A stretch of DNA of 64,000 nt from Polaromonas vacuolata (lineage in GTDB: Bacteria > Pseudomonadota > Gammaproteobacteria > Burkholderiales > Burkholderiaceae_C). The stretch spans positions 2,289,501 to 2,353,500 of the forward strand of contig NZ_CP051461.1 in NCBI RefSeq assembly GCF_012584515.1, read 5' to 3'. Below are positions 1-64,000 of this stretch, piece by piece. A model generated the notes under the pieces. That model worked only from the letters and a program-made list of their open reading frames with translations. It had not been told where the DNA came from and did no database searches. Position 1 is the first letter of the stretch, and the number at the start of each line of letters is the position of its first letter. The position numbers and the translations under genes were made by a program.

Positions 1-19
1 TTGCTTGGCGCAAGCAGGC

Positions 20-3000
20 TTAAGCAATCTCTAACAACGCCCCATTACCCGCAATAAAGGCCGCTTTAATCACCGTACCTGGATAAATTTCTTGCAGTGC
101 AAGGCGATAAGTTTGAAGTTGCGCCAACTTAACAGGATCATTTTGCGGCTGATGCGCCGACTTATAGTCCAGCACCCACCACTGGCCTTCAAAACCTAAA
201 TCTTGGCGCTGCACCAAGCGGTCAAGTCGCAAGGTTTGACCTGCATGCAGCAATTCGACTTCATTGCCCTGCCACTTCAGACGTGTGTTATCCCAAGCCC
301 AAGCCGCTTCCCGGCTGCGTATGCAAAGCGCCATGGCACTGGCTTTGAGCGCGAGTTCGGCGGACAGTGAAAACTCCCGCGTGACTGCGCTCAGTGCTTT
401 GAGTGCTGCTGGCGACTGGTCTAGCACTGCATCCCATTCAAGTAAACGGTGCATGGCCTTGCCCATGCGCGCGCTGTCGCTGTCGGGCTCTGTCTGTGTG
501 TTGGCGCTTAAATCTAATACTGCCCAATCTGGCAGCGCTGGCAAATCAGCCAGCAACAGCGTTTCTTCAAAAGCGGCCACATCTTTAGGGCTGGGGTTTG
601 CCAATGGCGGCGCTGCCATCGGTTCGGCAATATTGATTAAGCGCTGCCACCAGCTGTGGGTGGTGGTTTGATGCGGCTCGGTTGAGGAAATCGCCAGCGT
701 CAAGCGGGCTCGAGTCAGGGCCACGTAAAGCGCGTTGAGTTCCTCACGCTTGCGCGCAGCCTGCTCTTCTTCCAAGGCCGGCAAGGCGCAAGCCGGTGGA
801 CGCGACTCACTGACCAAAAATACGAATTTACGCGGCGCGCTGTCCTCGCCCGGCCAGTCGACCAGCACACTCATGCTCTCGGCATTGCGCTCGACAGTAT
901 CGGTGTCCAGCAGCATGACGGCGCTGGCTTCCAAACCCTTGGCTCCATGTATGGTGAGCAGCCGCACAGCCAGCGGATTGACCGAGGCCGGCGCTTGCAC
1001 ACCGCCGGCTTTAAGAGCCCGCACCAAGGCGTAAGGCGTGACATAGCGACCGCCATTAATTTGCAGTGCCATACCCAGTAATGCGCGCAAATTAGCCAAT
1101 ACTGAAGCGCGCTCGGCTTGGGGCGCCGCAGCAGCAAAGCGCGCCAACACATCGCCGTGGTGAAAAATTGCCTGCAGCGCATCATGCGGCGCTAAGTTTT
1201 GCACCCAACCCTGATAAAGCTGCAAAGTAGCGCCTAGGCCGTCAAAGGACTGCCCTTCAAACGCAGTGTTTTGCAGTAGCGAAAACCAAGACGCCTTGGT
1301 TTCTGCGCGCGCCAGCGCAATTTGAACCAGTGCGGAATCATCCAGCGAAAACAGCGGTGAGCGCAGCGCACGCGCGAGTGATAAATCGTGGCGCGGCGAG
1401 ACCAGCACATCGATAAGCGCGATGATGTCTTGTACTTCGCAGCACTCGCCAAGCTCGGTTTTCTCACCCACTTGGGCGGCGATATGCAGGGCGCGTAACT
1501 CGTCTCTGAGTGGCAGTAATCCTGCGCGTTTGCGCGACAACACCATGATCTCAGAGGCTGGCAAACCAGCATTAACTTGGCTAGCAATCCAAGCCGCGGC
1601 TTGGCGTGCTTCTAATGTTCTGAGCGTTTCTTCTGGCGTTTCACGCTGCACGGTCAAGCTATCGCGCCAGCCATCTGGGCCCTCATGTTCATCGACTTGT
1701 TGCGCGCTGCTGCGAGCAATTTGCGGCAGTCGAACAACGCTGCCGGTTTGATTCGATGCGCTGGTGTGATCACGAAAACCGGTAAAACCATCTTCCCTAA
1801 CGGCTTGCTGCATAACCTCATTCACACTTTCAATCACTGCTTGGCTGTTGCGCCGGGTGTGATCGCACTCCAACAATTCTCCGCCCAACGCCTGACGCAT
1901 GAATTTTTTTGCCGCAATAAAAACCTGCGGCTCAGCGCGGCGAAAACGGTAAATACTTTGCTTGGGATCGCCAACAATAAAAACACTGGGCGCATTACCA
2001 GCGCCGGCATAAGCACTTAACCAGCTTGACAAAGCCTGCCACTGCAGCGGGTTGGTGTCTTGAAATTCATCTATTAACAAATGCTTGATGCGCGCATCTA
2101 AGCGCTCTTCTACCCAACCCGACAGCACGGCATCGCCCAGCATGGTTTGCGCGGCACGCTCTACGTCATTCATATCGACCCAGCCGCGGTCGCGCTTGAG
2201 TTCGGCAAATTCAGACAACAGCAATCGCGACAAACGCGTCATGCGTTGTTGATAATCCCAGGCTTGAAACTGTTGCCGTGCTGCCAGCATGCGCAGCGCC
2301 AATTCTTGGGCTTGGCGAATTTGTTCTATGCCGATTATGTTTTCGCCGAACTTACGCGGCGTGGATTTATCCGTGAGCAATGCCGACAATACGCCGGTCA
2401 TATCGCCAACACTTATCGCCCGCTCGAGATCCACGCCTTTGGCAGAGAAAGTTTTAGCTGAGGCCCGGCCCAAAGCCTTGGCTGCGTCCAACATCAGCTG
2501 ACGACTTGCAGCATCCTGAGCGAGTAAATCGTCGGGATGATTCAAGCCATCAAACTCTGGGAACTGCTCGCCAACTGTGAGTACCGATTGTTCGAGAATG
2601 CCCGATGCGTCAGCCAACAAAAACTCTGTCCGCTTGTCAAGTGCGCCCTGCAAGGCCTTGTCGGCTTGATGGCGACCGTGGCTAGTAACGACAGATTCAA
2701 AGTCAGACTTGGCTTTAGCGTCGAGCAACAAAGCCGCATAAAAACGTCGCCAAAGCAAAGCCCTCGCCGGCGCATCGTCTTCTAACAATTCGTAGTTCAA
2801 AGGAAAGCCAAGCTGCTGCAGCGCAGCTAGCGGCGCGCTACGCAGCAGTGCGGCGAACCAGCTGTGAAAAGTACGAATCTGCACAGCGCGACCGCCCACC
2901 AAAACACGCTCGTAAAGTTTAGATAATTGGTCGCGCATAGCGTTTGGAGCGGTCTCGTTTTCTTGCGATAAGACGCCGCGCACTATGAGTTCTTGACGCA

Positions 3001-3403
3001 ATTTTTCATCGTTGGAATGGGCAAACTCTAGCAACCAGTCATCTAGGCGTTTACGCATTTCACCGGCCGCTTTTTTTGTAAAAGTAATCGCTAAAATTTC
3101 ATGTGGCTCAATCTGCACCGGGCCTTGCAAAAGATTGGGTGTTTGGCCTGAGGTCGGCACAACTGGCGCGGATTGACCTTCGAGTAAGGCGCGCAAAATA
3201 CGCGATACCAACATCCAAGTTTTGCCAGCACCCGCACAGGCTTCGACCGCTACGCTGCGGCGTGGATCGCAGGCGATGGCGTAGAAGGCTTGGGCGCTGA
3301 CAGGCTTTTCGTTATGAAAATAAGCGGCTTGAGTCATAGGTATGGCGGAAATATTAATCGGCGTTGCGGCGTCAGAAAAAGTCGATAAGTCAGCTCGCTT
3401 CAT
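20..3403 (-). CDS. addA: AddA/RecB-like UvrD-family helicase-nuclease
   Basis: Predicted ATP-dependent DNA helicase/exonuclease that processes double-strand breaks with the adjacent AddB-like protein. About 1,127 residues. Visible superfamily-1 motifs: Walker A (ACAGAGKT, near residue 58), motif II LLIDEFQDTNPLQW, motif III GDPKQSIYRFR, motif V TIHGAKGLE and motif VI YVALTRAR. A C-terminal PD-(D/E)XK nuclease is marked by LDYKSA close to the end, as in AddA and RecB. A TTG two codons upstream (3409) is possible, but ATG at 3403 is preferred because it gives a 4-nt ATGA overlap with the upstream addB-like stop. Partnering and overlap support translational coupling. AddA is the best name for the pair layout; exact subfamily (AddA versus proteobacterial 'UvrD/PD-DEXK') is less certain. 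Confidence 0.85.
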   Translation of the reverse strand: MKRADLSTFSDAATPINISAIPMTQAAYFHNEKPVSAQAFYAIACDPRRSVAVEACAGAGKTWMLVSRILRALLEGQSAPVVPTSGQTPNLLQGPVQIEPHEILAITFTKKAAGEMRKRLDDWLLEFAHSNDEKLRQELIVRGVLSQENETAPNAMRDQLSKLYERVLVGGRAVQIRTFHSWFAALLRSAPLAALQQLGFPLNYELLEDDAPARALLWRRFYAALLLDAKAKSDFESVVTSHGRHQADKALQGALDKRTEFLLADASGILEQSVLTVGEQFPEFDGLNHPDDLLAQDAASRQLMLDAAKALGRASAKTFSAKGVDLERAISVGDMTGVLSALLTDKSTPRKFGENIIGIEQIRQAQELALRMLAARQQFQAWDYQQRMTRLSRLLLSEFAELKRDRGWVDMNDVERAAQTMLGDAVLSGWVEERLDARIKHLLIDEFQDTNPLQWQALSSWLSAYAGAGNAPSVFIVGDPKQSIYRFRRAEPQVFIAAKKFMRQALGGELLECDHTRRNSQAVIESVNEVMQQAVREDGFTGFRDHTSASNQTGSVVRLPQIARSSAQQVDEHEGPDGWRDSLTVQRETPEETLRTLEARQAAAWIASQVNAGLPASEIMVLSRKRAGLLPLRDELRALHIAAQVGEKTELGECCEVQDIIALIDVLVSPRHDLSLARALRSPLFSLDDSALVQIALARAETKASWFSLLQNTAFEGQSFDGLGATLQLYQGWVQNLAPHDALQAIFHHGDVLARFAAAAPQAERASVLANLRALLGMALQINGGRYVTPYALVRALKAGGVQAPASVNPLAVRLLTIHGAKGLEASAVMLLDTDTVERNAESMSVLVDWPGEDSAPRKFVFLVSESRPPACALPALEEEQAARKREELNALYVALTRARLTLAISSTEPHQTTTHSWWQRLINIAEPMAAPPLANPSPKDVAAFEETLLLADLPALPDWAVLDLSANTQTEPDSDSARMGKAMHRLLEWDAVLDQSPAALKALSAVTREFSLSAELALKASAMALCIRSREAAWAWDNTRLKWQGNEVELLHAGQTLRLDRLVQRQDLGFEGQWWVLDYKSAHQPQNDPVKLAQLQTYRLALQEIYPGTVIKAAFIAGNGALLEIA

Positions 3404-5961
3404 TGCCAAAAATCCTTACGGCATAAGCCTCTGGCGTTGCAGTAGGCGCAGGCTTTTCCCTCGCCTAGCGCAGGCAGAACTGCGCCATTTTGGATGCGCT
3501 GTATATCACTCAACAAACTCTCAATCATCTCATCGCGCAACTCGACTATGCCCGGCTGCGGGTAGCTGCGACTGGCTTCTTTCTCACCCAAATTAACATA
3601 GGCTGCGGCCAAGGTATCTTGTTCTAGCAGGGCGGCATAAAAAGGCAGTTGGGTGTCTTCTCGACAGTCTTTTATACGCTGCGCGGTAGTGCTGCGCGGC
3701 TCGGTTTTATAGTCCATCAAAAGCCGTGAGCCGTCTGGCATGCGGTCTATGCGGTCAATTTTTCCAAACAAAGTAACCGCTCCGTAAGCCACGTCGCGCC
3801 AGACTTCGCCCTCGTCAAATACTGCGCCGCTGGCCTCGTGTTCAGCCAGCCATTCAAGATAACCTTGACGCACACGCGGCCAGCTGGCGGCGAAAGGCAA
3901 GAATTCGCTTTGGCTGAGTCTTAACTCTCGCATGGCTTTATCGGCGGCTTGGTCAATCATATGTATACGTAGCGTTAAATCTTGGGTTGGTGCAAGCTGA
4001 AGGTCGATGTGAAAAAAGTTCAGCAGCGTATGCAGCCAATTGCCAAAATCGCGTTTACCCAACTCGCCCTCTAATTCATCCGAGGCCTGAAGTCCCAGTT
4101 GGCGCAAGGCAAAAAAGCGGTAAGGGCAACGGCGCAAATCTTCGTAGGCGCTGGCCGAGAGACGGCTCACGGGCAGGTCTTGACCGCGCGGCAGTGGCCT
4201 CAAGGTTGGCTGAGCGGGTAAGCGGCGCTCACTGCGCGGGTCTGGCGCGAAGGCCGGGGAACGCAGCAGCAAGAGCTGCACCAATGCGCTAGGTGTCAAA
4301 CTCTCACCGGCTTCGCTGGTGCGCCAAAGCAAATCGATGTGCGGCATGCACAGTGCATATTGCCAAGCGCTGCGCTGCGCTGTCGCCAATTCGTCGCGGG
4401 ACGGCAGGCCTAGCAGCAAACGCTGCGCCGGCGTCCAGCCGCCGGGTGGCTCGGGGGAGGCTTGAAGGCGAATCTCATCGCAACCAGGCATGACCACGGC
4501 CTGCATGGGCCGACCTAACAATTGGCTTAACGGCAATATCGTGACTTGAGATTGCGCGGGGTGGCCGGGTGTGTAGCTACCAGCTTCTAAGGCTTGATTG
4601 ACCCAGCTGGTAAATTCAGCCAGCGATAAACGCGGCGAGTCTTCTACCAGCGCATCGTCGCCTTCAAACAAACGAATCGACTCCATCACGGCAGCGCCTG
4701 CTACATCGACCAGCATAGGCATCCACTGACCACTAGTTTGGAGAGCGCCGCGCAAGCTGCGCAGCCAGGCCGGTAGCGGCCGTGGCGCTTGCAAGCTTTT
4801 ACGCAAGGGCTCTAGTTGCGCTAGCAATGGTGCGAGTTCCTCTTGCTGAAGTGGCAATTCTCGCCATAAGCGCAGACCGGCTTTGCGCAGCCAGACTTCA
4901 GCCGGCTCCAGCACATCAGCAGAAAAAGCTGGTGCGTTTTTAAGCCATTCCAGCACCGCATCGCTGGAGGCGTCCCAAGGCGCAGCACGCAGCAAATTCA
5001 TCACGCCAGCGGCCGAGCGAGTGGTCGAGAGTTTCCAGCCGGTTTCATCGCGCAGCACAACACCGCGCTCGGCCAGCATGGCGCGAATGCGGCGCGTGAG
5101 CACCCGGTCTTGGGCAATCAGTGCGACCGGATTGCGGCCCTCTGCCAAGTGCGCAATCACACAGGCCGCGGCGCGCTGGGCTTCGTCTTCCATATCTCCA
5201 GCCGCATGCAGACCTAATTGACCGGCATGTTCAGGCGCGCCGAGTTTAATGCTTTGCGCGCGCTCACCAAAATGCAGTTTGAGTGACTCCGACAAAGCCT
5301 CGGTTTGAAAGCCTTCGAGTAGCACCAGCAAGTCGACTTCGGCCTCAAATAAGCAATCCGTCGCATACGCTGATGAGGCGGCCCAAACCAGCGCAATGCT
5401 GGCAACGGCCAGCTCCAGCGCCAATACCGAAGAAGCCATGCTTTGACCTAGCTGCTCAGATAACTGCTGACCCCAGCGCATGCGTTGATCAGGATGTTGG
5501 GCGGCGGCTACGCGCGACAAAGACCATGCCGCCTCGGCAAGACGGCCGGCCAAATGTTGATAAGCACCCAGCCCGGCTTGTTGGAGTAGTCCAGCCGCCG
5601 TCGGCAAGTCGAGTGCTGCGTCTTGTGCGATGTCGCCAGCAGCAGGCACAAAGCCACTTTGATCTGCCGACAAGGACGCGGCCCAGTTCATAGAAGTCTC
5701 AAAACGCGGCACAAAAGCCGATGCAGCACCGGCACGCAAGGCATGCACAGACCAAGCTTGGCGCGCTTGCAACATGAGCTGCGCATACGGCAGCAGAACC
5801 ACGGTGCGGCTGGGATGAACCCCGCTGGCGTCAATTATTAAGGACAGGGAGCGCATCGCTTCGGCCCAGCAATCCTCAACAGGATGGGTTGCACTGAGTT
5901 CGGGGGCTGTGAGTGTGGGTGACAAAAATGGGCTTTCAGAGTTGCTAACTATCACGCTCAT
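3400..5961 (-). CDS. addB: AddB-like PD-(D/E)XK nuclease subunit
   Basis: Second subunit of the AddAB-type recombination nuclease, 853 residues. I see no Walker A motif at the N-terminus, so the helicase-like half looks inactive for ATP hydrolysis. The C-terminal nuclease motif is MDYKTEPRS. Four cysteines (one in RRCPYRFF before the nuclease core; C838, C841 and C847 in CAYCNARGLC at the end) match the AddB layout in which an iron-sulfur cluster staples the nuclease domain. Starts with ATG and its TGA overlaps the addA-like ATG by 4 nt. Divergent from trxA with a 98-bp gap. Sequence divergence in this family is high, so the assignment rests on motif order, pairing and the cysteine layout. 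Confidence 0.8.
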   Translation of the reverse strand: MSVIVSNSESPFLSPTLTAPELSATHPVEDCWAEAMRSLSLIIDASGVHPSRTVVLLPYAQLMLQARQAWSVHALRAGAASAFVPRFETSMNWAASLSADQSGFVPAAGDIAQDAALDLPTAAGLLQQAGLGAYQHLAGRLAEAAWSLSRVAAAQHPDQRMRWGQQLSEQLGQSMASSVLALELAVASIALVWAASSAYATDCLFEAEVDLLVLLEGFQTEALSESLKLHFGERAQSIKLGAPEHAGQLGLHAAGDMEDEAQRAAACVIAHLAEGRNPVALIAQDRVLTRRIRAMLAERGVVLRDETGWKLSTTRSAAGVMNLLRAAPWDASSDAVLEWLKNAPAFSADVLEPAEVWLRKAGLRLWRELPLQQEELAPLLAQLEPLRKSLQAPRPLPAWLRSLRGALQTSGQWMPMLVDVAGAAVMESIRLFEGDDALVEDSPRLSLAEFTSWVNQALEAGSYTPGHPAQSQVTILPLSQLLGRPMQAVVMPGCDEIRLQASPEPPGGWTPAQRLLLGLPSRDELATAQRSAWQYALCMPHIDLLWRTSEAGESLTPSALVQLLLLRSPAFAPDPRSERRLPAQPTLRPLPRGQDLPVSRLSASAYEDLRRCPYRFFALRQLGLQASDELEGELGKRDFGNWLHTLLNFFHIDLQLAPTQDLTLRIHMIDQAADKAMRELRLSQSEFLPFAASWPRVRQGYLEWLAEHEASGAVFDEGEVWRDVAYGAVTLFGKIDRIDRMPDGSRLLMDYKTEPRSTTAQRIKDCREDTQLPFYAALLEQDTLAAAYVNLGEKEASRSYPQPGIVELRDEMIESLLSDIQRIQNGAVLPALGEGKACAYCNARGLCRKDFWQ

Positions 5962-6059
5962 AGCCGAGCAATACTGGCATTACCCGACGTTGGCACTTGG
6001 TTTCTGACACAATGATCTCAGCTAAAGTCTTATCTGAAACAAGTTATTAAGGAGCCAAA

Positions 6060-6392
6060 ATGGCCAGCGAACTGATTAAACATACCACCGATGCCACGTT
6101 TGAAACCGACGTACTGAAATCAACTCAACCAGTTTTGGTGGATTACTGGGCTGAGTGGTGCGGTCCGTGCAAAATGATTGCACCTATTCTTGATGAAGTC
6201 GCTACCGGCTACGAAGGCCGCCTGCAAATTGCAAAAATGAATGTCGACGAGAACCGCGACATTCCTGCAAAGTTTGGTATTCGCGGCATTCCGACCTTGA
6301 TGATTTTCAAGGACGGTCAACTCGCTGCCACCAAAGTAGGCGCTATGAGCAAGTCGCAATTGACCGCATTTATCGACCAACAATTGGTCTAA
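6060..6392 (+). CDS. trxA: Thioredoxin 1
   Basis: Cytoplasmic disulfide reductase of 110 residues, the usual length for thioredoxin. The redox motif WCGPC sits at residues 33–37 (Cys34 and Cys37), and the conserved cis-proline lies in [10 protein letters not shown]. An AAGGAG ribosome binding site 6–7 nt upstream fixes the ATG. It reduces ribonucleotide reductase, PAPS reductase and other targets using thioredoxin reductase, which is not encoded here. It lies directly upstream of rho, an arrangement common in proteobacteria, separated by a 310-bp leader. No anomaly seen. Confidence 0.97.
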
Positions 6393-6410
6393 ATTGGTTT
6401 AGTTTCCCCG

Positions 6411-6441
6411 AACTGTGGAGGCCAACACAGCCTCTGCAGTT
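6411..6441 (+). terminator. Hairpin after trxA without U-tract
   Basis: Eighteen bases after the trxA stop an inverted repeat can form a hairpin: AACTG-TG-GAGGC, loop CAACACA, then GCCTC-TG-CAGTT. The stem has ten paired bases interrupted by a symmetric TG/TG internal loop. No run of T follows, so it is not a standard intrinsic terminator; it could protect the trxA mRNA 3' end or mark a Rho-dependent stop. Confidence 0.35.
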
Positions 6442-6702
6442 GAGTGGTAAAAAGCGAAATACTCTCGCCGGTGAACTGAAAAAATATCAATTACTTCAGG
6501 CCCTCTTAGAGTTGCAAGCTAAAGAATTTTTGACAACGTTTTTTCCTGTCATAATTAATTCACTCGCTGACTGGACATATTCCCAATCAGTTCGAGTTTC
6601 CGGCAAGTGATTCAAATCAATCACCTACGGCAAATCCCCAAAATTCCCCGTATCTTTTAAAAAAATGATCTCCGCAAGGAGCATCCCTACGCAGGTAATT
6701 CC
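6442..6702 (+). promoter_or_regulatory. rho leader region
   Basis: A gene-free stretch of about 260 bases precedes rho. A perfect -35 hexamer TTGACA lies at 6530–6535; the best -10 candidate CATAAT (6550–6555) is only 14 nt away, closer than optimal, so the promoter call is tentative. A long untranslated leader is known for autoregulated rho genes in other bacteria, where Rho terminates its own message. An AAGGAG-like site (GCAAGGAGC, 6675–6683) is about 20 nt before the ATG, rather distant to be the only ribosome binding site. Confidence 0.4.
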
Positions 6703-7965
6703 ATGCATTTAAACGAGCTCAAGGCACTGCATGTGTCTGAAGTCCTCAAGCAAGCTGAAGCCCTTGAGATTGAAAATGTCGGTCGCATGCGCAAGCAAGA
6801 GCTGATGTTCGCCATCATTAAAAAGCGCTCTAAAACCGGTGAAACCATAGTCGCTGACGGCGTGCTTGAAGTGTTGCCAGACGGTTTTGGCTTTTTACGT
6901 GCACCAGACTCCAGCTATACCGCTAGCACTGACGACATCTACATCAGCCCTAGTCAAATTCGCCGCTTCAACCTACACACTGGCGACCAGATCGAAGGCG
7001 AAGTTCGTACACCCAAAGACGGCGAGCGCTACTTTGCTTTGAACAAACTCGACAAGGTCAATGACGGCCTGCCAGAGGACAATAAGCACAAGGTGATGTT
7101 TGAGAACTTGACGCCGCTGTTTCCTCGCGAGCAGTTCAAGTTAGAGCGCGACATCAAGGGCGAAGAAAACCTGACCAGCCGCATCATTGACATCATTGCG
7201 CCGATTGGCAAAGGCCAACGCGCCTTGCTGGTAGCACCGCCAAAATCTGGCAAAACCGTGATGATGCAAAACATCGCCCATGCTATTACGGCCAATTACC
7301 CAGAAGTGGTGATGATGGTGTTGTTAGTTGATGAGCGCCCCGAAGAAGTGACCGAGATGCAGCGCAGCGTGCGCGGCGAAGTCATCTCATCGACGTTTGA
7401 CGAGCCAGCTGCACGCCACGTTCACGTGGCTGAAATGGTGATTGAGCGCGCTAAGCGCTTGGTAGAACTCGGCAAAGATGTAGTGATTTTGCTGGACTCC
7501 ATTACCCGTTTGGCACGCGCCTACAACAACGTGCTGCCATCGTCAGGCAAAGTGCTGACCGGTGGTGTGGACGCCAATGCATTGCAACGCCCTAAGCGCT
7601 TTTTCGGCGCGGCGCGCAAGATTGAAGAAGGCGGCAGCTTGACCATTATTGGCACGGCTTTGGTCGATACCGGCAGCCGAATGGACGAAGTGATCTTTGA
7701 AGAATTCAAAGGCACGGGCAACTGCGAGATTCATCTCGATCGCCGTCTCTACGAAAAGCGCGTGTTTCCAGCGATTCATCTGAACCGCTCAGGCACGCGT
7801 AAAGAAGAGTTGCTGTTGGCACCAGAGATTTTGCAGAAGTCACGGATTTTGCGCCAGTTCATGTACAACATGGACGAGATCGAATCCATGGAATTAATGC
7901 TCAAGAACATGAAGGCCACGAAAAACAATCACGAGTTCTTTGACATGATGCGCCGCGGCGGTTAA
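6703..7965 (+). CDS. rho: Transcription termination factor Rho
   Basis: Hexameric RNA-dependent ATPase that ends transcription and releases RNA polymerase; 420 residues, full family length. The N-terminal helical Rho-N segment is followed by a cold-shock-like RNA-binding domain (about 50–115, with the RNP-like GFGFLR). The ATPase domain has Walker A APPKSGKT at 178–185 and Walker [17 protein letters not shown]; the Q-loop and R-loop regions (for example [11 protein letters not shown]) are intact. Starts with ATG at MHLNELKAL, the typical beta-proteobacterial beginning. Its own leader and downstream rpmE2 suggest monocistronic or short operon expression. Confidence 0.98.
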
Positions 7966-8059
7966 TCAAGGCAAAATTCGAGCTACAATGCGAGACGCAT
8001 GGAAAGTGCTTGGAACGGGTTCAAGTGGCTACCAACACGAATTGATTTAAGGAAATACT

Positions 8060-8341
8060 ATGAAAACCGGCATTCACCCTAACTACCGCGAAGTTTGTTT
8101 CACGGACTTGTCCAACGGCTTTAAATTTGTCACACGTTCATGCGTCAACACCAAAGAAATGGTGAAGATGGAAGACGGTCGCGAATTGCCACTGTACAAG
8201 CTCGACACGTCTAGCGAGTCACATCCTTTCTACACGGGTACACAAAAATCTGTGGACAACATGGGTGGCCGCGTTGAGCGTTTCCGCAACCGTTTCGGCA
8301 AGACACCGGCAAAAGCAGCTACGCCAGAAGTCGCAGCCTAA
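8060..8341 (+). CDS. rpmE2: 50S ribosomal protein L31 type B
   Basis: Large-subunit ribosomal protein, 93 residues. It begins [18 protein letters not shown] and contains the type B features [10 protein letters not shown] and [10 protein letters not shown]. It lacks the paired CxxC zinc ligands of the type A form, so it is the zinc-independent version. The ATG follows a TAAGGAAAT ribosome binding site. It lies 94 bp after rho, as in many beta-proteobacteria, and is followed by a strong intrinsic terminator. A short alanine-rich C-terminal tail ([10 protein letters not shown]) is unremarkable. Confidence 0.95.
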
Positions 8342-8381
8342 AACGGCCAGAGCTTGCGGTGAATTGATTTCACCCAAGCGC

Positions 8382-8415
8382 AAAAAAAGCAGCCTTTTAA
8401 AGGCTGCTTTTTTTT
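8382..8415 (+). terminator. Intrinsic terminator of rpmE2
   Basis: GCAGCCTT (8389–8396) pairs with AAGGCTGC (8400–8407) over a 3-nt loop, preceded by seven A and followed by eight T (8408–8415). The A/T flanks extend the stem, so it could function in both directions, but no minus-strand gene ends here. Confidence 0.92.
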
Positions 8416-8503
8416 GTCCTGAGTTAAAGTCACCGCAGCTTATAAGCCCCTATTACTGCATTAGACAAGCCCACCACGCGCCAAGCACAACCTACTGACG
8501 TTT

Positions 8504-10273
8504 TTGATCACTCCATCACCTGCCATCATCGCCCAATCAGCTGTGCGCCGCCTGCCTAGGCTGGTGCTGCTGCTATTTTGCTTGGCCTATGTGCTGCCAG
8601 GATTTTTTGGCCGTGCACCTTGGAAAAACGAGGACATCGCCGGCTTTGGCATGATGCGCGAGTTAGCCAATGGCGCTAGCGACTGGATGGCACCGCAAAT
8701 CATGGGTCAAGCCAGCAGCTTTGATGCACTAGCGCCCTACTGGCTGGGTGCATTAGCGATTAAGGCCTTGCCCTGGATGGATCAAGCGATGGCGGTGCGT
8801 CTGCCTTTCATCGCACTGCTAGCGCTAACCCTGCTGGCGAGTTGGTATGCGGTTTACTATCTGGCACGCAGCCCGCAAGCCCAGCCAGTAGCTTTTGCTT
8901 TTGGCGGCGAAGCCAATCCGGCTGACTATGCTCGCGCTATTGCCGACGCCGGTCTTTTAGCGTTAATTGCCTGTCTAGGCTTAGCTCAACTGTCACACGA
9001 AACAACGCCGGCATTAGCGCAACTAGGCTTTACTGCGCTGATTTTTTACGCCATGGCGTCTAGTCCCTATCGCAACGCCACTACCATTCTTGGCCCCGCG
9101 CTTGGCCTTTTAATTGGCCTTGCCGGCTTAACCTTAAGCGGTGCACCAACACTGGCACTGCTACTCGGCAGCGGCGGCGCAGTGGTGGAATGGATGCATC
9201 TTAAATGGGGCCACACAAGAAAAAGCTTTGATGAGTATGAGAGCCAAACCAGTAGCCGACAATCTTGGGCTTGGATCGTACTTATCGTTAGCCTAACCCT
9301 GTTGATCGCCATCTTGGCTCACACACTGAATTTGTGGCGCTGGCGCATAGAACTACCGGGTGAAAACGGCTTACCATTGACCGGCGAGTGGAAAAAAATG
9401 GGCCGACTGCTGCTCTGGTTTACTTGGCCGGCTTGGCCGCTGGCGCTGTGGACCCTGTGGCGCTGGCGGCGCCAATTGAGTAGCCGCCATGTCGCCTTAC
9501 CGCTGTGGTTTGTCGCCGTTTCCGTGGGCGCTACGCTGACCACGACTGCATCTGACCGCAGCTTGCTGCTCAGCCTGCCCGCACTGGCTGCGTTAGCCGC
9601 TTTTGCACTCCCGACCTTTAAGCGCAGCGCCGCGTCACTAATCGACTGGTTCACCCTGCTGTTTTTCACCGGCTGCGCCACCATCATCTGGGTAGTGTGG
9701 ATAGCCATGCAAACCGGTATTCCGCAGCAGCCGGCGGCCAATGTGGCGAAATTAGCGCCGGGTTTTGAGCCTAGCTTTTCACTCAAGTTATTTTTGCCCG
9801 CACTAATCGCAACGCTGGCTTGGACCTGGCTAGTGAAATGGCGAGCCAGTGCGCAGCGCGCGGCGATCTGGAAGTCTTTGGTTCTGCCAGCTGGCGGCGC
9901 TACTTTGTGCTGGCTGCTGTTAATGACACTCTGGTTGCCCTTGCTGGACTATGCGCGCAGCTACGCTCCACTCTCACGCAAAGTGGCAAGCCTAGTAGAG
10001 CAGCAATCCTGCGTAGAAATATACGGCCTACCCAGTGCAACCGCCGCCGCACTTCAATACCATGGCAAGCTAGAACTCAAGCAAGCCACCAACACAGCCG
10101 TCTGCCCTTATTTATTGGTCAATGCGGCCTCCCAAAACAGCTTGGGTAATACCGTCAATCTGCCAGATTGGGCTTTTCAAGCCACCGTCAGCAGGCCAGC
10201 GGACAGCAGCGACAAACTATTGCTATTTAAGCGCGTGAGCTTGCCAGCGCAGACTAGACCTCAACCCAAATGA
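8504..10273 (+). CDS. ArnT-like integral membrane glycosyltransferase
   Basis: Polytopic inner-membrane protein of about 589 residues with roughly ten or more hydrophobic segments. The N-terminal loop GRAPWKNEDIAGFGMMREL resembles the acidic first periplasmic loop of GT83 (ArnT/PMT-type) glycosyltransferases, which use polyprenyl-phosphate sugars to modify lipid A or other acceptors. The predicted start is TTG at 8504 with no convincing ribosome binding site, so the N-terminus is uncertain; the next in-frame ATG would remove the first membrane segment and is unlikely. The stop overlaps the ATG of the MATE gene (ATGA), so the two are coupled. Donor and acceptor cannot be told from sequence. 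Confidence 0.7.
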   Translation: MITPSPAIIAQSAVRRLPRLVLLLFCLAYVLPGFFGRAPWKNEDIAGFGMMRELANGASDWMAPQIMGQASSFDALAPYWLGALAIKALPWMDQAMAVRLPFIALLALTLLASWYAVYYLARSPQAQPVAFAFGGEANPADYARAIADAGLLALIACLGLAQLSHETTPALAQLGFTALIFYAMASSPYRNATTILGPALGLLIGLAGLTLSGAPTLALLLGSGGAVVEWMHLKWGHTRKSFDEYESQTSSRQSWAWIVLIVSLTLLIAILAHTLNLWRWRIELPGENGLPLTGEWKKMGRLLLWFTWPAWPLALWTLWRWRRQLSSRHVALPLWFVAVSVGATLTTTASDRSLLLSLPALAALAAFALPTFKRSAASLIDWFTLLFFTGCATIIWVVWIAMQTGIPQQPAANVAKLAPGFEPSFSLKLFLPALIATLAWTWLVKWRASAQRAAIWKSLVLPAGGATLCWLLLMTLWLPLLDYARSYAPLSRKVASLVEQQSCVEIYGLPSATAAALQYHGKLELKQATNTAVCPYLLVNAASQNSLGNTVNLPDWAFQATVSRPADSSDKLLLFKRVSLPAQTRPQPK

Positions 10274-11637
10274 CAGAGATTAAAACCATTGCTAAGCACG
10301 CTAGCAGCGTGCTGGTAGGACAACTTGCGGTAATGGCCTATGGCGTTGCCGATACCGTGATTGCTGGTCGTTACAGCGATGCCGCACTGGCTTCTTTGTC
10401 CGTGGGCTCGGCAATCTACGTCAGCGTGTTTGTCGGCCTGCTGGGCATTGTGATGGCGCTGTTGCCTATCTGGGCAGAGATGCGCGGCGCGAACCGCTTT
10501 GAAGACATGGGCAAGTCACTACGCCAAAGCCTTTATTTATGCGTTTTGATCACACTGACTGGCATGACGGCGCTGTTGTTTCCTGGCCCTTTGCTGCGCT
10601 GGGCGAAAGTGCCAGTTTTGATGCTGGGAGAAGTCGAAAGCTATCTCCGAGTATTGGCCTTTGCTTTTGCACCAGCCTTGCTGTTTCGTGTCTACAGCAG
10701 CTTTAACCAGGCTCTTGGCAAGCCGCTGTTAGTGACGTGGCTACAAGTAGGCGCACTAGGCCTAAAAATACCCTTGTCTATCTGGCTAGTGGGTGGTGGC
10801 GCTGGCATAGAGCCCATGGGCGCAGTAGGTTGCGCTTGGGCCACATTGGTTGTGAGCTATACGCTGATGGCGCTTGGCCTAATCATGCTACGCACGCAAA
10901 AACTCTATACGCCGTTTCGTATCTGGAAGGCTATGGAAAAGCCAGATTGGCGTCAAATCGGTGAGTTTGCTCGGCTAGGTATTCCGGGCGGTCTGGCTTA
11001 CATGGTGGAGATCACCTCCTTTACGTTAATGGCCTTATTTATCGCGCGCTTGGGTACTACCGCATCAGCCAGTCACCAAATAGCCGCTAGCGTAGGCGCC
11101 ATCCTTTATATGGTGCCGCTATCAATGGCGATAGCCTGCAGCGCACGGGTTTCCTATTGGCTGGGTGCAGGACATCCGGACAAGGCCAAGCGGATTGTGA
11201 TCATCAGCCTCCAAACCACTATGCTGATATCGCTACTCTTAGCAGCAACGCTTTTTATCTCTAGGCAAACGGTTGCAGGCCTTTACTCAGCGTCTCCCGA
11301 CATCGTGCGCATGGGCGCGACCTTGCTAGCTTGGGTTGCGTTATTTCATCTGGCCGATGCGACACAAGCACTCTGCTCTTTTTTGCTGCGCTGCTACCGC
11401 ATCACACTCAAGCCCTTAGCGCTATATGGCGTGCTGCTCTGGGGCATGGGTTTATATGGCGGCTATCTGATGGCCTACAAAGGTTTGTTTGGCCGACCAG
11501 CGACGCAAGCAGCGGTGAGTTTTTGGGTCACCAGCACAGTAGCTTTAGCACTGGTGGCGCTTTGCTTTTTGCTTTTATTGTGGCGCGCTGTTGTCAGCGA
11601 TATGAACACCAAGCGAAGCGGCAACCTAGCGACGTAA
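10270..11637 (+). CDS. MATE family efflux transporter
   Basis: Membrane protein of 455 residues with about twelve transmembrane segments in two halves, matching the MATE/MOP fold. Motifs include the N-terminal ADTVIAGRYS and LASLSVGSAIY and the corresponding second-half segment SASHQIAASVGA. MATE proteins export cationic compounds in exchange for Na+ or H+; the MOP superfamily also includes lipid flippases. It is translationally coupled to the upstream ArnT-like gene, which raises the possibility of an envelope-related substrate, but substrate cannot be inferred reliably. Confidence 0.88.
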   Translation: MTEIKTIAKHASSVLVGQLAVMAYGVADTVIAGRYSDAALASLSVGSAIYVSVFVGLLGIVMALLPIWAEMRGANRFEDMGKSLRQSLYLCVLITLTGMTALLFPGPLLRWAKVPVLMLGEVESYLRVLAFAFAPALLFRVYSSFNQALGKPLLVTWLQVGALGLKIPLSIWLVGGGAGIEPMGAVGCAWATLVVSYTLMALGLIMLRTQKLYTPFRIWKAMEKPDWRQIGEFARLGIPGGLAYMVEITSFTLMALFIARLGTTASASHQIAASVGAILYMVPLSMAIACSARVSYWLGAGHPDKAKRIVIISLQTTMLISLLLAATLFISRQTVAGLYSASPDIVRMGATLLAWVALFHLADATQALCSFLLRCYRITLKPLALYGVLLWGMGLYGGYLMAYKGLFGRPATQAAVSFWVTSTVALALVALCFLLLLWRAVVSDMNTKRSGNLAT

Positions 11638-11724
11638 AGAGTGTGCTGGCTTAAATTAAAGACCAGGCCGAGATAAACACATCACGATCCATAGATCTAT
11701 TGAGTCCGATTCAGTCGAATCGAA

Positions 11725-13080
11725 TCAAGCCGCCCTCAACAAAACTGGCATTTGGCGCACACGGCTTGCAGGAAAAATGATTGAAAAGCTTGAGCCCTGC
11801 CCGACTTGGCTGTGAATGACTAATTCAGCGTTATGCCGTTGCACCACGTGCTTGACGATGGCCAGTCCCAAACCCGTGCCGCCAGTCTCCCGCGAGCGAC
11901 TGCGGTCAACTCGGTAAAAACGCTCAGTCAGGCGCGGTAAATGTTCAAGCTCTATGCCAGGCCCACTGTCGCTGACGATGAACTGACCACGACCATCGGC
12001 TAATACAGACCAGCTAACCTTAACTACGCCAGCACCTGGCGTGTAGCGCACTGCATTGGTGACCAGATTAGACATAGCACTGAACAACTCGTTTTGCACG
12101 CCAGAAATCTCAGACACTGGACCCGCATCAAAATGAATTTGATGACCCAAAGGTGAGATCACGGACGACAAAGCTTTTGCTTCTTGCTCACACTGCACCA
12201 GTAGCCCACCCACCAAGACCCACTCACTAGCACCGGGTTGCGGACTGCCATCGATGCGCGATAGGGTTAACAAATCGCTGACCAAAATCTGCATGCGCTG
12301 CGATTGTTGCCCCATTAACCTTAGGTAACGCTCCCGTTCGGCTTCTTTGAGTGGAAGGTTTTGCAGCGTTTCAATAAAGCCTGACAAGACAGTCAAAGGC
12401 GTGCGGATTTCGTGCGAGACATTGGCGACAAAATCACGTCGCATGGTTTCCGCCAACTCCAGCGCGGTGATGTCACGGGAAAGCAGTAGCTTTTGATTTC
12501 TACCGTAAGCATGCGCATGCACAGACAGTTTGACGCGGCGCGCTGGCGTGCTGGCACTGCCAGCAATCACCACATCATGGGTGAAATCATTGCCTGCCAT
12601 ATAAGCTTTAAAGGCTGGTTCTCTGACCAAATTGGTGATGTGCTGGAGCAAGTCACGCTGAGCATCGAAGCCATAGTGTTGGGTCGCAAAATAATTGCAC
12701 CACTCAATTCGGCCTTGCGCATCTAACAAGACAACCCCGCTAGGCGAGGCTTGAATAGCAGATAAAAACTCATTCAAACGGCCGCGACTCTCAACCAGCA
12801 ATTCATTGCGGTCTTTCACCAGCCTAAGCGCACGGCCCACAGCTTCGCCCCAAATACCGTGCATACGCGGCACGCTATCGCCCAACACAGTGGTTGATTC
12901 ATTGGCTTGCTCTAAACGCAGCCACGCCAGCAAACGGGCCAAACAAAAACTATCGAATGCCATCCACAAAGTAGCGGCGAGGCCCATACCGATAATTTCA
13001 CCGGCGCGGCCCTGAAGTAAAAATCCCGCAACCCCACCCACCAACATGCAAGCAACAAAACCCAGCCAGCGGCTAATCAT
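11725..13080 (-). CDS. phoR: Phosphate regulon sensor histidine kinase PhoR
   Basis: Membrane sensor kinase of the Pho regulon, 451 residues. Two hydrophobic segments (about residues 4–23 and 27–45) anchor it with no sizeable periplasmic domain, as usual for PhoR, which senses Pst status through PhoU. A PAS domain spans about 100–200. The dimerisation/phosphoacceptor site is FVANVSHEIRTPLT with His223, followed by the N box (NLVTNAVRYTP), DSGPGIELEHLPRLTERFYR and G2 box GGTGLGLAIVKH. It lies 5 bp after phoB at the distal end of the pst-pho operon. Confidence 0.95.
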   Translation of the reverse strand: MISRWLGFVACMLVGGVAGFLLQGRAGEIIGMGLAATLWMAFDSFCLARLLAWLRLEQANESTTVLGDSVPRMHGIWGEAVGRALRLVKDRNELLVESRGRLNEFLSAIQASPSGVVLLDAQGRIEWCNYFATQHYGFDAQRDLLQHITNLVREPAFKAYMAGNDFTHDVVIAGSASTPARRVKLSVHAHAYGRNQKLLLSRDITALELAETMRRDFVANVSHEIRTPLTVLSGFIETLQNLPLKEAERERYLRLMGQQSQRMQILVSDLLTLSRIDGSPQPGASEWVLVGGLLVQCEQEAKALSSVISPLGHQIHFDAGPVSEISGVQNELFSAMSNLVTNAVRYTPGAGVVKVSWSVLADGRGQFIVSDSGPGIELEHLPRLTERFYRVDRSRSRETGGTGLGLAIVKHVVQRHNAELVIHSQVGQGSSFSIIFPASRVRQMPVLLRAA

Positions 13081-13085
13081 GTCGC

Positions 13086-13808
13086 TTAAAGGTTGCTGCG
13101 ATTGGGCAGCGCAGCACCAGGCAGCTGATTGGTTAAACGGTAACCCGCACCGCGTACCGTCTCGACCATTGCACCAGCGTCACCCAGTGCTTCACGCAGA
13201 CGCTTGACATGAACGTCGACAGTGCGTTCTTCTATAAACACGTGGTCACCCCAGACTTTGTCTAGCAGTGAGCTGCGGCTATGCACGCGCTCGGCATTCT
13301 TCATCAGGTAGTGAAGTAATTTGAATTCAGTCGGTCCAAGCTTAAGGTCTTGATCTTTAAAAGAAATTCTGTGCGTAGAGGCGTCCAACATTAAAGCGCC
13401 CACGCTGACTGTGTCATTGATCGCTTCAGGCGCACGCCGACGCAGCACAGCCCGAATACGCGCCAGTAATTCTTGGGTCGAAAACGGCTTGGTGATGTAG
13501 TCATCGGCACCCGCATCCAAGCCTTCAACCTTGTCCGGCTCATCGCCTTTAGCGGTCAACATGATGATGGGAATATCTTTGCTGCGCGCCTGTTTGCGCC
13601 ATTGCCGCGCCAATGAAACACCGCTTTGACCGGGTAGCATCCAGTCCAGCAAGATGATATCGGGCAAGTTAGCATCAAGCTCACGCTGAGCGGTCACGCT
13701 GTCTTGCGCTAGCACCGGATCAAAGCCGCCGTGCAAAAGATTGACAGCAATTAATTCAGCGATTGCAGGCTCGTCCTCAACAATCAAAACGCGTGGCAGT
13801 TGTTTCAT
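13086..13808 (-). CDS. phoB: Phosphate regulon response regulator PhoB
   Basis: OmpR-family transcription factor, 240 residues. The receiver domain has the acidic pocket EDE (11–13), phosphoacceptor Asp55 in ILLDWMLPG and the conserved lysine in MLTAKGDEPD. The C-terminal winged-helix ends in RTVDVHVKRLREALGD and VRGAGYRL. Phosphorylated by PhoR under phosphate limitation, it binds Pho boxes such as the two seen at 18429 and 18585. A short tail after RLTNQLPG is unremarkable. Located between phoU and phoR. Confidence 0.97.
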   Translation of the reverse strand: MKQLPRVLIVEDEPAIAELIAVNLLHGGFDPVLAQDSVTAQRELDANLPDIILLDWMLPGQSGVSLARQWRKQARSKDIPIIMLTAKGDEPDKVEGLDAGADDYITKPFSTQELLARIRAVLRRRAPEAINDTVSVGALMLDASTHRISFKDQDLKLGPTEFKLLHYLMKNAERVHSRSSLLDKVWGDHVFIEERTVDVHVKRLREALGDAGAMVETVRGAGYRLTNQLPGAALPNRSNL

Positions 13809-13823
13809 TAATATGACCGTGAA

Positions 13824-14525
13824 TTACTTAACAGCGGACTCAACATCGGCCATGGGAATATGCCGCACATCCGCACCCTTGACGATGTAGATGATGAATT
13901 CAGCAATATTTTTGGCATGGTCTCCGACCCGTTCAATCGCCTTGGCAATAAACAGCAAATCAAGGCTGGTGGAGATAGTGCGTGGGTCTTCCATCATGTA
14001 GGTGATGAGTTTGCGAACGAAGCCGTCGAACTCCTGATCAATCAGGTTGTCTTCTTTGAGAATTGTCACTGCCATCGCCGTGTCTAAGCGCGCAAAAGCA
14101 TCTAGCGACTTGCGCAACTGGCCCGAGGCCAACTCGCAGGCCAACCGCAAACCCGATGTCGGCAAGGTGCGGGTAGCGCCACTGTCAATAATGGATTTGA
14201 CCATACGAGCAATTTTGTCGGCTTCATCACCAACACGCTCAAGATTCGCCGTGGTTTTTGAAATCGCGACCAAAAGGCGCAGATCGCGCGCCGTCGGCTG
14301 ACGTCTAGCGATGATGGAAGAGAGCTCGCGATCGATATCAATTTCCATGGCGTTAACGCGCGGCTCGTTGGCGATAACTAAATTGGCGCTCTCAGTGCTG
14401 TATTGAGAAAGCGCATAAAACGCATTGGTTATCTGGGACTCAACCAGTCCACCGAGTTCCATGACGCGCGATGAAACAGCATTAAGCTCGCTGTCAAACT
14501 GGGTAGATAGGTGTTTTTCAGGCAT
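13824..14525 (-). CDS. phoU: Phosphate signalling protein PhoU
   Basis: Cytoplasmic all-helical regulator of 233 residues that links the PstSCAB transporter to PhoR and represses the regulon when phosphate is ample. Two repeats of the PhoU three-helix bundle are evident, each with a metal-binding E/DxxxD-type signature: NLERVGDEADKIARM in the first and AIERVGDHAKNIAEF in the second. Starts MPEKHLSTQFDSELN, typical of the family. It follows pstB by 64 bp and precedes phoB by 15 bp. Confidence 0.96.
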   Translation of the reverse strand: MPEKHLSTQFDSELNAVSSRVMELGGLVESQITNAFYALSQYSTESANLVIANEPRVNAMEIDIDRELSSIIARRQPTARDLRLLVAISKTTANLERVGDEADKIARMVKSIIDSGATRTLPTSGLRLACELASGQLRKSLDAFARLDTAMAVTILKEDNLIDQEFDGFVRKLITYMMEDPRTISTSLDLLFIAKAIERVGDHAKNIAEFIIYIVKGADVRHIPMADVESAVK

Positions 14526-14589
14526 GGTTTACTCTTTGAAATCCGTTGAAATTGTCGGCCTCAGCCGCGCTTGCATCAAACGTAAATTA

Positions 14590-15369
14590 TCAGCCGAATC
14601 GGCCGGTGATGTAGTCTTCGGTTTCTTTGCGCTTGGGTTTGAAGAAAATATCTTCCGTCACGCCAAACTCAACCAAATCACCCAGATACATGTAGGCAGT
14701 GTAATCACTGCAGCGCGCAGCTTGCTGCATGTTGTGGGTCACAATAACCACGGTGTAGTCGTCTTTTAGCTCGGTAATCAACTCTTCAATCTTAGCGGTT
14801 GAAATCGGGTCTAACGCCGAGCAAGGTTCGTCGAGCAGCAGTACTTCTGGCTTAATCGCAATACCGCGAGCAATACACAAGCGTTGCTGTTGGCCGCCTG
14901 AGAGGCTAGAACCGCTTTGCTTGAGTTTGTCTTTGACCTCAGTCCATAGCGCTGCTTTGCGCAGTGCCCACTCCACACGCTCATCCATATCGCTGCTGTT
15001 GAGGCTATCGAAAAGCTTAACGCCAAAAGCAATATTGTCGTAAATCGACATTGGAAAAGGCGTTGGCTTTTGGAACACCATTCCAATTTTGGCGCGAATT
15101 AAAGCGACGTCTTTTTTAGAGGTCAGCAAATTCTCGCCGTCGAGCAATATCTCACCTTCGGCGCGCTGCTCAGGGTAGAGCTCAAACATGCGGTTAAAAA
15201 CCCGCAGCAAAGTTGATTTTCCACAACCTGAAGGGCCGATAAAAGCGGTGACTTTTTTCTCAGGAATTTCAAGATTAATATTTTTGAGTGCGTGAAATTT
15301 ACCGTAATAAAAATCCAGATTTTTAACGTCAATCTTCGGCTTGGTAGCGCTTGGTGTAGAAACTTGCAT
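14590..15369 (-). CDS. pstB: Phosphate ABC transporter ATP-binding protein PstB
   Basis: ATPase of the high-affinity phosphate importer, 259 residues, the usual length. Walker [10 protein letters not shown] at residues 45–53, Q-loop [14 protein letters not shown] (the phosphate-specific version), signature [14 protein letters not shown], Walker [14 protein letters not shown] and H-loop VTHNM are all intact. C-terminus ends DYITGRFG, as in PstB. Encoded between pstA and phoU. Gap to pstA is 21 bp. Confidence 0.98.
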
Positions 15370-15390
15370 GAGTGGAATTTTTTTGTAAGA

Positions 15391-16251
15391 TCAGGTTTTG
15401 GCGCGTGTCAAAACACGGGCAAGAATATTCAAAGCCAACACCGCCATGGTGATAAGAAGCACACCAGCCCAAGCCAGTTTTTGCCAATTCTCATACGGGC
15501 TCATAGCGAACTTAAAAATGGTTACGGGCAAACTAGCCATGGGCTCACCCATACTGGAAGTCCAGAACTGGTTATTCAGTGCGGTGAACAAAAGCGGCGC
15601 GGTCTCGCCAGCCACACGGGCAACGGCCAGCATGACGCCAGTGACAACACCAGCTCTAGCGGCTTTGAGCGTAATACTCAAGATCACTTTCCACTTTGGC
15701 GCACCCAGTGCGTAAGCGGCTTCGCGCAAACCGGAAGGCACTAATTGCAGCATATTTTCGGTAGTACGAATCACCACAGGAATAACCAACAGAGCCAACG
15801 CAATCATGCCGGCCCAGCCAGAAAAAGTCTTAAAGCGTGCCACAACAACGGCGTAGACAAAAAGACCAATCACTATGGATGGTGCAGAAAGCAAGATGTC
15901 GTTGACGAAACGGGTAACGGTAGCAAGCCAGCTTTTGGTGTCGAACTCAGCCAAATAAATACCGGCCATCAAACCAATCGGTGTACCGACCAAAGCCGAC
16001 AACATGACCATCAAAAACGAGCCGTAAATCGCATTCGCTAAACCGCCCAACTCATTCGGCGGTGGCGTCATCTGTGTGAGGGTGTCCATAGTCAGGCCAG
16101 CAAAGCCTAAACGCACCACTTCAAAAAGTATCCAAGACAGCCAGAACAGGCCAAAAAGCATAGCGCCAAGCGCCAGCACAATAGCTAAGCGATTGATTAA
16201 TTTACGTCGCGCGAATTTAGCTTCGCGAGCCGATTGCAGCACGGCGCTCAT
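15391..16251 (-). CDS. pstA: Phosphate ABC transporter permease PstA
   Basis: Inner-membrane channel subunit of the Pst importer, 286 residues with about six transmembrane segments. The cytoplasmic coupling (EAA) region reads [20 protein letters not shown], and the family feature [20 protein letters not shown] is present. Its ATG overlaps the pstC stop by 4 nt, so the two permeases are translationally coupled. Confidence 0.96.
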
Positions 16252-17279
16252 GTCTTGACCCCTTCATTTTTCTTGAGTTGCGAGAGTAAAACCTTGGACA
16301 GCACCAACACAACAAAAGTAATAAAGAACAAAACCAAACCCAAATACATTAATGCGGCTTGATGCAGTCCAGGACCGGCTTCGGCGAACTCATTGGCCAA
16401 GGCGGAGGTAATGCTGTTAGCCGCTTGGAACAAGCTAAGACTGTCCAGTTGGTTGAAGTTACCAATCACAAAAGTGACCGCCATGGTCTCACCAATGGCG
16501 CGACCCAAACCCAACATAATGCCGCCCACTACACCAGCTTTGGTGTAAGGCAATACGACTTGCGAGACGACCTCCCAAGTCGTAGCGCCTAAGCCGTAAG
16601 CTGATTCTTTAAGCAAGCTGGGCGTGACTTCAAACACATCGCGCATCACTGAAGCGATGAACGGAATGATCATGATGGCCAAGATAATACCGGCCGACAA
16701 AAGGCCGATACCCACCGGCGGGCCAGAAAACAGTGCGCCAAGAACTGGCACATCACCAAACGCGCTTTGCAGCGGCTGCTGCACATAGGTCGATAGCACC
16801 GGGCTAAACACCAACAAGCCCCACATACCGTAGACGATAGACGGAACAGCTGCCAACAACTCAATAGCCGTACCCAGCGGGCGTTTGAGCCAGGCCGGGG
16901 ACAACTCAGTTAAAAATAAAGCAATACCAAAGCTCACAGGCACAGCAATGATTAACGCAATGATGGAGGTCATGACGGTGCCGTAAATCATCACCAAACC
17001 ACCGTACTCGTCCTTCACAGGATCCCAGGTGGTACTGGTCAAAAATCCGAAACCATACTCATGGATGGCCGGCCAAGCACTCACAGTGAGTGACGCCAAT
17101 ATGGCCAACAAAATTAACAGGGTAAAAATTGCCGCACCTTTGGCAGCCCAGCCAAAGATGCGGTCGGCCATAGGCCCGGAGCGAGTTTTTTTAACAGGAG
17201 GCGGATTGGTCATAGCGCTTGCGGAGGATAGTGCAGACAGTTGCAAAGGTATATCTTTCGCCGGAAGTGTAATTGACAC
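16248..17279 (-). CDS. pstC: Phosphate ABC transporter permease PstC
   Basis: Partner permease of PstA, up to 343 residues with about six membrane segments. EAA-like loop [20 protein letters not shown] and the conserved [16 protein letters not shown] segment are visible. The long form starts with GTG at 17279; an in-frame ATG at 17213 (MTNPPPVKK) would give 321 residues and fits the usual PstC N-terminus better. Neither start has a strong ribosome binding site, so I report the long form with this caveat. Overlaps pstA by 4 nt and follows pstS by 45 bp. Confidence 0.95.
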
Positions 17280-17324
17280 AGATAGAGTCTCTTGTAAATT
17301 GAGTTTCGCTACGGGCTTATGGAG

Positions 17325-18368
17325 TTACTTAGTGGCGACTGATTTACCAGACATATCAGTGACTTTGGCCCATGATTTCTCAATCGTGCCAATCACGTTG
17401 GCAGGCATTGGCACATAGTCCAGAGCAGCAGCGCTAGCGCCACCATTTTTATACGCCCAGTTGAAGAACTTAAAGACTTCAGTCGCATTGGCAGGTGTTT
17501 CTTGCTTCATGTTCAGCAAGATAAAAGTAGCAGTAGAGATAGGCCATGCATTTTTACCGGGCTGGTCAGTGATCAGTTGGTAGAAAGACTTATTCCATTG
17601 CGCACCGTCAGCGGCAGCGGCAAACGACGCGTCATTAGGCGAGACAAAAACACCATCATGGTTTTTCATCAAGGTGTAAGTCATTTTATTTTGCTTGACA
17701 TACGAGTACTCGACGTAACCGATGGAGTTAGGCAGGCGGTTCACAAAAGCGGCAACGCCTTCGTTACCTTTGCCGCCGGCACCGACTGGCCAGTTAACTG
17801 CTGTGCCTTCACCGACTTTGGTTTTCCACTCAGCATGCACGCGGCTGAGATAGTTGGTGAAGTTAAAAGTTGTACCTGAACCATCGGCGCGGCGAACCGT
17901 TGCAATCGCAGCGTCTGGTAAAGCCAAGCCTGGATTGAGTGCCACGATGGCGGGGTCATTCCATTTCGTGATTTTGCCCAAGTAGATGTCGCCCAACACT
18001 TGGCCATCTAACTTCATTTGGCCGGGTGCTATACCCTTGATGTTGACCACTGGAACCGTGCCGCCAATCACAGCAGGGAACTGGATCTGACCTTTTGCAG
18101 CCAACACTTCATCGGTTTGCGGCATATCGGAAGCGCCAAAATCAACTGTCTTGGAATCTATTTGCTTAATGCCAGCGCCAGATCCTACGGACTGGTAATT
18201 GACTTTGACACCGGTAGCCTTGTTGTAATCAGAAGCCCACTTCGAGTAAAGCGGGGCAGGAAAACTTGCACCTGCACCCGTTATTTGCTGTGCACTAGAC
18301 AAGCTGCTAAAGCTCAGCGCAGCGATGGCAGCAATACCGGTCAAGGAAAGTTTGAAGCTCACGTTCAT
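17325..18368 (-). CDS. pstS: Periplasmic phosphate-binding protein PstS
   Basis: High-affinity phosphate receptor of the Pst transporter, 347 residues. A signal peptide ends near SLSSA-QQ (about residue 26). The mature N-terminus contains ITGAGASFPAPLYSKW, the phosphate-site motif of the family; DFGASDMPQ and RRADGSGTTFNFTNYLSR supply further ligands. First gene of the pst-pho operon, directly behind the Pho box promoter at 18413–18446, so strong induction under phosphate starvation is expected. Confidence 0.98.
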   Translation of the reverse strand: MNVSFKLSLTGIAAIAALSFSSLSSAQQITGAGASFPAPLYSKWASDYNKATGVKVNYQSVGSGAGIKQIDSKTVDFGASDMPQTDEVLAAKGQIQFPAVIGGTVPVVNIKGIAPGQMKLDGQVLGDIYLGKITKWNDPAIVALNPGLALPDAAIATVRRADGSGTTFNFTNYLSRVHAEWKTKVGEGTAVNWPVGAGGKGNEGVAAFVNRLPNSIGYVEYSYVKQNKMTYTLMKNHDGVFVSPNDASFAAAADGAQWNKSFYQLITDQPGKNAWPISTATFILLNMKQETPANATEVFKFFNWAYKNGGASAAALDYVPMPANVIGTIEKSWAKVTDMSGKSVATK

Positions 18369-18412
18369 TGGGACACCCTTAGAGTTAATCGATTGATAGA
18401 CAAAACAGCGTT

Positions 18413-18446
18413 ACTATAAAAGCCGTTTATGACAAAGATGTGACAT
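18413..18446 (-). promoter_or_regulatory. Pho box promoter of pstSCAB-phoUBR
   Basis: On the minus strand ATGTCACATCTTTGTCAT (18446–18429) forms a PhoB box of two 7-nt repeats 4 nt apart (ATGTCAC / TTGTCAT; consensus CTGTCAT). Ten bases downstream is TATAGT (18418–18413), a good -10. The box replaces the -35, as in known PhoB-activated promoters. Predicted start of transcription is about 40 nt before the pstS ATG. Confidence 0.85.
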
Positions 18447-18584
18447 TTAGGCTTTCCGCCATTGCATCAAACCCTCACGGTATTTAAAAAGTCGCTTTCA
18501 AATCAACACTGAATAGAGCGCAAAAAACTAAGCCATCAGCGCCATGCCGTCAACGTCGCCTAGTTTTTACCCGCGGCTAAATGA

Positions 18585-18619
18585 CTGTCATAAAAATGTC
18601 ATACGCCAATTGCCATAGC
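18585..18619 (+). promoter_or_regulatory. Second Pho box, pointing towards ppx
   Basis: CTGTCATAAAAATGTCAT at 18585–18602 on the plus strand has 7-4-7 geometry and is close to the PhoB consensus. Eleven bases further is CATAGC (18614–18619), a weak -10. This would start a transcript about 255 nt before the ppx ATG. The rest of the 513-bp pstS–ppx intergenic region shows no other clear element. Confidence 0.7.
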
Positions 18620-18881
18620 TAACATGACTACAAGCAATAGCTTGACTCACATCGCCTATGGCATCTTGATTCCACTGAACAAGGAATAAATAAAACTGAT
18701 GTGAACAATTGTCGCAATTACGAATAAGTAAATAACCGTAACAAAGACTATTTTTTTTATTAAAACCGGATATTGCCGATTGCCCCATGTTGGCCGGCTT
18801 GCGTAAACCAGCCTATTTAACTCGAAATTGATCGCCACATTTGAATGCTATGCTGACCACGAACAAAACGAGTCAGCTGAT

Positions 18882-20381
18882 ATGGAAAATGGAACGTTAC
18901 TAGCCGCTGTTGATATTGGGTCCAACAGTTTCAGGCTAGAAATTGGTCGTTACGACCACGGTCGAATACACCGCATCGAATACCTCAAAGAAACCGTACG
19001 CCAAGGCAATGGCCTCGATGTAGACAGAAACCTTAGCCTTGACGCTATGCAGCGCGGCTGGGACTGCCTGGCTCGGTTTGGCGAGCGACTCGCCGGCTTT
19101 AATCCGGCGCATGTGCGAGCAGTCGCCACGCAGACCCTAAGAGAGGCCAGAAACCGGGATGAATTCATCACCCGTGGCCATGCTATTTTGGGCTTCCCCA
19201 TTGAAGTCATCCCCGGGCGCGAAGAAGCGCGGCTGATATACCAAGGCGTAGCACATTTACTAGCGCAATCGGATGAGCGTAGGTTGGTGATTGACATTGG
19301 TGGTCGCTCGACAGAGATGATTATGGGTCGCGCCATGCAGGCCCACACCACAGAATCCTACCGCGTCGGCAGCGTCGCATGGTCTATGAAGTTTTTCCCC
19401 ACTGGGGCATTTACTGCACGGGCTTTTGAATCCGCAGAAATAGCGGCCAAAGCGATTCTTGACGAAGCGGTTGATGTTTACCGCAGCAGCGGCTGGGACG
19501 TCGCTTATGGCGCCTCCGGCACGATTGGCGCGGTCTGCGATGTGCTGACTGCCGGCGGTTGGCCTGCGGGTATGGTGACGCGAGAAGGTCTGGACTGGCT
19601 GCTTGAGCGCCTGCTCAAAGCGCAAAGCGCAGACCGCCTAAAAATGGACGGCATGCGTGATGACAGACGCGCTGTCATAGGCGGCGGTGTGAGCGTTTTG
19701 AGGGCCGTATTTGATTTGCTAGACATTAAAACCATGCATGCCGCTCAAGGCGCATTGCGTCATGGCGCACTGCACGACTTGTTAGACCGCGAGCATGAAC
19801 ACACAGACTTGCGTTTGAGCACGGTGCAACGTTTGGCCGAAAAATTCCAAACCGATGCAGCGCAGGCCAAACGCGTCAGTCAAGTCGCAGGCCAGTTGTT
19901 TGCCATGTGCGGCAGCAACTTGCCTGACGGCAACAGTGACCTACACAAACGCAAACTCGAATGGGCGGCGCAACTGCACGAAATCGGCAGCCATGTCTCG
20001 CACAGCGACTATCACAAGCACGGCGGCTATATTTTGGACAACGCCGATGCACCTGGCTTTGCGCTGCCTGAGTTGCATCGCCTAAGTTTGCTGGTGCTAG
20101 GCCACAGAGGCAAGCTACGAAAGTTAGAGGCTGATTTTGAAGACCGACTGTTTATTGAGCAACTGCTGTGTCTGCGCTTAGCCGTCATACTCTGCCACGC
20201 CAGACGCGAGCCTGATCTTCAAGGCTTGCGACTCGACGTCGGCGACAAGTCCACTCGGTTATTCGTTCTCAATTGCAGAACTGGCTGGGCACAAACATTT
20301 CCGCAATCGGCTCACCTGCTACAAGAAGAAGTACTGGCTTGGCAGAAAACGCCTTGGACATTGCTTTTGTCAGTGCTTTAA
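18882..20381 (+). CDS. ppx: Exopolyphosphatase Ppx/GppA family
   Basis: Processively removes terminal phosphate from polyphosphate, or acts on guanosine pentaphosphate; about 499 residues. Actin-like ATPase-fold motifs: AAVDIGSNSFRLEIGRYD at the N-terminus and VIDIGGRSTEMIMG in the middle; a C-terminal HD-like helical domain is suggested by the region around KLEWAAQLHEIGSHVSHSDYHKHGGYIL. I start at ATG 18882 because the longer version (TTG at 18828) adds 18 residues without similarity to the family. It is divergent from pstS and carries its own Pho box, opposing ppk in function. Ppx and GppA cannot be separated by eye. Confidence 0.93.
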   Translation: MENGTLLAAVDIGSNSFRLEIGRYDHGRIHRIEYLKETVRQGNGLDVDRNLSLDAMQRGWDCLARFGERLAGFNPAHVRAVATQTLREARNRDEFITRGHAILGFPIEVIPGREEARLIYQGVAHLLAQSDERRLVIDIGGRSTEMIMGRAMQAHTTESYRVGSVAWSMKFFPTGAFTARAFESAEIAAKAILDEAVDVYRSSGWDVAYGASGTIGAVCDVLTAGGWPAGMVTREGLDWLLERLLKAQSADRLKMDGMRDDRRAVIGGGVSVLRAVFDLLDIKTMHAAQGALRHGALHDLLDREHEHTDLRLSTVQRLAEKFQTDAAQAKRVSQVAGQLFAMCGSNLPDGNSDLHKRKLEWAAQLHEIGSHVSHSDYHKHGGYILDNADAPGFALPELHRLSLLVLGHRGKLRKLEADFEDRLFIEQLLCLRLAVILCHARREPDLQGLRLDVGDKSTRLFVLNCRTGWAQTFPQSAHLLQEEVLAWQKTPWTLLLSVL

Positions 20382-20425
20382 AAATGGCTTGATTGTGTCC
20401 GTAAAAAGGCTGAAAAAATGAGTAC

Positions 20426-20486
20426 TTCACACTTAAATTTAAATGGTATAAACTGTTTATTCTGTTTATTTCAAAAGGCATAAACC
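20426..20486 (+). promoter_or_regulatory. Promoter and tandem repeat before lysine-rich gene
   Basis: TATAAA (20447–20452) with an upstream TGG extension forms an extended -10; TTCACA (20426–20431) is 15 nt upstream. Immediately after it CTGTTTATT occurs twice in tandem, in the predicted leader. An AAAGG ribosome binding site precedes the ATG at 20487. This suggests independent transcription of the lysine-rich gene rather than read-through from ppx. Confidence 0.45.
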
Positions 20487-21041
20487 ATGACCACCATGCA
20501 AGAAGAAGTCACGCCAGCAGCCGCTTTTGTAGCCACACCAGTCACAGCAACACAGCGAAAAGCAGCCGTCGCCACCAAGCCAGCTAAGGCACCGCGTGTG
20601 GCAGCAAAAGAGAAAGTGAAACCAGTAGCCAAGAAAACGCTCACGGCTCAAGCTGCTGTAAAAAAGCCAGCCCTTAAACCCAAGGCAAGCATCGTTAAAG
20701 CAATTCGCTTGAAAGCTGATAGCAAAACAACGGCGGCAAAGCCTAGCGCTAAACCAGCGCCTAAATTGCAAGCAAAGTCAGCTGAAAAATTAGCTGAAAA
20801 AGCCAAGTTAGAAAAACCCAAAAAACCCAAATTAGTGCGCGACAGCTTTACCATTCCAAAAACGGAATACCTGGTGCTAGACGACCTCAAACTGCGTGCC
20901 AACCAGCTGACTCGTCCAGTCAAGAAAAGTGAATTACTGCGCGCCGGCATCAAGGCCTTGGCCGCACTAAGCGACGCCGCATTTTTAAGCGCTCTAGACC
21001 AAGTACCCGCGATCAAAACCGGACGTCCGGCGCGCGAATAA
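20487..21041 (+). CDS. Lysine/alanine-rich histone-H1-like protein, function unknown
   Basis: 184 residues. About the first 115 are a low-complexity Lys-Ala-Pro tail (for example KPAKAPRVAAKEKVKPVAKK) like bacterial H1-like or AlgP-type proteins. The C-terminal ~65 residues are a structured domain (DSFTIPKTEYLVLDDLK, VKKSELLRAGIKALAAL), predicted helical, faintly like ribbon-helix-helix or DNA-binding segments. A ribosome binding site and extended -10 support expression. It sits between ppx and convergent sixA-ppk. A nucleoid or polyanion-binding role, perhaps with polyphosphate, is inference only. No enzymatic motif seen. Confidence 0.75.
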   Translation: MTTMQEEVTPAAAFVATPVTATQRKAAVATKPAKAPRVAAKEKVKPVAKKTLTAQAAVKKPALKPKASIVKAIRLKADSKTTAAKPSAKPAPKLQAKSAEKLAEKAKLEKPKKPKLVRDSFTIPKTEYLVLDDLKLRANQLTRPVKKSELLRAGIKALAALSDAAFLSALDQVPAIKTGRPARE

Positions 21042-21071
21042 AGCCTAGGACTAAGTGGGATTGGCTCTGGT

Positions 21072-21560
21072 CTAAATGTGTTCAGGCGACTGCACAGTGA
21101 CCACTACCGTCTCTACCAAGGATTCGCGCTCACGATAACGCAGCCACCAAAGCGCGCCTTTTTTCACCGCGCAATCACTCTCTTGCATACCCAAGAGCTG
21201 CGCAATAGTTTGGCCCAATGTAGGTTGATGGCCAATGATGAGCACGGGTGTTTTCGCCGTCGGCCACTGCGCCACCGCTAGCATTTGACCTGGCGTGCAG
21301 CCGGGCGCTAGTTCTGGAACTAAACGATATTTACGCCCCAGCGCCTGTGCAGTTTGTTCGCAGCGGCGCGCTGGGCTGACCAAAATACGGCAGCCCTCAG
21401 GCAATTGTCTATCCAACCAAAGAGCCATCCGTGTGGCTTGCTTTTCACCCTTAGAGGTAAGCGAGCGGGTTAAATCAAGTTGCTGCTGTGCTTGCGGCGA
21501 AAGCGTTGCATCTAAGGTCATATCTTCAGCCTGGGCATGACGCCATAGGATTAAATCCAT
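21072..21560 (-). CDS. sixA: SixA-type phosphohistidine phosphatase
   Basis: Small histidine phosphatase of about 162 residues. The catalytic RH motif is LILWRHAQAED at the N-terminus, and the second histidine lies in VLIIGHQPTLGQTIAQLLG; the conserved arginines occur in RILVSPARRCEQTAQAL. ATG at 21560 is chosen since it starts at the RH motif; the open frame extends 19 residues upstream into the ppk end without similarity. It begins 8 bp after the ppk stop, so the genes probably form an operon. SixA enzymes dephosphorylate phosphohistidine on phosphorelay/PTS proteins. Confidence 0.88.
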   Translation of the reverse strand: MDLILWRHAQAEDMTLDATLSPQAQQQLDLTRSLTSKGEKQATRMALWLDRQLPEGCRILVSPARRCEQTAQALGRKYRLVPELAPGCTPGQMLAVAQWPTAKTPVLIIGHQPTLGQTIAQLLGMQESDCAVKKGALWWLRYRERESLVETVVVTVQSPEHI

Positions 21561-21567
21561 TGTGATT

Positions 21568-23715
21568 TCAGCCTTTATACGGGGAGGAGTAACGCGCGAC
21601 CAATGCCGCCTGCGCACAATGGCTTATCTCTGAAGGGAGTGGCCAGACGCGCTGATAGCTGCCGTCGCCGCGCATATCCCAAGCATCAACTCTGTCCCTT
21701 AGATAGGCCACCAAACATTCATCAATCATGTGTTGACGCAGGTCTGCATCAACCACAGGCCAAGCCAGTTCGATGCGGCGCAACATGTTGCGATTCATCC
21801 AGTCGGCACTGGAGAGCAATAAGGTTTCGTCCTCGTCGCAGCGAAAATAAAATACTCGCGAATGCTCTAAAAAACGCCCTATCACTGAGCGCACGGCAAT
21901 GTTGTCGGTCAATCCAGGAAGACCTGCGGGCAACATGCAAGCACCGCGCACAATCAAGTCAATTTTTACGCCGCACTGACCGGCTCTGACCAGCGCGTTC
22001 ATCAAGTCTTCGTCAGTCAGGGCATTCATCTTGGCAACAATACGGGTTTGCCTTCCCGCTAATGCGGCCAAACCTAATTGATCGATTTTTTCAATCAACT
22101 TTCGTTGCAACTCAAACGGCGCGAGCAGCAAATGATTGAGCTTTGGTAGCCGACTTTGGCTGGCCAAGTGAACAAACAAATTATCCATATCTGCGGTTAG
22201 CTGTCGGTCGGCCGTGAGATAGCTGATATCGGTGTAGAGACGCGCAGTGCGCGAGTTGTAGTTGCCGGTAGACAAATGACCGTAGCGCACCAAGCGCTTG
22301 CCTTCGCGCCGTGTGATCAGCAGCATCTTGGCATGGGTTTTCAGACCCACTACGCCATACACCACCTGCGCACCAATCGATTCGAGCATCTCGGCCCAAT
22401 TGATATTGGCCTCTTCGTCAAAGCGCGCCTTGAGCTCAACGACTACCGTCACTTCTTTGCCGAGGCGCACCGCTTCGCGCAGCAACTCCATCAAAACAGA
22501 ATCGGCACCGGTGCGGTAAATCGTTTGCTTTATGACCAACACTTGTGGGTCGTTCACCGCCTCACGTAAGAAAGCCAACACGCCGTCAAAACTCTCAAAC
22601 GGCTGATGTATGGAGACATCTCCTTGCTTGAGGCGTTCAAAAAAAGACTGACCGATATTTAACTGCGCCGGATAGCTAGGCCGGTGGCTAGGAAACAGCA
22701 TAGAAGAATCATCAATCAGGTCAATCAGTTGTGTCAGCCTGACCAAGTTGACAGGCCCGTGCACACGATAAAGCGCTGCCACAGGCAAATTAAATTGCTT
22801 TAGCAAAAATGCCGAGAGATGCTCAGAGCAACCAGCCGAGACTTCAAGCCGCACAGCTTGGCCGTAATGCCGGTATTCAAGACCTTGACGTAGCGCCGTG
22901 CGCAGGTTGGCCACATCGTCTTCATCAACCGCGAGGTCAGAATGGCGCGTGACCCGAAACTGCGAGAACTGACCCACTACACGGCCTGGAAACAACTCGT
23001 CGAGGTGACTGCGAATCACGCTAGAGAGCGAGACAAACAAGCGTTCAGATTCATACGCGGGCTTTGAAGAATAGTTTGAAGCGGTTGACGAACCCTGAAC
23101 CGGCAAGGCGATAAAGCGCGGCAACACACGCGGCACTTTAACAATCGCAATATCATTAGCGCGCCCAAAAGCATCTAGCCCGCTGAGGCGAACAATAAAA
23201 TTGAGCGACTTATTCGCCACTTGCGGAAACGGGTGCGAAGGGTCCAAGCCCACCGGTATCAACAGCGGCCTGACCTCGCGGGCGAAATAAGATTTAACCC
23301 AGCGACGTTGTGCCGCATTGCGCTCGCCGTGCGAGACAATACGGATACCGTGACGCTCAAAAGCCGGCAGCAAGGCCTCGTTATAAAGCGCATATTGTCG
23401 CGCTACCATGTCATGCGCAGACTTTGAGAGCGTCTCAAAGGTTTTCGTGGTGTAAAGACCCTTGGTTTCATTGGCTTTTGCCGCGATTAAATGCGGCGCT
23501 GCACGTACCTCAAAAAATTCATCGAGGTTGGAAGACACTATGCACAAAAAGCGTAGGCGCTCCAATAGCGGGACTTCGTCACGCTTGGCCCAGTCAAACA
23601 CTCGCTCGTTAAACGCCAAAATACAGCCGTCACGGTCTAAGAACTTAACGGGTAAAAAATCTGCTTTGGTAGGCGCTAGCAAGGCAAGTGAAGAAGAAGG
23701 TAAATCAGGGAGCAT
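21568..23715 (-). CDS. ppk: Polyphosphate kinase 1
   Basis: Reversibly polymerises the gamma phosphate of ATP into polyphosphate; 715 residues, normal for PPK1. N-terminal domain contains FNERVFDWAKRDEVPLLERL and SNLDEFFEVRA. Central catalytic motifs: VIKQTIYRTGADS, ELKARFDEEANINWAEMLE, and the autophosphorylated histidine region YGHLSTGNYNSRTARLYTD. The second histidine domain appears near ARLRRIELAW-type sequence (NRNMLRRIELAWPV). Convergent with the lysine-rich gene and downstream of no obvious Pho box: a half-site at 23786 points the wrong way. Operon partner sixA follows. Confidence 0.97.
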   Translation of the reverse strand: MLPDLPSSSLALLAPTKADFLPVKFLDRDGCILAFNERVFDWAKRDEVPLLERLRFLCIVSSNLDEFFEVRAAPHLIAAKANETKGLYTTKTFETLSKSAHDMVARQYALYNEALLPAFERHGIRIVSHGERNAAQRRWVKSYFAREVRPLLIPVGLDPSHPFPQVANKSLNFIVRLSGLDAFGRANDIAIVKVPRVLPRFIALPVQGSSTASNYSSKPAYESERLFVSLSSVIRSHLDELFPGRVVGQFSQFRVTRHSDLAVDEDDVANLRTALRQGLEYRHYGQAVRLEVSAGCSEHLSAFLLKQFNLPVAALYRVHGPVNLVRLTQLIDLIDDSSMLFPSHRPSYPAQLNIGQSFFERLKQGDVSIHQPFESFDGVLAFLREAVNDPQVLVIKQTIYRTGADSVLMELLREAVRLGKEVTVVVELKARFDEEANINWAEMLESIGAQVVYGVVGLKTHAKMLLITRREGKRLVRYGHLSTGNYNSRTARLYTDISYLTADRQLTADMDNLFVHLASQSRLPKLNHLLLAPFELQRKLIEKIDQLGLAALAGRQTRIVAKMNALTDEDLMNALVRAGQCGVKIDLIVRGACMLPAGLPGLTDNIAVRSVIGRFLEHSRVFYFRCDEDETLLLSSADWMNRNMLRRIELAWPVVDADLRQHMIDECLVAYLRDRVDAWDMRGDGSYQRVWPLPSEISHCAQAALVARYSSPYKG

Positions 23716-23797
23716 GAAGTACGGTAAAAAGTTAAAACTAAACTTTTGAATTTCAGAGTGAGTAGTTTTTAATTTTAACGATTAACTGTCATTTAGC

Positions 23798-24892
23798 TTA
23801 GCCCTGCGCTGAAAGATCTGTCGCTAAACGTTCAGCCGCAACGGTGCTCTTGGCTTGGCCATTAGCGGCGACTAGAAAACCCTCAAACAAACCACTGGCT
23901 TGCGACCAACTAAAGGCCATAGCGCGCGCCCTAGCCTGCTCGCGTGGCAAGGCCAAGGCTTGCGTGCAGGCTTTTTGCAAGTCAAGATTTAGCGCGCCAC
24001 CGAGGCCTAGTGCATAGTCATCCAGGCTCACACCTAGCACTTGCAACGGCCCATCTACCGGATAGGCCGCGACAGGCGTGCCGCTGGCCATGGCTTCTAG
24101 CATCACCAAACCAAAAGTTTCCGAGCGACTGGGGAAAACAAACACATCAGCGGCGGCATAAACCTTGGCCAACTCATCACGAGCCAATACGCCCATCCAA
24201 CATACGTCTGGGAAACGCAGCTTGAGACTGGACTCCAGCGGACCTACACCGCAGACAACTTTGGTGCCCGGCATGTCGAGTTTTAAAAATGCTTGGATAT
24301 TTTTCTCATACGAAACACGACCCACAAACAACGCTATTGGGCGCGACATTTCCGCCATAAGTGGATGTACCAAGGGCTGAGGCGAATAAGAAAAAAGCGC
24401 CGTATCAACCCCATGAGTCCAACTTCTGAGCTGCTTAAAACCGCGCCGCTCTAGCATCTGTAGCACGCCTAGCGTAGGCACCATCACGCCAGATGAGGCT
24501 TTGTGAAAATACCGAAACAGCGCATAGCCTAAAAAAAGCGGTAGCCCGATTGCAGCCTTGAGTATTTCGGGAAACTTGGTATGGAAGGCAGTGGTAAAAC
24601 GCAGACCGCGCTTAATGCAATAACTGCGTGCGGCCCAGCCCAGTGGTCCTTCTGTCGCCACGTGAATGGCATCGGGCACAAACGCATCTAGTGTTTGACT
24701 CAGTACGCGCTTGGGTGAAACCGCCAAATCAAGACCAGCATAACCGGGGCAAGGTCTTGTCTTGAACATACCAGGATGAACTACGGCCACTGTGTGGCCT
24801 AACAGTTCAAGCTCACGCACCAACTCAACCAAGGTGGTGACCACGCCATTGACTTGGGGTTGCCAAGCATCGGTAACAAGAGCAATTTTCAT
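23798..24892 (-). CDS. GT4-type glycosyltransferase (MgtA-like)
   Basis: About 364 residues of GT-B fold. The start MKIALVTDAWQPQVNGVVTT is typical of the GDP-mannose-dependent alpha-mannosyltransferase/glycolipid glycosyltransferase group; the nucleotide-sugar motif E-x7-E lies in RSETFGLVMLEAMASG. The open frame extends 50 residues upstream, but ATG at 24892 gives the family N-terminus and overlaps the stop of the phosphoesterase by 4 nt. Last gene of the olsB–phosphoesterase–glycosyltransferase operon, so a lipid acceptor (diacylglycerol or ornithine lipid) is plausible. Sugar and acceptor unknown. Confidence 0.85.
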   Translation of the reverse strand: MKIALVTDAWQPQVNGVVTTLVELVRELELLGHTVAVVHPGMFKTRPCPGYAGLDLAVSPKRVLSQTLDAFVPDAIHVATEGPLGWAARSYCIKRGLRFTTAFHTKFPEILKAAIGLPLFLGYALFRYFHKASSGVMVPTLGVLQMLERRGFKQLRSWTHGVDTALFSYSPQPLVHPLMAEMSRPIALFVGRVSYEKNIQAFLKLDMPGTKVVCGVGPLESSLKLRFPDVCWMGVLARDELAKVYAAADVFVFPSRSETFGLVMLEAMASGTPVAAYPVDGPLQVLGVSLDDYALGLGGALNLDLQKACTQALALPREQARARAMAFSWSQASGLFEGFLVAANGQAKSTVAAERLATDLSAQG

Positions 24893-25791
24893 AAAGTGGC
24901 TGTGGCTTGGGTTGAGTTTTGGGTTCGAGTTACGACGAAACTTGAGAGGTCGCTGTCGCTGTGCCAGTGCAGCAGCTCTAAGCTGCCATCGAAGTTCTCT
25001 ACCAACGCGGTTCGACTCTCGACCCAGTCGCCATCGTTGCAATAAAGAATGCCGTCAATTTCGCGCATCTCAGCACGGTGAATATGACCGCAGACCACAC
25101 CTTGGTGTCCGCGCCGGCGCGCCTCCTTGGCAACTGCCACTTCAAAGTCAGTAACATAGTTAAGCGCAGTTTTAACTTTTTGTTTGAGATACGCCGACAA
25201 CGACCAATAAGGCAAACCCATGCGGGCACGCAGGCGGTTGAGATGGCGATTGAGTTTGAGAGTGAACTCATAAAGATTGTCACCAAGGTAAGCCAGCCAT
25301 TTGGCACACTGCACGACTGCATCGAAATAGTCGCCGTGGATAACCCAAAGTTGACGGCCATCAGCAGTCATATGCACGACCTCTTCCATCACCACAATGC
25401 CGCCGAACTGGTGACCAATAAAGCCACGCGCAAACTCGTCATGATTACCTGGTACAAAGATAATTTTGCAACCTTTGCGCGCACGTTTGAGCAGTTTTTG
25501 AACCACGTCGTTGTGTGCTTGCGGCCAATACCATTTGCGCCGCAATTGCCAACCATCAATGATGTCGCCAACCAGATAAAGACGCTCGCTAGGATGGGCT
25601 TTTAAGAAATCCAGCAAAGCGTTAGCCTGACAGCCAGGCGTGCCTAGATGTAAGTCAGAGATAAATATTGTGCGGTAGCGCTTACGCACAGCGCTCTCAT
25701 CGTCATTACCATCATGCTCAATAGAACCCATGCCTTTGACACCTGAGGCATCAAATAAAGCACCTATGGCGGCGTCAAAATTGGCCCGCAT
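24889..25791 (-). CDS. LpxH-like calcineurin-type phosphoesterase
   Basis: About 300 residues. Metallophosphoesterase metal ligands are clear: ISDLHLGTPG, YLVGDIIDGW, VPGNHDEFARG, VIHGDYFDAV and CGHIHRAEM. Closest to the UDP-2,3-diacylglucosamine pyrophosphatase (LpxH/COG2908) branch, but the genuine lipid A LpxH is shorter and this paralogue sits in a lipid operon. A TTG at 25824 would extend it 11 residues into olsB; ATG at 25791, 2 nt after the olsB stop, is preferred. It may hydrolyse a pyrophosphate or phosphate group of a lipid intermediate; this is inference. Confidence 0.85.
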   Translation of the reverse strand: MRANFDAAIGALFDASGVKGMGSIEHDGNDDESAVRKRYRTIFISDLHLGTPGCQANALLDFLKAHPSERLYLVGDIIDGWQLRRKWYWPQAHNDVVQKLLKRARKGCKIIFVPGNHDEFARGFIGHQFGGIVVMEEVVHMTADGRQLWVIHGDYFDAVVQCAKWLAYLGDNLYEFTLKLNRHLNRLRARMGLPYWSLSAYLKQKVKTALNYVTDFEVAVAKEARRRGHQGVVCGHIHRAEMREIDGILYCNDGDWVESRTALVENFDGSLELLHWHSDSDLSSFVVTRTQNSTQATATL

Positions 25792-25792
25792 A

Positions 25793-26671
25793 TCAGCCAG
25801 CCCGGTGGTTGCTACCAGTTTCAAAAGTATCTAAGCGGCCAGAGAAATGTTTTAAATAACGCGGCGGTAAATCTTGGATGCGCATCATCATGGGCAAATC
25901 GGCCGAATTGAAATCAGGGTCCCATGCCGGCGCACCCAATACTTTGGCACCTAAGCGTAAGTAGCCTTTAATCAATGCCGGCGGCTCTATGTCTAGTGAG
26001 CCGTCTAGTTGATCAACAGGCAAGGCCAAGCGCGGCGTGACACGGTATTCAATCGGTGCGAGATGGGTCTGGCTGACTTGTCGCCAGATGCTAGCGGCTG
26101 CATGACCACTGGGCACACCCATGTGCCGCATAGGAATACTCGCGCAACCAATCATGGTGTCTAACTGGTTGCGCCCCATGAACTCAGCCAATGCACCCCA
26201 GAGCGCCAAAATCACACCACCATGCCGGTGATCAGCATGCACGCAACTGCGACCAAGTTCGACCATGCGTGAGCGCAGTGTGCGCAGCCGGGTCAGATCG
26301 AATTCGGTGTCGCTATAGGTGCTGCCGACGCGCTTGGCCTGCGTCGGCGTGAGAACGCGGTAAGTGCCTATGACTCCGCCACTGGCCTCATCACGCACCA
26401 GCAAATGTTCACAAAAGTCGTCAAACAAATCGATGTCATGGCCCGCGATATTGCACGGAATTTTTGCGCCCATCTCCAGCGCAAAGACTTGATACCTCAG
26501 GCGTTGTGCCTGCCTGACTTCATCTTGATGCTTGGCCCAGCTGACAGAAATTTTGCCCGCGACAGGCTTGAGCTGAGAGGCTGCATGGATTGCATGATGG
26601 CTTGGACAAAGCGACCCCCGTGGCATAGCGACTGGCGACAATGCAAAGGTTGGATTCGGCAGTTCTTTCAT
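25793..26671 (-). CDS. olsB: OlsB-like ornithine N-acyltransferase
   Basis: Predicted to transfer a 3-hydroxyacyl group from acyl carrier protein to the alpha-amino group of ornithine, the first step in ornithine lipid synthesis. 292 residues, GNAT-like acyltransferase/hemolysin-type fold: RLRYQVFALEMGAKIP, FDDFCEHLLVRD, ELGRSCVHADHRHGGVI and IGCASIPM match the OlsB group. An AGGAG ribosome binding site precedes the ATG. No OlsA homologue (second acyl transfer) is in the window. Followed immediately by the phosphoesterase and glycosyltransferase. A PEP-CTERM-associated acyltransferase is an alternative, less likely name. Confidence 0.82.
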   Translation of the reverse strand: MKELPNPTFALSPVAMPRGSLCPSHHAIHAASQLKPVAGKISVSWAKHQDEVRQAQRLRYQVFALEMGAKIPCNIAGHDIDLFDDFCEHLLVRDEASGGVIGTYRVLTPTQAKRVGSTYSDTEFDLTRLRTLRSRMVELGRSCVHADHRHGGVILALWGALAEFMGRNQLDTMIGCASIPMRHMGVPSGHAAASIWRQVSQTHLAPIEYRVTPRLALPVDQLDGSLDIEPPALIKGYLRLGAKVLGAPAWDPDFNSADLPMMMRIQDLPPRYLKHFSGRLDTFETGSNHRAG

Positions 26672-26712
26672 GTTTCGCTCCTAAAGAGTAGAGGTTTTAG
26701 TCATGACAGGGC

Positions 26713-26740
26713 TACAAAAAAGCCCCTTGCAAGGGGCTAA
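26713..26740 (-). terminator. Intrinsic terminator of small ORF
   Basis: AGCCCCTTGCAAGGGGCT (26721–26738) is a perfect 18-bp inverted repeat; on the minus strand it is followed by six T (26720–26715). It lies 16 bp after the stop of the 79-codon gene and 42 bp before the olsB start, so it separates the two transcripts. Confidence 0.88.
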
Positions 26741-26753
26741 TTTCTGTGCCACT

Positions 26754-26993
26754 TCAGTCGTTAGCGAGTGCAGTATTGACAAATTTTTGGGAATCAAAAG
26801 TCTGTGCCGACAACAAACCGTCTAACCAGGGACGGGTGCCAGCTTTGAAGCGTAAGCCGCCAGGACTGCTACTCATGGCCTTGGCGGTGCAACGCAAAAT
26901 ACGTTGACATTGCAGATTGAGATCTTGCAAACCGCTGCTGAGATTGCGGCTTGAAGATGCGTTATTGCAGAGAGATAGGGTTTCCAGTTTCAT
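26754..26993 (-). CDS. Small hypothetical protein (79 aa)
   Basis: Not recognised. Begins MKLETLSLCNNASSSRN and contains three cysteines, no membrane segment and no known motif; rich in Ser, Leu and Asn. It is supported by a GGAG ribosome binding site 8–9 nt upstream of the ATG and by a perfect intrinsic terminator right after its stop, which marks a short autonomous transcription unit. A small regulatory RNA occupying the same unit is an alternative. The upstream 170 bp (26994–27163) hold no other gene; it contains an inverted GTGTCA/TGACAC pair near 27055–27082. Confidence 0.6.
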   Translation of the reverse strand: MKLETLSLCNNASSSRNLSSGLQDLNLQCQRILRCTAKAMSSSPGGLRFKAGTRPWLDGLLSAQTFDSQKFVNTALAND

Positions 26994-27163
26994 TGCATGT
27001 GCTCCATGAATCTTTTCAGTTCATGTAGTTTGCAAGACTGGAATGACGGCGGCGTGTCAGTTTAATGGCTTATCTGTGACACAGCATACAAAGCATTGGA
27101 GCAAGTTGCTCGGGGCAAATATAGCATTGCTAAGTCGAACTACGAACCGTTGAAAAATGGTAC

Positions 27164-27574
27164 TTAAAGAATGCGTTTACCACTGGCATCAACCAGTTTT
27201 TGTCCATCTTCTTTCGTCAATGCCGCATGTTGCGGCAGCGGCAAAATATCCAACACCCGCTCAGAAGGACGACACAAGCGCGTGCCCAGCGTGGTCACAA
27301 CTATGGGTCGATTAATAAGTATCGGGCGAGCCAACATAGCCAACAGCAAGGCTTCGTCATCCAGCGCCAACTCTGCAGGGTTGGCCTCTTTTTCTCGCAT
27401 GATTTCGCGTACGCTCAGGCCTGATTGCACGATTAGTTCACGCAGTTTTTCTAGAGTAGGCGGCGTTTGAAGATACTCGATGATTTTCGGCTCTTGGCCG
27501 ATATTGCGAATCAACGCGAGTACGTTGCGCGACGTGCCGCAGAGTGGATTGTGATAAATGGTGATGCTAGTCAT
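27164..27574 (-). CDS. arsC: Glutaredoxin-dependent arsenate reductase ArsC
   Basis: Reduces arsenate to arsenite with glutathione and glutaredoxin; 136 residues. Catalytic Cys12 lies in YHNPLCGTSRN, and conserved arginines follow in the LARPILINRPIVV and TRLCRPSERV segments, as in the plasmid R773-type enzymes. The open frame runs 39 residues further upstream across the operator region; ATG at 27574 gives the family start MTSITIYHNP. Divergent from arsR-arsB. Confidence 0.93.
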   Translation of the reverse strand: MTSITIYHNPLCGTSRNVLALIRNIGQEPKIIEYLQTPPTLEKLRELIVQSGLSVREIMREKEANPAELALDDEALLLAMLARPILINRPIVVTTLGTRLCRPSERVLDILPLPQHAALTKEDGQKLVDASGKRIL

Positions 27575-27634
27575 TGGTGAAATATTTTTGTAGATTTTGC
27601 GTTTAGAGGTGGTTAAAAATAAATGCTTCGATCT

Positions 27635-27650
27635 TTCGACTATAGTCGAA
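27635..27650. promoter_or_regulatory. Palindromic ArsR operator overlapping -10
   Basis: TTCGACTATAGTCGAA is a perfect 16-bp palindrome between arsC and arsR. It contains TATAGT (27641–27646), which read rightward gives a transcription start at or next to the arsR ATG at 27653. An ArsR dimer bound here would block the promoter until arsenite releases it. Confidence 0.7.
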
Positions 27651-27652
27651 CA

Positions 27653-28231
27653 ATGACAACACAAGCGCAAAACAAAATACCCACTACGCAAAAGTCAAAG
27701 TCTGTAAAAAAAATCGCACCGAAGAAAACGCTTGCAGCAGCACCGCAAGACCAGAGCGGCCCACTACTCAGCATGGAAGAGGCGGCTGCCGTTAAAGCAT
27801 TAGCGGCACTGGCCCAAGCCCAAAGACTACGCACATTTCGCGCTTTAGTTGTTGCCGGCAGTCAAGGCCTCACACCCGGTGCGATTGCACAACAGCTAGA
27901 TCTTGCGCCCAGCACCCTGTCGTTTCACCTCAAAGAGTTAACTAACTCCGCACTTTTGAGCAGTCAAGCGCTGGGGCGTAATTTGATTTACCGGGTAGAT
28001 TTTTTGCAAGTGCAAGCGCTGCTAACTTACCTAAGCGAGAACTGCTGCGAAGGTCAGTCCTGTGAGGTCAGCAAAACTGCGATCTGCATAAGCGCTGACG
28101 AGGTGCCAAAGCCAAAAATAAAAGTCAAAGCAAAGACGACTAAAAAAGAAACCGACAAAGCATTAACTGAGTTAGTCAAATCAGCTAAGTCGTCAACGAC
28201 GACGAAAATAAAATCCACCGTCAAACCGTAA
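27653..28231 (+). CDS. arsR: ArsR-family arsenic-responsive repressor
   Basis: Winged-helix repressor, about 192 residues from ATG 27653; an upstream ATG (27623) would place the operator inside the coding region and is disfavoured. The helix-turn-helix lies in LTPGAIAQQLDLAPSTLSFHLKEL. The cysteine group NCCEGQSC after the last helix is the likely As(III)/Sb(III) site, C-terminal rather than in the recognition helix. Unusual: a ~40-residue Lys/Ala-rich N-terminal arm and a Lys-rich C-terminal tail make it much longer than the ~110-residue family norm. Upstream of arsB by 94 bp. Confidence 0.85.
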   Translation: MTTQAQNKIPTTQKSKSVKKIAPKKTLAAAPQDQSGPLLSMEEAAAVKALAALAQAQRLRTFRALVVAGSQGLTPGAIAQQLDLAPSTLSFHLKELTNSALLSSQALGRNLIYRVDFLQVQALLTYLSENCCEGQSCEVSKTAICISADEVPKPKIKVKAKTTKKETDKALTELVKSAKSSTTTKIKSTVKP

Positions 28232-28325
28232 ACGATTCATACCTAAAAGCGCACGACGAAATTAGTCGTCAACACCTTGTCTACTACCAACGTTTTTCAG
28301 CAACGTTTTTCCACGCCAACTCATC

Positions 28326-29618
28326 ATGCTCACAGCTCTCATCATTTTCATCGCCACTCTCACACTGGTGATCTGGCAACCACGTGGCCTAGGCATTGGC
28401 TGGAGTGCTTCTGCGGGGGCAGCATTGGCCTTGTTAACCGGTGTTGTTCAGCCCGGCGACATTGCAGTAGTTTGGGACATCGTCTGGAACGCAACCGGCA
28501 CTTTTATTGCCATCATCATCATTAGTTTGCTGCTGGATGAAGCTGGTTTTTTTGAGTGGTCGGCTTTGCATGTTGCGCGCAGTGCTGGCGGCAATGGCAA
28601 ATGGTTGTTTGCGCTCATAGTGCTGCTTGGTGCGGCTGTTTCGGCCATTTTTGCCAATGACGGCGCGGCTCTGATACTCACGCCAATTGTCATGGCTATG
28701 CTGCTGGCCTTAGGTTTAACGCAGCGCACCACACTGGCCTTTGTCATGGCGGCAGGCTTTATCGCAGATGTCGCAAGCTTGCCCTTGGTCGTGTCAAACT
28801 TAGTCAACATCGTCTCAGCGAATTATTTCAATATCAGTTTTATGCGCTACGCCTCAGTCATGGTGCCTGTCAGTGTGGTCGCTGTGCTGTCGGCTCTGGC
28901 TGTGCTGCTGCTGTTTTTCCGACGTGATATTCCGGCTACTTATGCGCTTAGTCAAATCAAAGACCCAGTGCTGGCAATCCGTGACATCAACACTTTTCGC
29001 GCCGGCTGGCTGGTGCTAGGCCTTTTGATGCTGGGCTTTTTTGTGATCGAGCCCATGGGCGTTCCTATCAGCGCAATCGCTGCGGTATGCGCAGCATTAC
29101 TACTTGCTGTAGCTGCGCGCGGCAAACATATCAGTACGCGCAAAGTTATGTATGGCGCGCCATGGCAAGTGGTGGTGTTTTCACTGGGTATGTATTTGGT
29201 GGTTTATGGTCTGAGCCGTCAGGGATTGACCGCACCGATTACGCGTTTGCTAGACTTTTTGGCCAGCCATGGCGTTTGGGCCGCAACGCTAGGCACGGGT
29301 TTTTTAAGCGCCCTGCTCTCGTCCATCATGAACAATATGCCGGCGGTGCTGATCGCTGCGCTGTCGATAGATGCGAGCAGCGCCACCGGCGCAGTCCGAG
29401 AAGCCATGATTTACGCCAATGTCGTAGGCAGTGATTTAGGGCCAAAAATAACCCCCATCGGGTCACTTGCGACCTTGCTTTGGTTGCATGTGCTAGCCAA
29501 GAAAGGTTTGCAAATCGGCTGGGGTTACTATTTTTTAACGGGCTTGGTATTGACGCTTCCAGTGCTGCTGCTGACGTTAGCAGCACTGGCTTTGCGGTTA
29601 ACACTGGGTGCGGGATAG
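28326..29618 (+). CDS. arsB: ArsB-type arsenite efflux permease
   Basis: Inner-membrane arsenite/antimonite exporter, 430 residues with about eleven or twelve membrane segments. Family motifs: [22 protein letters not shown] region near residue 65, the conserved [20 protein letters not shown] and [12 protein letters not shown], and [21 protein letters not shown]. No arsA ATPase is nearby, so it probably works as a proton-coupled carrier. The ATG follows arsR; together with arsC this is a complete small resistance module. Confidence 0.93.
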
Positions 29619-29650
29619 ACGATTAAACCCATTTCACCCAAGCTAAAAAA

Positions 29651-30988
29651 TCAACTGCGAATAGTGTTGGCTATGCGCTCAGCCCAGAGCTTGGCCATAG
29701 CCGCGTCACGCGCCTCGACCATTACCCGCAGCAGCGGCTCGGTACCACTGGCGCGTATGAGCACACGGCCACTGCCGGCCAATGCGGTCTCTGCCGCCAG
29801 CGTTTGCTCTGCCAGCTCAGTACTGGCACGCCAGTCTTGCTCGGGTTTTAGTCTGACGTTAATCAGAGTTTGCGGAAACAGCACCACATCTTCAAGCAAA
29901 TCAGCGATGCTCTGGCCGCTGCGCACGCAAGCTTGCAACACTTGCAAAGCACTGATCAAACCATCACCAGTCGTGTGTTTATCCAAAGCCAGTAAATGTC
30001 CTGAGCCTTCACCGCCCAACAGCCAGCCGCGTTTTTCCATCTCTTCGAGCACATAACGGTCACCAACATTGGCGCGTACAAATTCAACGCCTTTTTCCTG
30101 CAGCGCCAATTCCACCGCCATATTAGTCATCAATGTGCCCACCGCACCGGGAACCGCTTCACCGCGCTCAAGGCGCTCTTTAACCATGAGATAGAGAACT
30201 TCGTCGCCGTTAAACAAACGTCCACTAGCATCGACTAACTGCAAGCGATCCGCATCACCATCGAGTGCAATACCGTAATGCGCTTTATTCGCCCGTACCG
30301 CTGCGATTAAGGCTTCTGGATGGGTGGCACCGACTTCGTGGTTGATATTCATACCGGTCGGCGAGCAACCAATAGAGATGACTTCGGCACCAAGCTCGTA
30401 AAAAAGTTTGGGCGCAATGTTGTAGGCCGCCCCATGTGCGCCGTCGACCACAATCTTTAGACCTCTTAGCGACAGGTCGCTGGCAAAAGTACTTTTGCAA
30501 AATTCGATGTAGCGGCCAGCTGCGTCATCTAGCCTGCGGGTTTTTCCTAGGCTGGCGGAATCCGCCCAAACCGGCTCTTCCATCAGCGCAGCCTCGACTT
30601 CGCACTCCCATTGATCATCGAGTTTGCGGCCTTGGGCGCTAAAAAATTTGATGCCATTATCGGCAAACGGGTTGTGGCTGGCACTGATAACAACGCCCAA
30701 ACTAGCCCGTTGAGCCCGCGTGAGATAGGCCACGCCAGGCGTGGGCAAGGGGCCTAACAACACGACGTCAACACCCGCTGAGTTAAAGCCAGATTCAAGC
30801 GCGCTTTCAAGCATGTAGCCGGAAATACGCGTGTCCTTTCCGATTAAAACTGTAGGTCTGGCTTGACTACGCTTAAGAACCCGGCCTACAGCATGCGCTA
30901 AGCGCAGTACAAAGTCCGGTGTGATGGGCGACTGACCCACAGTACCGCGAATGCCGTCAGTGCCGAAATATTTTCTGTCCAAGCTCAT
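29651..30988 (-). CDS. glmM: Phosphoglucosamine mutase GlmM
   Basis: Interconverts glucosamine-6-phosphate and glucosamine-1-phosphate on the way to UDP-GlcNAc for peptidoglycan and lipopolysaccharide. 445 residues, full length. N-terminal [13 protein letters not shown], phosphoserine loop [16 protein letters not shown] (Ser104), metal loop LDGDADRL, sugar loop GEGSGH and C-terminal phosphate loop [15 protein letters not shown] are all intact. 35 bp after folP, in the ftsH–folP–glmM order typical of proteobacteria. Confidence 0.97.
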
Positions 30989-31023
30989 GCTGGCCTCCTG
31001 TTTTTATAACGATTGTAATTTTT

Positions 31024-31905
31024 TTAGCGAGCTGCCTGCCAAACTTTGAGCGCTTGAACGGTCTGCTGCACATCATGTACTCTAACAATACGTGCGCCGC
31101 GTTCAACCGCTAGCAAAGCCGCCGCAACACTGGGCAGCATGCGCTCTGCATTATCAGGCAGGCCGTTAGCTGGCTGAGTATTGCTAAGACTGGCCAATGA
31201 TGATTTACGCGACCAACCCGCCAAGAGTGGGTAGCCGGCAACAAGGAGTTCGTGCTGACGCGCTAACAAGGAAAAATTTTGCGCTACGCTTTTGCCAAAA
31301 CCTATACCGGGGTCGAGCGTGATGCGAGCGGAATCTACGCCAGCAGCTTTTAGCGCAACTGCGCGCTGCGTCAAAAAATCCAACACTTGAGGTAATACAT
31401 CACCCAGCATGGGTTGGATCTGCATGGTTTGTGGTTCGCGGTGCATGTGCATTAAGCAAACGCCACAAGATGGATGGGCAGCGACAACAGACAACGCACC
31501 GGGCTGCCTAAGCGCCCAAATGTCGTTAATGATGTCAGCGCCTAAATCTAGCGCCACCTGCATCACTTGCGACTTGTAGCTGTCCACTGAAACCGGCACT
31601 CCCAGGGTGAGCGCATGACGCAAAACAGGCAATAGTCGGGCTAATTCTTCCTCAAGTGATACTGCAATTGCACCGGGGCGAGTCGATTCAGCACCGATAT
31701 CCAAAATATCCGCACCATCAGCGACGAGTTTTTCACAGTGCGCAAAAACCGATTCGAGTCCCTGGCTTGGCGCGTAGTACTGACCGCCATCAGAAAATGA
31801 ATCCGGCGTGGCATTGACTATGCCCATAACGCGCGGTGAACTTAAATCAATCTGAAAGCGAGCAGTCTGCCAAACAGCAGCCAGAGTGCTGGAGTTTTGA
31901 ATCAT
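31024..31905 (-). CDS. folP: Dihydropteroate synthase
   Basis: Condenses p-aminobenzoate with dihydropterin pyrophosphate in folate synthesis (the sulfonamide target). 293 residues, TIM barrel. Signatures: VMGIVNATPDSFSDGG, DIGAESTRPGA, INDIWALRQPG and GIGFGKSVAQN (with the usual GWSRKSS loop). An intrinsic terminator lies only ~19 nt upstream of the start and no ribosome binding site is obvious, so its expression may depend on partial read-through from ftsH. Confidence 0.96.
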   Translation of the reverse strand: MIQNSSTLAAVWQTARFQIDLSSPRVMGIVNATPDSFSDGGQYYAPSQGLESVFAHCEKLVADGADILDIGAESTRPGAIAVSLEEELARLLPVLRHALTLGVPVSVDSYKSQVMQVALDLGADIINDIWALRQPGALSVVAAHPSCGVCLMHMHREPQTMQIQPMLGDVLPQVLDFLTQRAVALKAAGVDSARITLDPGIGFGKSVAQNFSLLARQHELLVAGYPLLAGWSRKSSLASLSNTQPANGLPDNAERMLPSVAAALLAVERGARIVRVHDVQQTVQALKVWQAAR

Positions 31906-31923
31906 ATGGTGGCTTACGAAAAC

Positions 31924-31951
31924 GAAAAAAAAACCCGGGACAAGCCCGGGT
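31924..31951 (-). terminator. Intrinsic terminator of ftsH
   Basis: ACCCGGG (31933–31939) and CCCGGGT (31945–31951) form a 7-bp GC-rich stem with a 5-nt loop; read on the minus strand it is followed by nine T (31933 back to 31925). Lies 37 bp after the ftsH stop and just before folP. Confidence 0.9.
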
Positions 31952-31987
31952 CGGTGTGCATCAACACACTAATAATTTAATCCAGCA

Positions 31988-33925
31988 TCAAGCCGCAGTA
32001 GGCGTTGGCGCTGCAGGTGGCTCAGCAGCTACAGCGGGAGGGCTGCCGCCATCAGGACCACTACCGCCGCCAACTGAAGCGTTACGCGGTGTCCAGTCTT
32101 TAGGTGGACGTGGAGGCTTGCCGGCAATGATGTCGTCAAGCTGTTCACCGTCAATGGTTTCCCACTCAAGCAAAGCCTTGGCCATAGCGTGAACTTTTTC
32201 TTGGTTGTCTTCAATCAGTGTGCGCGCAACGGCGTATTGCTGATCAATGATGCGGCGAACTTCGGCGTCAACTTTTTGCAGCGTAGCTTCGCTCATGTTG
32301 TTGGTCTTGGTCACTGAGCGACCTAAGAAAACTTCACCTTCATTCTCAGCATAAACCATGGTGCCCAAAGCTTCGGTCATGCCGTAGCGAGTGACCATGT
32401 CGCGGGCCAATCCAGTGGCGCGCTCAAAGTCATTACTAGCGCCGGTTGTCATCTGATGCATGAAAACTTCTTCAGCAATTCGGCCACCGAACAGCATGCT
32501 GATTTGGCTGAGCATATAGTCTCTGTCATAGCTGTAGCGGTCTTGTGCTGGCAGACTCATGGTCACACCCAATGCGCGGCCACGTGGAATGATGGTGACT
32601 TTGTGGACTGGGTCGCACTTAGGCAACATCTTGCCGAGCAATGCGTGGCCAGACTCGTGATACGCCGTGTTGCGACGCTCTTCTTCTGGCATGACCATGC
32701 TGCGGCGCTCTGGGCCCATCAAAATTTTGTCTTTGGCTTTTTCAAAGTCTTGCATCTCAACCGTACGCGCATTGCGGCGTGCAGCCATCAAAGCAGCTTC
32801 GTTGCATAGGTTAGCTAAGTCAGCGCCTGACATACCGGGCGTGCCGCGAGCAATTACACCCGGGTTAACGTCTTGGCCCAGTGGGACTTTGCGCATGTGC
32901 ACATTAAGAATTTGTTCACGGCCACGGATATCTGGCAACGTGACATAAACCTGACGGTCAAAGCGACCTGGGCGCAGCAGTGCGGCGTCCAAAATATCGG
33001 GCCTATTGGTTGCTGCAACGACGATCACGCCGGCGTTGGTTTCAAAACCGTCCATCTCAACCAACATCTGGTTCAAAGTCTGTTCGCGCTCGTCATTACC
33101 GCCACCCAAGCCGGCACCACGTTGGCGACCAACTGCATCGATTTCGTCGATGAAAATAATACACGGTGCGTTTTTCTTAGCGTTCTCAAACATGTCGCGG
33201 ACACGGGATGCACCCACGCCAACAAACATCTCGACAAAGTCAGAACCAGAAATTGAGAAGAAAGGAACCTTGGCTTCGCCAGCAATACCTTTAGCCAACA
33301 GAGTCTTACCAGTGCCCGGAGGACCAACTAGCAACAAACCGCGGGGAATACGTCCGCCTAACTTTTGAAAGCGTGCAGGGTCTTTCAGGAAGTCGACAAC
33401 CTCTTTGACTTCTTCTTTGGCTTCGTCGCAACCGGCAACGTCAGCAAAAGTAGTCGTGTTGGTCGCTTCATCCATCATGCGGGCTTTGGATTTACCAAAA
33501 CTAAACGCACCGCCTTTGCCACCGCCTTGCATTTGGCGCATGAAGTAAATCCAAACACCAATTAGCAAAAGCATTGGGCCCCAGCTGACCAACAAGGTGG
33601 TGAGCAAAGAGCTTTCTTCACGCGGTTTGACATCGAATTTAACGTCGTTTGCAATCAAGTCACCAATCAAACCACGGTCGAGGAAAGTCGCAGTCGTGCG
33701 AATTCTTCTGTCGTCGGATGTTGTTGCCAAGATCTCAGTGCCGCCTTGACCTTCGGAGATGGTCGCGGTTTTAATGCGCTTACCGCGCACCTCGTCGAGA
33801 AATTCGGAATAGCCAAGAGCAGATGCTCCGGCTGCGGTACGCGTATCAAATTGTTTAAATACGGTGAAAAGCACCATGGCTATAACAAGCCAGACTGCAA
33901 TTTTAGAAAACCACTGATTGTTCAA
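31988..33925 (-). CDS. ftsH: ATP-dependent zinc metalloprotease FtsH
   Basis: Membrane-anchored AAA+ protease that degrades misfolded membrane proteins, sigma-32 and LpxC. 645 residues. Two transmembrane segments (about 9–24 and 108–128) flank a periplasmic domain. Walker A GPPGTGKT at 201–208, Walker [17 protein letters not shown] region [20 protein letters not shown], and the zinc site HESGH at 423–427. The C-terminal tail is Gly/Pro/Ala-rich ([12 protein letters not shown]), probably unstructured. Downstream of rlmE, the common pairing. Confidence 0.98.
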
Positions 33926-34084
33926 GGATGACTCCGATGTTAGAACTCAAAACTCGACTAATGTCACGTGAAGTGATTTTAGGCCTTTAGCGCGCCTAAA
34001 CCGATTCGACCGAACTCTATAGGCACTAGACCAAGATGGGATTATGCTTAATGAATAGATCGGGACAGTTGTTGAAAATGCAAA
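33926..34084 (-). promoter_or_regulatory. rlmE–ftsH intergenic region with hairpin
   Basis: This 159-bp gap precedes ftsH. Inverted repeat TTTAGGC (33978–33984) / GCCTAAA (33994–34000) forms a 7-bp stem with a 9-nt loop, without a following U-tract. TCACGTGA (33964–33971) is a small palindrome. I could not identify a convincing sigma-70 or sigma-32 promoter by eye, although heat-shock control of ftsH is usual. Confidence 0.3.
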
Positions 34085-34861
34085 TTATTTTTTCAAACCG
34101 ATACCAACCAAAAAAGTTTCCGATGATCCAGAGCGTGAAGCTTTCGGCTTCATACGCTTAACCACTTTAAAACTTTCCTTAAAAAGCTTAACCATGGGGT
34201 CATATGCTCCGCCGTGGAAAAGTTTGACGACCAATGTGCCGTCAGGCTTCATATGCTGGTTGGCAAAGTCAACTGCCAACTCTACCAAATCACTGATGCG
34301 CGCAGCGTCTGCTGACTCAATACCAGAAAGATTAGGGGCCATATCAGAAATCACGGCGTCGAGCTTGCGTGGATTGTTGCCACTTTTCAATTCTTGCTCA
34401 AGTACTGCCAAAACCTCGGCTTCACGAAAGTCGCCCTGAATAAAAACCACGCCTTCAATAGGATCCATGGGAAGCAAGTCAAGCGCCAAAATTCGGCCAT
34501 TGAGTTCCCCTGTCGCCGCACCGGTTGGTGATAGCTTGCGCCTCACATACTGACTCCAAGCGCCAGGTGTGCTGCCCAAGTCAACAATCCAATTACCCGG
34601 TTTGATCAGGCCTAAGGTCTCATCAATTTCTTTGAGCTTATAGACGGCACGCGCTCTATAGCCCTCGCGCTTAGCCTGTTTAACGTAGGGATCGTTAATG
34701 TGCTCGTGCAGCCAAGCCTTGTTAACTTTGCCGCCAGTCTTAGCCGGTTTGGCCGGCTTAACCAATGCTGCCAGAGGCTTTGCAGGCTTGTTAGAGGTGT
34801 TAATAGCCAGCTTTGCGCCGCCGTGAGGGGTAGCGCTGCCAGTCTTTGTGTTTGCTTTCAT
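34085..34861 (-). CDS. rlmE: 23S rRNA 2'-O-methyltransferase RlmE (FtsJ)
   Basis: Methylates the 2'-hydroxyl of U2552 of 23S rRNA. 258 residues versus about 209 in E. coli: the extra ~47 N-terminal residues are Lys/Ala/Pro-rich ([17 protein letters not shown]) and probably disordered. The core has [13 protein letters not shown] (first catalytic Lys), SAM-binding [21 protein letters not shown] (Asp) and LVVKLFHGG (second Lys). Divergent from yhbY, upstream of ftsH. Confidence 0.95.
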
Positions 34862-34927
34862 GGGGCAGATTGTCGTCTATTGGCACAAATACACTTTTAG
34901 TCCGCGCTATTAACCGATAATTGACGA

Positions 34928-35404
34928 ATGGCTCAAATAATACTTACCCCCGCCCAGCGCAAAGACCACCGCTCTGAGGCACATCATCTCAATGCGGTTG
35001 TGATGATAGGCTCCGACGGCTTAACCGACGCTGTCAAAAAAGAAACCGACGCGGCGCTCAATGCGCACGGCCTGATTAAGGTACGGGTTCAATCCGACGA
35101 ACGCTCAAGTCGCGAACAAATTTTTCAAATACTGAGCAATGAACTCAACGCAGCGCCGATTCAGCACATCGGCAAACTGTTGGTGCTGTGGCGCCCGATT
35201 CCTGAGAAAGAAAAGAAAATTGACGAAGACCGCATGCCGGGTCCGCGCGACATCAAAGTGCTGAAAAACAGCTCACGTTACGGTCAGCGCCCAGAAGTGC
35301 GAACCCTGCGCGTGCTGGGTAATCAGCGCTTAACACCAGGCGGCACTATCAAACGCGCGAAAAAGCCCCAATTACGCAGTGCCAAGAAAAGATCGCAAGA
35401 CTGA
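34928..35404 (+). CDS. yhbY: YhbY/CRS1 RNA-binding protein
   Basis: Small CRM-domain protein, 158 residues, that associates with the 50S precursor. N-terminus reads LTPAQRKDHRSEAHHLN, followed by VVMIGSDGLTDAVKKETDAAL (the GxxG-like region) and HELIKVR-type segment (HGLIKVRVQ). About 60 residues longer than the E. coli protein, with a basic C-terminal tail (IKRAKKPQLRSAKKRSQD). Divergent from rlmE across 66 bp, a common arrangement in beta-proteobacteria. Confidence 0.9.
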   Translation: MAQIILTPAQRKDHRSEAHHLNAVVMIGSDGLTDAVKKETDAALNAHGLIKVRVQSDERSSREQIFQILSNELNAAPIQHIGKLLVLWRPIPEKEKKIDEDRMPGPRDIKVLKNSSRYGQRPEVRTLRVLGNQRLTPGGTIKRAKKPQLRSAKKRSQD

Positions 35405-35441
35405 CCTTTAAAACCCGGCTTGCTGCCCACAGCTATTGAGG

Positions 35442-37478
35442 ATGACAAATCCTCTTCTAGACTTTTCCGACCTCCCGCTGTTTGACAAAATCACACCTGA
35501 TGGTGTGGCTCCAGCGATGGATCAATTACTGCAAAAATCCGAGGCTGCACTTGAAGTGGTTACAGCCGCGGATTTCCCCGCCAATTGGACGGCGATTTCT
35601 GCAGAACTAGATGTAGCGACCGAAGAACTCGGTCGCGCTTGGGGCGCAGTCAACCACCTCAATAGCGTCGTAGACACGCCTGAGCTTCGCGCCGCATACA
35701 ACGCAGTGCTGCCAAAGGTGACGCAATTTCTAACCCGCATGAGCGCCGACGAGCGCTTATTTGCAAAATACAAAGCCATCAACACCGCCGAGTTAAACCC
35801 GGAACAAACCCAAGCGCACAAAAATGCGATGCGCAATTTTGTTCTCTCAGGTGCAGACCTCATCGGTCAAGACAAAGAACGCTTTGCACAAATTCAAGAA
35901 CGCCAAGCCGAGCTAAGCCAAAAGTTTAGTGAAAATGCACTCGACGCCACCAACGCATATGCTTACTACGCAAGCCTAGAAGAGCTCGCTGGCGTGCCAG
36001 CCGACGTGATCGAAACCGCGCGCGAACAAGCTAAAGCAGAAGGCAAGGACGGCTACAAGCTCACTTTAATGATGCCTAGCTACTTGCCGGTGATGCAGTT
36101 TGCCGACAGCAGCGATTTGCGCGAAACCATTTCCCGCGCCTACAGCACCCGCGCAAGTGACCAAGCAGCGCAAGCTTTTATCCAATTCGATAACAGCGCC
36201 ATCATCCAAGAAATCCTCGCACTGCGCTTAGAAGAAGCCAAGTTGCTGGGTTACAAAAACTACGGCGAAGTCTCAGTCGCCGCCAAAATGGCCAAGTCGC
36301 CAGAAGAAGTGATCACTTTTTTACGCGACCTCGCCTCACGCGCCAAGCCGTATGCCGAAAAAGACGTTGCCGACCTGCGCGCCTTCGCAGCCAGTCATTT
36401 AAAACTGACGGAACCAAAAACTTGGGACTACGCCTACATTAGCGAAAAACTCAAGGAAGAGCGCTACGCTTTTAGCGAGCAAGAAGTCAAACAATACTTC
36501 ACCGCACCTAAAGTGCTGGCGGGTTTATTCAAAATTGTGGAGACCTTGTTCGAAGTCTCCATCCGCAAAGATCAAGCGCCGGTGTGGAAAGCCGGTGTCG
36601 AGTTCTACCGCATAGAGCGCGCCGGCCAATTAGTCGGTCAGTTCTATCTCGACAAACCTGCACGCACTGGTAAACGCGGCGGCGCCTGGATGGATGACGT
36701 ACGCGCCCGTTGGTTGCGCCCAGACAACGGCAAACTGCAAACACCGGTGGCCCATTTGGTCTGCAATTTTGCCGATGGCGTAGGCGGCAACCCAGCGCTT
36801 TTGACGCATGACGACGTGACCACCTTGTTTCACGAATTCGGCCACGGCTTGCACCACATGCTGACGCAAATTAACGAGCGCGATGTCTCTGGCATTAGCG
36901 GCGTCGAATGGGATGCGGTTGAATTGCCAAGTCAATTTATGGAAAACTTCTGCTGGGAATGGGATGTGCTAAAGCACATGACAGCCCATGTCGAGACCGG
37001 TGCAGCCCTGCCGCGGCCACTGTTTGACAAGATGCTGGCAGCCAAAAATTTCCAAAGCGGCATGCAAACGCTGCGCCAAGTCGAGTTCTCGCTGTTTGAC
37101 ATGCTGCTGCACACTTCGCATCAGCCATCTGATGACGTGATGCTGCTGTTAAATGAAGTTCGCCAAGAAGTCGCCGTGATTCAAGCGCCGGCCTATAGCC
37201 GAACTGCTCACACCTTTAGCCATATTTTTTCTGGTGGTTATGCCGCCGGTTATTACAGCTACAAATGGGCCGAGGTGTTATCAGCCGACGCCTATGCCGC
37301 TTTCGAAGAAAGTGCCGGTGCGGGTCAAAGCACAGTCAGTGTTGAAACAGGTAAGAAATACCGTACCGCTATTTTGGAAGCCGGCGGTAGTCGCCCGGCC
37401 ATGGAGTCGTTCAAAGCCTTCCGTGGCCGCGAGCCGACAATTGACGCCTTGCTGCGCCACCAAGGCATGGCAAGCTAA
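35442..37478 (+). CDS. prlC: Oligopeptidase A (M3 family)
   Basis: Cytosolic zinc metallopeptidase that degrades short peptides, including cleaved signal peptides; about 678 residues. Zinc site HEFGH at 464–468 followed by GLHHML and the downstream glutamate region SQFMENFCWE. The frame opens with TTG at 35436; ATG at 35442 (MTNPLLDFSDLPLFD) is preferred, but the GAGG directly abutting it is too close for a good ribosome binding site. No operon partner is obvious; the next gene is 102 bp away. Confidence 0.94.
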   Translation: MTNPLLDFSDLPLFDKITPDGVAPAMDQLLQKSEAALEVVTAADFPANWTAISAELDVATEELGRAWGAVNHLNSVVDTPELRAAYNAVLPKVTQFLTRMSADERLFAKYKAINTAELNPEQTQAHKNAMRNFVLSGADLIGQDKERFAQIQERQAELSQKFSENALDATNAYAYYASLEELAGVPADVIETAREQAKAEGKDGYKLTLMMPSYLPVMQFADSSDLRETISRAYSTRASDQAAQAFIQFDNSAIIQEILALRLEEAKLLGYKNYGEVSVAAKMAKSPEEVITFLRDLASRAKPYAEKDVADLRAFAASHLKLTEPKTWDYAYISEKLKEERYAFSEQEVKQYFTAPKVLAGLFKIVETLFEVSIRKDQAPVWKAGVEFYRIERAGQLVGQFYLDKPARTGKRGGAWMDDVRARWLRPDNGKLQTPVAHLVCNFADGVGGNPALLTHDDVTTLFHEFGHGLHHMLTQINERDVSGISGVEWDAVELPSQFMENFCWEWDVLKHMTAHVETGAALPRPLFDKMLAAKNFQSGMQTLRQVEFSLFDMLLHTSHQPSDDVMLLLNEVRQEVAVIQAPAYSRTAHTFSHIFSGGYAAGYYSYKWAEVLSADAYAAFEESAGAGQSTVSVETGKKYRTAILEAGGSRPAMESFKAFRGREPTIDALLRHQGMAS

Positions 37479-37579
37479 TCCGAAAAATCTAAGCGCTAAG
37501 GCTGGAAGTTAACGCCGAAAATTAACCTGTAAAAACGTAAAATGCTCTACTATTCTGAAAAATAAAATTCGGAGCTTGT

Positions 37580-38233
37580 ATGCGTTCACAGCTAAAAAAA
37601 CTTCTAGTCCTTAGCCTTAGCCTAGCAACTTTTGCCGCAGTTAATAGCTCGGCACGAGCGCAACAAATATTTCGTATTGTCGGTGCAGACGGAAAAGTCA
37701 CTTTTTCTGACCAAGCGCCTTCAAGCCAAAGCAATGCCACAGTCCAAGCTGTGACGGCAGAAAATTCGGCTGGTCAAGACAGCAATACAGCTATCAATAT
37801 GCTGCCGTATGCGCTCAAGCAAGTAGCGATCAAATACCCCGTCACTTTCTACACCAGTAATCAATGCAGCGCCTGTGCTGCTGCACGCGCTATGCTGGTC
37901 GGGCGCGGTATTCCCTTTACCGAAAAAACTATTTCAACAACCGAAGATATTCAAGCCCTAGAGCGCTTGAGTGGAGACAACAGCCTGCCTTTTGCTACTC
38001 TGGGAGGGCAACAACTCAAGGGCTACGCCGAAGTCGAATGGACGCAGTTTCTAAACGCAGCAGGTTATCCCGCAGTCTCGCAATTGCCCGCTAGTTATCG
38101 CCAAATACCAGCCACGCCGCTGGTAAAAATTACCAGTGTTAGTGTCGCGCCAAAATCAGCCGCATCAAGTCCAGCTAGGCGCATAACACCCGTAACACCG
38201 GCGACGAACAATCCCAGCGGCATCCGATTTTAA
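37580..38233 (+). CDS. Exported DUF4124 plus glutaredoxin-domain protein
   Basis: 217 residues with an N-terminal signal peptide (cleavage near SARA-QQ, ~residue 29). Residues ~30–50 (QIFRIVGADGKVTFSDQAP) match the DUF4124 cell-envelope module. A glutaredoxin-like fold follows with a CSAC redox motif at 96–99 (VTFYTSNQCSACAAARAML) and the cis-Pro/GG segment SLPFATLGGQQLKGY. The tail is Ser/Thr/Pro-rich and likely disordered. Probably a periplasmic thiol-disulfide protein; substrate unknown. GGAG ribosome binding site present; convergent with rpiA. Confidence 0.85.
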   Translation: MRSQLKKLLVLSLSLATFAAVNSSARAQQIFRIVGADGKVTFSDQAPSSQSNATVQAVTAENSAGQDSNTAINMLPYALKQVAIKYPVTFYTSNQCSACAAARAMLVGRGIPFTEKTISTTEDIQALERLSGDNSLPFATLGGQQLKGYAEVEWTQFLNAAGYPAVSQLPASYRQIPATPLVKITSVSVAPKSAASSPARRITPVTPATNNPSGIRF

Positions 38234-38236
38234 ATT

Positions 38237-38908
38237 TTAAAAATTCAGAGTTTTAACGCCATCGGCTGTGCCGAGCAGGCAGATCGAAGCTTTCTGAAAT
38301 GCAAATACACCCACTGTCACCACGCCAGGCCACTGATTAACCTGCGACTCAAAAGCCAGCGGATCTGCAATGCTCAAGCCCGACACATCGAGAATGTGTT
38401 GACCGTTATCCGTCACCAGCGGCAAACCATTTTTTAAGCGCAACACTGCTGAGCCGCCTAAAGCTTCGAACTGACGCGTAATGCGTCTTGCCGCCATTGG
38501 CACAACCTCAACCGGCACAGGAAAATGCCCCAACATTTGAACCAGCTTTGAATCATCCGCAATACAAATAAATTGCAGCGACTGAGCGGCCACGATTTTT
38601 TCGCGTGTGAGCGCAGCACCACCGCCTTTAATCATGTTGCCAGCGTTGTCAATTTCATCCGCACCGTCTACGTAAACGGCTAACTCATCAACCTCGCCAG
38701 CTTCAAACACCTTGATGCCTAGGGCTTGCAAACGTTCGGTCGAAGCGACTGAGCTCGATACTGCGCCAGCAATTTTGTCTTTAATGGTGGCTAAGGCATC
38801 GATAAATTTATTCACGGTAGACCCCGTGCCAACACCGACTATGCTGCCGGCCTGAATATATTGAAGGGCGGCCTGACCGACCAGCGTTTTAAGTTCGTCT
38901 TGAGTCAT
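38237..38908 (-). CDS. rpiA: Ribose-5-phosphate isomerase A
   Basis: Interconverts ribose-5-phosphate and ribulose-5-phosphate in the pentose phosphate pathway; 223 residues. Motifs: [54 protein letters not shown] (catalytic Asp and Glu region) and [10 protein letters not shown]. Its end lies 3 bp from the convergent exported glutaredoxin-like gene; divergent from pyrD. Confidence 0.97.
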
Positions 38909-39017
38909 GAGGATTAATTTTTTCGGTTAAAAATAATGGATTAAAAAAGACAAGAGGGCCGTCAAGCTCAGGGTTTTGCGACAATGCATAACCGCCCAAC
39001 ACAAGTCAAATTATCCA

Positions 39018-40070
39018 ATGTCCCTGATACCTTACGCCCTGACCCGTCCTTTTTTATTTAGTCTTGACCCCGAGACAGCCCACGAACTCACCATGACCGG
39101 CTTAGCGCGCAGTCAGGGCACGCCGCTGGCCTTGGCGTATTGCGCCAGCCGGGTCGATGATCCGGTTGAAATTGCAGGCCTAAAGTTTCCCAATCGTTTA
39201 GGGCTGGCCGCTGGACTGGACAAAAATGCGCGCTGTATTGACGGCTTAGCCGCTATGGGGTTTGGCTTTATCGAGGTCGGCACTGTCACTCCCCTAGCCC
39301 AGTCAGGCAACCCCAAACCCCGCATGTTTAGACTGCCTGAAGCAGGCGCCATGATTAATCGTTTGGGCTTTAATAATGAAGGCCTGCAAGCTTTTCTGGC
39401 GAATGTCCAAAAATCCAACGTACGCAAAGATATATTAAAAAATCCACTGATATTGGGTTTAAACATCGGCAAGAACGCCGCCACTGCAATTGAAAATGCG
39501 GCTGATGACTACCTGATTTGCCTTGACGGCGTCTACCCGCATGCTGACTACGTGACGGTGAATATCTCCAGCCCCAACACCAAAAATTTACGCGCCTTGC
39601 AAAGTGATGAAGCACTAGACGCTCTACTCGGAAAAATCGCTGAACGCCGCGAAATACTGACCACACAGCATGGCAAACGCGTGCCGATATTCGTAAAAAT
39701 TGCGCCCGATCTAGACCATGATCAGGTGCAAACCATAGCCGCAACGCTTAAACGCCATAGTATGGATGGTGTGGTCGCCACCAACACCACACTCAGCCGC
39801 GAGGCCGTACAAGGCATGGCGCACGCCCAAGAAACCGGTGGTTTAAGTGGTGCGCCTTTGCTCGAATCTAGCAATGAAGTCATTCGGCAGCTGCGCTCAG
39901 CACTGGGGAAAGCTTTTCCAATTATTGGCGTGGGCGGGGTGATGAGCGGCGCAGACGCACTTTCAAAAATTAAAGCCGGTGCAGATTTAGTGCAAATTTA
40001 TACCGGGCTAATTTACAAAGGACCAGGCCTGGTTTTTGAGGCAGCCAAGCGTATCAAAAAAGGAATTTGA
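39018..40070 (+). CDS. pyrD: Dihydroorotate dehydrogenase (class 2, quinone)
   Basis: Membrane-associated flavoenzyme of pyrimidine synthesis, about 350 residues. The N-terminal amphipathic segment typical of class 2 ([20 protein letters not shown]) is present, followed by [37 protein letters not shown] (catalytic Ser region) and [20 protein letters not shown]. The frame opens at a TTG 14 codons earlier; ATG at 39018 gives the family start MSLIPYAL. Confidence 0.96.
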
Positions 40071-40170
40071 AATCTTCAGGCATTTGCCACCGCATTGGTT
40101 TTTACACTGTAGAAAAACCCTTAAGCGAAAAATTAGTCTTTTTGAACAGCAATATTGACTGGTTTTTGGA

Positions 40171-41004
40171 TTAAACGCAGGCTAAGTTAGCCGCGTTTTG
40201 AAACTTCACTTGCTCGCTGACTTCAAGCTGAACTTTTTGAATCAACTCTCCATCTTCTATCCAAAGCAACTGCCCGGCCTCTAGTTGCTGCCAGCACTCA
40301 TTGCGTGTCAAAGGCTGGGTAGCAATGATGCACAGCTTGTCGTTAGCTACATTGGTCAGGGCAAAATCCATGCTTAGTTCCGAGTCAACAAGTTGTGCGT
40401 TTGAAAAAGGCCATTGGCGCTGCAAATACCAAAGCCGTGTTGAGCAATGCGCAAACATGGTCTGTCCGTTAGACAGCAGAAAATTAAACACGCCATGGCA
40501 AGCGATTTTTTGGGTGACTTGGCACAAGGTTTCAAACGTCTGCTCAGGAGTGCACGGCTCACGTTGGCTGCTAGCGCGCAGGGTTTGCAGGATTTCGCAA
40601 AAAGCCCGTTCACTGTCAGTTGCGCCTACGGGAAGACAAACTCCATCAAGCGCTGGTGCATAGTTTTTTAAGTCTCCATTGTGCGCAAACAACCAATGTC
40701 GACCCCAAAGCTCACGCGTGAAAGGATGACAGTTTTCAAGTCTCTGTGAGCTGCCTTGAGTCGCCTTGCGTATGTGCGCAATCACGTTACGTGACTTGAT
40801 CGGGTAGTGTTTGAGAAGTTCGGCCACTGGAGAAGTCGATGCCGGCTGGGTATCCATAAAAAGCCGGCAGGCCTTGTCTTCAAAAAATCCGACGCCGAAG
40901 CCATCTCCATGGTGGTCAGTCAGGCCGCCTCGGGCAGCAAAACCAGTGAGAGAAAACCGCACATCGGCGGGAATGGCAGAATTCATACCAAGCAATTGAC
41001 ACAT
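40171..41004 (-). CDS. Class II glutamine amidotransferase (YafJ-like)
   Basis: 277 residues. The catalytic N-terminal nucleophile Cys2 (MCQLLGMN) and the class II glutaminase motifs HHGDGFGVGFF, VIAHIRKATQGS and FAHNGDL are present. No synthetase domain is attached, so the acceptor of the ammonia is unknown; YafJ-type proteins are often annotated as gamma-glutamyl hydrolase-like or amidotransferase. The end of an IS30 element lies 63 bp upstream of its start and may have replaced the native promoter. Confidence 0.85.
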   Translation of the reverse strand: MCQLLGMNSAIPADVRFSLTGFAARGGLTDHHGDGFGVGFFEDKACRLFMDTQPASTSPVAELLKHYPIKSRNVIAHIRKATQGSSQRLENCHPFTRELWGRHWLFAHNGDLKNYAPALDGVCLPVGATDSERAFCEILQTLRASSQREPCTPEQTFETLCQVTQKIACHGVFNFLLSNGQTMFAHCSTRLWYLQRQWPFSNAQLVDSELSMDFALTNVANDKLCIIATQPLTRNECWQQLEAGQLLWIEDGELIQKVQLEVSEQVKFQNAANLACV

Positions 41005-41067
41005 AAAGTGATTCTATGTTTTATTGCTAGTCGCTAATTCAATACGCTGCGGTCTTTACATGTCGCG

Positions 41068-42148
41068 GATTCAAGTCTGAAGTGCAACTTTGAAATTAAC
41101 CGTACGGGTGGGTGAGATGTGAGAGCATCCAAGCTTCCCGACTACCAAGTCAAAGTTGCCCAGAATGATTTACACACACCTCACCCGTGACGAACGTTAC
41201 CAGATTGCAATCCTCGTCAAAGCAAACTTCAATCAAAGTGAAATTGCAAAAATGATGGACCGTGATAAATCGAGCATCAGCCGTGAGTTGCGTCGTAACC
41301 GCGGTCTACGAGGCTATCGCCCTAAGCAGGCAAATGACAAAGCCCAAGAACGTAGACTTGCCTGCGCCAATAGTCCTAGAGTTGCTGACTCGACATGGGC
41401 TGTAGTGGAGGAAAAGTTGGCTGAGGCTTGGAGCCCCGAGCAAATCAGCGGCCACCTCGAAGCTAGCCACCAACCCGGTGTTAGCTATGAGAGCATTTAC
41501 CAGTACATCTACGCTGACAAACGCGCGGGCGGCACCTTGCATAAAACACTGCGTTGCCAGAAGACGCGAAAAAAACGCAGCAGTGGCCGTGAACGGCGCG
41601 GCACCATCTCTCGCCAGGTCTCAATAGAACTGCGACCCGACATCGTGCTTGAGCGTGCGCGCTTTGGCGACTGGGAGGCTGATCTGGTGATTGGTGCCGG
41701 GCAGAAGCAAGCACTAGTGACGATTAATGAGCGTGTCTCTCGCTATTCAATAATTTTCCACGTGCCATTCAAAACAGCGCAAGCCGTAGGGGACGCGTTA
41801 ATCACTTTACTCAAACCGTTCGCTCATTGCGTGCACACTCTCACGACTGATAACGGCAAGGAATTTTCTCAGCATGAACGAATAGCTTCTGCGCTGAGTG
41901 CAGATTTCTTTTTCGCCCATCCATACGCCTCGTGGGAGCGTGGGGCGAACGAGAATATGAACGGTTTGATTCGCCAGTTTTTCCCAAAGGGGATGCGCTT
42001 TAATTGCATCACCGACGATGACATTGCTTTAGCGATGCACAGGCTCAATCATCGTCCTAGAAAATGTTTAGGGTATCGAACGCCGCATCAGGTTTTTATG
42101 GAACAGTTAGAGTCCTATCAGCATACGGTTGCACTTCAAGCTTGAATC
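41068..42148 (+). mobile_element. IS30-family insertion sequence, copy 1 (1,081 bp)
   Basis: Bounded by imperfect 21-bp inverted repeats: GATTCAAG-TC-TGAAGTGCAAC at the left and the same with CT at positions 9–10 at the right (41068–41088 and 42128–42148). Flanks are CG on both sides, a possible 2-bp target duplication. Carries one transposase gene. It sits where dctM should continue, but no dctM sequence is found beyond it. Confidence 0.9.
41156..42145 (+). CDS. IS30-family transposase, copy 1
   Basis: 329 residues, full length and intact. The N-terminal helix-turn-helix (LTRDERYQIAIL, FNQSEIAKMMDRDKSSISRELRRN) is typical of IS30. The DDE catalytic triad sits in GDWEADLVIGAGQ, TLTTDNGKEFSQHE and YASWERGANENMNGL. 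The stop is 3 bp from the element end. It differs from copy 2 by three residues (Val/Ala near 22, Arg/His near 156 and Ser/Ala near 242). Confidence 0.95.
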   Translation: MPRMIYTHLTRDERYQIAILVKANFNQSEIAKMMDRDKSSISRELRRNRGLRGYRPKQANDKAQERRLACANSPRVADSTWAVVEEKLAEAWSPEQISGHLEASHQPGVSYESIYQYIYADKRAGGTLHKTLRCQKTRKKRSSGRERRGTISRQVSIELRPDIVLERARFGDWEADLVIGAGQKQALVTINERVSRYSIIFHVPFKTAQAVGDALITLLKPFAHCVHTLTTDNGKEFSQHERIASALSADFFFAHPYASWERGANENMNGLIRQFFPKGMRFNCITDDDIALAMHRLNHRPRKCLGYRTPHQVFMEQLESYQHTVALQA

Positions 42149-42263
42149 CGCCAACCATAAACAGTAGCGCCACAGCACCCAAACCAAAAGCTATCGGCAG
42201 ACCAGTTGCCAACACCAAAAGGGTGACTGCAAAGACCAAAATACCAATCCAGAGCGGGCTCAT
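42149..42263 (-). pseudogene. dctM: TRAP transporter large permease, N-terminal fragment
   Basis: The first ~38 codons of a DctM-type permease (MSPLWIGILVFAVTLLVLAT then GLPIAFGLGAVALLFMVGG) remain, starting at ATG 42263 overlapping the dctQ stop. The reading frame runs into IS30 copy 1. A normal DctM is about 430 residues; the remaining ~390 are absent on the far side of the element, so the gene is lost by deletion, not merely split. Confidence 0.9.
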
Positions 42264-42808
42264 AAGTTCACTCCCGGCGCCATTCCATACGGCTCTTCGT
42301 AGCGCGTACAAACTAGCCAAATCTCAGCTAAGTATTGCAAACACAATATAAAAAGGCCTACGGGAACGGCAAGGTAAGGAATCCATAACTTGGCGCGCCA
42401 AATAGTGGAAGTCGTTTGCCCCGTTACCCACGTGTCATGCCACCAAGGAATTGAGGCATACAGAAAAAAACCACAAAAACCTAAAGCAATAAAACTACCC
42501 AAAAGATAAAGTGACAGTCTGGCCCGACCGGCAACCATCATGGGGACAATGTCCACACCGACATGGCCTCGGGTCAGCAAGATAAAGGGTGAACCTAAAA
42601 AAGTAGCACCCAAAATACAAAAAGTAGTGAATTCAGTCTGCCAAATAGATGATTGCCCCAACACAGCCCGGGTAAAAACCATTTGACAAACTACAGCAAC
42701 CGCTAGCAGCAGCATGCACGCAGAGAGCACGCCGAAAAAGCGTGAAGTTCCATGAACAGCAGCCACCCAAGCTGGTAATGGCCGCAGATTAATAGTCTTA
42801 CTTAACAC
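42260..42808 (-). CDS. dctQ: TRAP transporter small permease
   Basis: 182 residues with four membrane segments, the DctQ fold. It includes WQTEFTTFCILGATFLGSPF and LLTRGHVGVDIVPMM, both typical. It forms the membrane complex with DctM and takes substrate from DctP. The frame is intact, but both partners are disrupted, so the protein is probably useless now. Its start overlaps the dctP stop by 11 nt, and its stop overlaps the dctM ATG by 4 nt. Confidence 0.9.
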   Translation of the reverse strand: MLSKTINLRPLPAWVAAVHGTSRFFGVLSACMLLLAVAVVCQMVFTRAVLGQSSIWQTEFTTFCILGATFLGSPFILLTRGHVGVDIVPMMVAGRARLSLYLLGSFIALGFCGFFLYASIPWWHDTWVTGQTTSTIWRAKLWIPYLAVPVGLFILCLQYLAEIWLVCTRYEEPYGMAPGVNL

Positions 42809-42970
42809 TGAGCGCCTTCTCGATCAACTCTTTGCCACCAGGAACTTTGTCTGCAAAAAGTTTGTAGGAAGTTTTTTGCGCAACAGCGCGCCAGGCATCT
42901 GCTTGCTCGTTGGTCAATGTAATGACCTCAACATTATTCTTTTTAAAAGTACTGACCATTTCGTCAGGCG
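42798..42970 (-). pseudogene. dctP: dctP 3' fragment
   Basis: The C-terminal ~57 codons of the interrupted TRAP solute-binding protein (DEMVSTFKKNNVEVITLTNE onward), separated from the N-terminal part by IS30 copy 2. Removing the element and one 2-bp duplication rejoins the frame as ...LDD-A-P-DEMV..., which supports insertion into a formerly intact gene. Part of an 85-codon open frame starting inside the element may be translated. Confidence 0.92.
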
Positions 42971-44051
42971 GATTCAAGCTTGAAGTGCAACCGTATGCTG
43001 ATAGGACTCTAACTGTTCCATAAAAACCTGATGCGGCGTTCGATACCCTAAACATTTTCTAGGACGATGATTGAGCCTGTGCATCGCTAAAGCAATGTCA
43101 TCGTCGGTGATGCAATTAAAGCGCATCCCCTTTGGGAAAAACTGGCGAATCAAACCGTTCATATTCTCGTTCGCCCCACGCTCCCACGAGGCGTATGGAT
43201 GGGCGAAAAAGAAATCTGCACTCAGCGCAGAAGCTATTCGTTCATGCTGGGCAAATTCCTTGCCGTTATCAGTCGTGAGAGTGTGCACGCAATGAGCGAA
43301 CGGTTTGAGTAAAGTGATTAACGCGTCCCCTACGGCTTGCGCTGTTTTGAATGGCACGTGGAAAATTATTGAATAGCGAGAGACACGCTCATTAATCGTC
43401 ACTAGTGCTTGCTTCTGCCCGGCACCAATCACCAGATCAGCCTCCCAGTCGCCAAAGCGCGCACGCTCAAGCACGATGTCGGGTCGCAGTTCTATTGAGA
43501 CCTGGTGAGAGATGGTGCCGCGCCGTTCACGGCCACTGCTGCGTTTTTTTCGCGTCTTCTGGCAACGCAGTGTTTTATGCAAGGTGCCGCCCGCGCGTTT
43601 GTCAGCGTAGATGTACTGGTAAATGCTCTCATAGCTAACACCGGGTTGGTGGCTAGCTTCGAGGTGGCCGCTGATTTGCTCGGGGCTCCAAGCCTCAGCC
43701 AACTTTTCCTCCACTACAGCCCATGTCGAGTCAGCAACTCTAGGACTATTGGCGCAGGCAAGTCTACGTTCTTGGGCTTTGTCATTTGCCTGCTTAGGGC
43801 GATAGCCTCGTAGACCGCGGTTACGACGCAACTCACGGCTGATGCTCGATTTATCACGGTCCATCATTTTTGCAATTTCACTTTGATTGAAGTTTGCTTT
43901 GGCGAGGATTGCAATCTGGTAACGTTCGTCACGGGTGAGGTGTGTGTAAATCATTCTGGGCAACTTTGACTTGGTAGTCGGGAAGCTTGGATGCTCTCAC
44001 ATCTCACCCACCCGTACGGTTAATTTCAAAGTTGCACTTCAGACTTGAATC
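42971..44051 (-). mobile_element. IS30-family insertion sequence, copy 2 (1,081 bp)
   Basis: Same length and ends as copy 1 but in the opposite orientation, 822 bp away. It splits dctP. With boundaries at GATTC...GAATC the flanks carry CG on each side; taking that as a 2-bp target duplication restores the dctP frame exactly, whereas ends one base further out do not. Confidence 0.95.
42974..43963 (-). CDS. IS30-family transposase, copy 2
   Basis: 329 residues, intact helix-turn-helix and DDE residues as in copy 1 (three amino-acid differences). The substitutions do not touch the catalytic acids, so both copies may be active. Their slight divergence argues that the two insertions are not the product of a very recent single duplication event, or that they derive from different copies in the genome. 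Confidence 0.95.
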   Translation of the reverse strand: MPRMIYTHLTRDERYQIAILAKANFNQSEIAKMMDRDKSSISRELRRNRGLRGYRPKQANDKAQERRLACANSPRVADSTWAVVEEKLAEAWSPEQISGHLEASHQPGVSYESIYQYIYADKRAGGTLHKTLRCQKTRKKRSSGRERRGTISHQVSIELRPDIVLERARFGDWEADLVIGAGQKQALVTINERVSRYSIIFHVPFKTAQAVGDALITLLKPFAHCVHTLTTDNGKEFAQHERIASALSADFFFAHPYASWERGANENMNGLIRQFFPKGMRFNCITDDDIALAMHRLNHRPRKCLGYRTPHQVFMEQLESYQHTVALQA

Positions 44052-44894
44052 CGCGTCATCTAACTTTTGGGATTCAGTATTGAAATAAATTTCAGCTTTT
44101 TTAGACGCTTTCATCAAGGCCGCCTTTTGCACATCGTTAAGTTTGTTCCAGCTGCGCATAGAAATAAGAACGGGCTCATACATAAACCACAGCGCGTTCT
44201 CGCCTGGCGCAGTGATGCACTTCATTTGTTCATACATTCGGAAAGACACAAAACTGCTGGTAGAGGTATCTGTACCTTGAGCTACGCCTTGTTGCATGGC
44301 GCTATAAACCTCGCTCGACGGAATCGCCACAATCGAAGCACCGGCGCCAGCCCACATTTGCGCAAAGGTTGCACCGGCCGAGCGCATCTTCATACCAACG
44401 ACATCTTCTGGTGCACGAATACATTTATCCTTACCGCCAAAAGCGCCAGCCAACCATGAATCGGCCAGAACTTTTGCACCACCTTTTTCAATAATGGCTT
44501 TGATGTCTTGCATGAAAGGCGAACTATTCATACGTTGGGCATGGGCGTGACTTTTTACCAAACCAGGCATCAAAGTAGCGCCAAATTGAGGGTGAAAGCC
44601 AGATGCATAGTCCAATGGCAGCGACGTCATATCGATTTGCCCGGTCTGCATCGCCTTCCACTGCTCCTGTGCTTTGACAAGGCTAGAGCCGGGGAAAACT
44701 TTAATCGTCAAATCAACTTTGGCTGCTGCCACGTCGCGGGCAATCATTTGCACCATTTCATCTCTTACGTCGCCCTTGCCACCGGGAAATTGATGTGAAG
44801 CCTTTAGCGTGATGCTGTCAGCCAATGCAGCGGTCAGCGGTAGAGCTGCAAAAAGTAGACCGGTCAGGGCCTTGGTGAGGATATTTTTTTTCAT
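44052..44894 (-). pseudogene. dctP: dctP 5' fragment (TRAP solute-binding protein)
   Basis: The first 281 codons of a periplasmic TRAP receptor: signal peptide ([19 protein letters not shown]), then SITLKASHQFPGGKGD and VVGMKMRSAGATFAQMWAG, the signature arginine region. Translation continues ~15 codons into the IS (stop at 44004). With the 57-codon piece at 42798 the gene would have been ~338 residues, a normal length. Preceded by an AGGAG ribosome binding site. Next to maleate isomerase, so a dicarboxylate or related acid was the likely substrate (inference). Confidence 0.93.
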
Positions 44895-44955
44895 ACTGAT
44901 GTCTCCTGTTTATTGTTTGAACTTAGATGTTAGACGAAGGCAGTCACTTAAAAAA

Positions 44956-45708
44956 TCAGTATTTGCCCGACAGCAAAGCGCCAAAACCCGGCGCATAAGT
45001 GCGTAGATTCAGTCGCTTGAGCATCATGTAAGTGGTGCAAACTGCTGACGACACCACCGGCAAACCAACCCGATCTTCGATTGCTTGAATCGATGACAAC
45101 GAGGGCATTTGCACGCAAGCAGAAGCGACTATGGCGTCCACGCCCTTGGTGTTTAAACGCTTGGTAATTTCAATCGGTGCGCTGGGGTTTTGGCGCCCGA
45201 CTTCGAGGTTGTCTGGAATTTCTAGCGAGATGCTGTCGACGACTTCAATACCCTCAGCAGCCAGATAGTCGATCACCAATTGCGTGAGCGGTTTCATATA
45301 CGGCGTGAGTATCGACACGCGTTTAGCGCCCAACACTTTAAGACCGTCAACCAAAGCACCAGCACTTGTGACTATGGGTGCGGGACCACCGGCTTGAATC
45401 GTGCGTTCATGCAAGCGTTTTTCAGAAACACGGTGGTAGCCATTACCCATGCTCATGATGGCGATCAGACAGGCATAGCCCAGCACATCAACTCTGGCAT
45501 CGGCCAACTCCAAAGCGCAGCGGTCTGAATCCTTATCCATTGCAGCTAACTCTTCTTTAGTCACTTTTTGCATACGCATGCGACTGGAATGAAATGTAAA
45601 CCGCTCAGACTCGACCGTCTCACGCATGCGAAGAATGGCGGGAATTTCAGTTTCCATGGTGGTGTTAGAGCTAGGCACGATTTGGCCGATGCGATAAGTG
45701 CGGTTCAT
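44956..45708 (-). CDS. maiA: Maleate cis-trans isomerase / Asp-Glu racemase family
   Basis: 250 residues of the aspartate/glutamate racemase superfamily, closest to maleate isomerase or arylmalonate decarboxylase. N-terminus YRIGQIVPSSNTTMETEIPA supplies the substrate-binding SSNTTME motif; catalytic cysteines are the Cys in LGYACLIAIM (near residue 79) and Cys in VASACVQMPS (near 197). Maleate isomerase converts maleate to fumarate in nicotinate or gentisate-type catabolism; no other such gene is here. First gene of the minus-strand TRAP operon, divergent from a LysR regulator. Confidence 0.78.
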   Translation of the reverse strand: MNRTYRIGQIVPSSNTTMETEIPAILRMRETVESERFTFHSSRMRMQKVTKEELAAMDKDSDRCALELADARVDVLGYACLIAIMSMGNGYHRVSEKRLHERTIQAGGPAPIVTSAGALVDGLKVLGAKRVSILTPYMKPLTQLVIDYLAAEGIEVVDSISLEIPDNLEVGRQNPSAPIEITKRLNTKGVDAIVASACVQMPSLSSIQAIEDRVGLPVVSSAVCTTYMMLKRLNLRTYAPGFGALLSGKY

Positions 45709-45837
45709 CTAGAAGATCTCCTTGGTGTGACCCATTGCGAATTTAAAGTCGCAAGGTTAAACAGGCAGACTAACGCTGAAGCATCATGATTTCCAATATA
45801 TTATTAGTGTCGATTAAGACTTTAAAAGTATCAAACC

Positions 45838-46710
45838 ATGGAATTGCGCCATCTTCGTTATTTTCTAGCGCTAGCAGAAGAACTAAGCTTTACCCGAGCA
45901 GCCGAGCGCCTACACGTGTCACAACCACCGCTTAGCCTACAAATACGCCAGTTAGAAGAAGAAATAGGCGCACAACTTTTTTCACGCACCAGCCGACGAG
46001 TTGAACTCACACGTGCAGGTCATGGTTTTTTAAAAGATGCACGCGCCATCTTGAAACGGGTAGACGCATCAGTCAGCCGCGCCGCCGCCATTGACAGTGG
46101 CCTGGCCGGCAGACTGGATATTGGATTGTCGGGTTCACATTTTTTTGGACCACTGCCAGAACTAATAGCGACTTACTCCCAACAGCATCCTGACGTATCC
46201 ATACTGCTGCATGAATTAGGTCCATTTGTGCAGCTCGAAGCATTGCGCGAGCGGCACTTGGATTTAAGCATTTCCCGCACGTTGGTCAATGACGTACAAC
46301 TTCGCAGCACGCATTTATGGGCTGACCCAATAGTCGCCGTACTACCGCCGAATCACCCGCTTAAGCACCGCAAAAGACTTGACCTTGCTGATCTACGCAG
46401 CGAAAACTTTGTTGCACTCAAGCTTGAGACATCTGCGTTTTCTCAGCATATTCGCGACTGCTGCATGCAAGCAGGCTTCACGCCAAAAGTCGTACAGCAA
46501 GTAGCAGAAATACCCGCCATCGTCAGCTTAGTCGCCGCCGGTATGGGGATGGCATTAATACCAAAGTCGATCAGCCATCTTTACGCCGAAAAAATATGCG
46601 TGGTGCCGTTAAAAACGGGACAAATGAATTCGGATGTTTACGCGATTCAGCGCAGCGAAGAGGGGGCGAATGTGACGGCGGCGTTTGTGCGGTTTATAGC
46701 TAAGAAATAG
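45838..46710 (+). CDS. LysR-type transcriptional regulator
   Basis: 290 residues. The N-terminal winged helix (MELRHLRYFLALAEELSFTR, AAERLHVSQPPLSLQIRQLE) is typical. The co-inducer domain follows. It is divergent from maiA-dctPQM, the usual arrangement for a LysR regulator of the adjacent operon, so it probably responded to the pathway acid. The 129-bp gap contains an AT-rich region near 45793–45808 (CCAATATATTATTAG) that could include the operator. Confidence 0.9.
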   Translation: MELRHLRYFLALAEELSFTRAAERLHVSQPPLSLQIRQLEEEIGAQLFSRTSRRVELTRAGHGFLKDARAILKRVDASVSRAAAIDSGLAGRLDIGLSGSHFFGPLPELIATYSQQHPDVSILLHELGPFVQLEALRERHLDLSISRTLVNDVQLRSTHLWADPIVAVLPPNHPLKHRKRLDLADLRSENFVALKLETSAFSQHIRDCCMQAGFTPKVVQQVAEIPAIVSLVAAGMGMALIPKSISHLYAEKICVVPLKTGQMNSDVYAIQRSEEGANVTAAFVRFIAKK

Positions 46711-47097
46711 ACAACTTGTCTGTATGTAAATTGAAATTACTAGGGAAATGGAGTGTCGAAATTTTGACTAAGTTAATAAGCAGGAACAGTCCAAGATCCC
46801 AAATACAGACAATAAAAATATCGTTCACTCTTTATTTTTTGAGTCCAGTAGCCACTTGAAGTAGACCTTGGCGTCTACGCTCTAAGTTAGCAAAATTACA
46901 AAAAAAATGCTAGGTAGAGCGAATGGTCTATCAGTTTATTACTTACGACAACAATTCGAAGTTCTTGGTATTTAACAACTTCGAGCAAGTTAGCCGATTA
47001 CTGAAAAATAAAGACGCCACTAGAAAACTTTAAATTAGCCAACCGCCACAGCTAACAATTTGGCTAGCAAATTTGCTAAAAAGTTAACCGACGCTTT
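46711..47097. other. AT-rich intergenic region, no gene seen
   Basis: 387 bp between lysR and arsS, markedly AT-rich. It has no open frame with coding character. Two small inverted repeats occur near its right end: a TTAGCCAA/TTGGCTA pair (47035–47066) and the 14-bp perfect palindrome TAGCAAATTTGCTA (47065–47078). These might mark the end of the arsS transcript, though no U-tract follows. Confidence 0.5.
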
Positions 47098-48066
47098 TTA
47101 CTCCAGCGCCCCACCACAACTACTACCCTGCCCCGCCGTGCAACCGTAGCAATGTCCGGCCACGCGAATCGATTGGTCTTGCAAATCGGTGTGCAGCAAA
47201 TCACGCAAATGCCTACGCACACCTAACGTGCCTAAGTTGCCTAGCTGCAAACCCAATTGCTGGTTGAAGTCGCAGTCTGATAGCCAGCCTTGCCAGTCCA
47301 CACTTACCGTGCTGCGGCACATCACGCCGGCTAGATTTTCTGCTTTGTAGCTGCTTTTAAGCAAATCCATATAGGTCTGAAAAGTGCCCTTGGACACCAT
47401 GGTCGAGCCAAAGCGGTGAATCGGCATATTTGTCACCACGAACAAATCGTTGAACACGATTTCAAAGTGAGTCAGCAGTTCGCGTTTGTAGTCGGCTTGC
47501 AGTTGCTGCTGGTTTGGCGGCAGTGATGCGCCTTGCGGGTTAAAGACTAGATTCAAAATCAAGCCTGTGCCGGGTTTGCCGTAACCCAGTGCATTGAGTT
47601 GCTGCAAAGCTGCAATGCTTTTATCGAACACACCGTCGCCGCGTTGCTTCTCGACATTGACGGCCGAATAACATGGCATGGAGGCTACGACTTCGACTTG
47701 GTTATCTGCCAAAAACTGGGCCAGCCCCTCTTGTCCGGGTTCAAACAAAATCGTCAGGTTGCAACGGTCTATCACGCGCACGCCTAGCTTTCTTGCGGCC
47801 AGTACCAGTGGTCTAAAACCATTATTTAATTCTGGCGCACCACCCGTTAAATCCAATGTCGCTGTGCCGCGAGCAGCCAGCACTTCTGGCACCAGTGCCA
47901 ACATGGCCTCGTCCATCATCTCAGTACGATTCGGGCCGGCGTTAACGTGGCAGTGCACGCAGGTTTGATTGCATTTGTAACCCAGATTTACCTGCAAGGT
48001 ATCTAACTTATCTCGGCGAATCGCAGGAAAACTGATTTTCTTAAGCAAGGGCAACATGTCGTGCAT
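47098..48066 (-). CDS. arsS: Arsenosugar-type radical SAM protein ArsS
   Basis: 322 residues. The radical SAM cluster is C32-x3-C36-x2-C39 (YKCNQTCVHCHVNAG), followed by DLTGGAPELNNGFRPLV. The C-terminal domain (DUF3641) ends in a cysteine-rich tail C306, C309 and C317 (CYGCTAGQGSSCGG), the ArsS signature. Members are proposed to attach a 5'-deoxyadenosyl group to dimethylarsinous acid, giving the arsenosugar precursor. Some relatives carry selenocysteine in this tail; here all are cysteine codons and the stop is TAA. It starts 19 bp after the phosphorylase gene, which could process the adenosyl product. Confidence 0.85.
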   Translation of the reverse strand: MHDMLPLLKKISFPAIRRDKLDTLQVNLGYKCNQTCVHCHVNAGPNRTEMMDEAMLALVPEVLAARGTATLDLTGGAPELNNGFRPLVLAARKLGVRVIDRCNLTILFEPGQEGLAQFLADNQVEVVASMPCYSAVNVEKQRGDGVFDKSIAALQQLNALGYGKPGTGLILNLVFNPQGASLPPNQQQLQADYKRELLTHFEIVFNDLFVVTNMPIHRFGSTMVSKGTFQTYMDLLKSSYKAENLAGVMCRSTVSVDWQGWLSDCDFNQQLGLQLGNLGTLGVRRHLRDLLHTDLQDQSIRVAGHCYGCTAGQGSSCGGALE

Positions 48067-48085
48067 AGGGTTCCAGTTTTTGAAG

Positions 48086-48982
48086 TTAACTTGTAAATCC
48101 GACCAGCAATGCGGCTAAACGTTCCCGTGTCTCCGGCGACATTGCGTTTGGGTGTGTGAGCAATGAGTTTTGCATCGCGCTGTGCGCCAAACTGATGGGC
48201 TGCTCAGCACCTAACAAACGAATCGCCTCCGCTAAAACATGTTGCGCACGGCTGGCGTTTTGTGTCAGGTTGGCCATGGCTAAGCTAGCCGTGACATGCG
48301 CTTCTACTGGGTGCCAGCAGTCAAAATCTGTCACCATGGCCAGTGTGCTGTAGGCCATTTGCGCTTCTCGAGCGAGCTTGGCTTCTGGCATATTCGTCAT
48401 ACCAATCACGCCTGCGCCCATGCTGCGGTAATAGTGCGATTCGGCTTGTGTAGAGAACTGCGGCCCTTCAATACAAACATAGGTACCACTGGTGTGCAGC
48501 GCAAGGCTACGGCTTGTCTTTGTAGGCTCGTCCTCTAAAACGCGGCGCACAGCACGCGCCAAAATGTCGGCAGTCGCTGCGCAAACCGGTTGCGCCATCG
48601 AAAAATGAGCGATCGCACCACGGCCAAAAAAAGTGCTTTCGCGACCTCGGGTCAGGTCTATGAACTGGTCTGGCAGCACCATGTCCAAGGGACGAAAGTC
48701 CTCTTTAAGCGAGCCCACAGCAGACACTGATAACACATAGCGCACACCGAGTTGTTTGAGCGCATAAATGTTGGCGCAATAAGCCACCTCAGAAGGTAGC
48801 AGACGATGACCACGACCATGGCGCGCCACAAAAGCCACAGGCACACCATGTACGCGGCCAATCACCAGCGGATCGGACGGCATACCAAACGGCGTGTTGA
48901 TCACCGCTTCCTGCACATCTTCGAGCGCATCCATTTGATAAAGACCGCTGCCGCCTATAACGCCAACCAGTGCTTGGTTCAT
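48086..48982 (-). CDS. mtnP: MTA/MTI phosphorylase-like purine nucleoside phosphorylase
   Basis: 298 residues of the MTAP branch of purine nucleoside phosphorylases. Motifs: VGVIGGSGLYQMD, FVARHGRGHRLLPSEVAYCANIYAL, LSVSAVGSLKEDF and EGPQFSTQAESHYYRSMGAGVIGMTNMPEA(LA). Usual reaction: 5'-methylthioadenosine (or -inosine) plus phosphate to adenine and methylthioribose-1-phosphate. Because it is directly upstream of arsS (19-bp gap), it may instead or also remove the base from a 5'-deoxy-5'-arseno-adenosine. AAGGA ribosome binding site. Specificity cannot be decided by eye. Confidence 0.88.
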   Translation of the reverse strand: MNQALVGVIGGSGLYQMDALEDVQEAVINTPFGMPSDPLVIGRVHGVPVAFVARHGRGHRLLPSEVAYCANIYALKQLGVRYVLSVSAVGSLKEDFRPLDMVLPDQFIDLTRGRESTFFGRGAIAHFSMAQPVCAATADILARAVRRVLEDEPTKTSRSLALHTSGTYVCIEGPQFSTQAESHYYRSMGAGVIGMTNMPEAKLAREAQMAYSTLAMVTDFDCWHPVEAHVTASLAMANLTQNASRAQHVLAEAIRLLGAEQPISLAHSAMQNSLLTHPNAMSPETRERLAALLVGFTS

Positions 48983-49114
48983 GATTTTTCCTTGGAAGCT
49001 TGGTAGTAAAAGACGGCCATAAAAATTGCAAGTCAGAAGCTGATGTAGGCTGAAGTGTAGGCAAAAAATCAGACCTTAAGCATAAACAAATAATGTGCTG
49101 TTCATGCGTTTTCT

Positions 49115-49169
49115 ATGCGCAACCAATGCCTAACTAATGCCTAATTAATGCGCAACTAGCACCCAACTA
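49115..49169. repeat. Five tandem 11-bp repeats
   Basis: Five consecutive degenerate 11-mers: ATGCGCAACCA, ATGCCTAACTA, ATGCCTAATTA, ATGCGCAACTA and GCACCCAACTA. They lie at the junction of the mtnP leader and the 3' end of the downstream-permease gene, with the permease stop codon inside the last copy. Reads as a decayed minisatellite or protein-binding array. Confidence 0.8.
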
Positions 49170-49970
49170 TTGCGCCATCGCACGTCGACTTAGGTAGCTT
49201 AAACCATCGACTAACACCACCAACAGCAGCATAGCCAGCAGCACCGTACTGGTCTTGTCCATTTGAAACAAACCCATATGAAAAGCTAACATCTGACCCA
49301 AACCGCCGGCGCCGACCACGCCTAGAACGGCAGCGGCGCGGATATTGTTTTCCCAGCGATACAGCGTGTAGCTGATAAGCTGAGGTAACAACTGCGGCAG
49401 CGTGGCATAGGTAAAAACACCAGCGCTTGAAACCCCACGCAACCTAAGCGCAAAGGCTGGACCATCGGGCGCGTTCTCTAAACTTTCGGCAAACAGCCGA
49501 CCTAGAACACCGGTGGTGTGCAGTGCGAGTGCCAAGGTTCCAGCCAAAGGGCCAAGGCCAGCAGAAATGAGTAGTAATGCGGCCCACACCAGCTCAGGAA
49601 CACTGCGCAAAGCATTGAGCAACAAACGCGTGGCTGAGCGCCATCGCGCCTTGTCATCGGCATGGGTTTTGGCCGCTGGTATAGCCAGAAGCAATGCAGC
49701 TATAGCGGCTAGGGCCGTACCCAAAGCAGACATGGCCAAGGTCTCTAGGGTTGCCCAGCCAATCTGGATGAGAAATACCGGGTCTAAATCAGGCACCAGC
49801 AATTCGACCACGAAGCGGCGCATACGGCCTAATGATTCGGGTAATAAAAACTGCGCCCATTGCAAATCCAAGGACCAAAAACTAATCGTGACCAGTAGCA
49901 AAACGGCCAGCACAAACCAGCAAGCCCGGCAGCGTGCATCAAACATGGGTGGGGGCAAAGGCCGGTTCAT
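49167..49970 (-). CDS. phnE: Phosphonate-type ABC transporter permease (second)
   Basis: 267 residues with about six membrane segments. The coupling loop GPAFALRLRGVSS and the conserved terminal VLGVVGAGGLGQMLAFHMGL fit the PhnE family. Second of two adjacent permeases; its ATG overlaps the first by 4 nt. The last codons lie in the tandem repeat. The real ligand of the complex (phosphonate, phosphite, or another oxyanion) is unknown. Followed by mtnP and arsS. Confidence 0.88.
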   Translation of the reverse strand: MNRPLPPPMFDARCRACWFVLAVLLLVTISFWSLDLQWAQFLLPESLGRMRRFVVELLVPDLDPVFLIQIGWATLETLAMSALGTALAAIAALLLAIPAAKTHADDKARWRSATRLLLNALRSVPELVWAALLLISAGLGPLAGTLALALHTTGVLGRLFAESLENAPDGPAFALRLRGVSSAGVFTYATLPQLLPQLISYTLYRWENNIRAAAVLGVVGAGGLGQMLAFHMGLFQMDKTSTVLLAMLLLVVLVDGLSYLSRRAMAQ

Positions 49971-50812
49971 GCTAAGCCCTCACGCAGCCAACCGCTGACT
50001 TTATCGGACAGCCACACCAAGGCCATAAAGACCAGCAGCATGGTGGCCACTTCAGAGCCGTTAAACATCTTCATAGAAGAATCCATCAACTGACCCAAGC
50101 CACCCGCGCCCACAAAGCCCAGCACGGCTGAAGATCGAATCGCACACTCCCATCGGTAGACGGTATAGCTGGTCAGTTCAGCGGCACTTTGCGGCAACAA
50201 GGCATAGAAAAAAGCTTGTAGTCGTCCTGAGCCATTGCGCATCAAGGCCTGGGTCGGTTGGGCGTCGCTAGACTCCATGATGTCGCCGTAGACCTTGCCC
50301 AGCATGCCGGAGTAAGTCAGTGCAATCGCTAACACGCCACTGGTTGGACCCAAGCCCACCACGCGCACAAAAATCAAGGCCCAAATAAGTTCTGGCACGC
50401 TGCGCAGCACAATCAAAATCCAGCGCACTAGCTGACGCAGCGACGCCGGCAACACATCCACGCGGCCAGACAGCGCAGACAGCGACAAGGTGCGCACCGA
50501 CAGCAATGCAAAGGGAATCGCCAGCAACATGGCCAGGGTTAAACCGGCTGTTGCAATGGCTACCGTGCGCCAAGTTTCTTTGAGCACCAACAACAAGAAA
50601 TCAGGCTCTACCTTGGGCGGGAAAAAATCCCCCACAAAGCGCAACGTAGGCGTGAGGCTTTCTGGCGTAAACAGTACCCAAGGCTTGAATTCAGCCAGCA
50701 CCAGCATGGGCCAGGCGATAACCAGCCCAGCTAGACACCAAAAAATCCGGCTGCGCCAAGCAGGGTCGGTGCGGCGTGGTTGCGTATTACTTTTGAAAGA
50801 GCTCACCGGCAT
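49967..50812 (-). CDS. phnE: Phosphonate-type ABC transporter permease (first)
   Basis: 281 residues, about six membrane segments, PhnE-like. The cytoplasmic loop reads QALMRNGSGRLQAFFYALLP and the terminal helix contains VLGFVGAGGLGQLMDSSMKM. Start codon ATG overlaps the phnC-like gene by 10 nt. Two permease genes in one cluster probably form a heterodimer, in contrast to the common homodimeric PhnE. Confidence 0.88.
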   Translation of the reverse strand: MPVSSFKSNTQPRRTDPAWRSRIFWCLAGLVIAWPMLVLAEFKPWVLFTPESLTPTLRFVGDFFPPKVEPDFLLLVLKETWRTVAIATAGLTLAMLLAIPFALLSVRTLSLSALSGRVDVLPASLRQLVRWILIVLRSVPELIWALIFVRVVGLGPTSGVLAIALTYSGMLGKVYGDIMESSDAQPTQALMRNGSGRLQAFFYALLPQSAAELTSYTVYRWECAIRSSAVLGFVGAGGLGQLMDSSMKMFNGSEVATMLLVFMALVWLSDKVSGWLREGLA

Positions 50813-51633
50813 TGCATGGCTACCCGTGCGCGTGGCGCGGGCACGTCATCCATCCTGGGCGCTGGACCTGTGAGTTCTTCAAGATTACTCGCGTATAACG
50901 ATTGCAAAATCGAGGGACTGACTTCTGCGGATGGCAAGTCAAAAACCAATTCACCGCCGCGCAAACCGACGATGCGCGGGAAATACGCCAAAGCCATCTC
51001 CACATGATGGAGCGACGTTACCAAGGTTGCGCCACGCTCACGGGCCGCATCGCAAATCGCTTGCAAAGCTTGGCGGGCACGTTCAGGGTCTAACGCAGAG
51101 AGTGGTTCATCAACTAGTAGCAGCGAAGCACTAGACGCCAACATTCGGGCCAGACCTACGCGTTGGCGCTCACCGCCGGATAACCGGTCAACTCGCTCAA
51201 AGAGTTTTTCTGACAGATCAAACTGCGCCAGTGCGGCATCAGCCAAATCCGTCTCACGCGGGTAAAACAAGCTTTGCAGCGAATACCACAAACTCATCTC
51301 TGGCAAACGGCCAGCTAGCACAGCACTGACTACCCGTTGCCGTGGTGGCAGTGGCGGTACTTGGGGCGCTAAAAAAACCTGTGCGCGCTGGCGTTTAAGC
51401 GCCGAACTACCGAGTTGCCAAGGGTCAACTCCATCCATTTCAAAATTGCCTTGCTCCGGCCTTTGGGCGCAGGCTAGCAATTGCAGCAACGTGGTTTTAC
51501 CCGCGCCAGACGGCCCAATAATGGCCAATTGCTCGCCACTCGCTAGCGCCAAGCTAATGCGAGTTAACGCATCAGACGCCGCTGCCACTGCTGCCGGATG
51601 GCGCGCTGAGCAGGAATGCAAATCAAGCTTCAT
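50803..51633 (-). CDS. phnC: Phosphonate-type ABC transporter ATPase
   Basis: 276 residues. Walker A GPSGAGKTTLLQL, signature LSGGERQRVGLARML, Walker B LLLVDEPLSALDPE and H-loop region TSLHHVEMAL are complete. It matches the PhnC group by size and by context between phnD and phnE. The ORF is 31 bp downstream of phnD. Confidence 0.92.
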   Translation of the reverse strand: MKLDLHSCSARHPAAVAAASDALTRISLALASGEQLAIIGPSGAGKTTLLQLLACAQRPEQGNFEMDGVDPWQLGSSALKRQRAQVFLAPQVPPLPPRQRVVSAVLAGRLPEMSLWYSLQSLFYPRETDLADAALAQFDLSEKLFERVDRLSGGERQRVGLARMLASSASLLLVDEPLSALDPERARQALQAICDAARERGATLVTSLHHVEMALAYFPRIVGLRGGELVFDLPSAEVSPSILQSLYASNLEELTGPAPRMDDVPAPRARVAMQCR

Positions 51634-51664
51634 GCGCTACATCCAATCGAAACAAACACACGCA

Positions 51665-52552
51665 TTATTTGAGCAGACCGGCGCTGCGCGCTGCCGTCTC
51701 AATGCCTTTGTAGTTTTCGGCCTTAGTGGGCACAAAACGCGTGGCGCGCTGCAAATCAAGAATGGCTTTACCTTCAGCGGTATTGGGGGCCAGGTCGAGA
51801 AAGGCTTTGGTGATTTTTTCTTTCAGCGCGGCTGGCATGTCGGCATGCACCGTCCAGTTGTAGTCGTAGTAAGTCGGCGTGGTGAAGATCACATGCACTT
51901 TGGCTGGATCAACTTTTTTATCCAGTACGAATTTTTCCCACACCGAGATATTCAGCGCACCCACATCGACCTTGCCGGCCGCAACTGCAGCGATAGTGGC
52001 ATCGTGCGCACCAGAGTAAGCCACGCGCTTGAGGTCTTTCTCAGGATCGATTTTTGCTTCAAGCAAAAAACTGCGCGGCATCAAGTGGCCAGAGGTGCTG
52101 GACTGCGAGCCAAAGCTCAAAGTCTTGCCTTTGAGGTCAGCCAATGTTTTGATTGCTGGGTCGCTGGTGATGAACACTGAGCGAAATTTTGTATCTTCTT
52201 CACGCTGCACCAAAGGCACTACTTTGCCACCCGAGCGCTGTTGAGCTTGGACGAAAGTAAAGCCGCCAAACCAAGCCATATCCACTTGCTTATTAGCCAG
52301 CGTTTCAACTGCCGCTGCGTAGTCAGACACTGGCGTGAACTCAACCTTCATACCCAGTCTTTGTTCTAAATACTTCACCAACGGACCGGCTTTGCGCGCC
52401 AACTCAGTCGGCGACTCATCAGGAATGGCGGTGATTTTAAGAACTTGCTGGGCTTGCTGCGCTTGCGCTGGCAGGACGGTCATAGCGCCTAAGAACAAAA
52501 AAGCACTGGAAACCAGTGTTTTTAGTGTGTTGGCTAGGTTGAGTTTTGACAT
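51665..52552 (-). CDS. phnD: PhnD-like periplasmic binding protein
   Basis: About 295 residues from ATG 52552; the frame begins at a TTG 13 codons earlier. The signal peptide ends near LPAQA-QQ. PhnD/PtxB-like features: AIPDESPTELARKAGPLVKY, VDMAWFGGFTFVQAQ and SFGSQSSTSGHLMPRSFLL (the anion-binding Ser/Thr-rich turn). Typical ligands are phosphonates or phosphite, but the neighbouring arsS and mtnP raise the possibility of an organo-arsenic or other oxyanion ligand. First gene of the phnDCEE-mtnP-arsS unit. Confidence 0.88.
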   Translation of the reverse strand: MSKLNLANTLKTLVSSAFLFLGAMTVLPAQAQQAQQVLKITAIPDESPTELARKAGPLVKYLEQRLGMKVEFTPVSDYAAAVETLANKQVDMAWFGGFTFVQAQQRSGGKVVPLVQREEDTKFRSVFITSDPAIKTLADLKGKTLSFGSQSSTSGHLMPRSFLLEAKIDPEKDLKRVAYSGAHDATIAAVAAGKVDVGALNISVWEKFVLDKKVDPAKVHVIFTTPTYYDYNWTVHADMPAALKEKITKAFLDLAPNTAEGKAILDLQRATRFVPTKAENYKGIETAARSAGLLK

Positions 52553-52810
52553 GAAGTAAATGTGTTTTTGAGTTAAAGAATTTAAAAACAAGCGTCATTA
52601 CAGCGTGAATGCCAAGGGCTTGCTTAAGCAGGGAATTAATTCAAGAAGATGGGATGTTGAGCCGCTCATGTTTTGGGGTTCAATTTTTTAGTGCTCAATT
52701 TGCGCCGAGCATGACTTTGAGATAACTGAGTTCACTGCTACAAGCGCTGAAAGCACAAATTGATAACAAAAAATTATTACAAAAACTTTGCAGCTAGCTA
52801 AATTGATAGC

Positions 52811-53072
52811 ATGAACCGCAAACAACTCAAGACTCTTGATGCGTTATTTACAAAACCTACTACGGCATCAATGAAATAGGCTCGTATTGAGTCATTGCTG
52901 ATTGCTGATTGCTGCAGGATATTTAGTTATAAAAGGCCGCGGTTCACGAGTGCGCTTTGTACAGGGGTCAAAAATAGCCACCTTCCACCGACCGCATCCG
53001 GCGAAAGAGGCCAAACAGTAGCAAGTCGAAGACGCTAGTCATTTTTTAACCGCTATTGGAATAAGGCCATGA
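52811..53072 (+). pseudogene. hicA: Inactivated HicA toxin
   Basis: Starts MNRKQLKTLDALFTKPTTAS and continues with segments matching HicA (AAGYLVIKGRGSRVRF, TFHRPHPAKEAKQ, FLTAIGIRP). It is broken three times: an in-frame TAG at 52877 in the position usually Trp; a third copy of the 7-bp unit ATTGCTG (52894–52914) that shifts the frame by +7; and a second TAG at 53019 where a Tyr codon is expected. With one repeat removed the frame length is 84 residues, normal for HicA. Its final TGA overlaps the hicB ATG by 4 nt. Confidence 0.85.
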
Positions 53073-53407
53073 ACACCATGACCCATATGGGACAAACAGC
53101 ACGAATTGAATTCGACGATAAAGACAATATTTTCGTCGGCCGTCTGCTCGGCATTACAGACAGCATTAGCTATCATGCGGATACGGTTGTAGCACTCCGT
53201 CAAGCTTTTGTAGAGGCGGTCGACGACTATATTGAGACCTGCGCGAAGATTGGCAAACCGGTAGAAAAACCGGCCAATGGAAAAATCTTGCTACGCGTAC
53301 CACCGGAGCTGCATAGCGCCGCATTGATTGCGGCTGAGGCAGCGGGAACAAGCTTAAATCAGTGGGCTACAAAAGCACTTCATCAAGCCGCATACGTAAT
53401 AGATTGA
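53069..53407 (+). CDS. hicB: HicB-family antitoxin
   Basis: 112 residues. N-terminal HicB-type partial RNase H fold (ARIEFDDKDNIFVGRLLG, SISYHADTVVALRQAF) followed by a ribbon-helix-helix DNA-binding part (GKILLRVPPELHSAALIAAE, GTSLNQWATKAL). Starts within an ATGA overlap with the dead hicA and has a TAAGG ribosome binding site. It is now an antitoxin without its toxin and may persist as a regulator. Located between phnD and senA. Confidence 0.88.
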   Translation: MNTMTHMGQTARIEFDDKDNIFVGRLLGITDSISYHADTVVALRQAFVEAVDDYIETCAKIGKPVEKPANGKILLRVPPELHSAALIAAEAAGTSLNQWATKALHQAAYVID

Positions 53408-53528
53408 ACAATCGCCAACCGTTTCCCAATGCCAAAAAACTGGCGTTGAAATACAAACTTCGCTCGCACACCAATGCGCGCGCCACAAGAAGTTAGATAT
53501 TACAAATTCAGCTTTTAGATCCGCTCAA

Positions 53529-54779
53529 TCACCGACAAGTACGAAACCCAGCATGAATATCATTGCGTTCAGGGGTAAAAAAATTGCGTAAACGTGGATG
53601 TGCCAAGCTGGGTGCAGTCGCCAAGCTCGCGCCACGCAGCACGGGTCGATCGTCAAACCAAGGCGCTGAGTAATCACGGTAAGGGTGAATTTCAAAGCCC
53701 GGGTAAGGCTGAAATGAACTAGCAGTCCACTCCCACACTTCGCCCCACACAAACTCTGGCTGCGTCATGGCTGCGCATTCCCATTCGGCCTCGGTAGGCA
53801 AGGACAAACCGGCCCAGCTGCACCAAGCTTGAACTTCAAAAAACGAGAGATGCACGGCGCGGGCATTGAGGTCTAACGCCTGCCAAACACCAAAGCGCTG
53901 GCATTGCCAGCCGCCATCTTGAAGCCTCAGGTAAAGCGGTGCGGTGAGTTTTTCTGCCGCTAACCAGTCCCAACCTTGGGCCGACCACCAACGTTTATCG
54001 GTGTAACCGCCTTGTTCCACAAACGGCAAGAAGCGCGACCAGCTCACGCACTGACTGTCCATCTCGCGCTGTTGTATCGCGACGCTATGGGCGGGCAGTT
54101 CGTTGTCAAAGGCAAAGCCAGTCCCATCACTACCTAATTGCCAATTGCCCGCAGGCAGCGTGAATGTGGCTGGGCCATCGATTGGGCGCGCAACTGGCTT
54201 AGCAAGCAAGTCAGACGAGAGTGCAAAGCCCATGGCTTGGGCCATGTAGACCGCGGCTTCGCAGTGCATGTCTTCATGCAGCAGCGCCAAACGGAAAAAG
54301 TAAAGCGCTTGGTCGTCCTCTGGGCTTTGCGCTAATAAGGCCAAAGTCCTAGTCAAACCGGCCTGCAAATCTGCACGCGTTGCATCTATGGTGGGCAAAG
54401 CAAAATCCCACCGCGCTTGGTGTGAGATAAGGCTAGAGTTGTACAAATCATCATCGGTCACACCATTGACCAGCGAGCGCGGCGCGCTGTGAACGCAAGC
54501 TGAGTCATACGCCGTCCCTAAGGCACGCTGGGGATTACGGGCAATCCAATAGTCCTGAAACCAGCCCAGATGGCCAAGCTCCCATCTAGGCGGATTGAGC
54601 TGCGGGCTGCGCGGGACGGGCAATGCGTGGCCTAAAGCGACTTCATAGCAGTCGAGTAATGCCAAGCTGCGGGCACGGGTAGCGCGCAGTAAAGCGGCTA
54701 ATTCAGTGCTACTAGCATGGCGTGCAGCATGGGCGGTCTGCCATGGCTTAGTGGAGGGCTTTGCTGAAACTGGCATCAT
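53529..54779 (-). CDS. senA: Selenoneine synthase SenA (EgtB-like)
   Basis: About 416 residues. Non-heme iron enzyme of the EgtB/SenA group: an N-terminal DinB-like domain supplies the three-histidine site (His70 in WELGHLGWFQDYW; His168 and His172 in LLHEDMHCEA), and the C-terminal formylglycine-generating-enzyme-like domain ends PEFVWGEVWEWTASSF... RGASLATAPSLAHPRLRNFF. SenA joins hercynine and a selenosugar with O2 to make selenoneine. EgtB is the alternative, but the neighbouring senB and selD favour SenA. Three start codons in a row (GTG 54782, ATG 54779, ATG 54776). The senB start is at 54791. Confidence 0.88.
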   Translation of the reverse strand: MMPVSAKPSTKPWQTAHAARHASSTELAALLRATRARSLALLDCYEVALGHALPVPRSPQLNPPRWELGHLGWFQDYWIARNPQRALGTAYDSACVHSAPRSLVNGVTDDDLYNSSLISHQARWDFALPTIDATRADLQAGLTRTLALLAQSPEDDQALYFFRLALLHEDMHCEAAVYMAQAMGFALSSDLLAKPVARPIDGPATFTLPAGNWQLGSDGTGFAFDNELPAHSVAIQQREMDSQCVSWSRFLPFVEQGGYTDKRWWSAQGWDWLAAEKLTAPLYLRLQDGGWQCQRFGVWQALDLNARAVHLSFFEVQAWCSWAGLSLPTEAEWECAAMTQPEFVWGEVWEWTASSFQPYPGFEIHPYRDYSAPWFDDRPVLRGASLATAPSLAHPRLRNFFTPERNDIHAGFRTCR

Positions 54780-54790
54780 CACGACATTCT

Positions 54791-55822
54791 ATGAAACAAA
54801 AAATTGTCATTATCAGCCCTGCATTGAAAGCCGCGAACAACGGCAATTGGCAAACCGCCAACCGCTGGCAAAAGATGCTCAGCCCGTATTACCAAGTGCG
54901 AATTAGCCAGAATTGGCCGGATGGACCCGAAGCTCAGCACGACAAAGTCATGCTGGCTTTGCACGCACGGCGCTCGGCAAGCTCAATTGCCGCTTGGGCT
55001 AAAGCGCATGCGCCTAGCCAAGCGGCAAACATCAGCAGTCCTGGATTGGCCGTGGTTTTAACCGGCACAGATTTGTACCGCGACATCCACGAAGACGCGC
55101 AAGCTGCGCATTCCCTGGAATTAGCGCAGTGCTTGGTAGTACTGCAAGAATGTGGCCCAGAGGCACTACCCGAAGCGCTGCGCGAGCGCGCCATGGTGAT
55201 GTTTCAATCCACCAGTGAGCGCCGTGCTTTGGTCAAAACCCAGCGCCACCTGCGGGTCGTGATGGTCGGCCATTTGCGGGATGAAAAAACCCCGGAAACG
55301 CTGATGAATGCAGCGCGGCTAATCGCGCCAAACGAAGGCATATTGATTGACCACATTGGTGCGCCGCTTGACGCAAACCTGGGTCAACTGGCCGAAGCCA
55401 CGGCAGCGGATTGTCCACATTACCGTTGGCTAGGCAGTCTCAGTCACGCGCAGACACGGCGGCGGATTCAGCAAGCCCATTTATTAGTCCACACCAGCCG
55501 CATGGAAGGCGGCGCCCATGTGGTGATGGAGGCCGTGCGCAGCAACACACCCGTGTTGGCTTCCAACATTGATGGCAATCGCGGCATGTTGGGCGCAGAT
55601 TACGCCGGCTATTTTGACTGGAACAACGCCGAGCAACTGGTCAGTCTGCTACGCCAAGCCCGAGCCAGCCAAAGCAACAACAACGATGACAGCGATTTAC
55701 TAAAAACGCTGCAAGCGCAAAGCCATCAACGCGCCGCCTTGTTCGCGCCTGAAACAGAGCAAGCGTCGCTGCTAAAACTGGTGGCTAATTTACTCAATAC
55801 TTCTTCGAACACAATTACCTGA
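54791..55822 (+). CDS. senB: Selenosugar synthase SenB
   Basis: Glycosyltransferase-like enzyme of about 343 residues that makes a selenosugar from selenophosphate and a UDP-sugar in the selenoneine pathway. GT-B features: N-terminal KIVIISPALKAANNGNWQT, central VVMVGHLRDEKTPETLMNA, and the C-terminal E-x7-E region SRMEGGAHVVMEAVRSNTP. Start chosen at ATG 54791 (an upstream TTG-type extension overlaps senA). The stop overlaps the senC ATG by 1 nt. Without the senA/senC context I would only call it a glycosyltransferase. Confidence 0.85.
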   Translation: MKQKIVIISPALKAANNGNWQTANRWQKMLSPYYQVRISQNWPDGPEAQHDKVMLALHARRSASSIAAWAKAHAPSQAANISSPGLAVVLTGTDLYRDIHEDAQAAHSLELAQCLVVLQECGPEALPEALRERAMVMFQSTSERRALVKTQRHLRVVMVGHLRDEKTPETLMNAARLIAPNEGILIDHIGAPLDANLGQLAEATAADCPHYRWLGSLSHAQTRRRIQQAHLLVHTSRMEGGAHVVMEAVRSNTPVLASNIDGNRGMLGADYAGYFDWNNAEQLVSLLRQARASQSNNNDDSDLLKTLQAQSHQRAALFAPETEQASLLKLVANLLNTSSNTIT

Positions 55823-58125
55823 TGCAAAAATCAACCCAAGCCATAGCCCGCGATATCGTTTTAGTCGGCGGCGGCCACAGTCACGTTGGCGTGCTCAGAC
55901 GCTTTGCCATGAAGCCAGAACCCGGCGTGCGTTTGACCCTGATCTGCACCGATGTGCACACCCCCTACTCCGGTATGTTGCCCGGCTACGTGGCCGGTCA
56001 TTACGACTATGACGACGTTCACATAGACCTAGGCCGGCTGGCAGTATTTGCCGGCGCACGGCTTTACCGCGACGAAGTCATAGGCCTAGACCGCAGCGGT
56101 CAGCGCGTGCTGTGCCGCAATCGCCCAGCCGTGCCGTATGACTTGCTGTCCATCAACATAGGCTCTACACCACAACTCGCTGGGGTCGAGGGCGCAGAGC
56201 AGCACGCTGTCCCAGTCAAACCCATTTATGCCTTTAACCAGCGCTGGCTGGCGCTGCTAGCGCGGGTGCGTCAGCATACCCAAGGCCCACTGCGTATTGC
56301 AGTGGTGGGCGCGGGCGCAGGTGGTGTGGAATTGCTGCTGGCCATGCAATACCGCTTGCTCAATGAATTCAAAGCGCTGGGCCGCGACCCCAAACTGTTG
56401 CAATTTATTTTGCTGGGTGCCGATGCCGAAGTTTTACCCACCCACAATGCCGGTGTCAAACAGCGCTTTACGCGCGTGCTAAGCGAGCGCGGCGTAGCCA
56501 TGCATTTAGGCAGCGAGGTCACCCGGGTTGAGGCCAATACGCTGATATGCGCCACGGGAGAAATCGTCACAGCCGACGAAATCATGTGGGTCACCCAAGC
56601 CGGCGGTGCGCCTTGGCTTAAAAAAACCGGCTTAGATCTGGACAAAGGTGGCTTTTTAATCGTCAACGATTGCTTGCAAAGCACTAACGACGAACGCGTG
56701 TTTGCAGCTGGCGATATTGCGGCAATGCAAAACTACCCGCTGCCAAAAGCCGGTGTCTTTGCCGTGCGCCAAGCCAGACCACTGGCCGACAATATGCGCC
56801 TTAGCCTGCAAGGTAAACCGCTAAAACCGTACCACCCGCAAACCAATTGGTTGGCATTAATTAGCACCGGCGACCGCTATGCGGTAGCGTCACGCGGTGC
56901 CATCGGTTTTGCCGGCGCTTGGGTCTGGCGCTGGAAGGATTGGATTGACCAGCGCTTTATGCGCAAGTTCTCTGATTTCGAAGCCATGGACGAGCACAGC
57001 CAAGCCGCAAGCTCTAAAAGCGCAGCTAGCGCAACCACCTCCTTGGCACTGAGCCAAGAAGAATCCCAGCAAACCATCTCTGCGATTGCCATGCGCTGCG
57101 GCGGCTGCGGGGCAAAAGTCGGCGCCAGCGTATTGAGCCGAGCACTGGGCAATTTGCATGTGATTGACCGTGAAGACGTACTAATTGGCCTGCATTCCCC
57201 CGACGACGCCGCCGTAGTGCGCGTGCCACCGGGCAAAGCCATGGTGCATTCGGTTGACTTTTTCCGCTCCTTTATCGATGACCCCTACATCTTTGGCAAG
57301 GTCGCCGCGAATCATGCGCTCGGCGATATTTTTGCCATGGGCGGCGAAGCACAAACCGCCACCGCGATTGCCACCGTCCCGCCGGGCTTGGAAGCCAAGG
57401 TTGAAGACGTGTTGTTCCAGATGATGACGGGTGCAGTTGAGGTGCTCAATGAAGCCGGCTGTGCCTTGGTTGGTGGCCACACCGGAGAAGGCAGCGAATT
57501 GGCATTAGGTTTTGCCATCAACGGCTTGATTGACGAAAACCTCGATCAGATCTTGACCAAAGGCGGCATGAAAGCTGGCGACGTGTTGATACTCACCAAG
57601 CCCATAGGCACTGGCACTTTGTTTGCTGCTCACGCAAGACTGGCCGCGCGCGGTCGCTGGATTGATGCGGCGCTAAAGTCCATGGTGCAGTCCAACCGCA
57701 TAGGTGCAATTTGCCTGCGTAAATATGGTGCGACAGCTTGTACCGATTTGACTGGCTTTGGTTTGCTTGGCCACTTGGTCGAGATGACCAAACCTTCTGG
57801 CGTTGACGCCGAGCTGAGTTTGTCTGCATTGCCGCTGTTAGACGGTGCGCTGGAATGCGTAAATGCCGGCATTGTGAGCTCGCTGCAACCGGCCAATGTG
57901 CGCTTGCGTCGTGCATTGCGCAACCAAGAAGCGTTTGTTAAAAACGAGCGCTATCCCTTGATTTTTGATCCGCAAACCGCGGGTGGATTACTCGCTAGCG
58001 TGCCGGCAGATAAAGTCCAAGCCTGTATTGCTGAGCTAAAAGAATTAGGCTATCCGCACACTGTTGTTATTGGACGAATATTGGAACAGGGCGAGGCGAT
58101 TGAGCCGATTTTGTTAGTTGATTAA
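55822..58125 (+). CDS. senC: Selenophosphate synthetase fused to FAD oxidoreductase (SenC)
   Basis: 767 residues in two domains. Residues ~1–400 are a pyridine-nucleotide-disulfide-type FAD protein (DIVLVGGGHSHVGVLRRF at the start; second nucleotide fold IAVVGAGAGGVELLLAM). From ~424 SelD begins: CGGC at 426–429 (the catalytic Cys/Sec position is Cys), then FFRSFIDDPYIFGKVAANHA, ALGDIFAMGG and GGHTGEGSELALGFAINGL. SelD turns selenide and ATP into selenophosphate, here the donor for SenB. The fusion is known in SelD families; it may supply selenide by a redox step (inference). Confidence 0.9.
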   Translation: MQKSTQAIARDIVLVGGGHSHVGVLRRFAMKPEPGVRLTLICTDVHTPYSGMLPGYVAGHYDYDDVHIDLGRLAVFAGARLYRDEVIGLDRSGQRVLCRNRPAVPYDLLSINIGSTPQLAGVEGAEQHAVPVKPIYAFNQRWLALLARVRQHTQGPLRIAVVGAGAGGVELLLAMQYRLLNEFKALGRDPKLLQFILLGADAEVLPTHNAGVKQRFTRVLSERGVAMHLGSEVTRVEANTLICATGEIVTADEIMWVTQAGGAPWLKKTGLDLDKGGFLIVNDCLQSTNDERVFAAGDIAAMQNYPLPKAGVFAVRQARPLADNMRLSLQGKPLKPYHPQTNWLALISTGDRYAVASRGAIGFAGAWVWRWKDWIDQRFMRKFSDFEAMDEHSQAASSKSAASATTSLALSQEESQQTISAIAMRCGGCGAKVGASVLSRALGNLHVIDREDVLIGLHSPDDAAVVRVPPGKAMVHSVDFFRSFIDDPYIFGKVAANHALGDIFAMGGEAQTATAIATVPPGLEAKVEDVLFQMMTGAVEVLNEAGCALVGGHTGEGSELALGFAINGLIDENLDQILTKGGMKAGDVLILTKPIGTGTLFAAHARLAARGRWIDAALKSMVQSNRIGAICLRKYGATACTDLTGFGLLGHLVEMTKPSGVDAELSLSALPLLDGALECVNAGIVSSLQPANVRLRRALRNQEAFVKNERYPLIFDPQTAGGLLASVPADKVQACIAELKELGYPHTVVIGRILEQGEAIEPILLVD

Positions 58126-58174
58126 GACACTTTATGCCGCCTCAAAAAAGGCATAAAAAATTCGAATTAAACGT

Positions 58175-58567
58175 TCAAGCCAAATTGCTCACATGCGCAC
58201 TGACCACGCGCCAACCATCCGCTGTACGCAGCCAAGTCTGGCTTTGCCGGCCCGGCCGTGCGCTGCCGTCGCGTTGAAACTCTAGGTTGACAGTGGCCAT
58301 GTCTTGGCCGTAGCTGGTGATCACACTGCGTAGCACGGTGCGCGCCAGCCCCACCGCTGGTCGGCTGGCACGAAACGCACAGATGGCTGCATAGCTATAA
58401 AGATTTTCGCCAGCGCCATAGCGCAGCGTGTGTGGGCTGTTCCAGAATAATTCGTCGAGCACAGCAACGTCATTACTCACCAAGGCCTGCTCGTAGCGCT
58501 CACTTTGCACTTGCACTTCTGCAAGCACCTGCGGCAGATTAATCTCCATGTGGCTGTGGGTTGTCAT
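58175..58567 (-). CDS. AtzH/HpxZ-like protein
   Basis: About 130 residues with an NTF2-like (SnoaL/DUF3225) fold: [38 protein letters not shown] and TVNLEFQR...[10 protein letters not shown]...[10 protein letters not shown]. This family accompanies AtzE/AtzF-type amidases and HpxXY in purine-ring catabolism (oxalurate). The frame extends 17 residues upstream into atzE; ATG 58567 lies 1 nt after the atzE stop and is preferred. Function within the complex is unproven. Confidence 0.82.
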
Positions 58568-58568
58568 A

Positions 58569-59984
58569 TCAAAAATTAACCGTTTTAAGTTTTGCCAAGC
58601 CGGCTGTTTGCAGCACAAGCGCTGCGCGCAAGGCTAAGTCTTCGCGCCAAGGCGCAGCAATAATTTGCACACCGATTGGCATGCTGTCTGTTGATGTCGG
58701 CCACATCGGTGCGGCGACTACCGGACAGCCGGCGAACGAAATTGGCTGAGTCAGCAAACCCATGGCCGCACGGCAAGGATGCTGCGTGCCATTGATATCT
58801 AAAAAATCAGTCCCAATCACAGGCGCACTGACCGGCGTGGCGGGTGCTAACAACACATCCCAATCTTTGAACAAAGCATTCACGCGATCACGGTAGCTGC
58901 GTCTAAAACGTTGCGCAGTTAAATACCAATGCGCGGGTTGCAAGGCGCCAGCAATAAAGCGGTCAACTGAAAGTGGCTCAAATTCAGCGCTATGCTGGCG
59001 CAAATCGTCCAAGTGCAAACTGCCGCCTTCGCTAGCGGTGATGATAAAAGCCGCGGCTCGGCCAAGTGCCGCATCTGGCCAAGTTACGGTATCCACAGCG
59101 CCCAAAGCTTTAGCCGCAGCCGCCACCACTTCACGCGCAGCAGCAGTTGCGTTGTCATGAAAATAGCCATCCAAAATACCCACGCGCAGACCTTGCATGC
59201 CGCGGCCTAATTCGCCACTGGCGAGCTGCACGCGAAGCGCGTGACAACCCGGGTCTAGCGCATCCGGGCCTTGCAACACGTCATAGGCCAGCGCCAAGGA
59301 TTCCAGACTGTCCGCAAACGGGCCGAGGTGATCTAGGCTGTGCACAAAGGGGTAGCTGCCGCGGCGCGAAAGCCTGCCAAAAGTAGGTTTAAGCCCCCAA
59401 ACACCGCAAAGGGAAGCCGGCACGCGGATAGAGCCGTTGGTGTCCGAGCCCAAGCTAATACTCACCTGCCCGGCCGCAACCGCAGCGCCGCTGCCGCCCG
59501 ATGAACCACCAGCAATCCGACTCGCAACTTTATCGTGTGGGTTGCGGGTTGGGCCGTAGTGCGTGTTCTCGGTGGTAAAGCCGTAGGCGTATTCGTCCAT
59601 GTTCAAGGAACCCACCAACACCGCACCGGCAGCCTGCATTTGCCGCACCAAAAAAGCATCGCTCTGCTGCGGCGCATGGCGGCGGTTGATGATGGAGCCA
59701 GCTAAGGTGATTTCGCCGGCCACGTCGTAGAGATTTTTCACGGCATAAGGCACGCCCGCTAATGGCGGCAAAGCCGCACCGCTGGCGCGCAGAGCATCAA
59801 TCGCATCAGCCTCCCTCACAGCCCGATCGTGGTGGCGACTGGTGAATGCGTTGACTTGACCATCACTCTGATCAATACGCGCCATGCAGTCATTGAGCGC
59901 TTGGCGCGCGCTGAGCTGGCCGGTCTTAATGGCTTGGGCTAAGGCCATTGCGTTCATAGGTTTTTCAGATGACGTTTGGCTCAT
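58569..59984 (-). CDS. AtzE/HpxY-family amidase
   Basis: Amidase-signature hydrolase, 471 residues. Ser-cisSer-Lys triad: Lys83 in [11 protein letters not shown], cis-Ser in [15 protein letters not shown] (~162) and nucleophilic Ser185 in [13 protein letters not shown]. Closest to AtzE (1-carboxybiuret amidohydrolase) and HpxY. Overlaps the AtzG-like gene by 4 nt and is followed by the AtzH-like gene, which matches the conserved trio. Which small amide (oxalurate, carboxybiuret, another ureide) is cut is unknown; no cyanuric acid hydrolase or allantoinase is in the window. Confidence 0.85.
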
Positions 59985-60235
59985 AGCGATTTGTCCTGCT
60001 GTTCTTGCGTGGCCTGCAATGGAAACGCTAGCGGGCAGTAAATCTCAGCCAATTCATGATCCGGCGCGAGTTTGAGCGCATCGAGTTGCTGAGCCATTAA
60101 AGCCGTGCGCTCAAGTTGCTGGGCCACGCGTTCAGCCTGCGCTGGTGCTAGCGATAATCCCAGCAGTGCAGCGCTGTTAGTGACATAAGCAAGCATCTCA
60201 AAGTCTGATGTTTGACGGGGGATTTGATCTGCCAT
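59981..60235 (-). CDS. AtzG/HpxX-like small subunit
   Basis: 84 residues, DUF4089 type, all helical. AtzG stabilises AtzE by binding beside it. It lies directly before the amidase, overlapping its start by 4 nt, and begins right where the transporter ATPase stops (60236), so expression is tightly coupled. Sequence MLAYVTNSAALLGLSLAPAQ and LAEIYCPLAF fit the group. Confidence 0.82.
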   Translation of the reverse strand: MADQIPRQTSDFEMLAYVTNSAALLGLSLAPAQAERVAQQLERTALMAQQLDALKLAPDHELAEIYCPLAFPLQATQEQQDKSL

Positions 60236-61057
60236 TTAACGCCTCACTTCACGTTGGAAAATCTCTAGGCTGCGTTTTTTTGCAGCGATAAAACCGGGTT
60301 CAGTTAAGGTCTCAACCGTGCGTGGGCGCGGCTCGTCATAGCGCAGTATTTCTGCGACTTTGGTTGGCCTTTTAGTCAGTAGCAAAACTTCGTCGGCGAG
60401 GTAAACCGCTTCTTCCAAATCGTGCGATACCAGCAGCATGGTGGTGCCGGTTTGCATAAAAACTTCTTGCAACTTTTCACGAATGAAAAGCGTCATTTCA
60501 AAATCCAGCGCAGAAAACGGCTCATCTAAAAATAACACCTCAGGCTTGGGTGCCAGCGCCCGCATGATGGAAGCGGTTTGCTGCTGGCCACCCGACAACT
60601 CATAAGGAAAGCGATTTAAATCAAACTTCACATCAAAGGAAGCCACCAACTCAGCCATGCGTCTATCGACTTCAAGCTTGGATTGCCCGGCTAATTTAAG
60701 CGGATAAGCAATGTTGTCTATGGTGCGCATCCACGGGAAAAGCGCTTCACGGTAGTTTTGAAAAACGTAGCCAATGCGCGTGTCTTTGAGCGATTTACCG
60801 TCAAATAAAATCTCACCAGCATCAATTGGCACCAGCCCGGCAATCATATTAATCAGGGTTGATTTGCCGCAGCCGTTAGGGCCAAACACCGAGACGATTT
60901 TGTGCTTAGGAATATCTAAATCAAAGTTTTCATACAGCGGCCAGCCAGCAAAATATTTAGTCAAGCCGCGAATGGTGATATGCGTGCCAGCCGGCCCTGG
61001 CCGAAATGGCGCGACCGGAATATCCGCAGAAAAAGGCGCGTTAAGAACTCTACTCAT
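60236..61057 (-). CDS. NitT/TauT-family ABC transporter ATPase
   Basis: 273 residues. Walker A GPNGCGKSTLI, Q-loop FQNYREALFPW, Walker B LFLDEPFSALDF and H-loop VSHDLEEAVYLAD. The signature LSGGQQQTASIMRA has Thr where Arg/Val is usual, a common variation in this branch. Drives import by the permease and binding protein encoded upstream, with which it overlaps by 4 nt. Substrate probably the same compound as the amidase acts on. Confidence 0.9.
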   Translation of the reverse strand: MSRVLNAPFSADIPVAPFRPGPAGTHITIRGLTKYFAGWPLYENFDLDIPKHKIVSVFGPNGCGKSTLINMIAGLVPIDAGEILFDGKSLKDTRIGYVFQNYREALFPWMRTIDNIAYPLKLAGQSKLEVDRRMAELVASFDVKFDLNRFPYELSGGQQQTASIMRALAPKPEVLFLDEPFSALDFEMTLFIREKLQEVFMQTGTTMLLVSHDLEEAVYLADEVLLLTKRPTKVAEILRYDEPRPRTVETLTEPGFIAAKKRSLEIFQREVRR

Positions 61058-61935
61058 CTTCCACTCCAGTGAACAATACGGCGCTCAGCCAATAAAAATA
61101 AAATATTCAAACCGTAGCCCAAAGCACCGGCAGCCAAAATCGAAGCATACATATCGCGCACATTAAGCACCTGCTGCGAATTGATAATGCGGTTACCCAA
61201 ACCGCTGTCCGCGCCAATAAACATTTCCGCCACAATCACAATCACCAAGGTCATAGACACGGCCGAGCGCAATCCGACAAAGCTTGGCTGCAAGCTTTCC
61301 CAAACCAGCACATCGCGAAAAATTTGCCAACGCGAAGCACCCATTACCCGGGCCGCCATGACGCGTTGTTTGCGCGCATTCATCACACCGTAAGCGCTGT
61401 TGAAAATAACAATCAGCACAGCGCCAAATGCAGCAATAGCGACCTTATTAATATCAGACACGCCAAACACCATCATGAACAGCGGAATCAAAGCCGAAGA
61501 CGGCGTGGAGCGAAAAAAATCAATCAAAAATTCGACACTTCGGTAGGCTTTTTCGTTGCTACCCAACACCACGCCTAGCGGCACACCAACGACAGCCGCA
61601 ATCGAGAAAGCCTGCACCGTACGCCACACCGTGACGCCAAAATCATGCAGCAAGCTGCCGCCCGCCAAACTATTGAGCAAAGCCATGATGGCGTCCAAAG
61701 GCGGTGGCAGCAAGATGGCTTTAACCAAACCAAAACGCACGGTTAAGTCCCATACTAAAAACAACAAAATCGGGCCTATAAAAGGCAAAATTTTGTCCCC
61801 TATGCTGGTGCGTGGCGCTTGGCTGGCGCTGGGCTGAGCTGATGCTGGCGGCGACCAAGGCGTGCTGTTGGCGGATGTTGCAAAGGGCGTAGCAGAAGTC
61901 GGCGTGTTAGGTGTCGCGTCTTTCATAACGCTCAA
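61054..61935 (-). CDS. NitT/TauT-family ABC transporter permease
   Basis: 293 residues, six membrane segments. A Thr/Ser/Pro/Ala-rich stretch (about 1–45) precedes the first segment and is unusual for the family. EAA-like loop: AARVMGASRWQIFRDVLVWE. Overlaps both neighbours by 4 nt. Resembles SsuC/TauC permeases. Confidence 0.9.
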   Translation of the reverse strand: MSVMKDATPNTPTSATPFATSANSTPWSPPASAQPSASQAPRTSIGDKILPFIGPILLFLVWDLTVRFGLVKAILLPPPLDAIMALLNSLAGGSLLHDFGVTVWRTVQAFSIAAVVGVPLGVVLGSNEKAYRSVEFLIDFFRSTPSSALIPLFMMVFGVSDINKVAIAAFGAVLIVIFNSAYGVMNARKQRVMAARVMGASRWQIFRDVLVWESLQPSFVGLRSAVSMTLVIVIVAEMFIGADSGLGNRIINSQQVLNVRDMYASILAAGALGYGLNILFLLAERRIVHWSGR

Positions 61936-62936
61936 GCCTTATGCAGCATGGAGTCAACCATCAAGCGTTTTGTGATGATGCCTTTATCCAAAAACAAGTC
62001 ATAAAACTTCTGGAAGTAAGCGATATCGGATGCCGTAAATTCGTTGTGCAGGGTGTAGGCGGCCAGCGGCACTTCGGCTGTTAATGCGCCTTCAATCGCG
62101 GTATAGCCTTTTAAGTATTGGCGCGCCTCAGCCGGCTTGCTGCGCACATAAGCAACGCCTTTGGCGTAAGCGTCGATATAGCGTTTAGCGACCAGTGGAT
62201 TTTTCTTGATAAAGCCAGAAGTGAGCGACGCCACACCGCCAAACCAAGGCGCCATTGAGTCACCCAAAACATAGTGAGAAATCACACCGGCTTCAAGCAC
62301 ACGGGTTGTGCCGTTGAGCCGACCAATCGTGCCAGTGGGCTCTAAGGTGTAGGCGCCATCGAGCTGACCGGCAGCGAGTGCGGCGACATGCTGACCGATT
62401 GGCAATTCAATCACCGTCGCACCGACTGCACCGCCGCGCTCAAGAATAGTTTTTGCCAAGGTCACGTTTTGAATCCCGGGGCCACTGCCTACACGCTTGC
62501 CTTTGAGGTCAGCAATAGTTTTGGCCGTGCTAGCGACCGGCACTATGACTTCGTCAAGCACGTTTTTAAGATTGCTAGGATTGGCACAAAAAATCTTAAA
62601 ACTGCCGGGCGCAGCAATTTCACCAATCGCGATATTGCCTGAGCCCGTACCGTTGGCACTGCCTTCAACCCGCTCAGACAACATGCCCTCCATAATTTGC
62701 TGCGCACTCGCAAAACGCACGGCTTCAACATTCAAACCAGCCTCTTTAAAGTAACCCAATTCAACCGCCGCATAAAACGGCAGACCGGCAGCGATAGGCC
62801 AGTAACCGACACGAATAGTCGGCGCCGCCTGGGCACGAACCAGCCCAGGGATACTGCCGACAGCAGCGCCTGCACCCAGCACTTTGAGCAATTGACGACG
62901 GGTTGCGAGTGGGGTTTTGAAATTATTTGTAGTCAT
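61932..62936 (-). CDS. NitT/TauT-family substrate-binding protein, Tat signal
   Basis: 334 residues. The N-terminus has a twin-arginine signal TRRQLLKVLGAGAAVG with an AQA cleavage site near residue 37. Mature part: TIRVGYWPIAAGLPFYAAVE, LKGKRVGSGPGIQNVT and YTLEPTGTIGRLN. A SsuA/TauA-like fold is likely. First gene of the operon running to the AtzH-like gene; ligand unknown. Confidence 0.9.
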   Translation of the reverse strand: MTTNNFKTPLATRRQLLKVLGAGAAVGSIPGLVRAQAAPTIRVGYWPIAAGLPFYAAVELGYFKEAGLNVEAVRFASAQQIMEGMLSERVEGSANGTGSGNIAIGEIAAPGSFKIFCANPSNLKNVLDEVIVPVASTAKTIADLKGKRVGSGPGIQNVTLAKTILERGGAVGATVIELPIGQHVAALAAGQLDGAYTLEPTGTIGRLNGTTRVLEAGVISHYVLGDSMAPWFGGVASLTSGFIKKNPLVAKRYIDAYAKGVAYVRSKPAEARQYLKGYTAIEGALTAEVPLAAYTLHNEFTASDIAYFQKFYDLFLDKGIITKRLMVDSMLHKA

Positions 62937-63536
62937 GGTGATGTTCTTGCGATTTTGATAATTGACGAATTGAAAAATTTTTTAAAGACAAAACTAAACA
63001 GCGATCGGTAAGAATTCGGAAAGGAGTCGGCAAGCGCGCTTTTAGAAATCAACCCAAAAAGGGCTGCGTACTCGCGAGCAGCGCACCAATTGAAGGTTTT
63101 CTTTCTTTTCATAGATTGGATATAGCAAGAGCTGTGCCTGCTTGGGAAATAGCTCCCCAGAATGGTGAAAAGCATTTCAACAAGTAATAACCACTGCACT
63201 GCATTGCATTGCATTGAATAATTTTTAAAACTATTCGCGCCTCTAACTGCGACTCAATTTAGAACCAGTGTGGCACCTGCAAACTTCGCGCTAAGGTATC
63301 AAAAATGCATTGAATCAATTGCTTTTTTGTTTTGTTAAGTACTGATCACGTTCACTTTAGCCAATCGTTTCAGCACCCATTCACTCAATCAATTCATCTC
63401 AAAGTTGTGCGATAAAAGTCAAGCCGCGTTAGATTTTTGGTACGCCTGTCTCTATTTGAGAATTGACTATTTAGAACTACATTAAGCGACGTTTAAAAGC
63501 ATGCTGAATTTTTGAATAATTTTTTTAGGGTGGAAC
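62937..63536. promoter_or_regulatory. Divergent intergenic region, 600 bp
   Basis: Between the ABC operon and the cysE-like gene. AT-rich; holds a (GCATT)3 micro-repeat at 63201–63215 and a weak antisense-type open frame (62933–63214, minus) with no ribosome binding site or coding character. Operators for the ABC operon and the plus-strand gene should lie here, but I cannot name any. Confidence 0.4.
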
Positions 63537-64000
63537 ATGTCTCTAATGCAAACTATTGAATCGCAAATACAAGCTGCACTATGGGAATGCTGCGCACCAA
63601 CGTATATTCGTTTGGTGACTGACAACGGTCTAGTTGGCAAGGTGTTGGAAATACTGCATGAAGACGCTACTGCATTCGCTAACAAAGACCCAGCATCAAA
63701 CGGCGATCTCACACGCATTGTTCAAACCTACACATCGTTTCGTGCAGTGCTTCACTATAGGGTTGCACATGAAATGCTTAGCCTGCAGGCGGACACCTGT
63801 GAAAACGTCTGCAACGCCTTACTGATTTCTAGCCGAGGAAAATTATTATCCGGCGCCGAGTTACACCCAAGTTGCCATATCGGCCGTCGTTTCGTACTTG
63901 ATCATGGTATGAGTAGCGTTTTTGGAGAAACCGCCAGCTTGGGTGACGACTGCTACGTGCTCGGGGGTGTCACATTAGGGGCAGATGGCATTTCTGGCAA
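63537..64000 (+). CDS. Serine acetyltransferase-like protein (partial)
   Basis: The gene runs off the window: 154 codons present from ATG 63537, with an AGGGTGG ribosome binding site. N-terminal helical region then left-handed beta-helix repeats (GAELHPSCHIGRRFVLDHG, VFGETASLGDDCYVLGGVTLGA). The HG...GET segment matches CysE-type serine O-acetyltransferases, which make O-acetylserine for cysteine synthesis. The rest of the catalytic domain is beyond the window, so subtype is open. Confidence 0.8.
   Translation, partial: MSLMQTIESQIQAALWECCAPTYIRLVTDNGLVGKVLEILHEDATAFANKDPASNGDLTRIVQTYTSFRAVLHYRVAHEMLSLQADTCENVCNALLISSRGKLLSGAELHPSCHIGRRFVLDHGMSSVFGETASLGDDCYVLGGVTLGADGISG

Follow-up and report, generated by a model that had tools for sequence, protein, structure and literature searches.

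Does a divergent three-gene locus in this bacterium encode the synthesis of selenoneine, and from where would its selenium and hercynine come? We addressed this question for a 64-kb stretch of DNA (the window), which covers positions 2289501-2353500 of a 3.84-Mb genome consisting of a single contig. The original prediction placed senA on the strand opposite to senB and senC and concluded that the strain can make selenoneine. All three genes lie where it had put them (Table 1), and in the profile searches that it had proposed the three proteins scored over the cut-offs of the SenA, SenB and SelD models. Such a cluster is described for Variovorax paradoxus DSM 30034, where it consists of SenA, SenB and SenC (PMC9814287, PMC10891094 and PMC10702425). 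The window cluster has the same three activities, with SenA and SenB equivalogs whose catalytic residues are conserved. As a known three-gene set it is largely expected; the variation lies in the selenium-activating enzyme, SelD. With a probability that we put at almost nine in ten (≈ 0.88), the sen cluster is genuine and is coupled to a predicted system for the uptake of selenium oxyanions, which would feed the selenoneine route proposed below.

Table 1. Genes of the sen cluster and of the adjoining transporter (positions in the window)
Gene	Product	Position	Strand	Basis
	ABC transporter permease, PhnE-like	49167..49970	minus	TIGR01097, 252.8 bits (cut-off 216.7)
	ABC transporter permease, PhnE-like	49967..50812	minus	TIGR01097, 213.3 bits (cut-off 216.7, narrowly missed)
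	ABC transporter ATPase, PhnC-like	50803..51633	minus	PF00005; TIGR02315, 190 bits (below cut-off 266.1)
	Periplasmic binding protein of putative selenate ABC transporter	51665..52591	minus	TIGR04553, 411.9 bits (cut-off 250)
senA	Selenoneine synthase	53529..54782	minus	NF041186 match, PDB match 8k5i, triad, tree
senB	Selenosugar synthase (GT-B Se-glycosyltransferase), 343 aa	54791..55822	plus	TIGR04348, PDB matches, conserved residues
senC	Ndh-type FAD/pyridine-nucleotide oxidoreductase fused to SelD (selenophosphate synthetase)	55822..58125	plus	TIGR03169, TIGR00476

SenA reached 502.8 bits with its model (equivalog cut-off 420), and its best PDB match was a SenA structure (E = 3.6e-126). 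The predicted iron ligands are His71, His169 and His173 (417-aa numbering), in agreement with the three-histidine protein originally described, and the HHH+E triad was intact in all 53 sen-locus SenA sequences that were scored, the window's included. The selenoxide synthase OvsA and EgtB have the same fold, and EgtB has the same three-His site, but they match the window protein far less well (158.5 and 133.6 bits, respectively, against 425 for SenA). Might senA then encode an ergothioneine (EgtB-type) enzyme, with senB and senC serving another purpose? The common fold and triad, the presence of EgtD in the genome and a score of 252 bits with the EgtB model would fit; yet the EgtB cut-off is 360, so that this score falls short whereas the SenA score exceeds its own cut-off. 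The original prediction had named a grouping of SenA with EgtB as evidence against itself. In a quickly built tree with 89 rows (supports are SH-aLRT only), the window SenA fell within an 18-row set of SenA sequences only (support 95) and the EgtB rows were separate from SenA (support 100). Of 55 SenA-type frames, 53 entered this tree and the triad count, omitting the duplicate L009 and L025 (< 340 aa); six of seven EgtB-type frames were in the tree. Moreover, senA stands head to head with senB, their ATG codons being separated by 11-14 bp, and the same arrangement is seen at many relatives' loci. On the profile scores and the tree we reject EgtB as the identity of SenA, and we regard the ergothioneine reading of the locus as highly improbable. 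Since no EgtB passes the cut-off in the genome and SenA groups apart from EgtB, selenoneine is the best-supported product on sequence grounds. A genome with a complete predicted selenoneine route and no EgtB over the cut-off is well suited to studies of selenoneine function free of that complication.

For SenB, the match to the family model (419.5 bits; equivalog cut-off 300) bears out its description as a GT-B protein. Its best PDB matches were solved SenB structures (8jjq, 8fbx, 8jjn and 8k5u). All six residues known from the literature (N20, T23, H58, R155, K158 and E231) are conserved, in an alignment with 182 of 297 residues identical, and the protein has an EGGAHV motif. In our judgement the start is better put at the ATG at 54791 than at the TTG at 54761 given by the ORF tool, because of the alignment to solved SenB. 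The start of senA may be an ATG at 54776 or 54779, or the GTG at 54782. A SenB tree, quick as well, had 80 rows, of which nine were the window or named genomes and eight carried no SelD label. At the junction CTGATG, senB and senC overlap by the 1 nt originally reported; the start of senC lies inside the stop codon of senB, and the two are therefore probably translated together.

The third gene departs from the known cluster. Its oxidoreductase part scored 508.3 bits with TIGR03169 (cut-off 310) and its SelD part 293.2 bits with TIGR00476 (cut-off 125), which upholds the fusion of SelD to an FAD domain. The SelD part has a CxxC in its active site (CGGCGAK, residues 426-432), and alignment to solved SelD showed that the catalytic Cys and Lys are kept. 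CGGCGAK occurred in 14/14 fused proteins and GGGCGCK in 58/59 stand-alone frames; a CxxC-type site was thus found in every fused protein and in 0/58 stand-alone frames with a readable motif, the sole exception coming from survey locus L054, whose SelD is split and whose second SelD frame lacks the motif. The SelD part is 30-34% identical to stand-alone SelDs (one 37% fragment omitted). Hence senC, fused and with CGGCGAK, does not belong to the stand-alone SenC/SelD type (single domain, GGGCGCK); it is an Ndh-SelD fusion. This sets the window apart from V. paradoxus, whose SenC we take to be a stand-alone SelD. The words 'FAD' and 'N-terminal' are absent from the main text of PMC11929427, in which the V. 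paradoxus SenC is engineered.

Ndh-SelD fusion proteins are themselves known (Zhang and Gladyshev 2008, PMC2398784; Mariotti et al. 2015, PMC4561486). In the sections of these papers cited here they resemble senC, with an N-terminal Ndh-like oxidoreductase, a C-terminal Cys-type SelD and an active-site CxxC; they are linked to the supply of selenophosphate for selenoproteins and selenouridine, and the same sections contain no selenoneine operon, which both papers predate. The present genome, for its part, has no SelA match. The N-terminal domain could also be an unrelated NADH dehydrogenase, fused by chance and without any selenium chemistry. NDH-2 enzymes are among the sequence matches of senC, and the oxidoreductase domain of the window protein has four cysteines, two of which are conserved (in 14/14 and 13/14 fused proteins) but do not form a CxxC pair. 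We nevertheless consider a chance fusion unlikely, given that the fusion coincides with the CxxC-type SelD, that CxxC is also reported for other Ndh-SelD fusions (PMC2398784, section cited) and that some sen islands have an unfused TIGR03169 gene nearby (among three candidates scored, those of L022 and L030 exceeded the cut-off and that of L037 fell below it). An AlphaFold2 model of fused senC, made from a two-row alignment (window and L009), had a mean pLDDT of 33.6, too low to be of use. The SelD proteins of sen operons are of two very dissimilar types, and 'senC' is therefore better read as the cell's SelD located in a sen operon than as a single set of orthologues.

EgtD was absent from the 64-kb window, as the original prediction had noted, and it had hercynine come from elsewhere or by import. 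The genome-wide search that it called for yielded a single EgtD match, at 1165371-1166270 (361.5 bits; cut-off 290.9). This favours the first possibility, and import is not needed since EgtD is encoded, unlinked, in the same genome. Selenophosphate synthetase, in turn, is linked: the SelD domain is part of the gene that overlaps senB. With SenA and SenB over their cut-offs, their catalytic residues kept and SelD and EgtD both encoded, the claimed capacity for selenoneine synthesis is upheld as a potential of the genome.

No SelD of the genome other than that of senC is over the cut-off. A gene for MnmH lies at 1.37 Mb, and SelA had no match in the genome, on which ground we reject selenoprotein synthesis as a use of SelD. 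It follows that senC probably supplies both selenoneine and tRNA 2-selenouridine. These data could also mean that the cluster is real but that the fused SelD works mainly for tRNA selenouridine, with little or no selenoneine formed in ordinary circumstances; in addition, a promoter scan near the sen genes found 2 sites against 6.5 from shuffled sequence, that is, no promoter above chance. The probable joint translation of senB and senC and the intact catalytic residues of SenA and SenB argue against this, and we find it distinctly unlikely. Between 45000 and 62000 there was no Rfam match at gathering scores.

The unit is bigger than originally described: four genes of a putative selenate ABC transporter (49167-52591) adjoin the sen genes just upstream. 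The binding protein is over the cut-off of the TIGR04553 family of putative selenate binding proteins and has PhnC/PhnE-like partners. The solved structures nearest to it in sequence are phosphonate/phosphite-type binding proteins, and selenate is the putative substrate, as given by the family name. Of 71 other senB loci, 42 have a selenate-type binding protein as well. The adjoining transporter and the unlinked egtD are further differences from the V. paradoxus cluster.

Together, these genes suggest a complete predicted route from selenium to selenoneine, uptake included, in one genome. The PhnCDE-like transporter would import selenate or selenite, which cellular reduction would convert to selenide. 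By homology, the SelD domain of senC would form selenophosphate from selenide and ATP, and its N-terminal oxidoreductase probably keeps the SelD CxxC, or bound selenium, reduced via NAD(P)H. SenB, with its catalytic residues intact, would then move selenium onto a UDP-sugar and cleave the Se-P bond. SenA, as a three-His iron enzyme, would use O2 to couple hercynine and the selenosugar, giving a selenoxide that would break down to selenoneine. The hercynine would be provided by the unlinked egtD. Probably, part of the selenophosphate also goes to tRNA 2-selenouridine.

Further support comes from 200 genomes drawn from the family, of which 71 had senB and 129 did not. EgtD (E up to 1e-20) was present in 62/71 senB genomes versus 71/129 others (Fisher p = 2e-6) and SelD in 71/71 versus 110/129 (p = 2e-4); both p values ignore the kinship of related genomes. 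Some, not all, of the nine senB genomes without EgtD are incomplete drafts. At the 71 other senB loci we found SelD in 65 (a stand-alone SelD at 52), SenA in 50 and, after correction, EgtB in three (four by the identity filter). Forty-nine of the SenA proteins were found by ≥ 38% identity; that of L064 was missed by this filter and detected by the SenA model (493.8 bits). Fifty-two of the 71 loci span at least 18.8 kb and the others are shorter, mostly at contig ends, so that absences are upper bounds. L009 is the same place as L055 (contigs of 279612 bases) and was dropped from the tree and from the triad, fusion-cysteine, head-to-head and SelD-motif counts.

The genome also encodes, at 849857-851152, a SenA-derived paralogue in which the third iron ligand is Gln. 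Its family is nested within SenA (quick tree, support 100) and its members are open frames. In a subset of 37 of the members found, 27 lacked the complete triad, the third ligand being replaced by Arg (17), Val (4), Gln (2), Cys (2), Ile (1) or Leu (1). At 22 loci examined, a PBP-domain regulator lay near the paralogue in 11 and TupABC-like transport genes in 12; the TupA and TupB models were the best or second-best family matches, yet below their cut-offs. Among 20 hand-picked, tabulated genomes without senB, six have the paralogue within 230 bp of selD; at least eight further senB-less genomes carry it with no SelD match, or no placed SelD, among the matches listed. Tentatively, the paralogue may have arisen from selenoneine synthase after loss of SenB, as a sensor or as a protein that is linked to selenium or oxyanions and has a remodelled metal chemistry. 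One paralogue without the third iron histidine, from a senB-less genome, scored 444.3 bits and so passes the SenA cut-off of 420, a warning for annotators who rely on that cut-off.

As a composition test for an alien island, from which we draw no conclusion, the GC content was computed; it is 0.53-0.58 over 47500-59499, save for 0.468 at 52000-53499, and 0.47-0.50 in 40000-47499 and 0.46-0.52 in 59500-63999 on the two sides, a modest rise relative to the adjoining window sequence only.

The DNA carries a sound and well-supported sen cluster. The original prediction had placed senA, senB and senC here, and all three were found at those positions; the claimed 1-nt overlap of senB and senC was seen in the junction sequence CTGATG, in which one base is common to stop and start. 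Since SenA and SenB scored over their equivalog cut-offs, a SelD is linked to them and EgtD was found, the claim of a selenoneine cluster is correct. A predicted transporter also belongs to the unit, and its SelD is a fusion of an uncommon, though already known, sort. As a whole, it is a known type of system and of moderate interest.

Features of the sen cluster and of related loci (bit scores with model cut-offs in parentheses)
Feature	Position	Strand	Remarks
Radical SAM protein with DUF3641, adjoining MTA-phosphorylase gene	47098-48982		close to transporter
ABC transporter genes	49167-52591		binding protein, TIGR04553, 411.9 (250)
HicB-family ORF	53069-53407		PF05534
senA	53529-54782	minus	SenA equivalog model, 502.8 (420)
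senB			head to head with senA; TIGR04348, 419.5 (300)
senC (third gene)	55822-58125	plus	TIGR03169, 508.3 (310), joined to SelD TIGR00476, 293.2 (125)
EgtD, same genome	1165371-1166270		361.5 (290.9); sole EgtD of genome
SenA-like paralogue, same genome	G000:C1:849857-851152 (= L005:1294-2592, L128:9857-11155)		third triad His to Gln
SenA-like paralogue, sister genome	L127:6030-7337		third triad His to Arg
arsH adjoining egtD, same genome	L002:4588-6409		
Unfused TIGR03169 oxidoreductases	L022:10192-11598; L030:2211-3446		over cut-off

The closest PDB matches of the window proteins were the solved SenA 8k5i (E 3.6e-126) and the solved SenB 8jjq (E 2e-113). SenB retains all of N20, T23, H58, R155, K158 and E231, residues named in PMC10891094; the alignment has 182 identities over 297 aligned positions. 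SenA has His71, His169, His173 and Glu175, a set kept in 53/53 sen-locus SenA proteins (window counted) and in 6/6 EgtB. The EgtB model gave 252 bits with SenA, under its cut-off of 360. Grouping with EgtB would have spoken against the assignment; a quick 89-row tree with SH-aLRT support set the EgtB rows apart (100) and placed the window SenA within an 18-row, SenA-only set (95). senA and senB diverge from ATG codons set 11-14 bp apart. By scripted scoring, which counts ATG only so that true starts may differ, this distance was 5-28 bp in 12 of 17 other divergent pairs; three of the remainder overlapped by 13-99 bp, one had a gap of 1492 bp and one yielded no start.

Hercynine had been expected to come from elsewhere or to be imported. 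The first part stood, as egtD lies elsewhere in the same genome, a single contig of 3.84 Mb with the window at 2289501-2353500; import is unneeded. Because EgtD is present and no EgtB over cut-off was found in this genome, the gene content predicts that hercynine can be made and that SenA would be its single clear consumer. An ArsH homologue lies close to EgtD at another senB locus (L042) also. The only SelD above cut-off is senC (second match 37.6 bits, far under). MnmH is encoded in the genome and a search for SelA gave zero matches; the lone SelD probably supplies selenouridine as well.

The SelD half of senC was 72-87% identical to fused SelDs versus 30-34% to stand-alone ones (a 37% fragment excluded). 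The active site reads CGGCGAK in 14/14 fused proteins and GGGCGCK in 58/59 stand-alone frames, where the exception comes from a split gene and is its second frame; wherever readable, the two types differ without exception. This agrees with PMC2398784, in which Ndh-SelD fusions are reported to have a CxxC seldom seen in single-domain SelD. The fused flavoprotein half may reduce the CxxC or bound selenium. When the SelD labels (14 fused and 58 stand-alone rows) were placed on a quick SenB tree, they needed at least 5 changes against a shuffled mean of 13, and two changes were forced by well-supported branches; therefore, the SelD type beside senB has probably been swapped at least twice. Unfused TIGR03169 oxidoreductases were seen near two sen islands.

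Among 200 genomes of the same family, 71 had SenB above cut-off. EgtD (E ≤1e-20) was present in 62/71 of these versus 71/129 others (Fisher p 2e-6, ignoring common descent), with a match over cut-off in 131 of the 133 positives; SelD was present in 71/71 versus 110/129. For 71 other senB loci, spread over 70 genomes, the fetched stretches (19 of them <18.8 kb) held SelD at 65 (52 stand-alone, 13 fused), SenA at 50 (49 as first counted, plus L064) and EgtD at 30. The 21 loci whose fetched stretch lacks SenA include L018, L035, L037 and L040; the genomes of these four have an intact-triad SenA-like paralogue elsewhere.

SenA-like paralogues, the copy in this genome among them, form a family that branches from inside SenA in the 89-row tree (33 rows, of which three are sen-locus SenA; support 100). 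The triad was full in 10 of 37 sampled paralogues and incomplete in 27. It was full in 5/6 where the genome has senB and its sen stretch lacks SenA (the genome of the sixth, G110, holds a further SenA-like match elsewhere), in 1/9 where both are present and in 4/22 where the genome lacks senB (5/6 versus 5/31, Fisher p 0.003, with no correction for descent). Read most simply, intact-triad paralogues would act as SenA in trans and the others would have left that role; the four intact ones without senB do not fit. On the same reading, the paralogue of this genome (384.1 bits, under the SenA cut-off of 420), present beside a SenA predicted to work, has departed from the SenA role. The sister paralogue, from a genome without senB, scored 444.3 bits; a protein lacking the third His thus passes the NCBIfam SenA cut-off of 420, an annotation trap. 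Both have a PBP-domain regulator as a neighbour, along with TupABC-like ABC genes, the TupA and TupB models scoring well yet under their cut-offs at the locus of this genome. Regulators of this type were near the paralogue at 11 of 22 loci examined and TupABC-like genes at 12 of 22. In 6 of 20 senB-less genomes picked by hand (L162-L167), a stand-alone selD and the paralogue are less than 230 bp apart. Our literature search, mostly outside subscription journals, found no description of this altered-triad family.

The survey included a single sister genome from this genus (G099), which keeps the gene order right of the cluster (window 58.2-62.8 kb) and has a stand-alone SelD elsewhere. The sen and transporter genes had no match there by DNA search or in the 20 kb fetched; beyond that stretch, the protein-level search covered SenB, with none over cut-off, and SenA-like proteins. 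From two genomes, gain in one and loss in the other are indistinguishable.

The family of the transporter's binding protein is named 'putative selenate ABC transporter substrate-binding protein', and this name suggests selenate as the substrate; the nearest solved structures by sequence are phosphonate- and phosphite-type proteins. At 42 of the 71 other senB loci, the fetched stretch encodes a binding protein >50% identical to the window's. The HicB-family ORF sits between the transporter genes and senA, and inspection by eye found no intact HicA-like partner upstream of it. On the far side of the transporter, the radical SAM/DUF3641 and MTA-phosphorylase pair resembles arsenosugar biosynthesis genes.
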